64,000 nucleotides of DNA from Heliocidaris erythrogramma. Its lineage: Eukaryota; Echinodermata; Echinoidea; Camarodonta; Echinometridae. Positions 1 through 64,000 of the stretch are shown here, one piece after another (position 1 is the first letter of the stretch; the number at the start of each line of letters is the position of its first letter). The DNA lies in contig CM046856.1 of assembly GCA_025617745.1 (NCBI GenBank), positions 33,970,208 through 34,034,207 of the forward strand, read 5' to 3'. A program made the position numbers and the translations under genes. A model generated the notes under the pieces. It was not told the origin of the DNA. It worked only from the letters and a program-made list of their open reading frames with translations, and did not search any database.

Positions 1-1254
1 CCCCCCCCCCCTCCCTCACGCACTCTACAATTTTGCAACTCGTTACAAAGCTACCACCCAATCGAGTCTTAAAGGAAATCAGCATTGTGGTTGGTCGATT
101 TAAAAAAAAAATAGTATGGTGTGTACAGTCATGTTAAGATGGGTGTGAAAGCAACCGAGAACACAATGTTCGGAAATATATCCCTTTTCACCATAGGGTT
201 TATTTATGAATACGAGCATAAATGACTTTTGAAACATTTATTCCATGAAAGATGCCATCATAATCACGGGGAGTAATTAGATCTTCACACTTTTAACACA
301 CTTAAGATTATCATGAGCCAAAAAATGTTGACACGCTCATTTCATTGGCATTTGGGGCAGGGGACACTGTGCCCCCTATTTTGGGGAAAAAACAATGGTT
401 ACAAGTTCTGGCAAATTTCTCGGAATTAATGCCTTTTTGTATGTTTCACTTTCTGTGTATTATTTCAGTAACTATTATTACAGAGGAACCAAAAGACATA
501 TTTGTTGGTATTGTAATGATCTTGGACTGTTCCAACGCGCATACAGCAGTTTTAATTGATTATGCGCTATACATGTGAGAGTTATTGTTTTGGGGACCAT
601 AGATTCTGTTTGAATTTTACTCGAAGACCGTTGTAGATTGTTATTTTATGTTCGCCTTTTCAGCAGGAAACAACGCAAGATATTGGATTTATTATTCATG
701 AAAATGCATAGGCCTATTAGTTAAATACTCACCAAACCCTTGGTTATAACTCCCTAATTTCCAGAAGATCTTATTTTGGGAGAGAAACCTCATACCTTTC
801 TCAGTTGGTTTAAATATTGAATATGTCATAGAAATTCACAGAACACTACCTTTGAAAAAAAAATCCCAGATGGAAAAATTCAAACAGTACAATGCACCAT
901 CAAACACCGAGTTCAAACACCCAACTTTTAAAACAAAAATGTAATACCATGGGAACCCCCCCCCCCCCCCTGTGCTCAAGGGTATAGACACATTCAACTG
1001 CAATCATATCATTTTTTACGTGCTGTGGTGAGATTTAACATTATGATGCCGTGGGAGGTTAGATACCCCCTCCTCCTGATACTCATTATATCCTTACTGA
1101 TTGTTGGTCACCCCCCCCCCCCCTCCACATCCTCCTTTGGCCGAAATCAGTTTACATGCCATCAAGTATCTGGGAGTTGTGCCTGTTTGGGAAGTGGGGG
1201 GGGGGGGGGGGGTAGTTGACCTACATGCCATGGATGAAAGTATGTTGGTTGTTG

Positions 1255-1945
1255 TCCGATTGAATATTTCCCCTAAGTCGTTATTGTCCGGGGGTAGTTC
1301 TCTGGGTGGTAGTTACCTTAGGTGGTAGTTGTCAAGGAGGTGTCCTACAGGGTGGTTGTCCTAGGGGGTAGTTGTCTGGGGGGGGGGGGGGTAGTTATCC
1401 GGGTGTAGTTGTCCTAGAGGGTGGTTGTCCTAGTTGTCCTAGGGGTAGTTGTCTGGGGGTAGTTGTCCTAGGGGTAGTTGTCTGGGGGGTAGTTGTCTGG
1501 GGGTAGTTGTCCAGGGAGTAGTTGTCCTGGGGCAGTTATCCAGAGGGTATAGTTGTCTGGGGTAGTTGTCCAGAGGGTAGTTGTCTGGGGGTAGTTGTCC
1601 AGGGGGTAGTTGTCCTGGGGGTAGTTATCCAGAGGGTAGTTTTCTGGGGGTAGTTGTCTGGGGTAGTTGTCCAGAGGGTAGTTATCTGGGGGGTAGTTGT
1701 CCCAGGGGGTAGTTGTCCAGGGGGAAGTTGTCGGGGGGTAGTTGTCTGGGGGGTAGTTGTCCAGGGGGTAGTTGTCTGGGGGTAGTTATCCAGAGGGTAG
1801 TTTTCTGGGGTAGTTGTCTGGGGTAGTTGTCCAGAGGGTAGTTATCTGGGGGGTAGTTGTCCAGGGGGGGTAGTTGTCCAGGGGGTAGTTGTCTGGGGGT
1901 AGTTGTCCTAGGGGGTAGTTTGTCCGGGGGTAGTTTTCCTACACT
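1255..1945. repeat. 15-bp minisatellite GGGGGTAGTTGTCC(n)
   Basis: Degenerate tandem repeats of a roughly 15-bp unit (GGGGGTAGTTGTCCT/A and variants with GTCTGG). The same unit forms the arms of the fold-back element at 49001-51400, where the left arm carries its complement GGACAACTACCCCC. Proline- or glycine-rich open frames across it are artefacts of the repeat. Confidence 0.95.
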
Positions 1946-2183
1946 CTTAGAACAGGTGGTAAAAAAACATGTGGTTAAACAGTTGTGGTAAGAATATGTG
2001 TCAAAATGTACACATATCTGTGTAGAAGCATGAAACAAGGGTACACAGCATGCGAGTTAAACGTTTACACCACCGCGGTAAAAAGAAACCCCATTCTGGT
2101 CAAACTTCGTCCACATGTCAAAATGTTACCCATTTGTGGTAATCATCAACACACTTGGACACGATGACAAGAGAGAGGGTAGT

Positions 2184-2627
2184 AAAATATACAGCTCCTC
2201 ATTGTACCCTCCACAATAGACCTGTTTACTAAGTGATTCAAATTTTATGCATACTTTTGAAACAAAGGTTGTTCTTGACAACCTGAAAGCTTGCCAGAGG
2301 CTTGTCAGACATAGCAACAAGTAATGTATGCAAACTGGATTCCAAGTATTGTAGTTCATTCATTAATAACAGGCTAATGGAATACCTCGTTACTAGGTCC
2401 CCAGGAAAGAAACATCCATAAATTTGGAATCACTTAGTAAACAGGTCTATTGTTGGTCTATATGGTAGAAGAACATCCCTTCATTGCTATAATGTAAATA
2501 AGTAGAACCGTGAATATGCATGTGACACCTGTTCTACATTTTTGTACATAATAGCATTAGCAATGAAGGGATGTTCTTTGTCTACCAGAACCAGTGTGGA
2601 AGGTACAATGAGGAGCTGTATATTTTG
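2184..2627. repeat. Nested multi-hairpin inverted repeat element
   Basis: An outer inverted pair of about 30 bp (2185-2214 and 2596-2626; core ATACAGCTCCTCATTGTACC) encloses two further inverted pairs: 2214-2246 with 2424-2452 (AATAGACCTGTTTACTAAG) and 2466-2492 with 2553-2580 (GAACATCCCTTCATTGC). Folded, this gives a three-way branched structure. A copy lies at 37793-38234. Confidence 0.8.
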
Positions 2628-2661
2628 TCCGCTTCTTTGTTTGACATGTTCATAGTTCTAG

Positions 2662-4121
2662 CAAAGAGTTTAAATACGAAGAGTGCTCAGTGCCGAAATA
2701 AAGCACGCGTATATATTGTGGTACATGTCGATCGGCCCAGAGGAAAGGTTATAGTCTTAATCAAGGTGTTTTTTATTTTTTCCTTCTTTTTCTGGACAGC
2801 GCTTTTGCCGTTTGGTAAAGCTAAACTAAAGGGCATAATCTTGATATTGTCCCTTGAAATACAAACTTATGTCCTAAAACAGATAGGAATCAACTCTAAC
2901 TGCACCAGGGAGGAGACTGAGAGGGAGAGAGTTGGGAGGGGGGGGGGGGGGGGGGGCGCTCGGACTAGATGTTTGTTTTTTTGTTAAAGTTATTTGCTAT
3001 GAAATTTCTATTAATATTTATGTGATGATGGGGGGGGGGGGTCAAAACATGTTCCCTGATATTAAGCTCTATAGCAAGCACTGCGATATTTGACGGGAAT
3101 GTCGAGAGAAGTTATTTAAAAATAATAATGTGCTATCTTTATTTTTCTATTAAATCAGAATATTTCATTTGATATGATTTATGGAAGTTATGGGGATTAC
3201 AGACCTGCAATGTAATTTTATTAGCCTTATTCTTTTTAAATTCAAGACAGAAAAAGGCTTTAATTAAATGAGATTGTGCGCGAGCAATTCCTTATATAAA
3301 TGTAAAGATTACATTAAGAGTGGCGTATCCAAGATTATCCAAGAATGTACATGCCCCTATGTGCCAGCAAAACAAAATATGACATAATATGAAAGGAAAT
3401 GTGTACCCCCCCCCCCCCCCCCCGCACAGAAAGAATATAACCAACCAATATAACCAACTTATGGTAAGTTATTTGTAATATTCCGCTGGTAGAAAATATG
3501 AGACGACGGGCGAAGAAAACAGTAAAGGGGCTTGCTCCGAAGCCATCACCAACGCAATAGGGCTTTACCGATTGTACGAAAAGGGGGATGGCCTCCGTGT
3601 TTTGAATTGAATTAACTAGTAACCAACAATATAGCAGCTGATGACATAATTTATTTATTACCAGTCCTATTTTGTATTTGTAGAATATCCCATTACTTTT
3701 GCCCCATCTCTCTTTGTCTCCCCCCTCATTTTTCTCATACTCTCTTTTCTCTCTTACAACAGATCTGTAAAAAATGACTCCAATAGAATTGAGGAAAAAT
3801 AATGATCTCTTATTTTTTTAATTTGTGTTTTTATTTTATAGGAAATCAACAAAAAATCACCAACAATTACAAGTGATTTACATGATTAAAAACAAAATCA
3901 CTGAGCAAAAAAAAAAAAAAAAAAAAAAAAAACACCCAACAAAAACAAAATAAAGCAGCTGGAACAAAATTTTAAAAAAAACTGGAGTAATAATATCTGA
4001 TACCCTACACCCCTCCTTTGACAGCCCTGCATCAATTTTGTGCCCCCACCCTACTACATCCCGCATTCGCCCTTGTCATAGAATGTCAGTGTCAGACTCA
4101 TATCCATAACAGGGTTCAGAA

Positions 4122-4160
<39 letters not shown>

Positions 4161-4650
4161 ACACACACCCCCCCACTACCCTGCCGGTCTCTCGGTACCA
4201 AGGACAACCAAACAACGACACAGCAAGCAAAAAAAACCTGAATGAGCCAAGTTTTGGCAAACTGACATATCATCGGCAAAGCCACGGCAACGCCACCACC
4301 TTTATCGGGATCGCAGAGGGGTAGACCAAGCCTAGATAGTGCTAGACACCTATCATGTCCATGCACCTATTCCGCTCGGCTATTCCATGCTGCTTGCATG
4401 AACATCAGCCATTAGGCTAGGCGTAATGCGGTGATAGAACATTGATTATACGAATTTATGAATTTAACACATTGAATTTTGCCTCTGGTACATTAGAAAT
4501 ATAGTAGTGAACTGGAATTTAGTTAGATTTTCTTCTAAACGGCTAGGCTGGGTTTGCTTTCGGGCGGACGTACGTCTGCTACATGGTCGTCTGCTAGTGC
4601 ACGATCTAATTGGATGTCGTCACTCACGTGATCGGTACACGCCCATTTAC
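2662..4650. other. Gene-free stretch with long homopolymers
   Basis: No coding exon is supported. It holds G runs near 2940-2956 and 3031-3040, C runs at 3407-3423 and 4124-4160, and an A run at 3909-3932. Confidence 0.6.
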
Positions 4651-5609
4651 ATTAGGTCATCGATAACAAATTTGAAGGCACGTGTTGTAGTATGGCAAAT
4701 TATTTTTTTTGGTCGAAAGCATGCATATTCCCGGGGATTTGTGCGGGTTTATTGGACTCACCGAGCCTCAATTATACCCTTCATAGCTTTAAATTTCATG
4801 TAAATCACATTTTTCATAATTTCAAATAAATACTAGGGGAATTAAAATCATTTCAAAACCCCTGTTTTTACGTGTTAACCAATGGGAGCTGGAAGCCAAA
4901 AGCATGCATATTCCGGGGATTTATGGGGGGTTTATTGGACTCATCGATCCTCAATTATACCCTTTCAGGGCTTTAAATTTCATGTAAATCACATTTTTCA
5001 TAATTTCAAATAAATACTAGGGGAATTAAAATCATTTCAAAACCCCCGTTTTTCATGTGTTAGCCTATGGGAGCTGGAAGGCCAAAAGCATGCATATTCC
5101 CGGGGATTTATGGGGGGTTTACTGGACTCACCAAGCCTTCATTATACCTTATTAGAGCTTCAAATTTCATGCAAATCACATTTTTTACTTTTCAAAGAAA
5201 AAATTATGGGAATTATAACCACCCTAAAATTCTTGTTTTTGCGTGTTAACCTATGGCAGGCGAGACGTTTTTGGTCAAAAGCATGCATATTCCCGGGATT
5301 TATGGGCGGTTTACTGAACTCATCAAGCCTTAATTATACCTTTTCAGAGCTTTAAATTTTATGTAAATCACGTTTTTTTATATTTTCAAATAAAAATTAT
5401 GGGAATTATAATCATCCTAAAATTCCTTGTTTTCGCGTGTAAACCTATGGCAGGAGAGACTTTTTTTGGGTAAAAAAGCATGCATATTCCCGGGGATTTA
5501 TGCGGGGTCTATTCAACTAGTTGAGTCTTAATTATACATTTTCAGAGCTTTAAATTTTATTCAAGGGCACCATTTTTCAAAATTTTGATTTAATTCTGCG
5601 GGGAATTAT
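4650..5609. repeat. Tandem array, unit about 183-197 bp, running into an assembly gap
   Basis: The motif AAAGCATGCATATTCC recurs at about 4717, 4900, 5086, 5279 and 5476, each followed by CGGGGATTTATG, a GGACTCA(C/T)C stretch and an AT-rich tail. At least five units are present. The array ends only because unknown bases start, so its true length is not known. Confidence 0.9.
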
Positions 5610-6109
5610 NNNNNNNNNNNNNNNNNNNNNNNNNNNNNNNNNNNNNNNNNNNNNNNNNNNNNNNNNNNNNNNNNNNNNNNNNNNNNNNNNNNNNNNNNNN
5701 NNNNNNNNNNNNNNNNNNNNNNNNNNNNNNNNNNNNNNNNNNNNNNNNNNNNNNNNNNNNNNNNNNNNNNNNNNNNNNNNNNNNNNNNNNNNNNNNNNNN
5801 NNNNNNNNNNNNNNNNNNNNNNNNNNNNNNNNNNNNNNNNNNNNNNNNNNNNNNNNNNNNNNNNNNNNNNNNNNNNNNNNNNNNNNNNNNNNNNNNNNNN
5901 NNNNNNNNNNNNNNNNNNNNNNNNNNNNNNNNNNNNNNNNNNNNNNNNNNNNNNNNNNNNNNNNNNNNNNNNNNNNNNNNNNNNNNNNNNNNNNNNNNNN
6001 NNNNNNNNNNNNNNNNNNNNNNNNNNNNNNNNNNNNNNNNNNNNNNNNNNNNNNNNNNNNNNNNNNNNNNNNNNNNNNNNNNNNNNNNNNNNNNNNNNNN
6101 NNNNNNNNN
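5610..6109. other. Assembly gap (500 N)
   Basis: Exactly 500 unknown bases, a conventional placeholder length, directly after a tandem array. The open frame spanning it has no meaning. Confidence 0.99.
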
Positions 6110-6987
6110 TTAATACGCACTGTATAGGTTCGGAATTTAGTCGTCTCTTTATGGTGCGATCAGAAAGGAAACGACTTTACTGCAAATCTGATTTTGTTTT
6201 TTTAATTACCAAAAGAAATGTGTGTTTTTGCCCTGTAGTACCCTTTCAGCGTTTCTTTCCTCGGTCTTCTCTTTTTTCATTTATCTTTCTTTATTGTTCT
6301 TTTCATTTGTCTATATTTTTACCTGACACTTCTGAAAGGCTTTTTACGGACTTATTACGTTTTATTCATGCACAATGATAATTAGGCCACCTTAATTTAT
6401 ATTTTAAAAGAAGAAGAAGTTTCTGCGTTGGTACAATACCTTTGTTGTATCACTTAAAGTGGAGGATTAGATTGAAAATTCAAATGCGACAAGTTGCAAT
6501 TTTTTTGGCTCCAGCTTATGTAGGTCGATATTTTTATAACCTGCAGAACGGTTAATGTGGCAGACAACATCCGAGAGAAAAAAAGGTTCTCATGGCCTGC
6601 TTGCCCGTGAGCAACCATCCACGACTTTGTTTGCATTTTTCTTAAACGAATGAACAATGTGTGGAGTATCTTACCTACATAAAAACTGACGTAAACGACA
6701 GAAAATGATAACTATAAAAGCTCAAAGTAAATAAGAAATGTCTTATCGATGACATTTTTGGAAATCAAGTTGAGTTTTAGAGAGTCATAGTGCAAAAAAG
6801 TCGCTAGATCTGGTTACATATTTAATGCAGTGATTAGCTCCAATGAATTGACTTCATGCAGTATGTTTGAATAATTATTGTGAGAAATGAAAATGAGAGA
6901 ATAATGGTTGCGTAGCTTAAGTTCCCAAGAGTTGTCCTTCCTTTTCAAATGTTATTTCCTTACACGTGTATACACAGGTATATATAT

Positions 6988-7020
<33 letters not shown>

Positions 7021-8636
7021 GGAATCAAGCTTATGACGTTTTTTCTGGATTTAGAGCATGTCGTCTCGAGCATTCATTTCAGGGAGAATCAATTGTGGCT
7101 ATGACTGTTGTAAAATGATGAGACGTGAGACGTGGTAAAAGTGGAGACATTGATCAAATAGGTAATATGCTCAATTGTCATCCCATGTTATCTCAAGTGC
7201 AACTCTTGCATGTTAATCAATCGCTTTCTACAGTTAATCAACCAAGGCTCAAGCCATTCCGAGAATACCACCACGTTGCATGAATACCAATGCCTTTCGA
7301 GCCGTCTCGCAAGACTTGATTGATAAGTCACATTTCTCTTAAAAGCTATCCGTAAAGAGTCTCTGAATCACCAATATCACATTTATTCATGCGAGACATA
7401 ATGGAGGAACAGTGTATATCGGATCTAACGCAACTGCTCATAATCATTTTCTTCAAAGTTTCCATATATTTAGCAAAATATCACCAACATGGCCAAGTAG
7501 TTTTTTTTTTCTCGATTTTTCGATACTTATAAGAATTGGACGCTTCGAAATGGTTCACAACTATAGATTTGACGCCCAACCCTTCGAGGATGTTAACCTT
7601 AGAATAATAATGTTTGCTCTGTCCCACCAGATATACCTTGCTACTTTACTCTTATTATTATCACCTGAGGCAAAAAAATGTCCTTTCCTTCGTGAGACTA
7701 CAGGACGTCACTCTGTATATGTTAACTCTCTATTATGCAAGAACTCGATATTTTTGGAATCACCAGGCTTCTGATCGTTATCCATTACGGATACAGTGGT
7801 TCTTTGTTTTTCCATGCACGAGAGTAGCACGCCAGTTATATTACTTCTTACGATTATATGTTGAAACTGAGAAATAGACATTTCATGAAAAATAAGTACG
7901 ATTATTGCAACATTCAGACTTGTATATAGCCTCGCTATACAATCGTATCCTGAAAATGATTATAAAGGCTTGTTGGGGGCTTTTGATTTTCTTATAATTG
8001 GCTGAAATTTATACTGTCTCCCCGAAAAGTGCTCAAGCGAGCAATATTGTTGTCTGAAGTTCTTGTGACACTTAGGTGTTCCTTGAAAGAGCAGACTGCA
8101 CTTTGCAACTCCTGCTATGACTTGAAATATATGAAGCTGACTTTTCGAGTTTTATATTGAGAATCTGTCTCATAGACACATGGTTTCCAGAGCTTTATCA
8201 GTTATATCGCTTACTTGCAGGAAGGCATGAAGAAATATATATATTTGTGTTACAATTAATTATAAACATAGAAAATAACATCTCTCATTAACAAATAATA
8301 ATTAGAAGTTCCTTCAGTCACATAAAAGTATGAAAGCGTCTCATAAAACTTGTAAACAGCCGTATAATTCACGAATTGCTTGTGAAATTGAATATTTATT
8401 TTCCTTCGGAGTATCGTAAGAATTTGATATATCTCATACAAGTTGATACTCAGTGTAGTTATTCTTGCTTTGTGGCTAAAGGTATACCTCATAACTGGTC
8501 ATGATTATTGTATTGATGGAAGCGTATTTCACCCCACTGAGTATATTTGATGAAATGTCATAACCTAATACATGTATTCACTACTTAGTGAAGCATACGT
8601 TTCTTATGTGCATATCCGTAAATGTGTACCAACAGA
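6110..8636. other. AT-rich gene-free stretch
   Basis: Nothing coding is supported. It contains an AT dinucleotide microsatellite at about 6978-7020. Confidence 0.5.
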
Positions 8637-8771
8637 GGTATACTTGTGTGACTAATTGGACAGTCAAACACAATAGATGCCTTTATTCCGTCAGGCTTGT
8701 GTGGCTTTTTTGCTGCTTGTGTGGCTATTTGAACAATAGAGAGAACAAATGGAAAGACACACAAGTATACC
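8637..8771. mobile_element. Small MITE-like element with 14-bp inverted ends
   Basis: GGTATACTTGTGTG at 8637-8650 is matched by its exact reverse complement at 8758-8771. The body (CAGTCAAACACAATAGATGCC and following) recurs at 20738-20880 with a decayed right end. The target duplication is not clear. Confidence 0.7.
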
Positions 8772-11700
8772 TGCGTGAGTATGTGTGGACCCGAGAACAA
8801 AGACAATCACCTTTAAATGCTCGCTTTCGTGAAAACATAGGCACTTCGTGAATAATTTTTATGCTTTAAAATTGGGATCTAAAATCAATCTATAACCTTC
8901 ATGGCGTTCACCGATATTGGTGACTATTGTAAAATTCGACCTATCATCCAGTTCTATTTTGCTATTAGTGTTGTTACTCCCATTGCTTATCATGCTTGTT
9001 TTCATTTCTGTATTAATGCGCATGCGCTGATCAGTTAATATGATTATATATTCACATTTCATTTCTTTCTCCTTTTTTTTTCTTTTCTATTTCTCTCCCT
9101 CCATAATCCCTACCTCGGCAATCCCTTACACGATTTACCCTGTATGATTTCCCCCTTTTTTCTTATTTCCACCTTGTTCATTTCTCATTCCTTACACTGA
9201 CCCTTTGACCCCTCATTTAATTTGAATACATATATATATATACATATATAACATTCATTAATCATACGTGATGTGAATACGATGTTTTGTTCGCTAAATA
9301 TTTATATAACAATCGCTTGTTTGATCATCCCGGTCTGTCTGTCTCTCTCTCTCTTTTTCTCTCCATCTATCTGTCACTCCCTCACCCTCTCTGTCTCTAC
9401 ATATTTTCATCTGCCTCTTTTTTAACTCACGTTTTGTTCCTCTTTGACATGTTTTGCTTTTCATTTAACCAAATCTATACTTGAAATTACCCGCAAAAAT
9501 TATATTAACAACGGAAATCTCTTCTGAAATTACGGTGCTGTAATTTCCTGCATCATTCTGTAAAAATAAAACATACTATGCTCCTTCAATACAATTGCTT
9601 TCACTGTAATCTTGTCTTTGCATGTCCTACTTTTCTGCCTACCTTCTAAGTTAACGCTTCATTTCCCTTTATTTTTTTTCAAATCATACCTCACCCTCTT
9701 CATTTTTGCTTCCCATAATGATTTCATTCGCTCTGAACTTTTGTTTGCTGAATTTTATTTGCTCTGATTTTTTTTCCCAAACATTGTTTTCTCTGAAAAA
9801 CAATAATAAATGTCATAATTCCTACCCCTACCCCCCTCATGCTTTATAACGTCCTCTTGATGTCACCAAAATCCCGCCCAATCAATGCAGCAACGGGAAG
9901 TTACGTGGGAGTCGGGTATGAAGTCACATGAGCTACAACGCTTGAAGAGTCGCACAGAGCTACCAGATGTATGTCGACGAGACTGGGTATGACACCGCAT
10001 CATTTGGTTCTAAAGGGAACCAAAAAGAAATGAACATTGGAAACAAATATGGTAAATTGGACTGGATTGTAAAACAGAATAAGGATAATTGCATGGATTT
10101 TAGTGTCACTTGGGTCATATATTAAAGTTGTTATTAAGTAGGGGTATGCGTATTTGAACGGGAAGTTGTATTATGGTTATGGAAGGAAATGGATGAGCCT
10201 CACTAATGCCTGTGAATGTCGTTGAATATGCATATGTACTGTATCTGGGTAACAACTTTGGAAAACGGTGGTCTACACACAATGGTGTTAACTATGCATA
10301 CAGATAGATACGGAATACGCGCCTATAAACATAACATGAATGATAAAGGTTTATGAAATTTTAATTTATTGAATAATGCTCGACATGCACAACATTGGCG
10401 CTCTTAATGGACTATTAGCATGAATAGTGACTTATTTCAGATCGTGTTTTACACTGAAACTTGAAGCTGTAATGACGAATGTTCCTGTAAAAAGAGAAAA
10501 CGTGAAAAAAAAAATCAATATTACGTCGACCAGTGGACTATATCAAGTAGATTTTTAAAGTACATATATAGTTTTTTCTTAATCCTAATTTTTATGTAAT
10601 ATCTTCAATGATGATGATGTTTGCATCGGCCAATTTACCTTGTTAGGTTAAGTAGTAATTGGGAGAGATGTAAGATGGCATTTTCTTCTTATACTGTCTT
10701 TCATGTATATAGCTTATCTAGGGATATTACAAAGGATTGAGAAAATTATTAACCAGGCAAACTAAATTGCGGATATATAACTTCCTTTGTGTTATATAGA
10801 AGTCGTTTTTATTGATACATTTGTTTCTATTTGTGATGACCTATATTTTAATGTGGTTCTACTATATTGTATGTTATGTTTTTTGTGTGGGCGTGTGTGG
10901 GTGTCTTGCATAAACGTTTCTTTGCTTACATTATATATATATATATATTTTTTTTAAGAATCTTTTATTACTTCCTTTTTCAAAATAACATTTTCACAAT
11001 AATCAAGGTAAAATACACAAAGAAATATATTCACATGCCAGTATCATTGTGCCAAATTACATAATAATAACAATAAGTAACTATAATATTTTACATGCAT
11101 GTATTAAATAGTAAATTATGCAAAATCTGGAAGTCTTTATTGTGGTAAAAAAGGGGGGAAATATAAAAATGAAGATTGAAATAGAAAAGGAAGAAAATGA
11201 GAAGGAAATGAGAAGGAAAAAAAAGGAAAAAAATTGCTGCTGTCAATGCGATACCATAGTGACCTATTTTATGTGAACAGCGATTTCTTTTCTTCAATAT
11301 TGCATGAAGCTTTAAATTACAGAAAACCCATTACGATAGAAGTTTCTGTATATTTTTCTGTAATTTCATTTTCAGCATTTTATTTCACATATTAATTTTC
11401 ATCAGATTTGTCGGGTCATATTTCCTTACTGATTTTGATTTTATATCAAAACATGAAAAGTATGCATCTCTGCGATACCTCATTAAAAATGTGTGATGGA
11501 GCGATGTTGAAATTGCCCTTTTTTTAGCTGTTTTTGTTTTTTCTTGGGATGAAACAGGCTGAATAGTACAAGAAAATGGGAGAAAATGACAACACGTCAC
11601 GAGGATATTACAGAGAAATGTCGGAATACCTTTGAATGAAAGTCTGAAAAGAGGAGAGATAGAATGATACATAGCTAGAGAAATTGTGTGCCAAACTGCT

Positions 11701-13109
11701 TTCTAAATATGTGTTTGGTTTTAATAAAATTGGAGGGTTAAGAGTAGGAGGAAGACATTGAAGACTGGTCAGAAAGGGAGGCTTGTGAGGAGAGTCGAAA
11801 GAAAACGGGAGAGACGAAACATTGGTGATTTGGAACTATGAGTTGAATTGGAATATGTAACTTAATCCTAATCTGTTAAAGTTGAGGTAAAGTATAATTT
11901 TATCAAATGATCATAATTAACAAGCTGTGTGTTTAATTTGAAATTTTCCGAAATGTATTGTTATCTCGCCAAAATTAAAAAAAGGTACAATGCATCCCCC
12001 CCCCCCCCCTTCTCTAACCGCTATTCAATAACGTTGATCAAATCTTGTGCGAATTTTTTTTAGTGCTTCATATATTAGATTTTTACGAAACATATCATTA
12101 ATATGAAATGAATACATGGAACATGAAAAATGACAGATTGAATTATTGTTAATTTTAGTTATTTTTCGCAGGTTTGCTAGGTTGAGATGAGTGTGAATAT
12201 ATTTTTCTCGCTACAATTATTTTCTATGTGCACTTTCATTAGCCTCTTATAATGTGTGTTTTTTATGATTATCAACATGTATATTATTGCTATGAATTAT
12301 GTTTTTGTTCGATTGCGAATACATTACGTAAAACACATTTTTGCCCTCCCCCTCCCCCCTCTTCTTCATCTGTACCTTTGCAATGTGGAATTTCAATATA
12401 CATGTGTAATACATATACGTTTGTACATATATGTGTGTGTTTTTTAATACATTGTCATAAGCGATGATTACTGCTTTCCACTCATCTCAAAACACTGGAG
12501 AGAAAGTATCTAATTTCTTCTTAAAGCTCTATTTTGAAATGTATTATTAACGTATTTTACAGTTTAATACATTATTAATGTATTTTACAGTTTTGGGTGA
12601 CAAAGTGTTGCAACTTATATAATATGAACTGCGAATGCATATTCAGTGTTAAGATTGTCTTTATAATTCGATAATGACCATGGTTGTAAATCCCTGCGAA
12701 AGGTACAGAGGTGTCCATCGAAAATTCCTGAACGATCGACATCTTATTTTGTGGCACTTTATATCACTACCACGTATTTTATGGAAGGGATGTTGCATGA
12801 TTCAGGTCGTAAGTCCAACCACATGAAATTATGGATAGCGTATTCAGGGGCGGGTCATGGGGCACATGCCCCCCCCCCCAAAAAAAAAAGGTCTGCTTTA
12901 CTTTATACATATTTGTAATAATGCCTATGAAAAATACGATGACCTTTTTCGTTGTTTGTTTTCTTGCCAGTTGTTTAGATATTATCTCACCCTTGCCTCT
13001 CAAAAAGAATCATGGATCCGCCAAAGTTATTATCGTATAGGTTATTTGGGGTAAATATACTAAAGAGATTATGTCCCCAATCCCCAATCCGGCGCAATAC
13101 AAATGCTCA

Positions 13110-13140
<31 letters not shown>

Positions 13141-13309
13141 TTTAGATGCAACAATTCTAGTCACATTTTGCAGGAAAACTGTTACCACATTATAAAGGCA
13201 ACTTTCTTTCATGTGTTCTCAGCTTACTGGTGTACTGTACATAATCACTGCTTGAATTTACTTATAACTTTTGGATCCTTTAAAAGTCCACGTATACGGA
13301 GTATACAGT
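8772..13309. other. Gene-free stretch, AT- and pyrimidine-rich
   Basis: No exon can be supported. A GC-richer island at about 9865-10020 (CCCGCCCAATCAATG) could be an unannotated promoter or exon but has no clear frame. An ATT microsatellite is at 13108-13137. The segment 12847-13022 (GGGGCGGGTCATG start, poly-C, GGATCCGCC end) looks like a decayed MITE. Confidence 0.45.
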
Positions 13310-13622
13310 AGGGAGTTTTCGATTTTGTCAACGTGAACGCCGTCCTAGATCCTCCCAGCGACAATGGACTGCTTTGTGTTAACTGCATACAAAGTAGGTG
13401 AAGCATGAAGCTACATTCGGTGAAGCGAGCTTCACGTTTTAGAGAAGACGGCAATACCATGTTTGACGCGTTCTCGATCTGACTAGTGGACGAGGTAGTA
13501 GCCAGTGGACGGGTGAGCCGTTCTTGCACAAAACGTGGTATGCGGTTTACACAAAGCAGTCCATTGTAGCTGGGAGGATCTAGGACGGGGTTCACGTTGA
13601 ACACAATCGAAAACTCCCTACT
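13310..13622. mobile_element. MITE-like element with long (about 75 bp) inverted ends
   Basis: The left end, beginning AGTAGGGAGTTTTCGATT, and the right end are reverse complements over about 75 bp, including CGTCCTAGATCCTCCCAGC and ACAATGGACTGCTTTGTG, with a few mismatches. The spacer is about 160 bp. No target duplication could be fixed, so the superfamily is not called. Confidence 0.8.
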
Positions 13623-15224
13623 AAGTAGTTTGATATGTTCAGATAGGACTACTTGATGTGAAAATGACTTCAAAGTGCATTTTTGTCAGAGATATAAGTT
13701 GATCCTTAAAAGTCTCCTGATGTACTCTTGGTATACGCTCACTTCCCTTTGAAGATATGCTACAGTTGATATTATTCTTGTAAATGATGTTAATAAACAA
13801 CTAGAACCTCTATTCTGAACATTCGCAATTCCTGTTGCCTGAGTTCTTATTCATTTTGTAGGTGTTTGTGAATGAGATGTTGACTTAACAGGTCCCGTGG
13901 TTGGGATATGTCGATTGGATCATTATACTTCTAGGATAGTGCCTGGCAATCTGGTTGTTGCCAGTGTTTTCTTATGGGCGTGTATTTGTGGAAGAAAGGT
14001 GGGGTTCCAAGTCATGAATGTGTAATTTGTGCGTGCGTGTGGGTGTGTGTGTGTGTGTGTGTGTGCGCGTGCTTGTGTATGTGGGATGTGTTTCAATATG
14101 GTCATACAAGTAAAGACATTCATCGCTTAGAAATAATCTACTTGGATGTGGATGGTGGGGTTGTGTTCTTAACCATTGAAACTATGCCTGTTGGGAGGGA
14201 CATGTTATTTTTTTTACATTTTTTAAAACATCTTTATCAAACGAGAAGATTTTACCTTGATGTGATCAAAATAAAAAAACAACCCTGAAAAAACTCGTAT
14301 TATTCAAAGCCTTTATAAACATAGAATTAGCTCCTAAGAGATTTTAAGAGTTATAATTCATGGAGGGAGTTTTAGCAGACTGTTGAGAAAAGTCAACTCC
14401 AATCAGTAAATCTTCCCTTGTTACGAGTTACATCTGTAGCAAATTAAAGTTTATAATATCCCATGTTAAGAGTTACACTTTCATAAAATGATTTATTTTA
14501 AAAATGTTGTATATACTTTTTCTGACTTGCATTGTACCAGGTGTTTATAGAAATGGGGCACCCAACTCACCCCCCCCCCCCCCCCCCCCCCAAGGAAGAA
14601 AAAATCCTATCACTATTGCAATTCCCATTGAGTTGATTTTCGAAAGTATTTGCGATAGTTTTATATTTGTTTATTGACATTGAATTATACGGATGTACAG
14701 ATGTCGTTTGAAAGAATAATTATCTTGCTTTGCAATGATACATTGATTACGTTTCTAGGGTCATGCAACATCAATCACAATTTCTTCACACATTTATGCA
14801 TAATTCAAGTTGGTTCACTTTCTTTTAAATTGGGCATGGTGCTATAAGATAAGGTTTTGTAAATACGATCGGTCAGTGAGCAAATTTCGTCATGGTTAAG
14901 CTTATATCTTTTTATTTTGGGGGATTTATGTACATGTAGTTAAGCTTTATATCTTAACAAAGAACCTCGTTAACTTCACAAAACACGGAACAAGACAGGT
15001 GGGTGGGGGAGAGATAATCTTAGACAAGCAAAAACAAAATCAAATTTTTGCTGAAAGGGAGCACACAGATATTCCACCTTTTCTAGACTTGTGTACTTAC
15101 GGTGTGACAGATTGAATATTGTCGAAGGACACGTACCCCTTCCCACCCCCTGGGGGTGTTTCATCAAGTGTCCTGTCGGAGATTTTTACTGACAAATTTG
15201 TTCTCAGCCAATCAGATGCAAAGT
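13623..15224. other. Gene-free stretch
   Basis: Contains a GT/GC microsatellite at about 14035-14068 and a C run at 14570-14592. No exon is supported. Confidence 0.5.
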
Positions 15225-15859
15225 TTTCAGTAGCTTATAACAATTATTGCAAGCTTGTCATTGAGAACATTTATATGAAACAGGCCCCTGAGGCAGTGGT
15301 GTCGATCCGTGTTCATGATTGTGGGGATGACCGGCGAGGGAGCGAAGCCAGTGGCGTATCGAGGGATTATGGCGTCCGGGGCAAGCAATGAGGTAGCGCC
15401 CCGAGTAGTGCCCAAACTTATGTAGGTTATTGTACGAATGAGGGAGCAAAGCGACCGAGTGGCAAATTTGTCAATTTTTAACCTTAAAAAACGCAATTTC
15501 TTGTGCATTTTACCCATTTTGCAATTGAACGGTAATTCAGTAGCTTATAACAATTATTGCAAGCTTGTCATTGAGAACATTTATATGAAACAGGCCCCTG
15601 AGGCAGTGGTGTCGATCCGTGTTCATGATTGTGGGGATGACCGGCGAGGGAGCGAAGCCAGTGGCGTATCGAGGGATTATGGCGTCCGGGGCAAGCAATG
15701 AATTTACGCCCCCCCCCCCCCACCCCCGAGTAGTGCCCAAACTTATGTAGGTTATTGTACGAATGAGGGAGCAAAGCGACCGAGTGGCAAATTTGTCAAT
15801 TTTTAACCTTAAAAAACGCAATTTCTTGTGCATTTTACCCATTTTGCAATTGAACGGTA
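15225..15859. repeat. Tandem duplication of a 310-bp unit
   Basis: 15225-15534 and 15535-15859 are almost identical. The second unit differs mainly by a poly-C expansion at about 15708-15726, where the first has GGTAGCGCC. The unit contains GCCAGTGGCGTATCGAGG, a hallmark also seen in nearby MITE fragments. Confidence 0.9.
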
Positions 15860-17310
15860 GAGAAGCTCGAATTTTATACATTGATAAACGGTTTTCTATT
15901 CACTCACTTCTACAATCGGGAGCAAAACTAACAAAAACCCTATAGGCTTGAGAAAGAGTCGAGAAATTCAGCAAGGCTACCTGAAGATGATATTTCTTTC
16001 AAAAGTTTAACCTTTGCAAATGCTGTTTTATACACCATCCTATATTGGGGGTGCCATATTTAGCAGGAGCACTGGCGGGGGGGGGGGGGAGGACAGACTT
16101 GAAGGATCCAACCGCGTAGCCAGGATTTCGTGAGAAAGCGCAAAGCGTGAAAGCTCTGACGTTTATAGCAAATTTGAGAGAAAGATAACGGCTCGTAGCA
16201 CCCTTTTTTAGGCGGAAAGTTAGCTCATCACCCGGACTGCTTTTCAATTATTTGGAGGCAATATACTGCACTGTATGTTACAGGCGTAGGTTCAAAGGTC
16301 TTACTTGGTGAGGGGGAGGGGGAAGTTACTTCCCCCTTCCCTCGGAAAGCGCGAAAACTTTGTCGTTTTAGCAAATTTTGATTGAAAGATAACAGCTCGT
16401 AGCGCACTTTTAGGCTTTTTTCTCCCACTTCTCCCGCTTTTTCGCTCTCGCCTTTTTTTTAAGGGGATGAAAAGGGGCATGGCCCACTGTGCCCTCCCCC
16501 TCCCCCCCCCTAGTTAGGCCTATGAGCAGGAGTCATATGAAACTTACATGATATAGCGAGCAAAGCAATTACATCTTCATTTTTTCAAATTTTGAACCCT
16601 TTAAGCTATTTAAGAACCATATACTGAGGGCGTGAAATTACGAGATCCTGAAAGAAAATCATTATTCGAGGGAGCAAAGCGACTTAGCTTTGGAAAATTT
16701 TCGCATTTCAAACGAGATTTCTAGTGCATTTACCCAGCGGATATGGGGCCGGGGGAGCATAATCCGTAAGGATTATGATTTTTCTTTATTTCCCCCATTT
16801 TGTTCTTTCTCTCCTTTGCGGTTTTTTTGCGCCCCCTGCAAGTGCCCCCTGCCCCCTAGATACGCCACTGAGCGGGGGGGGGGGTAGGGGAGGGGCACTT
16901 TTTCAGAATCTGTCAATGAAACTTTTTAGAGCATCCAAAAATGGTTTTTAATGAAAAGAAGGAATGCTCGGATCTATGCCAATTTCAAGATCAAACATAA
17001 TAAGTTTGGATAATTATTAGTTTTAGGTTAATGTATCATAATTCTCATGTTTTTTATCCAAAAATATTGGGGGAGATGATAATACAGGCCATGCCCCCAC
17101 CTCAAATTTTTTGAGGGATATATACCCCCCCCCCCCCCCCGGATCGACATCCATGCCTAGCGGTGTTTCATCAAGGGTCTTGTCGGTGATTTTTAATGAC
17201 AAATTTGCTCTCAGCCTATCCCATGCAAGGATTTCAGTAGCTTATAACAGTTCTTGCAACTTTTCATTGATAGCAAGTTTTATGAAACGGGACCCGGATT
17301 AGCCAGTGCA
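15860..17310. mobile_element. Mosaic of decayed poly-C/G MITE fragments
   Basis: Several pieces share words with the hAT-type MITE at 26103-26339: GTAGCCAGGATTTCG near 16115, GAAAGCTCTGACGTTTATA near 16148, GCTCGTAGC near 16190 and again near 16395, and ATACGCCACTGAG near 16858. Long C or G runs sit at about 16077-16089, 16497-16510, 16875-16885 and 17125-17140. Limits of single elements cannot be fixed by eye. Confidence 0.6.
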
Positions 17311-17469
17311 CTCGAGGAATTAAGTACCGACGTAGGATTGCGTCAGCGACTGGCGCGGTATTTGGCTCGCCATGTGAAAGTGACATGGACAAAAAACTGA
17401 CGTTCTTGAAATGACGCCTTGTGTGAGCAAACGCTTAAGTTTCTTCATAGACTTCGTTAGTGTAGCTTA

Positions 17470-17548
17470 TAACGCAATCGAAATGACGTACGCCTCGTGT
17501 GTAACGGACCCTAAATCCGGGCTCACACGAGGCGTCATTTCGACTGCG
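17470..17548. repeat. Imperfect palindrome
   Basis: GCAATCGAAATGACG plus GCCTCGTGTG on the left is mirrored by CACACGAGGCGTCATTTCG on the right, with a 22-base loop. A third partial copy (GAAATGACGCCTTGTGTGAG) is at about 17408. Confidence 0.75.
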
Positions 17549-17699
17549 TCAGTTCTTTCACTAGGCAAATAACCCATACGTCAGTTATTATTTGCAGTAT
17601 TGTTTGCAGTGTTCATTTTGAAATCACTTTTTATCCCTCCGCCCACCCAAGGTGGTGCCGGGGGAATTGTGTTTTCGGGTTGTCTGTCCGTCCGTCCCG

Positions 17700-18080
17700 C
17701 TTTCTCGTTAACGCGATATCTCTCGAAGCATTTGAGGTATATGAATTTCAAGCTTCGTGCTAGGATGCCTCGTCATGGGAAGACGATCTGATTAGAATTT
17801 GGGTTACGTAGGTCAAAGGTTAAAGGTCACAGTGGTCAATTTTGACGCGATATCTCAAGAACCATTTGAGGTGTGAACTTCAAACTTGGTACTATTATGT
17901 ATTACCATATAGGAAGACGGTCTAATTAGATTTTGGAGTACACAAGTATAAGTTCAAGGGTCACAGAGGTCATTAATAAAATTTTAGGTTCTAGCCTCAT
18001 TAATGCGACATGTCAAGAACCATTCAAACTTGGTATTAGTATGCATCGCCATATTGAGACGAACTGATTATATTTTACGT
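17700..18080. repeat. Degenerate tandem repeat, unit about 130 bp
   Basis: Three diverged units carry GCGATATCTC(G/A)A, a CATTTGAGGT stretch, a CTTCAAACTTGGTA-like stretch and GGTCAAAGGTTAAAGGTCAC. Interspersed repeats of this general kind are common in marine invertebrate genomes. No coding function is claimed. Confidence 0.65.
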
Positions 18081-18483
18081 AGTGCTAAGGTCAATGTGCA
18101 TGAAATTAAAGATTTTATAGGTTTGTTATCACCATATCTCATAATTTTGTATACATGACTAGGAGGTTATGCTCACCGTAGTTCATTACTTTGATGGAAT
18201 GCAACTGCTTCCCAAAAATGTGAGTTGATTGAATATTGCCGCAGAGGATGTTAAACACGTGCTTTCGATCGAATCTCCCCGTTCCTAATTATCGATCAGA
18301 GCGTTCACCTGATCCACGAGATAGCGTACATTTTGGAGCGACTGGCGAAATCGCAGTCTAAATGCTTTCCGATACGAGTCGTGCGATCGACCTTGATCGA
18401 TAAGGAAGGCCTAGAATATCAGCAATCGAGATGTCCCATGGTGTATCGGATGATTGGTCACTGGAATATAAGCAGTATAGAGG

Positions 18484-18554
18484 TGTCGTAGTCGAGTGGT
18501 TTAAAGACACTGACTGGGAATGCGAAGATCGTGGGTTCGATCTCCGGTACGACA
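18484..18554 (+). tRNA. tRNA-like sequence (gene relic or SINE head)
   Basis: A 7-bp acceptor stem is perfect (TGTCGTA with TACGACA), extended by one G-C pair outside. A box A-like TCGAGTGGTT and a box B GGGTTCGATCTCC are present. The T stem has a mismatch and wobbles, and the anticodon arm is weak, so a functional tRNA is doubtful; a tRNA-derived SINE head is as likely. No poly-A or repeat tail was recognised downstream. Confidence 0.4.
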
Positions 18555-18629
18555 CTTATACCCTTGAACATGCCAGTTTATCTACCCTGCTCTTTTTTCG
18601 TTCAAAAAATAAAAGGTGTTTGGCATAGC

Positions 18630-21215
18630 AGCGCGTGGGTGAGTGTGTTTCTGTAATAAAAGAAATTTCAACAAATGTGGAAAGTGGAAAACTGAGTGTA
18701 AGCAGAAAAAGGTGATTCGGATTAATGAAAGATTGAAATAAATCTTTAGATATACATAAATTGTGTATATAGAGACCGATAATGATAATAGAAAATATTC
18801 CATTGGCAATTGAGTTTGGAGTGAAATCTTACTTTAACTTCTCCTTTTGTTCAAAATGTATTCTTAATTTTGATTATGGAACATACATATATTTTCATGG
18901 GAGGACATGTAAAAGTACTTCTTCATCAACCGCTAAAACTTCTATTTAAAAAAAAGTTTGTCGCTTATATGTTCCATAAAGGTAGCGTTGAAATACGTAG
19001 TGCCTAACTTTTGCAATTCTTTTTTTTTTATTATGCCATGAGGTTTCTTACGATGATATCACACTTTGACTCGTAACTAAAATATTTATTATTTCTTCAT
19101 ATGGAAAATGCGAACTACAGAACTTATGGTACATCCCCAGTTTTACAGAAAATTAGTGATATACAAAAGGAGTTGCTGGTGTGGAACAGAGTTCCCCAAA
19201 CTGTATTATATAGGAGATGATTTGGAAAATTTTGAACAAAGGAACAATGATCTATTATTTTTATTATTTATTTTTGTCTGGTAGAAAAGTATCTTAATTT
19301 ATATTCATGCTTTAGTATTAAGAATAAACCTTTCTACGACTTACTGACGACTGACCGAGTTGGGGAGGGAACTGGTAAAGTGACTCATTTTCTACTTCTG
19401 AATCTGGAGGAAAATTTGCTCCTATCCCTATCCCCCTCCCCCCCCCCCCCCCCCCACCCCCGAACGCGAGGGAGTCATCAGCTTGACCCCACACTTTTCA
19501 AATCTGGATGCCAGTGATGGGGTATACTTCAGGAAACCAGAATACGAGTATGACAAATACAGTTTAAAAAAAAGGAAGAATACGAGATGCTTGGCAAGTA
19601 TTAGGTATACCCTAACTGCTCCTTGTCCATCTTCCGTTAACCACCGATTACTTTAAGTCGGGGACAGATGCAGCAAGTAGAAGATCGATGAAGTGAGAGG
19701 GAAGGGGGCTGGAGGTTGCAGAGGGAATGAAGGTGAAGAGCTGGGAATCTCTAGTGTCCCATGGACATGATGGATGATCTATTTTACTATATAGGTTTCA
19801 TGGAAAGAAAGTATTATGCCGAGTCGGGATCCCCCCCCCCCCCCCCCCCCCCCCGAGGCCAAGGTCAAGATACGCCACTGGTCAATCTCCTGTAACGTTT
19901 GTTGGTAGAATGAAAATATTCTGAATGATATTGATAAAGTGATGAACAACATTTTAGTGTGGAACGTGCTTTGCACTATATCACTCAGTTTTGATATAAC
20001 AATAATTGAAACCCCGCTGCTCACGGAGGAAAAGTCAAAATATTTTAACATGGTGACGATCTATATGAGATACTGTACAATCCAATCGTTTTTTCCCCCA
20101 AACATGAAAACCGTGAAAATGATTGATGTTGAAAAAGAAAATCGTAGAGGAATTTTGTGGTGGCAAAAGGCAGACATGATTTTATTAAAAGATTAATATA
20201 TTAAATTAATTTACTTTGGATTCAGGCACTCGTATTAGAGACCGGCGCGCCGCGGCGACATGACATTGTGCCCATATAGCTTTATGAAAGATCAGCGCGT
20301 CTATTCATTTTCAGGATGGGAGAGGGGCAGAGGTATTGGTTTGAAAATTGAACTCCATAAAATATACAGTTGACTCGACTATGATAAGGGGAAACTGCAC
20401 CCCCCCCCCCCCCCGAATCTGGACGCCTCTTCATGAGCGGCACGGCCAAAGAAGATGTTTCTATTGGACGTCAGAAACTGCGTCCATGTCATCTGTATTC
20501 CAACTAGACCGTGTGCAAAGTGGGCGGCGAATTTGCAGTCTGTTAACATTGCCCGCCAGGCGCAAAAATGATCATATTCAAGACCTTTTGATCCCGTACC
20601 GCCATTTCGCCCTAGGAAATGAACGTGGCGCTTTGGGAGGACCCGAACCATAAACTATGAATTTAAAAAAGGCTTCTAATCCCAAATTAATTACGGTTGT
20701 GCAATACAAATGTGTGTGTGGTGTGAGTGTGTACCAACAGAGGTATACTTGTGTGACTAAATGGACAGTCAAACACAATAGATGCCTTTATTCCGTCAGG
20801 CTTGTGTGGCTTTTTGTGCTGCTTGTGTGGCTATTTGGACAATTGAGAGAACAAAGGGAAAGACAGACAAGTATGTGTGTGTGTGTGCGGTTGTGTGTGG
20901 TAAACGGCAGATGTGCAGTATCATGTTTTCAAAGTGTCATTTTCAGTTTGAAAGTTATATAAACAACATATCAAAATGTTTAAGAAATTTAAGAAGTGGA
21001 AATTGTAAGTAGTAAAATTTGCATGATATGCAAATTAGCATGTGGTATGAGAAAACTAATATATCCTTTTAAATCTCCATCAATAGGCAACTGAAACTAT
21101 CGAATTGCTTTATGATTACCATATTCTTAGATCTATGTTCTTTAATTATGATTATATATATAATCACTGTAATCATAATCATAAATTTGTTTTGACGTGA
21201 TTTCAAACACCACAG
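18630..21215. other. Gene-free stretch upstream of the gene 3' end
   Basis: C runs lie at 19436-19455, 19831-19853 and 20401-20414. A relatively GC-rich, frame-open stretch at 20415-20650 has no recognisable domain. Upstream exons of the gene at 21216 may hide here but were not found. Confidence 0.45.
20738..20880. mobile_element. Second copy of the 135-bp MITE-like element
   Basis: Matches 8625-8771 in the same orientation. The left inverted end is kept; the right end has turned into a GT-rich stretch. Confidence 0.7.
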
Positions 21216-22005
21216 GTAGCGCGGATGAGCTCATATTAACTGCAGACGACAGTGCTGTATCAAACTCGGAAATACAAGAATCGCTCTTCCTCCCTCCGGG
21301 TACATCGTCAGACGTGACGTCATCAGACATATTGGGGTTGGCACAAGAAGACAACTCGGACCTTTTAAAGTAGGTTTTAACTTTTATGCTTGAAAATGGT
21401 GAGATTGTACACCCTAAATGGTTTATTCATACGAACAAATTTAAAATAAGAGAGTGTCGACGTTTACGTAGCTAAAGAAGAGATAAGAAGTTTTAAGAAA
21501 ACATAGGCTAATATCGGTTAATAATTTTTATACAGTTTCCATTGCTCTTAATAAATATCTCTTTAGCTGAGAGAGGAGAATGATATCCCCTGAAAAAGGG
21601 TCATGCTATCCATTTCCAAAAATTTGTAGTTGCTGAGATATCTCAAACCAATTAAATCATCCCTGTTTTCGTCTACATCATTCTTATAACCAATATGTGA
21701 TTGGTTTTCCTTCCATAGTTCCATTTACCCTTTATTGATATTTTTTTAGTGTTGAAGACGACTTGGACAAACTGTTATCAGTGAGCACGAAACTTAAACC
21801 AGCCCTCTCGCCTAAACCAAATCAATCTGCATCCAAACCACCCTTAAAGCCGAGACCCTCCGGATCTGCGCCCAAGTCGAGCAAGCAGCAATCGCCGTTG
21901 GGGGCGCTAGACGAGTCAGAGTCAGATCAGATGGCGGAAGATGATATCTTAAAATACATTCGGGAGAACTGCGAAGGTGGGGATGCCAAATTGGATCTTT
22001 TCTGA
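21216..22005 (+). CDS. 3' end of an unrecognised gene (last two coding exons)
   Basis: Two exons are supported: 21216-21369 (acceptor ACCACAG, donor GTAGGT) and 21750-22005 (acceptor TTTTTTTAG, stop TGA at 22003). The first ends with two bases of a codon and the second supplies the third, so the frame joins cleanly as SDLLN-VEDDLDKLLSVS. The product end is acidic and Ser/Pro/Lys-rich, with a low-complexity stretch (KPALSPKP, SASKPPLKPRP), and finishes with a compact acidic C-terminus containing DDILKYIREN and the tail KLDLF. I do not recognise the family. The LDLF tail resembles a short clathrin- or adaptor-binding peptide, but that is only a resemblance. Upstream exons were not found with confidence. 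The last roughly 90 bases of exon 2 and the 3' flank recur, broken, near 45210. Confidence 0.6.
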
Positions 22006-23014
22006 AACGACTGGTATTTAGAAAATGCCAAAACATACTCCTACTTAATCTGTGTTTCACCCTCACCCCTCCTCTTTCTCCCTCGCTCTTTTTTATTTCT
22101 TCTTTTTATTTCTCATTCTCTCTCATCTCACTCCTCACTGATGATTAATGTAAATGTATTTCGAATATCGGGGAAAAATAATTCGTCTCAATTATTTTAA
22201 GAAAGACAGAGAGATCACGTTTATACATGTCAAAATATAAACATTACTACACAGTTTAAACATTAATACTTATTTCAGTGTTTCTTCTTGTAAGCTCCCG
22301 CGTTGAAATTGAAAAGAATGTTTAAATAATTTGTAATTTCTTTGATATAGTCATTACTTACTGTATATAAAGGCCTCCATTTCACTGCTACAAATGTCAT
22401 AATTATGTATGTCGATTCATATCTTACAAATGCACGAGAAATTGTGGCTTATATGAAATATGCAGTGATTGATGAGTACATGTATATAGCATACAACATT
22501 ATGATTATTCAGTGGTATGCTTCGGTACATTTTTATATCTAAATGGCAATGCAACCTGTACATCAAGCTGCTTTGAAGGACAAGAGAACACTCAGAGACA
22601 AATATTGAAAGTGGATAAATAAGAAAAAACTTATGATTTGTAATCAGTGTTATTTTTGTGGGGGGGGGGGGTATTTTATTTAATTTTTTTTATTTTTTAT
22701 TTTTTTTAAATTTGGGTATAGCATATTTTGAGTAAAGCCCCGAGGGAAAAGATGCTTGAAAGAAAACTGGAAAACCATGATATTTTAGTGTACAGCAAAT
22801 GGGAGAGTGGTCCCCAATGCGTCACAAATTGGATGACAATTTTGCCCGTAATTGAGATTCACGCGTGCCTTTGGTGTTTTCAACTTTCGATCGGACATTT
22901 ATGACTTATCACATGTCTGATTGCACCACCCTGTTTTGCTTTGTTGGGATTTTTTTTTTCTGCGCTCAAACAAATCAACTTGTTAGAAAGGTTAGATGAC
23001 TCTTTAACTGATAA
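21915..23014. repeat. Duplicated block B (first copy)
   Basis: Matches 45210-48770 in the same orientation once the insertions in the second copy (45409-47650 and 48118-48292) are removed. It carries the last bases of the gene exon and its 3' flank. It is interrupted on the right by the Helitron at 23015. Confidence 0.85.
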
Positions 23015-23580
23015 TCTATATAAAGAAGTCTGTGGTGATAGGCCTAAATAGGATATAAAATACCAAGCAAGATATAAAAGCTATTAAAAGATATTAATGG
23101 TATGAAAATTAAAGATAGAGGGGTCTGCCCCTACTTCAATCTGCTTTTCAATTCAGCAAGTGATTTATGAGGAAACACCCCCCGGGGGGAGGGGGGGGGG
23201 GTGGTCGTCGCGATCGACTCGGATCGATTCATGAACCCGTAAACCTTTCTGCCTTTTATTTGTGAAAATTCGGCTCCTTTGGAAGTTTGATTTATGTAAG
23301 CATTCCATTACTTTCTAAATTGAACTCTCAACAGGTTTTATTTTGATCTATTTATTTTTTATTTATTTATTTACTTATTCATTTTTTTTTGGGGGGGGGG
23401 TGAAGGGCAGGAACATATAACTGTTAAATGTAAAAAAAAAAAAATGGGAGAGGGTTTCGGCCATTTCATATTTTAAGACTCTTTAAAATCTATTAAATTT
23501 ATTTCTACTTTTTACTTTTTATCATAGAAGCATATACTAGGGTAAACTTCCTTTTGCAACAGCCACCCAACATGAAAACA

Positions 23581-23620
23581 ATGTATAGGGTTAGGGTTGG
23601 GGTTAGGGTTTAGGGTTTAC
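23581..23620. repeat. Short interstitial telomere-like repeat
   Basis: About five imperfect TTAGGG units (TAGGGTTAGGGTTGGGGTTA and following), within the Helitron. Too short and degenerate for a real telomere. Confidence 0.7.
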
Positions 23621-24732
23621 ATAACCGCACATTTGGACGGCTGTCGCATAAGTCAACAACAACTAACTTGACATGAAAGGGAAAATGGCCCTCATACCGT
23701 TGGAAACATGTTATTGTATATCGCCTCATATATATTATTCATTACCTTATGACAGACTAAACCGAGATGTAGACATCATTCGGGGAGGGGAGGTGTAGCA
23801 GATCACGTCACTTAGGAATATCTGTTGCCACGGTGTAAAGAAGGAGACCCCCCCCCCCCCCCCCACCAAAATTTCCTTCAAAAATATTTCCACAATGATA
23901 TGAATACGTATAAGATATTACTCCCGTCTCCCCTGGCGCTGGGGGTGACGGGAGGCCGATAGAAGGGGGGGGGGGGGCAGTAGAGAAAAGTCAATCCATC
24001 GGTCCTCCCAAGACCCATATAAGGGGGCAATAATCCCCCTGAAAAAGAAATGACAATAAATTCATTTTTTCTCATTTTTGTATCCGTCACATGATGCATG
24101 TTATGTTTTCATGGTTCGGTGTAAAAATGCCAGAGGTAAAAATGCCAGAGGTAAAATTGCCAGTGGTAAAAATGCCAGAGGTAAAAATGCCAGTGGTAAA
24201 AATGCCAGAGGAAAAAATGCCAGTGGTAAAAATGCCAGAGGAAAAAATGCCAGAGGTAAAAATGCCAGAGGAAAAAATGCCAGTGGTAAAAATGCCAGAG
24301 GAAAAAATGCCAGAGGTAAAAATGCCAGAGGAAAAAATGCCAGAGGAAAAAATGCCAGAGGTAAAAATGAGGAAATTTGAGCTAAGATTGAGTAAATTGT
24401 GTGATTTTTTATTCTTGTACATAGGCCACATGGGTGGAAATCCTGAGGACGGGGGCGTGTCCTTTCTAAGCTTTGGGAAGCAAAATGTTAAAATATGTTT
24501 GCCCCTCCTCGAAACTATTAATTGTGGAGGACGGGAGGCACAACTTTTTTTTTCGCCAGACCTCCAAAATTTGCTCGGGGGGGGGGGGGTCCACTTTCCC
24601 TCCATTATTCTCTGACAAGCAAACAAAAAAGGGGGCACGGGCCGGAAGTGCCCCCGGATCCGCCAATGGTGACCTATACGCAACTTCAATTCTATTTTCT
24701 GTAGGCCTATTTACTCGCTTTATTAGCTGCAG

Positions 24733-24921
24733 AGTGGACTTACTCAAGGATCATGTAGTTTCAATAGATTCCCCCGATTACACTCTCCTTGATGTGTCCC
24801 CAAATAATAACGAAAGCGAGAAAACATTGAATAAAGAACTGGACACATCGTCTAAACATATTTACGCAAGTTGGCCTCAAATCACCGTAGGTCTTCTTAA
24901 ACAAAATGCAGTCATAGGTAG
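24733..24921 (+). CDS. Exon-like segment inside the fold-back/Helitron (captured gene piece?)
   Basis: An acceptor (TTAGCTGCAG) is followed by an open stretch reading VDLLKDHVVSIDSPDYTLLD, then SKHIYASWPQITVGLLKQ, and a donor at either ATAG/GTAGGT (24917) or GTAG/GTCTTT (24921). The composition looks like ordinary coding sequence, unlike the homopolymer-driven frames around it. With the second donor the frame joins to the segment at 25575 through AG+C. No family is recognised. Position inside a Helitron suggests capture from a host gene, since Helitrons are known to pick up exons with their splice sites. Confidence 0.4.
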
Positions 24922-25574
24922 GTCTTTTTAGTTTCCTACTTTTTATGATGTGGACAAAGGATACTTGTTTTTTTTTTGTTTTTTTAATGAGTTTTCTGTC
25001 GTATCATGTGTGCACTTAATGTCAAATCCCCGAATTTGTTATGAGTACCCCCCCCCCCCCCCCCAACCCGGATATAGCATGCATGTATTGTTTGCCACTC
25101 CCTTTCAGTTGACGACCCTTTTTGTTAAACACTTCAATATTATATTTTTTTCACTTTTAATTCAATTTGAATATTTTGTTTATATAAACTGAATGTGCAT
25201 GAGCCCCCCCCCCCCCCCCCCCCGTATTAATGTTGACGAGGCTGTAATGCTCGATGTTTGTGTGATGGCCTGTACATTTGCTGAAGAAGGGAGAACTGAA
25301 AAAGGAAAAAAAAGTGCAGGGACAATTACAGATAACGAAAAGCAAACTAGTCAAGATCAGTTGGTACAAGTTATTTTACTACAGGTACAGGTATTGTGTC
25401 CTTCAGTTTCGTATTTCCGAAACACTAATTTCCCATGCCTGGGGGTTCAAAATTCCGAACATTTGTTGCATTATTCCGAAGGTTCGTTTATCCAAAGGTT
25501 CATAATTCCGAAAAAGGTTCATATTTGCCCACAAAAGGACTGTCCCACATTAGGGTGATGTCATTTTTGCATAG

Positions 25575-25683
25575 CTGGGTCTACGATCTGGAGGCCAGAG
25601 TCCAACAGTTCGACAAGAAAAACGCGGTCAAACCAAATAGTCTAAAAAGTAAAATACAAGCAGATGTCAGGTCTGCTTCTTGA
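25575..25683 (+). CDS. Exon-like segment with stop, inside the fold-back/Helitron
   Basis: After an acceptor TTTTTGCATAG the frame reads (S)WVYDLEARVQQFDKK, then NAVKPNSLKSKIQADVRSAS, and stops at 25681-25683. It could be the last exon following 24733-24921. The segment is short and unrecognised; the start of a coiled coil (DLEARVQQFDKK) is possible. Confidence 0.35.
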
Positions 25684-26102
25684 CCTTCTTTAAAATTTCA
25701 CCTCTTGATTTTTCACCTATATTCTCCTAGTATGCAGGTGGCATATTTTGCCTCTTTATTTTTTGTTCCTGACATCACCCATCGCGTGTTTATCTCCATG
25801 CCATTTTACCTCTGGCATTTTTACCTCTGGCATTTTTACGTCTGGCATTTTTTCCTCTGGCATTTTTACCTCTGGCATTTTTTCCTCTGGCATTTTTACC
25901 TCTGGCATTTTTTCATCTGGCATTTTTACCTCTGGCATTTTTACCTCTGACATTTTTTCCTCTGGCATTTTTTCCTCTGGCATTTTTTCCTCTGGCATTT
26001 TTACCTGGCACCGTTTTCATGGCCTTAATTTCTCTTGAGTATTAAAGCACAGAAACATGACAAAATCAAATTGCTCCCTCTAGCTGTATGCAGGGATATA
26101 CT

Positions 26103-26339
26103 CACTGGCGTAGGCGGGGGGCACAGGGGGCCATGGCCCCTCCTATTCAGCAACTATAAAAAGCATTCCGGACGTTGAAATAACTTTCCTCCCCCTAAAA
26201 AAAGTGCTACGAGGCAAATTTTCTATAAAACGTCAGAGCTTTCGCGTTTCGCCCCGGGAAAACTTCCCCCTTCCTGCACCCACCCCCTTGGGACCGTCTG
26301 CCCCCCCCCCCCTATTGAAAAATCCTGGCTACGCCTGTG
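26103..26339. mobile_element. hAT-type MITE, 237 bp, with 8-bp target duplication
   Basis: The ends CACTGGCGTAGGC and GGCTACGCCTGTG are inverted repeats. The flanks GATATACT at 26095-26102 and 26340-26347 are identical 8-mers, the length hAT transposases produce. Internal C/G runs are present. Related fragments occur at 16060-16450. Confidence 0.8.
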
Positions 26340-27774
26340 GATATACTATATCCAGAATCCCGCCCTGGTGTACATGAGATCGTGTGTCATCCACAGACCA
26401 CAGGGCCGACGTAACATAAATAAAATCAATATTAAGTCATTCATAAAGTAAAAATGTGTTTTCTTCAGAACTCATCTAAGATTTGAATAAATAACACATA
26501 TTAATATGTTGTAAATACTTTTTGGTAAAAAAAACACAAACATTTTACCCGACTTTTCTTTTTATTCACTCGATTATTGTGACAAATATACGCTACGATG
26601 ATTAATCATAAACACAGCTAGCGCCCGTGGATGTCCACGGGCTGCTTCTGCTAGTAATTTTATAATTCAGCATGAATGGTATAATCCAAACAGCGTTGGT
26701 TATATTGATTACATTCTGACGGGGGGGGGGGGGGACTTAGAAATTTTGAGGTCTCTAACTCTCCCTCTCCCTCATTGACTGATCACTGCCCCCCCCCCCT
26801 TCCCCTAGTTTGCAGACACAAATCCCTTGTCAGTTGTCAGTCCAAACACTAACGGAGTGTCAGAACTGTAAGACTTCAATAGGCCAGGTACATGGCATGG
26901 TCCTGACACAACCAGTAGGAACGTGGGTTAGGCTTCTCTCAAGACAATGATTTTCTAATATAGTGTGTCCAATTAGGGTCTGTACTTGCAGACTGTCCCC
27001 CTCCATCACCAACCTTTTTTTCCAAATGCAATAATGATTAAACACCATGTTTGACTATTTCCATGTACATGTAACTATTCAACATCTGTGCTCTAACACA
27101 TAAACCCAAAATTATTAGATGCATTTCCATAAAAATGTAAGCTCCCTGTTGAATTAAAAATTTTGACCTAACGCTGGTCAGTTTAAAGTGGAAGTTTAGC
27201 AGATGAAGTTATACTGAAGTATTCATGTGTTTCACACGACTTACCGTCCTCGTGTCGGGTTTTCCTGAATTAGATCTATACGGGCCTGGGAGTTTTCTTT
27301 GTCACTGTCCCAAGAATTATGCACCAAACATGTTTATGGATATGTACTACATGTAGTTATAATTAGTCTTTCAAAGAGCTAGAGAAATAAAGGTGTGCAC
27401 TTTTTGCCGATATTTTGTATAATGTGGGGTGCTAGTGGAATAAGAATTGTTTTCTCCATATATCATGTTAGCAAAATTACTGTACTATTAAAAGATGACA
27501 ATTTATCGTGAATAAAGTGTTTTAATACAGATATTGTTTGGTGTTGTGTTCAGTTTGTTTCTAAAATTGTATTTCTTTTATTAATTTATATTTTTGTTCA
27601 GTTATTCATTCTGTATATTTTTGGAGGGGTGTGGAGAGTCTAGTAAGGACCAGTGGCGCTATGAACCAAAAGTTTTGAGGAGACAGCAAGAATTTAATTT
27701 TTCTAAAGCGTCCCACTTCTTTGTTCTGTTTTTATAGCCCCGATATAATATAAAAAGGTACACTGTAATTTCTG

Positions 27775-28000
27775 GGTCCGATCGCTATTCATAAGGACCG
27801 CAATTCATAGAAAACCGCTATTCATTTAACACGCGTTATGAATAGCAGTCCTTATGAATAGTGGTCTTTATGAAGGGAGGTCCTTATGAATAGCGAGGTA
27901 ATTTGTCTATGGTTGCTCGCTATTCATACAAAACTGCTATTCATTTAGTCACACGTTATGGATAGCAGTCCTTATGACTAGCGAGGTTACCTTGTAATTT
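27775..28000. repeat. Multiple short palindromes CTATTCATAAGGACC / GGTCCTTATGAATAG
   Basis: At least six alternating direct and inverted copies of a GCTATTCATAAGGAC-type word occur within 220 bp. The same arrangement, diverged, is at 52610-52810 in block C'. Nearby TATAACGAGGTTCCACT motifs resemble pogo/Tigger MITE ends. Confidence 0.7.
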
Positions 28001-28126
28001 CACTGGTCCCAAGGAGTTTGTTATAACGAGGTTCCACTCTATAATCGCATGACCAGAATCAACTTACCTTTAAATCCCCGACCACCCTCTTTCTCTCCCA
28101 CTCTACCTCCTCAGTCTTCCTCTTAA

Positions 28127-28756
28127 CCCTAAAAGGGCCGGGGTGGAATCCTCAGCCTCCCCGACGTTTCTCGCAATATGTCCGCAACGCGCAAAGCAGT
28201 CGCCGCGGCATTTCATGGCTTTCTTTCAAATCTCACACAACTTCGCGATGTCCGGGCATGGGCTTCCGAAGTTACGCAACATTTCGTACTTGCACGTCAG
28301 ACCAAAAATTGCTCAAAAACGTGATTGCATGTATAATTTCAATACAAAATGTGTTTTCAGCCAAGATTTAAAAATATATGAATATTTTTGCATTTGCTGA
28401 TTAAAATTAATTTATTTTCTGCTGTTTACGTTCGCGAAAGTGTCCCTGACAAATTTCATCCAAACAACAATAACAAAAGGTAAAACAAAGAAATACATAA
28501 ATTTAAAATACATTTTTTTGAAGTATATTTGCTAAGAATACTGGAGTGTCTAGACCAAAAATTAGCATATTTTGAGCTTTAATGATTGAGCAAAATTTTG
28601 ATTTCATGCATAAATTTGCATAATTAATGTGATCTTTTTGGAGCATTTAACTATACAGTTTCGTAGATTACGTTGTGGACGACGTGCGTGCCGATTTTCG
28701 GTCGACGGTCGAAATCTCGGCTGTGGCATAGCCAAAATATCCCGGCCCTTTTAGGG
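28127..28756. mobile_element. piggyBac-type MITE, 630 bp, TTAA target
   Basis: The ends CCCTAAAAGGGCCGG and CCGGCCCTTTTAGGG are exact inverted repeats, bounded by TTAA at 28123-28126 and 28757-28760. The interior is a reverse-complement relative of the element at 28995-29557. It is absent from block C', which has unrelated sequence there. The 28143-28400 open frame inside is not considered a gene. Confidence 0.85.
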
Positions 28757-28797
28757 TTAAAAAATCATCTCGTTCCTTTCTGATACATGTAGATGTA

Positions 28798-28969
28798 CAG
28801 TGGAAACTTGCTACAAAGAGCTCTGATAGGAGATTCCAGATATAACGAGGTAGTTTTGCTGGTCCCAGGTCTATATATTTTTGTTTTTTACCCTGATATA
28901 AGGAGATTCCCGATATAACGCGGTAATTTTCATGGTCCCAAGATCCTCGTTATTAGTGAGTTTCCACTG
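28798..28969. mobile_element. pogo/Tigger-type MITE, 172 bp, TA target
   Basis: Begins CAGTGGAAACTTGCTA and ends GTGAGTTTCCACTG, flanked by TA on both sides (28796-28797 and 28970-28971). The interior words GATATAACG and TGGTCCCAAG recur in other such fragments in the window. Confidence 0.8.
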
Positions 28970-28994
28970 TATTACGCGCCCACATTCCGCTTAA

Positions 28995-29557
28995 CCCTAA
29001 AGATTTTGCCTATGCCACAGCCGGGGGGAGGGGGGGTGGGGCGAAAATCAGCACGCATGTCGTTAACGTAATCTACAAAACTGAGTAGTTAAGTGCTCCG
29101 AAATAATTTCATATTAATTATGCTAATTTATTCTTAGCAAATATACTGCAAAAAAATTTGGTATTAAAATTAATTTTATTGTATTTAAAATTTATTTGTT
29201 TTTACTTTTGTTTTTTGGATGAAATTTGTCAGGGACATTTTTGGGATCATAAAATTAATAAGCTGATTAAAATAATTTTAATCAGCAAATGTAAAAATAT
29301 TCATAGATTTCTAAATTTTGGCTGAAAACACGTATTGAAATCGAACATGAAATCACGTTTTTGAGCAATTTTTTGTCTGACGTGCAAGTACGAAATGTTG
29401 ATTAACTTCGGACCCGCACCCCCGGACATTGCAAATTTGGTCTCAAAAGATGCGCGAGATTCGAAAGAAAAACATCATGAAGCACAGATGCGACTGCTTT
29501 GCGGACATATCACGAGAAGCGTCTGGGGGGAATATTCCACCCCCGCCCCTTTTAGGG
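28995..29557. mobile_element. piggyBac-type MITE, 563 bp, TTAA target
   Basis: TTAA at 28991-28994 and 29558-29561 bounds ends CCCTAAAG and CCCCTTTTAGGG. It is inverted relative to its neighbour at 28127-28756. The counterpart in block C' is 53188-53734. Confidence 0.8.
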
Positions 29558-29922
29558 TTAAATGCACGCAAATGGAAACCATTTTCCAGAGACAATAGTA
29601 GACATACCTTGTTACAGTCAATATCCAACACTAGCCAAAGTGAGAACTTCAACCCTCGGAGGGCTGTATGCACCCACGTTTGTAACCCCTATGGAGAAAT
29701 TTGCCCTAGGCATTTTTGTCCTTAAGTCCCCATACTTTCCATTAGCACCAAGGGCGTTTCATACAGTCATCTCTCTTGATAATCATAATTCCTTCGCATT
29801 CCTTTTCCACCAATACACACACATGCATTCAATTCACTTTCTCAAACATCCTTTCCAAAAAATTTTTTTACTGCCATTCCTCCCCTCCCCCCACCCCCAA
29901 CCCCCCCCCCCTATTTTTTATA

Positions 29923-30026
29923 CAGTGGAAACTCGCTATAAAGAGCTTTGATATAACAAGTTTCCTGATAAGAACACGGTAGTTTCCCCATGGTCCCAAG
30001 GTCCTTGTTACAGGAAGTGTCCACTA
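29923..30026. mobile_element. pogo/Tigger-type MITE fragment, about 104 bp
   Basis: Begins CAGTGGAAACTCGCTATA after TA and ends near GTGTCCACTA before TA. It contains TGATATAAC and ATGGTCCCAAGGTCC. A decayed counterpart is at about 54105-54236. Confidence 0.6.
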
Positions 30027-30799
30027 TAGTCGGAAACACAAGCCCATTAGCCACCCTATCACAAAATCATTTTCCAAATCGATCACCCACAAGTTATTTT
30101 TATGGAATATTTATTTCCAAGGCATGCACTTGTTTTCCATTTACATACAAATAGAATATTAACTAAGAATTTTTTTAGTTGAGCAAATATTAAGTAACCA
30201 TTTAGTCCATACATACCTTACTTGAGTGCACATATAATTGCAATGATCACTTGCACTGAACTATTGTCAGATATGGGTTTTTTTTCCATCTCAAATACAA
30301 CACACATGTAAATTAATCTCAAGCATGCATTGCCACCCAGCATGAAGTTAAAACAACCCTCACCTTTTGAGGTTTAAACTAAACTTGGTGCAGCACACAT
30401 TGTGTGATAAGCTCTTTTTTACACGCAAGTTCAATTACAGATATTCAATAAACAGAAATGTCCCCTCCATATTTTTAATTCATCTTTTATGGGATATACA
30501 TGTCCAAAGCACTGTGGAGCATTAATTTTCTATGTATTTCTTTTTTTTTCTCTCAACATATTTGATGTAACAGTCTATCTTGAATTAACTTGATAAAAAG
30601 GTGCTGCTTATATAAGAGCAAACACTTTCTTCCTATGTTATCTGTCGTGGAGGAAGAATCTGTTAAAGTTGGATATTCTCTGAGTTTTCATTTTTTCGAG
30701 AAGCATATGCAAACGAAGGCTTGCAGTGATTCCTTTGAGGTCATTAGTGTGGGGAAGTAGGAGTGGGTACATGTTGCAGCCTTGGGATGCATAATGCCA

Positions 30800-31159
30800 T
30801 CATTTCTTCTCTTGAGCCTTCTGGGCAGACTTGGTAGTCTTGCCACCAGTTGCGTCTGCCTTGTCCACAGACTTCACCACACCAACGGCGACAGTCTGCC
30901 TCATGTCACGGACAGCGAAGCGTCCAAGAGGGGGAAATTCCGAGAAAGTCTCGACACACATCGATTTAGAGGGAATCAGTGTGGTGATGCAGGCATCACC
31001 ATTCTTCACGAACTTGGGATTCTCCTCCAGAATCTTGCCTGATCGACGATCCAGCTTCTCATGGAGTTCCGCAAACTTGCAGGCAATGTGAGCAGTGTGA
31101 CAATCCAAAACTGGGCTGTAGCCGGGATGAATCTGACCAGGGTGGTTCATGATAATGAC
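30800..31159 (-). pseudogene. Duplicate of the EF1A terminal coding exon (domain 3) without exons 1-4
   Basis: This open segment encodes 119 residues plus stop and aligns end to end with EF1A exon 5 at 55518-55159. The acceptor, with its pyrimidine tract and GCAG, is kept at the same place, and the flanking intron and 3' region are also duplicated. About nine residues differ from the intact copy, including HAGY to HPGY, GKTL to GKIL, LPSKP to IPSKS and the end AQKKK to AQEKK. None is a stop. Exons 1-4 are not found between here and the next duplicated block; the homology ends at a LINE tail at 32398. The likely reading is a truncated duplicate under relaxed constraint, or an allelic fragment placed in tandem by the assembly. 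Because EF1A introns are phase 0 and this exon is on the same strand downstream, use as an alternative last exon is formally possible but unlikely. Confidence 0.85.
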
Positions 31160-31271
31160 CTGCATTAAGAAAATAAAATCAAGGAGAATCATCAGATGTG
31201 CATTGCCATTCTACTTAACTGCACTCTGGTTTTCAGGGTTTTTGAACACTAAAGGTTATTTTTGTGTTCGT

Positions 31272-31736
31272 GCAAACACCCAAAGGGATTGAATGACAAG
31301 TGTCAATTTAAGATAACAATTAAGCCCATCAAAAGGATCAATAGTTTGACTGCTGTTGAATATATGCAGTTCCTTTCATATTTCTTATTTCATTTTCACT
31401 TTTTTTTCCCTGTACCCACAAAATGTCAAAAATATTAAAATCTTGGGGTTGGGCAGGTCCCCTGGCAAAAGAGTTTGTGTGAAGCCCTGTAATAGCCTTA
31501 ATTTTTTTTCACATTTGAATTTTTGGAATGTCTCTTTTTTAGACACTTATGTTTTTCTTATAATTCAATTTTTTCATTGAATGTCCGTGAACACTTTGGG
31601 GTCCTTATTTTCATCATATGGTGTGCTAATAATGCATGTCACATTCTTTTTGGCGAAAAAATGATTTTTGTGTGGAAAATCTGATTTTTTAAGGCAACCA
31701 GTCTGTATTTTGTGTTGAGAGGTTGGCATCTCTGAC
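31272..31736. other. Segment of about 465 bp present only in the first copy of block C
   Basis: In block C' the flanks are joined directly (CAAACACCCTTGTTCATTTTG near 55633). A few bases (CCC) are shared at the junction, which suits a deletion in C' by microhomology. No terminal repeats are seen. Confidence 0.6.
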
Positions 31737-32398
31737 CCTTGTTCATTTTGTGTCATGATCGTTATCCCTCAATGTATTGGGGTATTTTGAGCTCCTCTCT
31801 GACTGTGACCCACTCCCACCCCCACCCCATCTCTGCCACATGTCACATCACCGCAAACTTTAGCACAGACCTAAAGCATTGCATATAGAACACAAATCAA
31901 TCATTTCTTGTAAATCTGAAATTTCTTTTATAATTCATGCAAATTATATGCATTCGCATACATTTTCATTGATAATCGAGTAAAGAAAGTTCTCGGCGAT
32001 GATGTTTTATGCAAGTAGTTCTTCATAAACCTCAAAAACATTAACAGAAAAGTAAATTAAAATTGATCTGCAACTCTTCCGAAATCTATTGTTTTATCAA
32101 TTTCTATGTTATCTGAACTGTAAAATTAGTAAGAACAATTGATTAGACTAAAGAGGAAATTTTGATTTAGGAAGGAAAAGCAGTTTTCCATTCCTATTGT
32201 ACACAAGACTTTGCCGCATTTTCAGGCTGACACAAGGTCACATAACTCTGCAACAGAACAACCAATTTTTATAAACTTCGTAGATGACATGGAGCAGTTC
32301 GTTATACAGGGGAAACTCGATATACCGAGGTCGGCTATAACGAGCACATTGTCGCAGTCCCAAATTTACTTGTGTGTAATTCTATGGTGGCACAAATA

Positions 32399-33830
32399 TA
32401 ATAATAATAATAATACATGTGATTTATAAGGCGCCAAATCCATTTAAACTTAAATGCTCAAGGCGCACAGGTGAAAGGAGAGAAAATGAAGAGACAAAAC
32501 AACAAATTATGCATATACAGAACTATACAAGTATGTCTTAAGTTTGGTTTTGAATACTTCAACAGAATTGGTTTCGCGGATCTCTCGAGGGAGAGAGTTC
32601 CACAGTGAGGGCCCAGAATGAACAAAAGCTCTTTCCCCCCACTTAGTAGTGCATTTGGGAACAAAAAGAAATCCTGAGTTTTGGGAACGTAATGATCTTG
32701 ATTGGGTGTATCTATTAATTAGAGTAATATTGTACTGTGTAGCAGAACCATGAACACAATGATATACGAGCAGAAGGATTTTAAATAGAACACGTTCACT
32801 CATTGGCAACCAGTGCAATGCTTTGAGGACAGGTGTGATGTGATTAAATTTTTTGCGAAGGGTAACTACATGAGCAGCGGCATTCTGCAATTTCGGCAGA
32901 CGTGCAATTTGAGATTGGGGCAAATTAAACAGTAGGGCATTTCCGAAATCAAGTCGAGATGAAACCAAATCATGCACAATCTTCTCTGTGGCACTGCGAG
33001 TTAAGTATTTCCGTATAAATCCAAGGTTACGTAACTGGCAACGTACAGATTTACAAACATATTAAATATGAGTAGACATTGTCATATTAGAATCAAGGAA
33101 CACGCCAAGGCTACGACAACCTTGAGACACGGCAACATTGTGACCTGCAATAGCAATAGATGTGAAAGGAACCTTAGACAACCGAGTCTTAGAACCAAAC
33201 AGTAAGAATTCGCATTTGGAAAAAAATTTAACTTCAAAGAATGTGAGCTTAACCATTTCTGAACATCCTTTACACAAGTTTCAAGATTGTGGATAGCGCC
33301 AGCAGCAATAGCTGAATGAAGTTTGAAAGACGTGAAAATCTGAATATCGTCGGCATAAATGTGATATTGCACAGAGTGATATCGAAGAATGTTTTTCAGT
33401 CCAATCAAATGTAAAGAAAAAAGGATGGGTCCGCCCACAGAGCCTTGCGGAACACCACATGTAAGCGGTAAGAACTCTGAAGAACAACCATTGATCAAGA
33501 CGGCTTGTGAGTGATGAGACAAGTACGACCTGAACCATTGTCGGGCTTTACCTTTAATACCAAGAGATAAAAGAGTATTCAACAAAATGTTGTGGTTAAC
33601 AGTATCGAAGGCGGAAGACAGATCGAGGAGTATCATGGCAGGTTACCTTACCCGCATCCATTTCCTGCAGAATGGAACTAGATACACTAAGAAGGAGGGT
33701 CTCAACACTGTGATGAGGACGGTAAGTGGATTGAAATGAATCAAGCAAGTTGTTATCAAGACAGTAGTCTGTTAATCTAGAGAAAACTATTCTTTCGAGT
33801 ACTTTAAACGAAAATGGAAGATTTAGGCTG
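32399..33830 (-). mobile_element. CR1/L2-type LINE fragment, 5'-truncated, inactive
   Basis: The minus strand encodes pieces of a reverse transcriptase: KVLERIVFSRLTDYCLDN, then LLDLSSAFDTVNHNILL, GVPQGS, the catalytic HIYADDIQIF (YADD codons at 33346-33357) and a C-terminal part LPQSQIARLPKLQNAAAHVV, HITPVLKALHWLP, GPSLWNSLPREIR. These are typical of CR1/L2 non-LTR retrotransposons. At least two frameshifts (near 33640 and 33225) break the frame. The 3' end has the sequence GGCGCCTTATAAATCACATG followed by a TTA microsatellite (complement of 32399-32413), the usual L2-like tail. The end falls precisely at the edge of duplicated block C. Confidence 0.9.
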
Positions 33831-33835
33831 AGTCC

Positions 33836-34440
33836 GAAAGGGTGGGTAGCGTCGCGTCGCGTCGCGTTGACGCGAACGCAACCATTCGTCCAAAGCCCCT
33901 TGCCCCCCCCCCATTGGCCGAAAGGGTGCGTTGGGAGCATCGGCTCGCGTCGCGTTGACTGGAACGCCACCATTCGTCCAAAGCTATGGGGCGCCGATTG
34001 TTTGCTCGTAATTCCGTCCATGTTTAAACCATTTTCGTACGAAATCCACTTTGTTTTGTACAAAATGCAATTCCGTTCACGAAATTTGTTTCGACCTAAA
34101 CGAAATGGATTTCGTAGTGACGAAATACACTTTCGAAATGGATTCCGTTGCGACGCAATTCCGTACACGAAATACATTTCGTACCATACGAAATGGCTTT
34201 CGTTGAACGAAATCCATTTTGTGTGGTAACTAACGCAATTCCATACACGAAATACATTTTGTACCATACGAAATGGCTTTCGTTGTACGAAATCCGTTTT
34301 GTGTGGTACCTAACGCAATTCCGTACACGAAATTTATTTCGTACCGTATGGAATACATTTCGTTGTAACGAAATGGATTTGGTGGTACACCAAATTCATT
34401 TCGTGGGCGTAACTCTTTCTGTCAAGTACGGGATATAAGA
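33836..34440. repeat. Degenerate palindromic tandem repeat (CGAAAT...ATTTCG)
   Basis: A GTCGCGTCGCGT stretch and two copies of ACCATTCGTCCAAAGC are followed by units of about 80 bp starting ACGCAATTCCGTACACGAAA (about 34154, 34233, 34314), rich in the self-complementary words CGAAAT and ATTTCG. The open frames on both strands here come from the repeat. Confidence 0.75.
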
Positions 34441-34474
34441 AGGTCGATGAATCGCCGCCTTGTTGATCATAGCA

Positions 34475-34911
34475 TCAAGCTCCGCCCAATAATCCCGCGT
34501 TCTGCATCCGGCTTTCCATGGGGGCATTTCCGGCTGGTCAAAAGTGCACACTGCTCCCACTTTTCATGTATTAGCCTATGGAGCCAAATATTTTTCAGTG
34601 TACCAGCGAAAATCAGATTTTAGCCTGCGCACAGCACCTAAAGTTATTGAAATTATAAATTTGAATATTCATGAGCTTTTATAACTAACATAAAATTGCA
34701 CTGTACTTAAGCTTCAACTACTGTACTTGTGCAGCCAAAATGAGCAGAAGATGATGAAGAAGAACAAGAAGAAAAAGAAGAAGAAAAAGAAGATAAAGAA
34801 GACAAAAAAAGAGGAAGAAGAGGAAGAGGAAGAAAAGGAAGAGGAAGAAGAAGAAAGAGAAAATGAAGAAGAAAAAAAAAGAGGAAGAGGAAGAGGAAAA
34901 AATCTACCATA
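34475..34911. repeat. Interspersed repeat with GAA-rich tail, plus orientation
   Basis: Reverse complement of 44815-45205. It contains GTCAAAAGTGCACACTGCTC, CATGTATTAGCCTATG, GTGTACCAGCGAAAATCAGA and CTGTACTTGTGCAGCC, then a GAA/GGAA microsatellite tail of about 160 bp. A microsatellite 3' tail suggests a retroposed element. Confidence 0.75.
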
Positions 34912-35738
34912 ATACTCTATTAAAAATATTGCTTATTATTTGTTTTTATGTTTATTGTATGATCTGTTCACTCATTTTGAAGGCGTTTAATCGGTATTTG
35001 TTTTTCTCAAGAAAAAAATTTACCGGGGGGGGGGGTGGGGGCTGCCGTTTTCTGCATTCTTTTTTAAAGATAATTTTCTACTTTATTTATATAAGACCTA
35101 TTGTTTGAAGGATTGTTTTTTCTTGGAACTTTGTATTTTTTAAAAATATGCTCAAAATTATTATTATTATTTATGATATTGACTCTGTTCCTAAGTAAAT
35201 TGACTGAACCCCATGGTCTATTGAGCTGGTTATGTCGAAAATAAGAATGGATTGAGAATTGAGTTGGTTGATGGTATATTGATTTATACACTTACAAGTG
35301 AACACGAAATGATTTATTAAAATGTCAATACCTGAATTTTATGAAATATTTATGTGAAATGATCGTGATGAGTGGGAGAGTGAGGACAGTTTGTACGCAT
35401 TATGTTTAAGTTTTCTGTGCATCCATAAACAAGTTTTATCATTGAAAGTTTTCCCATAAAATAGATAGAAGACTATGGAGAATAAACCGCCTGAACTTGA
35501 GACCACTTAACCCTCTTTAGTGATTTGGTTTCTCTTTTTCTCCCCCTACAATTCATTAGACGTCTGTCTCTCGCAGTATATATCGAAAGTTCAAACTGGT
35601 TAGAGGGACCTATTTCGTCAGACTTAGTGGCACAGAAGGGAATCAAATTGTGGTCTTGTTTATTAAAATGCAAATCGCTATCACGAATTAAACAAGTTCC
35701 TACGGGGTTTTTTCGGGGGTGGGGGAGGCGGATTCGCC
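34912..35738. other. Gene-free stretch before block A'
   Basis: AT-rich sequence with a G run near 35024 and a C run at 35737-35749. Duplication homology may extend into it, but the counterpart would lie left of the window. Confidence 0.5.
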
Positions 35739-37019
35739 CCCCCCCCCCCTCCCTCACGCACTCTACAATTTTGCAACTCGTTACAAAGCTACCACCCAAT
35801 CGAGTCTTAAAGGAAATCAGCATTGTGGTTGGTCGATTAAAAAAAAAAATAGTATGGTGTGTACAGTCATGTTAAGATGGGTGTGAAAGCAACCGAGAAC
35901 ACAATGTTCGGAAATATATCCCTTTTCACCATAGGGTTTATTTATGAATACGAGCATAAATGACTTTTGAAACATTTATTCCATGAAAGATGCCATCATA
36001 ATCACGGGGAGTAATTAGATCTTCACACTTTTAACACACTTAAGATTATCATGAGCCAAAAAATGTTGACACGCTCATTTCATTGGCATTTGGGGCAGGG
36101 GACACTGTGCCCCCTATTTTGGGGAAAAAACAATGGTTACAAGTTCTGGCAAATTTCTCGGAATTAATGCCTTTTTGTATGTTTCACTTTCTGTGTATTA
36201 TTTCAGTAACTATTATTACAGAGGAACCAAAAGACATATTTGTTGGTATTGTAATGATCTTGGACTGTTCCAACGCGCATACAGCAGTTTTAATTGATTA
36301 TGCGCTATACATGTGAGAGTTATTGTTTTGGGGACCATAGATTCTGTTTGAATTTTTCTCGAAGACCGTTGTAGATTGTTATTTTATGTTCGCCTTTTCA
36401 GCAGGAAACAACGCAAGATATTGGATTTATTATTCATGAAAATGCATAGGCCTATTAGTTAAATACTCACCAAACCCTTGGTTATAACTCCCTAATTTCC
36501 AGAAGATCTTATTTTGGGAGAGAAACCTCATACCTTTCTCAGTTGGTTTAATATTGAATATGTCATAGAAATTCACAGAACACTACCTTTGAAAAAAAAA
36601 TCCCAGATGGAAAAATTCAAACAGTACAATGCACCATCAAACACCGAGTTCAAACACCCAACTTTTAAAACAAAAATGTAATACCATGGGAACCCCCCCC
36701 CCCCCCCCCCCCCCCCTGTGCTCAAGGGTATAGACACATTCAACTGCAATCATATCATTTTTTACGTGCTGTGGTGAGATTTAACATTATGATGCCGTGG
36801 GAGGTTAGATACCCCCTCCTCCTGATACTCATTATATCCTTACCGATTGTTGGTCACCCCCCCCCCCCCCTCCACATCCTCCTTTGGCCGAAATCAGTTT
36901 ACATGCCATCAAGTATCTGGGAGTTGTGCCTGTTTGGGAAGTGGGGGGGGGGGGTAGTTGACCTACATGCCATGGATGAAAGTATGTTGGTTGTTGTCCG
37001 ATTGAATATTTCCCCTAAG

Positions 37020-37545
37020 TCGTTATTGTCCGGGGGTAGTTCTCTGGGTGGTAGTTACCTTAGGTGGTAGTTGTCAAGGAGGTGTCCTACAGGGTGGTTG
37101 TCCTAGGGGGTAGTTGTCTGGGGGGGGGGGTAGTTATCCGGGTGTAGTTGTCCTAGAGGGTGGTTGTCCTAGTTGTCCTAGGGGTAGTTGTCTGGGGGTA
37201 GTTGTCCTAGGGGTAGTTGTCTGGGGGGTAGTTGTCTGGGGGTAGTTGTCCAGGGGTAGTTGTCCTGGGGCAGTTATCCAGAGGGTATAGTTGTCTGGGG
37301 TAGTTGTCCAGAGGGTAGTTGTCTGGGGGGTAGTTGTCTGGGGTAGTTGTCCAGAGGGTAGTTATCTGGGGGGTAGTTGTCCCAGGGGGTAGTTGTCCAG
37401 GGGGAAGTTGTCCGGGGGGTAGTTGTCTGGGGGGTAGTTGTCCTGGGGGTAGTTGTCCTGGGGGTAGTTGTCCTAGGGGTAGTTGTCCTAGGGGGTAGTT
37501 GTCTGGGGGTAGTTGTCCTAGGGGGTAGTTGTCCGGGGGTAGTTT
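37020..37545. repeat. 15-bp minisatellite, second copy (shorter)
   Basis: Same GGGGGTAGTTGTCC array as at 1255-1945, in the same orientation, about 160 bp shorter. The flanks are otherwise almost unchanged, so unit number has changed since the copies separated. Confidence 0.95.
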
Positions 37546-37792
37546 TCCTACACTCTTAGAACAGGTGGTAAAAAAACATGTGGTTAAACAGTTGTGGTAA
37601 GAATATGTGTCAAAATGTACACATATCTGTGTAGAAGCATGAAACAAGGGTACACAGCATGCGAGTTAAACGTTTACACCACCGCGGTAAAAAGAAACCC
37701 CATTCTGGTCAAACTTCGTCCACATGTCAAAATGTTACCCCATTTGTGGTAATCATCAACACACTTGGACACGATGACAAAAGAGAGTGGGT

Positions 37793-38234
37793 AAAATATA
37801 CAGCTCCTCATTGTACCCTCCACAATAGACCTGTTTACTAAGTGATTCAAATTTTATGCATACTTTTGAAACAAAGGTTGTTCTTGACAACCTGAAAGCT
37901 TGCCAGAGGCTTGTCAGACATAGCAACAAGTAATGTATGCAAACTGGATTCCAAGTATTGTAGTTCATTCATAATAACAGGTTAATGGAATACCTCGTTA
38001 CTAGGTCCCCAGGAAAGAAACATCCATAAATTTGAATCACTTAGTAAACAGGTCTATTGTTGGTCTATATGGTAGAAGAACATCCCTTCATTGCTATAAT
38101 GTAAAATAAGTAGAACCGTGAATATGCATGTGACACCTGTTCTACATTTTTGTACATAATAGCATTAGCAATGAAGGGATGTTCTTTGTCTACCAGAACC
38201 AGTGTGGAAGGTACAATGAGGAGCTGTATATTTT
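37793..38234. repeat. Nested multi-hairpin inverted repeat element, second copy
   Basis: Same three nested inverted pairs as at 2184-2627, part of block A'. Confidence 0.8.
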
Positions 38235-38269
38235 GTCCGCTTCTTTGTTTGACATGTTCATAGTTCTAG

Positions 38270-41200
38270 TGTGTGTATATAGGCGCGAAACGCGGCCGGG
38301 TATGATCACATGCAGTGCAGTTGTGAAGCTACACTACAGTTCATCGTCATCATGGAGTCGTTGCTGAGATCGTGGGGGATGCCAGCCGATGTCATCGCTT
38401 CATTTAATTGTAAAACATTCATTTTCATTATATTAATTTTATTATTGCATCAGAAGCTATGTTATAGACCCAGAGCACATCTCAGAGTTGATTGCACACT
38501 GGAAGTGGATGTTTGATGTTGCGTTCCGCCGCGAAGGCCGGCGGAGGAGCCCCGGGCGGAACTTCCCGATTTACACGTGTGCACCAATACTTTCATAGCC
38601 AGCCAAAAATGCCATGCAGTTAGCTCAATTTTTTTCCAGATTTATTCCTAAGTATCTATAGTGTGACGCCACCATTATAATATAATTATGTCTAAATTAT
38701 ATGTAAATCATTTGTTATGTGAAAATCAACCTTTCAGATCATGTTATATAGTTGGAAAGTCTGTTGTAACATTGTTTTGTAGTTTGTTTTGTTTTCCATT
38801 ATTGAGATGCAAGTTTTAAGAGGAAATGCATTTGTCAAAACTATATCAAAATGTTTGAAGTTAGTGTTTTTTCCAACAAATTCACAAAACAAGAAACATA
38901 CATCAGGTTTTCGGCCTTTTCTTTTGGAAAATTGACCAAATTGTAAAAAAAAAGAAGCTTTTATATTGTTACATTCCAGCATTTAGAGTATAATTATATG
39001 TAAATTATATGTAAATAATTCAACCTTTCTGATCATATTTAAATACTGTAGTTTAAAATCTGTTCTTTTTTTGGAACTTTTTCCATGCTTATTAAAATGC
39101 AAACATAATTTTCATTGTGCATTTGTCTTGTAGTCTCAACTCATCCTGGTGTAGACATTTAGTGTAAAAAGTGACACATTGGGGTGTGGTAAAGAGTATG
39201 GGGTAAATTCTGTACCACTTAAGGGGTAAAATAATAACACAGCTGCGGGGTGAATTGTTACACAGGCTGGTAGTGGTTAAAAAGTTGCACAGCATGGGGT
39301 AAAAAAGGGTCGTTTTGGGGTAAGATGTTACCCCACCCTTTGGTGTTAACATTTGACACATTACATGTGTAAAACATAACACATGTATCAAGCAAAATCT
39401 AACCACTCATGGTGTGTAATGGTTTACACCACAGACGACCATGTTCCCTTTTAACACATTTTGGTGTTATTTTTTAACACCAATGGGGTAACTTTTTTTA
39501 AAGTAGATATTCAAAGAAAATCACAAATATGGCAATTAATGTATCACTAGAAACTGGGGAAGCTTACAGATGGCAATCGTATAAGTTTTATGTCAACTGC
39601 GTATCTGATGATTATAAAAACAACACAAATAAAAGCTCTTCTCAGCATCTGGAATATCCGAGGATTCGCCAGAAATATAGCGATGTTTTGATGTCGTCAC
39701 ACTCGGGATCGATCCTGCTTAAGCAGACGACGTCCTATAATGAATGAACGTAATTGCAATGCAATTATTTATCAAATTATAAAGAGTTTGGTGTATTTAA
39801 ACATGACCTTATTTCACACCATTATAAAGGGAAAGTGAAACTGATTCTGATAGCTAAAACCGTTTGATTGTAAATACACAGGAGAAGGGTTAATGATCAA
39901 TGAAATAAACCCCACTTTCAAATTGAAAAGCCCTCCGAATAATAGCAGGATGGTATTCGTTTCCTCTTGAAACGCCGAACATGCCCCGGTGCAAGCAGCT
40001 GAAAATACAATGGCGTCTTATTTTGTTTACAAGTGACTGATTCCTTTATTTTTTTAACGCTGCAATTTTCATCAAAATAATACCATACACGAAGTTAAGA
40101 GTGAGGCAACAGACTAACATTAAGACTGACGCTAGTGAAGGAAGAGAAATAAGTGAAGAGGAGATGACAAAATAGGCTCTGAAAAATGTGTAAGATGTTA
40201 TGGGACATCGTCTGCTTAGACAGGACTGGTCCATGGTGTGTCGTCACATATCTCAGCAGCGTTCGAGGAGCTCTTCAGCTGCTATATCGGGGGCTGTATT
40301 TTACCGTTTTATAATTGATAATAATCATTACTTCAAATGTTTCCAAGCGTTGAATTTGGATAACCTTGTTTTAATTTATGCCATCTATGCAATAATAAGT
40401 ATTAAGCCAATATTTAAAATCATTAAAGTTCTACTTTAAGAGTGTATTTAAATTGCTCAGCAGTGGGGGGGGGGGGGGGGGGGGGGGTGACGAGAATTTT
40501 TTTCTGCAAGTCCTCCAAAAGTCAAATTTTCCTCCCATAATTCTCTGACAAGCAACAAAAAAAAAAAAAAGGTTATCAGTTCTAAAAAGGGGGAGGCATA
40601 AAGCATACTTTTCTTTCAAATGGAGGGGGCACGGGCCGGGATCCGTAAATCTGCCACTGTCATGAATATTCTGTTAGAAAAAGTCCAAACGCCCACTTTC
40701 GGCAAAACTGTGAGGGGATCCTGGATCCGCCCCTGATGACCTACCTGTATTTCCATGCCCCCCCCCCCTCTCTACAAAATCCTGGATCCGCCCCTGATGA
40801 CAAGCCAGTTGTGTGCCCTCCCCCCCCCCCCCCTTTCTACCAAATCCTGGATCCACCCCTGATGACAAACCTGCATTTCCATGCCCCCCTTTCGGACTAA
40901 GCCGTGTCGATAGCACTAGCAGGGGTTAAAGATGGGATGGGTGACGCGGGATTATGTGAATGCATCAATCATTTTTATTTTCATTGTATTTGGGACCTTT
41001 CTATGCCACCGGGTGGAGTAGAGTGAGGGCAGGGCCTGCCTTCACCATCCACCATGTCCAACGGCGGATCCAGGATTTTTTGAGGGAGCGGGCCCAATAT
41101 TCGGAAATTCATACTTCTATTTTTTTTTAAATACTTTTAATGTTTATTGTAGGATGTGATTGAACGCATTTATTGCTCATACATGTGTCTCACTGAATTT

Positions 41201-42200
41201 GAGATATGTGTAGGTGAATTTGCGCTCGATTACTTATAGAAAATAGATAACTACTACCGATTTCTAACTAAAATTGTATTTTTTTTTTTTTTGAATAATA
41301 TTTTGTTGCTTCCTCTCAAGATCAATATTACAATGTACATTTCAAGAAACAATCATGATAAGTCACATATAAAATAATTTGCATATACAAGGAAACTTAA
41401 TGAAATACATTAATATCAGTAAAAAAAATATATAGAATTCTCTAAAATTATCCATGATTAAACAGAATTATTTTTTCGATGAAAGGAAAAAAATACAATG
41501 CATCAACCGTTAGACATAGATATATAACTATTTTCTTTCATATAATATACTTTATAGTAATAATAAAAATAACTTTTTGTTTCAATTAATGTTTTATTCC
41601 TTCGTCTTGAGAAAGATACATCAATATCACATTAAATCATAATATATAATATTCAGACAAAAGGAACTAAAGAACAAAGTTTACAGATACCAATTATACT
41701 TTTAAACAATACAAGGTCTTCTAAAATATACGGAATAACCGAACAAAGGCTCTTTTTTTAGAAAGAAAAAAAATACTATATATCCATCATTGAACATGCA
41801 TTTAGAAAAAATATCAAATTATACATGATTTATTGAAACGATTTTTTTATAAGATAAAAATAAGAGGAAGATATCCATGGCCCACCCGAACCCACCCTTA
41901 GACACTCATCTCATCCCCCTTCCCCCTCACCATTATCCTACCAATCACAACTCACTCATTCTCACTCCCACTTCTCGCACCCCCCCCCCCCCCCCCCCCC
42001 CCTCCCCCAACATATCAACACCCATGCATGTGTCCAGTTCCGGTTTGCCTGTCCGTAATGAGTACATAAAAAAGCAAACAAAGAAAACAAAACATAAAAA
42101 AAACAAAACAAAACAAAAACCAACAAAACAAAGACAACAAACGAAAACAAAATCAAAGAAACGCTTCAATCTGTTCCCATTTCCTTAAGTGCGCCCCCAA
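38270..42200. other. Mostly gene-free stretch specific to the second copy
   Basis: Near 38352 a short frame begins MESLLRSWGMPADVIASF and runs to a possible donor GTAAAA at 38409; it resembles the start of small SAM-like first exons, but support is weak. 39120-39500 is a degenerate field of GGTGTTA/TAACACC words. 40462-40661 is a G-run MITE related to 24480-24667. 40700-40890 has three units of about 65 bp carrying ATCCTGGATCCGCCCCTGAT. A C run is at 41980-42002. Confidence 0.45.
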
Positions 42201-42344
42201 TTTTCCCTTTTTGTTGGCTATCTTATATTCTTTGTCTCTGTGATCTTTTATCAAAGTAACTGTTTTCTGTAGAGATGGCAGCTCGCCTTGTTTTCTTGAA
42301 GAAAAAATTATGTGTTTTAGAAGGAAAATTAAACAATTTATTAA

Positions 42345-44815
42345 CTATATTCTTACAGTTTTACCCGATAGTCCCATAAAAATGGATTTCCAATCATTTA
42401 TATTAATTTCTCTTAGATGTAGCTTTTTACTAATGTCCTGCCATAATTGTTTAACTTTAGGACATTCTAAAAACAAATGTTGGTATGTTTCAACTTGATG
42501 TTTACAAAAGGAACATAAATTGTCCAACTCGAAACCAAATTGAAAGAGTCTCTGTTTCGTATATATCGCCCCATGCAATAGTTTGTATTGAAACTCTCTT
42601 CGTTTATTAATTACAAATGCATTTTTCAGTCTTGTAAATATTTCTTTTAACATTCCAGTTCCAAAATCATGTTGAACATTTCCATCCGTAATTTTTAATG
42701 TATAATCTCTTTGAAACTGTTCAGTAAAGTGATTATATAACCGTATAGACTTTAAATCGCTAAATTTTTGTATATGACTAAAAATCTTCAGATCTATTTG
42801 AAAATGTTCAGTATCCACATGTATAAAATCACTCTGTATCCATTCCTGTTCAATGACTGAAAATATTTTTTGAATCATGATCAGGCTGTCGGTGGTAAAA
42901 CCTAAGTTATAAAAATAAGAGATTGGTTTAAAATGACCTCCAACGGTTATATCTGATGCTTTTAATATTCCTTTATGAAAAAGATCAGCATCAAAGATCA
43001 TTTTATTTCGAAAACAAATACTTCTATTATTAAAAATTATCGGATTGACTTTGTTCTTTTCGAAGTGTCTACATTCATCTATTATATCTTGCCAGGCTTT
43101 TAACATATCTAAATAAAGCCTGGGTATACCATCTAAATTCATTTTCTTCATGTCATAATTACAAAGAAATATACTTCGACCTCTAATCGATCTAAAAAAG
43201 TAATCAAATGTTAGTTTCCACCCTAAATATTTTTCACCGTACAACAGCCGTTTGATCCACATTATTCTTTGAGTCTTAATTAAAGTTTCGTAGTCAGTTA
43301 CCCGAAGCCCACCTGCAGAATAATCTTGATATAATATTTTCCTTTTTATTCTATCTTTCCCACCCCAAATGAAATTAAAGGAAATTTTTTCAATTTCTTC
43401 AAGGATACTATGTGGAACAGATATAAGAGAAGATACGTATTTTAATTTTGAATATACATACATTTTCAATAATTTGATTTTGCCATACATCGTAAGATCT
43501 CGTTGGCTCCACCAACCTATTAATCTTTTTATTTTACTTAATATCTCTTTGTAGTTTAAATCATCTTTTATTTTAGAGTTACGTGAAAAATAAACTCCTA
43601 GGAAAGGTACACCGGGCATATCAATCGCTTCCCCCAACCAGATAAAATTTGTCTTATCCATATTTATTTTTAATCCACTTAATTTCTCAAAGTCTTCGAA
43701 GACTTTCTTCACCCTATCAAGTGACTTCATATCTTTAAGAAACAATGTAATATCATCGGCGTAAAGTACCTGCTTTATTTTTCCAGTATCAAACCGAATT
43801 CCTTTATACTAGGGTCCTTTCGGATATTATGAGCAAGCAGCTCAATAGCTATTATAAATAAATAGGGGACAAAGGGTCCCCTTGTCTTACCCCTCTTTTA
43901 ACTTTAAAGTATCCAGTTGAGTGTCCCCCGTTCATCACGCAGCTACTAACATCATTATAGAGAATTTTAACCCAAGAGCACAATACATTACCGAACCCAA
44001 AAGATTCCCATGCTTTGAACAGTAGTCTATGTGAAATACAGTCAAATGCTTTTTCGAAATCTACAGCGGTAAGAAAACCTACAGGCTGATACAATGACTG
44101 AAAAAATACATCATCTATTAACCGCACTGCCTCCCCAATATTTCTCTCTTTAACATAACCCACCTGATCATAATGAATGATATCTCCTAAAACCTCTTTT
44201 ACCCTTTTAGCCAATACTTTTGACAGGATCTTATATTCAAGATTTAAAAGAGTTATTGGCCTGTATATTTTTTCATATACAAAGGATCTTTTCCCTCTTT
44301 CTCAATAAGTGTAATGACTCCCTGTCTCTGTGAATTGGATAACACCTCACTTTCGAAACTCTCATTAAATGCTTCCACTATATACTATAAAACTGTAAAG
44401 CCATCATTGCCTGGTGACTTATTCCATTTCATTTCCTTAACAGCTTGATAGCATTCTTCGAATGTTATATGCCCTTCACAAAATGCTTTATTTTCTTCGC
44501 TTAGTTTGGGCAGTTCGCTTAAAAACATATCAATATCTTCTGTTATGTCCTTATTTTGACATGCATATAAATTCTTATAAAACTCCCCAATTATCTTTAA
44601 AATACCTTTACTATCACGTATCACCTCATTATTGCTATTATATATTTCCTTGATCACACTTTTTCTTTTATGCGACTTTAATAATTGTTCAAAAAATTGA
44701 GAACTTCTTTCTCCTTCTTCAGACCATTCTGCCCTCGATCGTACCTTTAAGCCTTGACGAGAATAGTCAAAAAGCTTTTCCAGTTCATTTTTTTTTCAAG
44801 TCTAGTTCTTCCTGA
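42345..44815 (-). mobile_element. L1/Tx1-like LINE (ORF2 remnant), 5'-truncated
   Basis: Reading the minus strand from 44800: GLKVRSRAEWSEEGERSSQF, then KWNKSPGNDGF, AVDFEKAFDCISH, GVRQGDPLSP, VLYADDITLF (YADD codons 43763-43752) and a long C-terminal frame 43745-42345 that includes the zinc-knuckle-like CSFCKHQVETYQHLFLEC. The order and the C-terminal CxxC...H...C (zf-RVT type) fit L1/Tx1-group non-LTR retrotransposons. Frameshifts near 43858 and 43805 and further stops upstream break the frame. The endonuclease part is missing. The last 466 codons are intact, so it is fairly young but not functional. Confidence 0.9.
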
Positions 44816-45205
44816 ATGTTATTTTGCAAATTAATTCCTCATCTACTTCTTTTTCTTCTTCTTCCTCTTCCTCTTCTTCTTCCTCTTCTTCCTCTTTTTT
44901 CTTCTTCTTCTTTATCTGCTTTTTTTTCTTCTTGTTCTTCATCATCTTCTGCTCATGTGGCTGCACAAGTACAGTAGAAGCCTAAGTACAGTTTAATTTT
45001 ATGTTAATTAGTTATAAAAACTCATGAATATTTAAATTTATAATTTCAATACCTTTACGCGCTGCGCGCAGGCCAAAATCTGATTTTCGCTGGTACACTG
45101 AAATAATGTCGGCTTCATAGGCTAATACATGAAAAACGGGAGCAGTGTGCACTTTTGACCCGCCGGAAATTTCCCCAGGCAAATTCGGATGCAGACGCGG
45201 AGTTG
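44815..45205. repeat. Interspersed repeat with GAA-rich tail, minus orientation
   Basis: Inverted relative of 34475-34911. Its GAA tail abuts the 5' end of the LINE at 44815 and its other end abuts block B' at about 45205, where it truncates the gene exon copy. Confidence 0.75.
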
Positions 45206-45209
45206 AGCC

Positions 45210-45317
45210 CTTTTGAGTCAGAGTCATATCAGATCAAACAAGATGGCGGAAGATGATATCTTAAAATACATTCGGGAGAACTGCGAAGGTGGGGATCCCA
45301 AATTGGATCTTTTCTGA
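45210..45317 (+). pseudogene. Truncated, frame-broken copy of the last exon of the gene at 21216-22005
   Basis: The segment repeats the end of the exon at 21915-22005, including the codons for DDILKYIREN and the terminal KLDLF and stop. A roughly 10-base insertion after the GAGTCAGAGTCA stretch breaks the reading frame, and the 5' part of the exon is missing, replaced by an interspersed repeat that ends at about 45205. The 3' flank matches as well, so this belongs to duplicated block B' and is not a retrocopy. Confidence 0.75.
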
Positions 45318-46509
45318 AACGACTGATATTTAGAAAATGCCAAAACATACTCCTACTTAATCTGTGATTCACCCTCACCCCTTCTCTCTCTCTCCTTCGC
45401 TCTTTTTTAGGTGGTCTGTCGGTATCGACAGATCACCTATTAATTTTGTCCGAATTTTCTTCTTTATTTTTATTTATTTATTTTTATTACAAAATGTTGT
45501 GGCCATCAAATCTCAAAATCGACCAGGTCAATATCATCGAGTTTCATGTCATGTATGAGGTCAATCATGGACATGGTACATTAAGCTTTTGGAGGTCATC
45601 AGGTCATCGTGACGTCATCAAGACGCCATTTTGTAAATTTACAAGATTGATTATATCTTCATAATCGATCATCAAAAATCAACTATATTCACATCACATA
45701 AACTTCACATGACGGGTCATCAAGTCATGTCCTCACAGGTCATCTAGAGGTCATGACGTGCGCGTACGCGCGCGTCAAAATTTAAAAATGCTCAAAATCA
45801 CGTTTAGGATCAAGTTTGCACACGTTTCAGGTCATTTTGAGCATTTCAAAAATTTCCTTGCGTAAGCGTCCGCGCGCGCATAAAACGCGCGCGCAAGTCG
45901 TAAACGTTAAAACGCTGTTTTTTCAATTGATTTGCAATGCATAAACCCCGAATTTCTTTTCATCTTTCAATAGGGGATGAATCATAGATATGCTTTCATG
46001 TATCATTTGACACTTATAAACATTATGACGTCATCAAAATGGCGCCAGAAGTCAAAATTTCCATTTTTCATGTTTTGACGTCATCACATTTATGCAAATT
46101 TGGCTCTAGATTCGTAATTATTGGTCATTTTTCGCCCAGATTTTAATATGTTGTAGCTGAGGCAATTTCCTACAAAATCAGTTGCCATCATTATTCATTT
46201 TGATGACGTCATCACAGTGAAAATTTCAATTAAAGATGCCATGTCAGAATTTTCCCTATTTGCGTGCTATGTCTATGGAAGATGATTTTTTTTCGAATCA
46301 TGAATCTACATGAAATTGTTCTCTGAGCTGTATCTCAGTTGTTTTTGGTCTATTTTCTTCCAGATTTTAATGTTATAGCTGGGACTATAAGCTTTTATAA
46401 ATGTGGTCTCCAATTTTTGATCAGATGTCGGGATCACGCCCAATTTTTCACTACAAAATGGGATTTGAGAATCCCGTTTTTCGTTTACGTGTTATCTTTA
46501 TGGGAAATA

Positions 46510-46577
46510 TTTTGGTATATTGGTCAAAGCACTTGCCTCTCATTCCGGTTGACCTAGGTTCGATCCCCGGTGGGTAA
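46510..46577 (+). tRNA. tRNA-derived sequence with Pol III boxes (likely SINE head)
   Basis: A box A-like TATATTGGTCAAAGC and a good box B GGTTCGATCCCC, correctly spaced, are followed by a T run (46584-46603) that could end Pol III transcription. The acceptor stem is poor, so this is probably tRNA-derived and not a working tRNA. Confidence 0.4.
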
Positions 46578-47034
46578 ATTCAATTTTTTTTTTTTTTTTT
46601 TGGCTTCTTTTTGCCTTTCATTTTACCATCTTCTTCGACTATTATAACAAACAATCACAAACCAAGTAATAAAATGCCCTATTTTGCGTGTTATGTCTAT
46701 TGGAAAGTAGTGTGCAGTAGTTTATGTATAACCCTATGGAAATCGTGATTCCCTGTCGTGTATTAGAGCTATGGCTTTATCTCCCAAGTATCCTGCTATG
46801 TCAAATAGTGCTATTTGATATCACAATTTCTCAAAGTTGGCATAGTCAATCATCTTCAAATTTTCGTCAGTCATCAATCCTAATAAGGTCAAGTCCCCGC
46901 ATCTTTTTCAAGGTCATAAGATTATTGTGACGTCATCCAGGTGGCATTTTGTAAAAATCAACTATTGGTCGTATCTTCTTCACTAAATTTCATTTCTCTT
47001 TCATATTTGGCTTGGCTAAGATCAATGTCATTTC

Positions 47035-47400
47035 AGTCATGGTCATCACCATTATCATCATCATCATCATCACCATGATCATCATTATATCATCATCATG
47101 GTTATCATCAATCATTATCATCATCACCGTCATCATATTCATGATGTTAATGATGATGATAATGATGATTAACATCAACATAATTATCATCATTACTGTC
47201 ATGATGATATAATGATCATCATCATGATTATCATCATCATTATCATCATCACTGTCATGATATAATGATCATCATCATGATTATCATCAACATCATTATC
47301 ATCATCACTGTCTTGATATTCATGATGATGCTGATGATTATCATCAACTTCATTATCATCATCACTGTTATGACATAATGATGATGATGGTGATGATATA
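47035..47400. repeat. ATC/GAT trinucleotide microsatellite
   Basis: About 360 bp of imperfect (ATC)n and (GAT)n; the direction switches several times, so short stretches are mutually complementary. Open frames rich in Met, Ile and Asp come from it. Confidence 0.9.
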
Positions 47401-48117
47401 ATATCACTGTGATGATAGTCATCACCATTATCATGATTATCTTGCACAAATATTATCACATCTTCCAATTGCCGTTTCAGACATTTTTCTAAATTCCTGT
47501 CCTCAAGAAGCATCTCCATGCGTGGCATTCTTGACTTCCCATCTTCAGTTTAGTATTTCCCCATTATTATGATCATCCTGATTACAATCATGATCATACA
47601 AATTGAAAGACAGACCACCTAATTCGTCCTCATGACGAATTAAATTCTAGTTTTTATTTCATCTTATTTCTCATTCTCTCTCATCTCACTCCCCACTAAT
47701 GATGTATTATGAATATAGGGGGAAAATAATTCGTCTCAATTATTTTAAGAAAGACAGAGAGATCACGTTTATACATGTATCCGAGTCAAAATATAAACAT
47801 TACTACAAAGTTTAAACATTAATTATTTCAGTGTTTCTTCTTGTAAGCTCCCGCGTTATTGAAATGGATGTTTACATAATTTGTAATTTCTTTGATACAG
47901 TCATTACTTACTTTATATAAAGGCCTACATTTCACTGCTACAAATGCCATAATTATGTATGTCGATTCATATCTTACAAAGAGATTGCAAATGCACGAGA
48001 AATGGCTTATAAGCCTTATATGAATTATGCAGTGATTGATGAGTACATGTATATAGCATACAACATTATGAATATTCAGTGGTATGCTTCGGTACATTTT
48101 TTATATTTAAATGGCAA

Positions 48118-48292
48118 CAAGGCCGTACGCAGCGGGGGGCAGGGGGGGGGGGGCAGTTGCCCCCCCCCCCAAGAAATTTCAAAATCATACTTTTTTTTAA
48201 TCGGGTTTTAGACTTCAAGTTATGGGTTCCTTTCTTGCGATCATCTTGCCCCCCCCCCCCCCCCCAGGAAAAAATTTCTGCGTACGGCTTTG
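48118..48292. mobile_element. hAT-type MITE, 175 bp, with 8-bp target duplication and empty site
   Basis: The ends CAAGGCCGTACGCAG and CTGCGTACGGCTTTG are 15-bp inverted repeats with one mismatch. AATGGCAA lies at 48110-48117 and 48293-48300. The duplicated block at 22542-22549 has a single AATGGCAA and no element, so this inserted after the copies diverged. It contains two C runs and a G run. Confidence 0.92.
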
Positions 48293-49000
48293 AATGGCAA
48301 TGCAACCTGTACAGCAAGCTGCTTTGAAGGAAAAGAGAAAAGAGAAAAAGAGACAAATACTGAAAGTGGATAAATAAGGAAAAAAAACTTATGAATTGTA
48401 ATCAGCGTTATTTTTGTGGGGGGATGGGGGTATTTTATTTTGGTTTTTTTATATTTTTTGTATTTTTGGGGGGTATAACATATTGAGTAAAGTCCCGAGG
48501 GAAAAGATGCTTGAAAGAAAACTGGAAAACCATGATATTTTAGTGTACAGCAAATGGGAGAGTTGTCCCCCAATGCGTCACAAATTGGATGACCATTTTG
48601 CCCGTAAATGAGATTCACGCTTGCCTTTGGTGTTTTCAACTTTCGTTCAGACATTCATGACTTATCATTTGTCTGATTGCACCACCCTGTTTTGCTTTGC
48701 TGGGATTTTTTTCTGCTTTCAAAACAAATAAACTTGTTAGAAGGGTTCGATGACTCTAACTGATAACAATTTTATAATTCATCATGAATGGTGTAAACAG
48801 CGTTGGTCATATTGAGTTCTTTCCGGACAGGGGGGGGGGGGGGGGGGACTTAAAAAGTTTGAGGTCTCTAACTCTCCCTCTCCCCCCCCCCCCCCCCCCC
48901 TTCCCCCAATTCATTCTTAGTCGCTTAAAGAAACAAGAGCCCCAGGGGGCACGACGCTCACCTCAGGTGGATCAAATCACATCTGGTGCATGTTCTCTCT

Positions 49001-51400
49001 CGTATCCGGACACCTACCCCCTGGACAACCACCCCCCGGATAACCACCCCTAGGATAACCACCCCTAGGATAACCACCCCCCTAGAACAAGTACCCCCCG
49101 GATAACTACCCCCAGACAACTACCCCCTAGGACAACCACCCTCTAGGACAACTACCCCCCGGATAACTACCCCCCAGCCAACTACCCCCTAGGACAACTA
49201 CCCCCTAGGACAACTACCCCCCGGACAACTACCCCCTGGACAACTACCCCCTGGACAACCACCCCTAGGACAACCACCCCCAGGACAACCACCCCCAGGA
49301 CAACCACCCCCAGGACAACTACCCCCCGGACAACTACCCCCCGGACAACCACCCCCAGGACAACCACCCCCAGGACAACTACCCCCCGGACAACCACCCC
49401 CAGGACAACTACCCCCTAGGACAACTACCCCCAGGACAACTACCCCCCAGACAACCACCCCCTAGGACAACCACCCTCTAGGACAATTACCCCCAGACGC
49501 GTATTTTTTTCTGTCAGGATTTGCGCCACTGACAAGAGAGGGCAGTATTTGAGCGTCAAGAAGCCCAGTTTAGGAGACTTTGAGACTACAACTTTAAGAC
49601 TTGTATTTTCTCTGTTTCACCTGACTTTTTTTCAGCGAAAGAAAATTTTGTCAATGATACTTTCCTAAATTCTAACACCCCTTAGCCTGCCGAGCATGCC
49701 GAGGTTCGAACTCGTGATTCCTTCATGACGAGCACAACGTGAATCCGAATGCGCCACGCAAGGAACTGCGTGACTGGGTCGCTCATTTTATTATATCCCT
49801 ACAATTTGTTTTTCATGAATATTCATGCCGACTAGTCTTGACGGAATAAACCGTATTGTCACCCCTCTTGACGCTTAAATACTGCCCTCTCTCGTCGGGT
49901 GGCTCAAGTCCTGACAGAAAAAAATATAGCCCCCTGGACAACTACCCCAGGACAACCACCCTCTAGGAAAAGTACCCCAAATTTGACTTAACATCACATT
50001 GAACAAGATTGTGCTCGTTCGCTACGCTCGCTCGCCAAAATAGAATAAATATGGCCTTTAGCAAGATTTCTGCCCGGACCTGCAACAATGAAGCCCAGAT
50101 AATATACCAAATTTTATTAAAAGAGAAGTGTTTGTTTTCGCTCATGCTTGCTCGCTTAATTGTTCCTCCTCCAACTTCCAACAATAAAATTTATTTTTTA
50201 TCACATTAAAAAAAAAAAAAAAAACTAGTTTATATATATATTTACTATCATCTAAAAAGAATTGTTTTTGTTTTTTGGTTTGTTGTTGTTTTTTGGTGTT
50301 TTTTCTTCAATGCATGAAGGCAGGTATTCCCATGTGCAATATCAACTCTCTATTAGATGTTTTGCATGATCAACAATTAAGGGGGGCGGGGCGGAAAGGA
50401 AAACAAATATTCCAGCCGTTTGTCACACCCCCACCCCTCTCCCTCACGCACTCTACAATTATGCAACTCGTTACAAAGCTACCAGCCAATCGAGTATTAA
50501 AGGAAACTAGCATTGTGGTTTGGTCGATTTAAAAAAATAGTATGGGGTATACAATCATGTTAAGATGGATGAGAAATTCAACTGTACAATGCACCAGGGA
50601 TATAATAAAATGAGCGAACCAGTCACGCAGTTCCTTGCGTGGCGCATTCGGATTCACGTTGTGCTCGTCATGAAGGAATCACGAGTTCGAACCTCGGCAG
50701 GCTAAGGGGTGTTAGAATTTAGGAAAGTATCATCGACAAAATTTTCTTTCGCTGAAATAAAGTAAGGTGAAACAGAGAGAAAATACAAGTCTTAAAGTTG
50801 TAGTCTCAAAGTCTTCAAAACGAGGATTCTTGACGCTCAAATACTGCCCTCTCTTGTCAGTCGCGCAAATCCTGACAGAACAAAATACGCGTCTGGGGGT
50901 AGTTGTCCTGGGGTAGTTGTCTGGGGGGGGGGGGGGTAGTTGTCCAGGGGGTGGTTGTCCAGGGGGTGGTTGTCCGGGGGTAGTTAGTTGTCGGGGGGTA
51001 GTTGTCCGGGGGGTAGTTGTCCGGGGGGTAGTTGTCCTTAATAGGGGGTAGTTGTCTGGGGGTGGTTGTCGGGGGGTGGTTGTCCGGGGGGTGGTTGTCC
51101 GGGGGGTGGTTGTCCTAGAGGGTGGTTGTCCTAGAGGGTAGTTGTCCTAGGGGGTAGTTGTCCTAGGGGGTAGTTGTCCTAGGGGGTAGTTGTCTGGGGG
51201 TAGTTGTCCGGAGGGTAGTTGTCCTAGAGGGTGCTTGTCCTAGGGGGTAGTTGTCTGGGGGGTAGTTATCCGGGGGTACTTGTCCTAGGGGGTAGTCGTC
51301 CTAGAGGGTGGTTGCCCTAGGGGGTAGTTGTCCTAGAGGGTGGTTATCCTAGGGGTGGTTATCCGAGGGTGGTTGTCCAGGGGGTAAGAGTCCTAGAACC
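49001..51400. mobile_element. TU-like fold-back element, 2.4 kb, with 15-bp outer repeats and tRNA-like inner arms
   Basis: Left outer arm 49001-49496: about 30 units of GGACAACTACCCCCT. Left inner arm 49497-49801. Loop 49802-50587. Right inner arm 50588-50893 (reverse complement of the left). Right outer arm 50894-51400 (AGGGGGTAGTTGTCC units). GTTCTCTCT at 48992-49000 and 51401-51409 is a 9-bp direct repeat flanking it. Sea-urchin TU elements are known for long inverted ends with an outer 15-bp tandem domain, an inner domain and short target duplications. The loop has an A run (50204-50225) and a piece of block A (50441-50595). A second, flipped copy of the inner-arm edge is at 49861-49985. 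Confidence 0.85.
50600..50705 (+). other. tRNA-like promoter motif in the fold-back inner arm
   Basis: CGTGGCGCATTCGG (box A-like) and GAGTTCGAACCTCGG (box B-like) are spaced as in a tRNA gene, with a 4-of-5 T stem. The mirror copy is at about 49685-49785 on the minus strand. The rest of the cloverleaf does not fold cleanly. Confidence 0.45.
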
Positions 51401-51409
51401 GTTCTCTCT

Positions 51410-52225
51410 AGCACATGAACAACTTTCATTCTTCATCTATAGAGGTATCTCTATACACAATACCAAGTCTGAGCTTCCTACCAAGTTCGGATAAATTCCA
51501 ATCATGGGTTTTGAAGCTGAAAATGTAAAAAGTTTATGGATGGCGGACAACTTGCCCCCCCCCCCCCCCCCCCCCCTCCAGTATGTTACCCCCACAGACC
51601 CCCTATAGGGTCACCCAGAAAAAAAATCATGAACTTTAATTTTTCGTCTATAAAGGTATCTCCATACACAATACCAAGTCTGAGCTATGCCTGGTTCTGG
51701 AGAAGATGTTTGAAATTTACATAGCTTTTACAATTGGGGGCCTTCCCCCTGGGGCCACATGTACCATTTTAGCAACTTTGGATCCCCTACCCCTAAGGAT
51801 GATTCCTACCAAGTTTGGTTGAATTCTGATCATGTGTTTTGGAGAAGATCAGAATGTACATTTTGCCTGGCAGCGCCCCCCCCCCCTCCAGTATGTTACC
51901 CCCACAGGGCCCCTATAGGGCCACTCAGAGAAATTTCATGAACATTCATTCTTCATCTACACAATACCAAGTCTGAGCTATGCCTGGTTCTGGAGATGTT
52001 TGAAATTTACATGCTTTTACAATTGGGGGCCCTCCCCCTGGGCCCCCTGGGGCCACATGTACCATTTTAGCAACTTTGGGACCCCTACCCCTAAGGATGA
52101 TTCCTGCCAAGTTTGGTTGAATTCCGATCATGGGTTTTGGAGAAGATGAAAATGTAAAAAGTTAACGGACGACGGACAAATTTCCATCGCAATAGCTCAC
52201 TCGAGCCTTAGGCTCAGGTGAGCTA
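51410..52225. repeat. Interspersed repeat with internal tandem units of about 330 bp
   Basis: The words ACAATACCAAGTCTGAGC, ACATGTACCATTTTAGCAAC, CCCTACCCCTAAGGATGATT and CCAAGTTTGGTTGAATTC occur two or three times in order. It ends with GCTCAGGTGAGCTAAAAA; the complementary GCTCACCTCAGG is at 48957-48966, left of the fold-back. The fold-back therefore seems to have inserted into an older repeat. Confidence 0.65.
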
Positions 52226-53187
52226 AAAAATCACCTGTATTTATTTTTCCTTTGTTTTGGAGTTGGGGTTGGAATTTTTTTTTTTTTTTTTGGGGGGGTG
52301 GTGAATAAACAAATTCCTAAAATTCAACCACGGACCAAACACTAAACCTAATATTAACCCTAAATTTAAATCTAACCTAAAACCCAATAGCAATCCTAAC
52401 CCTGTTTTCTCTGACGACAAAGAGCCGGGAGAAAATATCAGATCACCTACATGTATTACCAAGGCACACGTGAGGCTCCTCATTGACTGATCACTGTCCC
52501 CCCCCCCCCCCCTCCCCCCCCCCCGAGACAGCAAGAATTGAATTTTCTAAAGCGTCCCACTTTGTTCTGTTTTTTGTAGCCCCCGATATAATATAGAGGT
52601 ACACTAATTTCTGGGTTCGCTCGCTATTCAGAAGGACTGCAATTCATAGAAAACTGCTATTCATTAAACACGCGTTATGAATAGCGGTCCTTCTGAATAG
52701 CGAGGGAATTTGTCTATGGTTTGCTCGCTATTCATACAAAACCGCTATTCATTTAGTCACACGTTATGGATAGCGGTCCTTACGAGTAGCAAGGTTACCT
52801 TGTAATTTCACTGGTCCCAAGGAGTTTGTTATAACGAGGTTCCGCTCTTTAATCGCATGACCAGAATTCAAATTTACATTTAAATCCCCGACCTTTGGTT
52901 AATTCACGATAATTCTAATGGACCGATATAAATAGTTTTTTCGCTGATGAGTATCGATAGAGTTGTCGTTTATCATGTCTTCGTGAAACAGTTTTTCAGG
53001 TCCATGACATTTCCGTAGATCGCCGACAACAGTTATGACTGTCATGGAGTTGATTTGATGAAACGACCCCCAGGTCTCTATTGTTTTTTCACACTGATGA
53101 GATTCCCGATATAACGCGGTAATTTTCATGGTCCCAAGATCCTCATTAGTGAGTTTCCACTGTATTCCGCTCCCACATTCCACTCAA

Positions 53188-53734
53188 CCCTAAAAGGGCC
53201 AGGAGATTTTGGCTATGCCACAGCCGGCCCCGGGGGGGGGGGGGGGGGGGAATCCGCACGCACGTCGTCCACAATGTAATCTACACAACTAAGTAGTCCA
53301 AGTGCTCCGAAATAATTTATGCATGAAATCAAAATTTTGCTTCAACAAAGCTCAAAAAATGCTAATTTTTGTCTAGACACTCCAGTATTCAGTTTTTTTT
53401 ATGAAATCTGTCGGGGACACTTGGGATCATTAACAGCATAAAATAAAATTTAATCAGCAAATGTAAAAATATTCATAGATTTCTACATTTCGGCTGAAAA
53501 CACATTTTGTATTGAAATCGTACATGAAATCCCGTTTTTGAGCAATTTTTGGTCCGACGTGCAAGTAAGAAATGTAGATTAACTTCGGAACCGCATGCCC
53601 GGACATCGCGAATTTGGTCTCAAAAGATACGCGAGATTCGAAAGAAAAATATGAAACACCACGGCGACTGCTTTGCGGACATATCGCGATAAACGTCTGG
53701 GGAGGGGAGTGGATTCCACCCCCCAGCCCTTTTA
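53188..53734. mobile_element. piggyBac-type MITE, block C' copy
   Basis: Counterpart of 28995-29557. Ends CCCTAAAAGGGCC and GCCCTTTTAGGG; the left flank is now TCAA instead of TTAA, the right flank is TTAA. A G run of about 20 bases lies at 53231-53250. Confidence 0.8.
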
Positions 53735-55158
53735 GGGTTAAATGCACGCAAATGGAAACCATTTCCGGAGACAATTGTAGACATACCTTGTTCCAGCCAA
53801 TATCCAACACTAGCCAAAGTGAGAACTTCAACCCTGGGAGGGTTGTATGCACCCACATTTGTAACCCCTATGGAGAAATTTGCCCTAGGCATTTTTGTCC
53901 TTTGAAGTCCCCAAACTTTCCATTAGCACCAAGGGCATTTCATACAATCATGATTTCGGGCATCTCTCTTGATCACAATTCCTTTGCATTCCTTTTCCAC
54001 CAATACACACACATGCATTCAATTCACTCACTTTCTCAACATCCTTTCAAAAAACTTTTATGCCATTCCTCCCCCCCCAAAAAAAAAAAAAAAACATTTT
54101 TGATAGTGGAAACCCCCTATAAAAAGCTTTGATAAACAAGTTTCCTGATAAGGTAGTTTTCATGGTCCCAAGGTCCTGATAATATCAAGGTAGTTTTCAT
54201 GGTCCCAAGGTCCTTGTTACAGGGAGTTTCACTATAGTCGGAAACACAAGCCCATTAGCCACCCTATCACAAAATCATTTTCCAAATTGATCAGCCACAA
54301 GTTATTTTTATGGAATATTTATTTCCAAGGCATGCACTTGTTTTCCATTTACATACAAATAAAATACTAAGAAATTTTGTAGTTGAGCAAATATTAAGTA
54401 ACCATTTAGTCCATACATACCTTACTTGAGAGCACATAAAACTTGCAATGATCACTTGCACTGAACTATTGTCAGATATGGGGGTTTTTCCATCTCAAAT
54501 ACAACACACATGTAAATTAATCTGAAGACTTGATTAACCCTTTGAAGACAGGAATTTGCCTGTACATTAGCCATATGTGACTGAAAAAAATTATTAAACT
54601 TAAAAAACCTCCGGCACCCACCTTCGGTGGGCGGAGGCATAAAAACTTCCAGTACTTTTTTTTAAACTGAAATCTTAACCATGCATTGACACCCAGCATG
54701 AAGTTTAAACAACCCTCACCTTTTTGGGGTTTAAACTAAACTTGGTACAGCACACATTGTGTGATAAGCTTTTTTTTTTACACGCAAGTTCAATTACAGA
54801 TATTCAATAAACATAAATGTCCCCTCCGTTTTTTTTTATTCATCTTTCATGGGATATTCATGTCCAAAGCACTATGGAGCATTAATTTTCTATGTATTTT
54901 TTTTCTTTCTCTCAACATGTTTGATGTAACAGTCTATCTTGAATTAACTTGATAAAAAGGTGCTGCTAATATAAGAGCAAACACTTTCTTCCTATGTTAT
55001 CTGTCATGGAGGAAGAATCTGTTAAAGTGTGATATTCTCTGAGTTTTCATTTTTTCAAGAAGCATAGGCAAACGAAGGCTTGCAGTGATTCCTTTGAGCT
55101 CATTAGTGTGGGGAAGTAGGAGTGGGTACATGTTGCAGCCTTGGGATGCAGAATGCCA

Positions 55159-60139
<4,981 letters not shown>

Positions 60140-60309
60140 CTGGAAAAGAAAAAAATCTGGAATGAAGATCAAAAAGTACAAGTCTGTGCTGACCAAACTT
60201 TCAACCTTTGTCATCTTTTATGTTCCCAATGTGCATTGTAATTGTTTATAATCATGAAAATCAATTAAACATGAATTTAAAAAAATAAGGTATTTAAAAA
60301 AAAAAGGAA

Positions 60310-60405
60310 TTTATGCCGCGCCCCTTGCCAGATCAGAAATATATTGCACATTTCATGTTGATTTGTTTTAAATTTTGATTGAACCAGAATAAGCCTCTCA
60401 TAGGT
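60310..60405. repeat. Second copy of the EF1A intron 2 repeat
   Basis: Matches 58340-58436 in the same orientation, just upstream of the EF1A 5' UTR exon. Confidence 0.7.
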
Positions 60406-60464
60406 ACTTTCCGCATGACTGTCTTTCTTTTCAAGGAGAAATATCACTGAAGGTGATGATTAAT

Positions 60465-60935
60465 ACCCCCTCCCCGTGGCAACAGCCTTTCTTGACTTTT
60501 GGTCGAAAACTGAGGAAGTAGTTCGATCCGCAAGATTTTTCCCTCATTTACTGCCATAGATATGCCGTTTCCATGGCAACGCAGCTTGCTACACATCAAA
60601 AAAATATGTTGTACACATCTTCCCAGTAAGACCAATGAGTCTACCAAATTTCATGACTTCCGGTCAAAAACTGAGCAAGTAGTTCGATCCGCAAGGTGTT
60701 TCCTTGATTTTCTGCCATAAATATGCCGTTACCATGGCAACGCAGATTCCGACTCATCCGAAAAATATGTCTTGCACATCTTCCCACCAAGACCAATGTG
60801 TGTACCGAATTTCATGAGCTTTGGTCGAAAACTGAGAAAGTAGCTCGATCCGCAAGATTTGCAACAGACCGACCGACCGTTGACCGATTCCTATATACCC
60901 CCTTCAAACTTCGTTTGGCAGCGGGGTATAATGAT
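60465..60935. repeat. Interspersed repeat with tandem units of about 170 bp
   Basis: GTAGTTCGATCCGCAAG, GCCATA(G/A)ATATGCCGTT and CCATGGCAACGCAG occur repeatedly at a spacing of about 170 bp, ending in TTCGTTTGGCAGCGGGGTAT. Confidence 0.7.
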
Positions 60936-60961
60936 ACAATAAAGGCCTATAAGAGCCTGAA

Positions 60962-62690
60962 ATACTTCCATTGCAGAAATGGTCATTTCTTATGCTGAAA
61001 TGTCTCGTCACATTTCCCTTTGATGTGTGCTCACTCATGCATTACTAATTGGATCATATTCATACTTAATTACTTGCCAACATTTGAAATCTAAAAAGAG
61101 GGACAAATATGGCAGGGGGTCCGGCAGGGTTCAGGGGCAACGGCCCCTTGAAGCTGAAAGAAAATAGCACTATGGAGGGCCATTAGAGGCTTAAAATGAC
61201 ACCAGAAACACGTAATATACATTCTCTACACACATGGAGAAACAACTTATCAAAGACCACTGCAGACCTTAAATCAGCATCGCCAACTCCAGAGTCCAAG
61301 GTTGATTTTCAAAAACATAAATATCCATGTAATAGAACTAGAAATTTTCAAAAACATATACATGTACATGTAATAGAACTAGAAGGCAAATTATACAAGT
61401 GTCAACAATACTGCATGACCTGCTACACTGTACTGGTTTGATAAAATGCTTTAGATTTATTTTTGGATTTCATTTTTTTTTGTTGAAAATCTATTATAAA
61501 TGAGAACTTACACATGCAAAATGAAAATTCAACGCCTTTTGTGCTTGGCTTTATGAAAGGAAATCGTCTTTAAACTTCTGTGACCGTTTTCCACTCATTT
61601 TGATCAAACCCTCTCCAGTTTACAGCCAATCCGCAGGTCCCCAAAAAGCGCGCTATTGGTCAGGATCCAGCAATATGTAACCAATGTACACACTTTGTCT
61701 TTAAAAAATTAAATTCCAGCATTCCGATTGGTTACCACCACGCAATATTGGTTAAAAAGTGGTAATAATTCTGTGAAAACGGAATGGTTGACAGCTCTGT
61801 ACGAGTACCAATTTTGAAGTTCATACCTCAAATGGTTCGAGATATCGTGTTACAGGCCTTCATTTTTGAGGAGCGCGATCGCGCTGGCGCTCCTACCGCG
61901 CTCCTCAAGCCATAGTCAGGAGCACTAACGACAGCGCTCCTTATTTGTTGCAAATACAACTCGGAGCAACTCGACTTGAAAAATCATTTTTGTGTACCGT
62001 ACATGTATACGAAAATACAGTGTTGTCTATGACTTCCGGGTTTGAGCTATCGATACACGTAATGTTACAGTCCCACCGACGAAACCTACCCCAAACTGAT
62101 CGATGGTACATGTACGGTATATCATTCAAATAACGCAAGTTTCGATCGCTCTTCCGTCGTGTGACTGGGTCGTGTGACTGCGAAAACATGTTTTATTCGC
62201 ATGCAGCGGTGCCCACGTAGCGTACAGGCCATGCAAAACGCATGTAAGCACAGCACCGATCTCTATATGTGGGGCAATGTACTAACGCTTGCTGAACTGC
62301 GCACCGGCTTTGTCAAGATCGTGGATTTAACGGAATTATTTCGCGAAACTAGAGAGGATTTGATCAAAATGAGTGGAAAACGGTCACAGAAGTTTAAAGA
62401 GCATTACAAACAACGATTTCCTTTCATAAAGCCAAGCACAAAAGGCGTTGAATTTGCATGTGTAAGTTATATTTTATAGGCCTAGGCTAATTATAATTTT
62501 AACTTTTTAACAAGTTGGTTTCCAGCAATGCAATTTGTCAGGAATGTTTCTGAGCTATCTGTCTAGCTTGTGTGTGTAAAAATCAATATGATCCAATTTA
62601 GTATATAATGCGTGAGTGAGCACACATCAAAGGGAAAAATGTGACGAGACATTTCAGCATAAGAAATGAGCATTTTTGCAATGGAAGTAT
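60962..62690. repeat. Inverted duplication with a spacer of about 740 bp and diverging exon copies
   Basis: Two pairs of segments match as reverse complements: 60962-61060 with 62565-62690, and 61503-61623 with about 62350-62480. The left arm carries an extra 440 bp between its two parts. The inner spacer (61624-62345) is relatively CpG-rich, with short palindromic GGAGCGC motifs near 61870-61940. Each arm contains a copy of the same short first exon pointing outward. The layout resembles either a head-to-head duplicated gene start around a shared promoter or a DNA transposon with long inverted ends. No target duplication was identified. Confidence 0.6.
62369..62461 (+). CDS. Candidate first coding exon, BED-like zinc-finger start (partial)
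   Basis: From an ATG at 62369 the frame reads MSGKRSQKFKEHYKQRF and continues PFIKPSTKGVEFAC up to a consensus donor GTAAGT at 62462. The pattern F-P-F-I-x-P-S-x-K-G ending at a cysteine resembles the beginning of BED/ZBED-like domains in transposase-derived and related genes, where the next exon would supply the second cysteine and the HxxxH. That family assignment is inference. No following exon was found in the window. A second, frame-broken copy lies in inverted orientation at about 61612-61503; it lacks about 14 bases after KFK but keeps an extra Ser-Phe before the cysteine (GVEFSFC). Both may be decayed pieces of one family. Confidence 0.35.
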
Positions 62691-62699
62691 GTCGCGCGA

Positions 62700-63275
62700 G
62701 GTTAGTTTTGTTTGAACTTTTATTGAAGCCAGGTATTCGTTTTTTTTGCTGTAAATTCCTTTTTATTTTTGCCATCATGATGATGATTCCTTTTTTGGTT
62801 GCACAAGGTTGACAGCTCTGCCAAATCGTGAAATCGAAATACGGAATTCCAAATTCATGGAAACTTGGCATTTTAGCACCTTTTTATTTAATTGAGCTCC
62901 TCAAAAATCTCGGGAGAGTGATTGTAAGGAGCTCAATTGAGCTCCTCGAGAAAATAAGGAGTGTGATTTATGGAGCTCCACCCAAATTCTAAACGTGAAG
63001 GCCTGGTGTTAAGGCCAACACATGAAATTTCAAAAATTGGCCTTTGTGACCTTGATCTTTGCCCTATGTACCCAAAATCTAATCGGATCTTCCTATGGAG
63101 ATCCACACTAGCACCAAGTTTAAAGTTCATACCTCATGTGGTTCTGAGTTATCGCAAGAACAACAAATTACTTAAGTGTACCAACCACAAGATTTTGCTA
63201 TGTAATGGGTTCTATGTTGCAATACTACATCAAAACTAAAAGCTTCTAATACTTCTATAAAAAGATATTGCAAGC
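62700..63275. other. Repeat-derived stretch with GGAGCTC palindromes
   Basis: GGAGCTCAATTGAGCTCC at about 62928-62945 is a perfect 18-bp palindrome among other GAGCTCC words. The following GACCTTGATCTTTGCCCTAT and TCGGATCTTCCTATGGAGAT are typical interspersed-repeat words. No gene is supported. Confidence 0.55.
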
Positions 63276-63279
63276 TTAA

Positions 63280-63825
63280 AGGGAGAGTAAACACTGGACT
63301 TTTGGCCTACTGAGAGTGTTAAGAGCACAATTCTTGACATTACTGTGAAAATTTACCTCTTATGAACGCTTGAAGGTGGAGATATTCACACTTTTGTGAG
63401 CAATGATCGTCTGCTACAGCCTGCTATCGGGGGTCGCCATATTGTTGATTCACCCGCGCTATGATGACGTTTTGTCTGACAATATAGTCTCGATGTTTCA
63501 GAGCTGTTGCGTTCTCAGCTGTTCGAATACAAAGCGTCCTGTGCAAATCGCCGGCTTTTTGTTTCTCGGTTCTCCGATTACCATTTTGAAACGCGTAATA
63601 ATGGCGGCATCTGGGTACTTCTGGTCCGAGAGGTCCGACAAAACGTCTCAGGGCGGGGCTTATCTGTTCAAAATGGCGACTCCCACGATCGATATAGGAC
63701 CTTCTAGCAGACAAAATGATATTTCTAACTACTTGTTGACGCCGTTAGGGGGGCCCAAATGTGTAGAAATTCGACATATATAATCAATGTGCCCTTCAAC
63801 TAAATCGCCAGGATTTACTTTCCCT
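63280..63825. mobile_element. piggyBac-like MITE, 546 bp, TTAA target
   Basis: The left end AGGGAGAGTAAACACTGG and the reverse-complemented right end AGGGAAAGTAAATCCTGG are inverted repeats. TTAA lies directly outside both (63276-63279 and 63826-63829). The interior is CpG-richer and has open frames on both strands with no recognised domain. Confidence 0.75.
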
Positions 63826-64000
63826 TTAAATATATTCTCAATAGACAAGAAAAAATACTTGGAAATTTGTTAGTTATGATTAAGAACTAATCAAGCAAAA
63901 AAATAATCCTACTGCAAATGCGCATTTGTTCTAGTTGCAACAGAGAATTGGCTGTTACCAATTTGTCTAGTGATTTTCACGGTTTCTCCATTTTTTCATG

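Follow-up and report, generated by a model that had tools for sequence, protein, structure and literature searches.

The window, the whole stretch of 64,000 nucleotides analysed here, corresponds to C4:33970208-34034207 of the Heliocidaris erythrogramma genome (1.06 Gb, 26 contigs). It contains a Helitron within which a fold-back element and a MITE-like element lie, and a second block of related sequence in which the Helitron site is unoccupied. The features are as follows.

23015..26654, plus strand: non-autonomous Helitron with later insertions inside (TC start, hairpin and CTAG end, repeated 3′ 34-mer, empty site)
23015..23022, plus strand: TCTATATA, sole remnant of the family 5′ end, fused by deletion to an internal position (family 5′ ends, search for the fused form)
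24105..24112, plus strand: target duplication GTTTTCAT of the fold-back, left copy
24113..26012, plus strand: non-autonomous fold-back, probable deletion derivative of a FLYWCH+MULE element (absent from the sister locus L024; shared ends; maps on an 8.7-kb element)
24121..24369, plus strand: left arm of the fold-back, 16.6 tandem 15-bp units
24734..24919, plus strand: exon-like segment 1, middle sequence of the fold-back family with no sign of coding constraint
25576..25683, plus strand: exon-like segment 2, middle sequence of the fold-back family with no sign of coding constraint
25804..26006, minus strand: right arm of the fold-back, 13.5 tandem 15-bp units, inverted
26013..26020, plus strand: target duplication GTTTTCAT of the fold-back, right copy
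26103..26339, no strand assigned: MITE-like element with imperfect inverted ends CACTGGCGTAGGC / CACAGGCGTAGCC
26620..26654, plus strand: Helitron 3′ hairpin, GC-rich, with CTAG at 26651-26654
48766..48767, plus strand: unoccupied Helitron site in the second block (match to the joined flanks)

Non-autonomous Helitrons start with TC, end in a hairpin followed by CTAG, and insert between A and T without duplicating the target. The element at 23015-26654 opens with TCTATATAAAG, giving the TC start, and ends in a hairpin followed by a tetranucleotide of the CTRR form; A precedes the TC, T follows the CTAG, and comparison with the empty site reveals no target duplication. Folded as DNA, the hairpin reaches -12.3 kcal/mol compared to a shuffle mean of -4.61, with none of 200 shuffles as good, and the 3′ 34-mer occurs in 1,015 exact copies in the genome (reversed control, 0). 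The Helitron and its A/T target, as proposed in the preliminary description, are thus borne out. The 200-bp flanks of the element, joined together, align to window positions 48571-48884 with identity in 283 of the 324 columns and the junction at 48766/48767. The unoccupied site reads GATAA|CAATTTT, whereas the occupied one reads GATAA[Helitron]TAATTTT, so that the site at ~48767, earlier called exact, is one base off at the junction; this C in place of T is in keeping with the 12-13% divergence between the two blocks. Matches to the Rep/helicase family Helitron_like_N (PF14214) number 103 in the genome and none is located at the window, indicating that this copy is non-autonomous. Its movement would have been by rolling circle, with the machinery of a partner acting in trans; possible autonomous partners are present in the genome among the PF14214 matches.

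The 5′ end of the Helitron family, (A)TCTATATATATATTACGCTAAGG..., was found at 336 places with at most two mismatches, and the control gave 0. In the window, TCTATATA is joined to AAGAAGTC, and of the family 5′ end just the outermost 8 bases survive, while six relatives (L003-L008) carry ~560-890 bp extra between the 5′ end and the point at which the window copy resumes. The fused form is present at two places, the window and C4:33888041, 105 kb upstream (at most two mismatches). When the first 301 bp were used as the query, 38 of the 40 scored copies had no alignment upstream of position 4 (in 20 of those it began at positions 4-5), because the relatives extend further upstream. As TCTATATA matches the family 5′ end, the terminus in the window is genuine even though the ~560-890 bp of L003-L008 are missing. 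At the other end, all four of these six relatives whose 3′ end lies in the retrieved stretch (L004-L007) match up to the CTAG, with T next. Unlike typical non-autonomous Helitrons, the window copy lacks nearly all of the family 5′ region and bears later insertions. One of the elements inside it is MITE-like, flanked by the 8-bp direct repeats GATATACT at 26095-26102 and 26340-26347; the MITE-like nature agrees with what had been described, and the hAT type assigned to it is suggested by the direct repeats and ends.

The fold-back at 24113-26012 has the structure that defines such elements, a variable middle enclosed by long inverted ends in which short repeats are arrayed in tandem, and it lies within the Helitron limits, as had been claimed; its inverted arms are minisatellites. 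Outside the repeats its two ends differ, reading GGTTCGGTGT and GGTGCCAGGT. One 24-bp fold-back end has 332 exact copies in the genome (reversed control, 0) and so marks a repeat family. Of the places where its exon-like sequence recurs, we examined 27 (the window, L011, L012, L014-L023, L026-L037, L039 and L041). The survey of ends and duplications also had 27 rows, comprising the window, an 8.7-kb element described below and 25 loci, with L022 left out. Both ends are visible in 20 of the 27 rows and a perfect 8-bp target duplication in 14 of those 20, one of which (L030) is a mere run of A. Imperfect duplications were seen in L029 (7/8), L028 (6/8), and L011 and L014 (6/8), the last two having the same flanks and representing one insertion that was itself duplicated. 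In L020 the duplicated 8-mer is offset by 5 bp, and no target duplication flanks the 8.7-kb element. Two of the 20 two-ended copies, L037 and the 8.7-kb element, have a middle in reverse orientation to their ends, as recombination between the inverted arms would produce.

The 8.7-kb element (C4:41048538-41057250) carries both arms and a 290-aa frame with a FLYWCH domain (E 5.2e-10) and a MULE transposase domain (E 1.6e-8), both over the Pfam cut-offs. Against the PDB, this frame gave one weak FLYWCH match (E 0.083); the transposase is split between it and a 219-aa frame 1.8 kb beyond, which has no Pfam match. A 76-aa catalytic query found four genome places at E ≤1e-6, one being its own locus (100%) and the other three, at 47-48%, being other lineages, and in this search the 8.7-kb element is the sole copy of the fold-back family with the catalytic segment. 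Two further copies encode a FLYWCH zinc finger on the minus strand (L023, E 9.7e-11; L033, E 6.6e-10) with more transposase-like sequence adjoining it, and the 8.7-kb element is ~93% identical to this stretch in its transposase region; the piece after FLYWCH in L033 has no Pfam match by itself. The fold-back in the window has neither a FLYWCH nor a MULE domain. Aligned to the 8.7-kb element, it keeps four pieces, 321-476, 7593-7843, 7937-8107 and 8203-8405. The mapping comprised 27 rows, the window and 26 loci; the 26 loci have deletions of other types, and none of them holds the 547-6444 stretch. A Phantom-type MULE as the source is in keeping with the FLYWCH and MULE domains that the family's ends enclose in the 8.7-kb element, and with the 8-bp target duplications of the family, which fall within the 8-10 bp of that group. 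The longer copies with FLYWCH and transposase sequence, and the 8.7-kb element with both arms, indicate that the fold-back arose by deletion from a Phantom-like Mutator (FLYWCH+MULE) element. The short copies would have been moved by such a transposase. Lacking a target duplication and having a flipped middle, the 8.7-kb element itself may be a recombinant rather than an active source.

Two open segments in the middle of the fold-back had been put forward as possible captured host exons. The openness of both stands: the sole open frame of 24733-24921 is that of 24734, within a 153-codon stop-free run (24470-24931), and 25575-25683 can be read without stops in the frame of 25576. The segment 1 peptide also recurs, with 123 match rows in the genome, including row pairs for single places. 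However, all 27 examined places belong to the fold-back family: in 26 of them the 15-bp unit forms one array or more, and the remaining one, L022, lacks such arrays but has a deletion junction of the family. No host parent gene was found for segment 1 among the 27 places examined from these 123 rows. L022 was considered as the parent and ruled out by its jump from 713 to 7471 in 8.7-kb element coordinates, the same as in fold-backs such as L026 and L030. A 271-aa frame at C1:45347753, also considered, proved to be a fold-back copy with arms and the target duplication GTCAGTGG. This frame is lengthened by a fold-back arm, and the frames beside it look like reverse transcriptase by eye. When the match rows were merged into 29 places on the contigs for which fold-back ends were listed in full (C1-C5, and C6 as far as 16.8 Mb), an exact fold-back end lay within 2.5 kb of 20, where chance would give ~0.16% per place. 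The nine places without an exact end are L035, in which the end has one base changed, L022, which is decayed, C6:1630819, a weak segment 1 match (E 0.004), and six more that were not retrieved.

We then compared the changes among copies with those expected in the absence of coding constraint, using rows that cover at least 80% of the query. Three open segments were represented by 25, 20 and 18 such rows, a non-coding control by 16 and two pieces of the transposase by 11 and 10. For segment 1 (25 rows), the synonymous/nonsynonymous/stop counts were 10/32/1, with 11.0/30.5/1.5 expected; for the open stretch 25237-25384, 6/23/2 with 7.5/22.1/1.4 expected; and for segment 2, 6/16/1 with 5.3/16.7/1.0 expected. 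The transposase pieces gave 11/25/1 (expected 9.3/26.5/1.2) and 9/17/2 (expected 7.2/20.0/0.8), and one wrong frame scored as more constrained than the true frame. Changes in the open frames follow the unconstrained expectation, in a count that has little power, as shown by the near-neutral transposase pieces and the wrong-frame score. Our data give no support to host-exon capture; what resembles gene pieces is fold-back leftover and probably not a captured gene.

A gene origin could also lie further back, if the MULE ancestor captured host exons long ago, as an animal Pack-MULE, or had a second gene on the plus strand. The segments are indeed present in the 8.7-kb transposase-bearing element, on the strand opposite to the transposase, and segment 1, though altered, lies there inside a 97-codon open frame. 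Nevertheless, the exon-like segments match no Pfam family above the cut-off, their pattern of change is neutral, the places examined include no host parent, and in L035, the nearest relative of the window fold-back (97.4% identical over 1,433 bp), segment 1 has a frameshift and a stop. We therefore regard an ancient capture or a second gene as unlikely, and take the exon-like frames to be leftover middle sequence of a transposon.

The relation between the two elements is seen in the sister Helitron at C4:33888041 (L002, L024), where the flanks and the Helitron are present. L024 is 95.2% identical to the window over 22001-24114 and 93.2% over 26013-27582, and the position equivalent to 24114 continues directly into the right side, without 24113-26012 and with GTTTTCATGG once. 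None of the other retrieved Helitron copies among L002-L008 bears the fold-back. A sister Helitron without it indicates that the fold-back arrived by its own transposition, and the exon-like segments, which are inside the fold-back and absent from the sister, are not part of the Helitron to which they had been assigned. Nor is the Helitron supported as a nested vehicle that moved with the fold-back as its cargo. The nesting is shown, save for a possible precise excision in the sister copy. That the fold-back predates the block duplication and was precisely lost from the copy at 33.888 Mb would agree with the clean sister site, but requires an extra exact event where insertion after the duplication covers the same facts, and we consider it very unlikely. 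Helitrons are known for gene capture, and each segment has an open frame within the Helitron limits, but a Helitron that captured two host exons and bears the fold-back as a nested vehicle is scarcely credible, as the sister lacks the whole stretch and has the target once, which refutes capture by the Helitron save for a precise excision there combined with other Helitrons that hold the stretch, and segment 1 lies in the fold-back family at every place examined.

It is thus very probable that the locus results from two independent transposon insertions, with a fold-back derived from a Phantom-like MULE inside a Helitron and exon-like frames that are leftover. In the proposed history, a non-autonomous Helitron would first have entered an A/T target; the block bearing it would then have been duplicated, giving the copy 105 kb upstream; and a non-autonomous fold-back would finally have entered the window copy only, duplicating 8 bp. 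This order of Helitron, block duplication and fold-back is the simplest one. The fold-back would have arisen by internal deletion of a Phantom-like transposon with FLYWCH and MULE domains and inverted arrays of 15-bp units, and would have moved by cut-and-paste with a transposase supplied in trans. The exon-like frames would be what is left of the transposon middle, from the part bounded by the start of the transposase on one side and the right arm on the other.

The TU elements of Strongylocentrotus purpuratus have long inverted ends of tandem 15-bp repeats, 8-bp duplications and a common, deletion-prone middle, and to our knowledge no transposase has been assigned to them; the likeness of our family to TU is one of structure. 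A search of a library of open-access papers, TU and echinoderm fold-backs included, gave neither a description of this fold-back family nor a TU sequence. The closest described case is Tm1, a Mutator/Foldback family of root-knot nematodes (PMC3169594). Both have composite inverted ends of a tandem short motif (~14 bp in Tm1), asymmetric terminal motifs outside the inverted repeat, a Phantom-type FLYWCH and MULE transposase, a single transposase-bearing copy with many derivatives, and some recombined copies without target duplication. In contrast to Tm1, the urchin unit is 15 bp and of another sequence, the duplication is 8 bp rather than most commonly 9 bp, and the ends number in the hundreds where Tm1 is low-copy. 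PMC4079207 cites a sea urchin fold-back of 1983 and states that most fold-backs seem to be Mutator members. Tetris, also treated there, and the Drosophila FB elements share the fold-back structure; Tetris has target duplications of 8-10 bp and is placed in Mutator by its authors, but differs in its ~220-bp arm units and in that its authors found no transposase-bearing copy. For the Phantom MULEs of animals, PMC6446971 gives FLYWCH in some members and, in a table, a duplication of 8-10 bp; the hosts listed there do not include echinoderms, and the Phantom likeness here is one of domains and duplication length.

In summary, our data replace the misleading idea that the Helitron captured a gene with a dated and nested insertion history. 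The locus is an ordinary nested insertion whose history can be read, Helitron and fold-back both being common, and the fold-back family is of a known kind, like Tm1. What is added is the link, within one genome, between a large fold-back family and a transposase-bearing member. We tentatively suggest, as a possibility rather than our expectation, that this family could be the TU type of echinoderms, in which case its lone 8.7-kb relative would reveal the missing transposase, and the TU fold-backs would be deletion derivatives of a Phantom-type MULE, moved in this genome by the remains of a single source gene. If the family is of the TU type, a fold-back family orphaned since 1983 would be tied to a transposase, and the link would be testable in public echinoderm genomes.

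The transposase-bearing member of the fold-back family, whose 290-aa frame joins FLYWCH and MULE, is covered by two fetched loci (L044 and L027), and its catalytic segment has relatives in other MULE lineages of the analysed genome (G000), as follows.

C4:41048538-41057250, fold-back member with the FLYWCH+MULE frame (8.7 kb)
C15:21071428, other MULE lineage, catalytic-segment match
C21:12782200, other MULE lineage, catalytic-segment match
C15:42154, other MULE lineage, catalytic-segment match

A script counted 18 and 20 units in the arms of the 8.7-kb element, the middle of which is flipped, and a check of this member for a target duplication found none. At the other three places the catalytic segment is 47-48% identical to its own.

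Upstream of the Helitron match at L005 and L007, two loci with relatives of the window Helitron, Helitrons are arranged in tandem, with the CTAG end of one copy directly adjoining the TATATATAT start of the next. Helitron_like_N domains in the genome sit within very long open frames (maximum 4,199 codons).

Satellite-like repeats at window positions 37026-37550, 49006-49800 and 50596-51397 are common to far-apart parts of the window, in both direct and inverted order.

Duplicated blocks make up the window: 1-2661 pairs with 35739-38269, and parts of 22090-32396 with 47651-56340, at identities of 81-97% that vary by piece. The 22-28 kb part also has another copy, L024, at a distance of 105 kb upstream; together these blocks form a local segmental duplication cluster.
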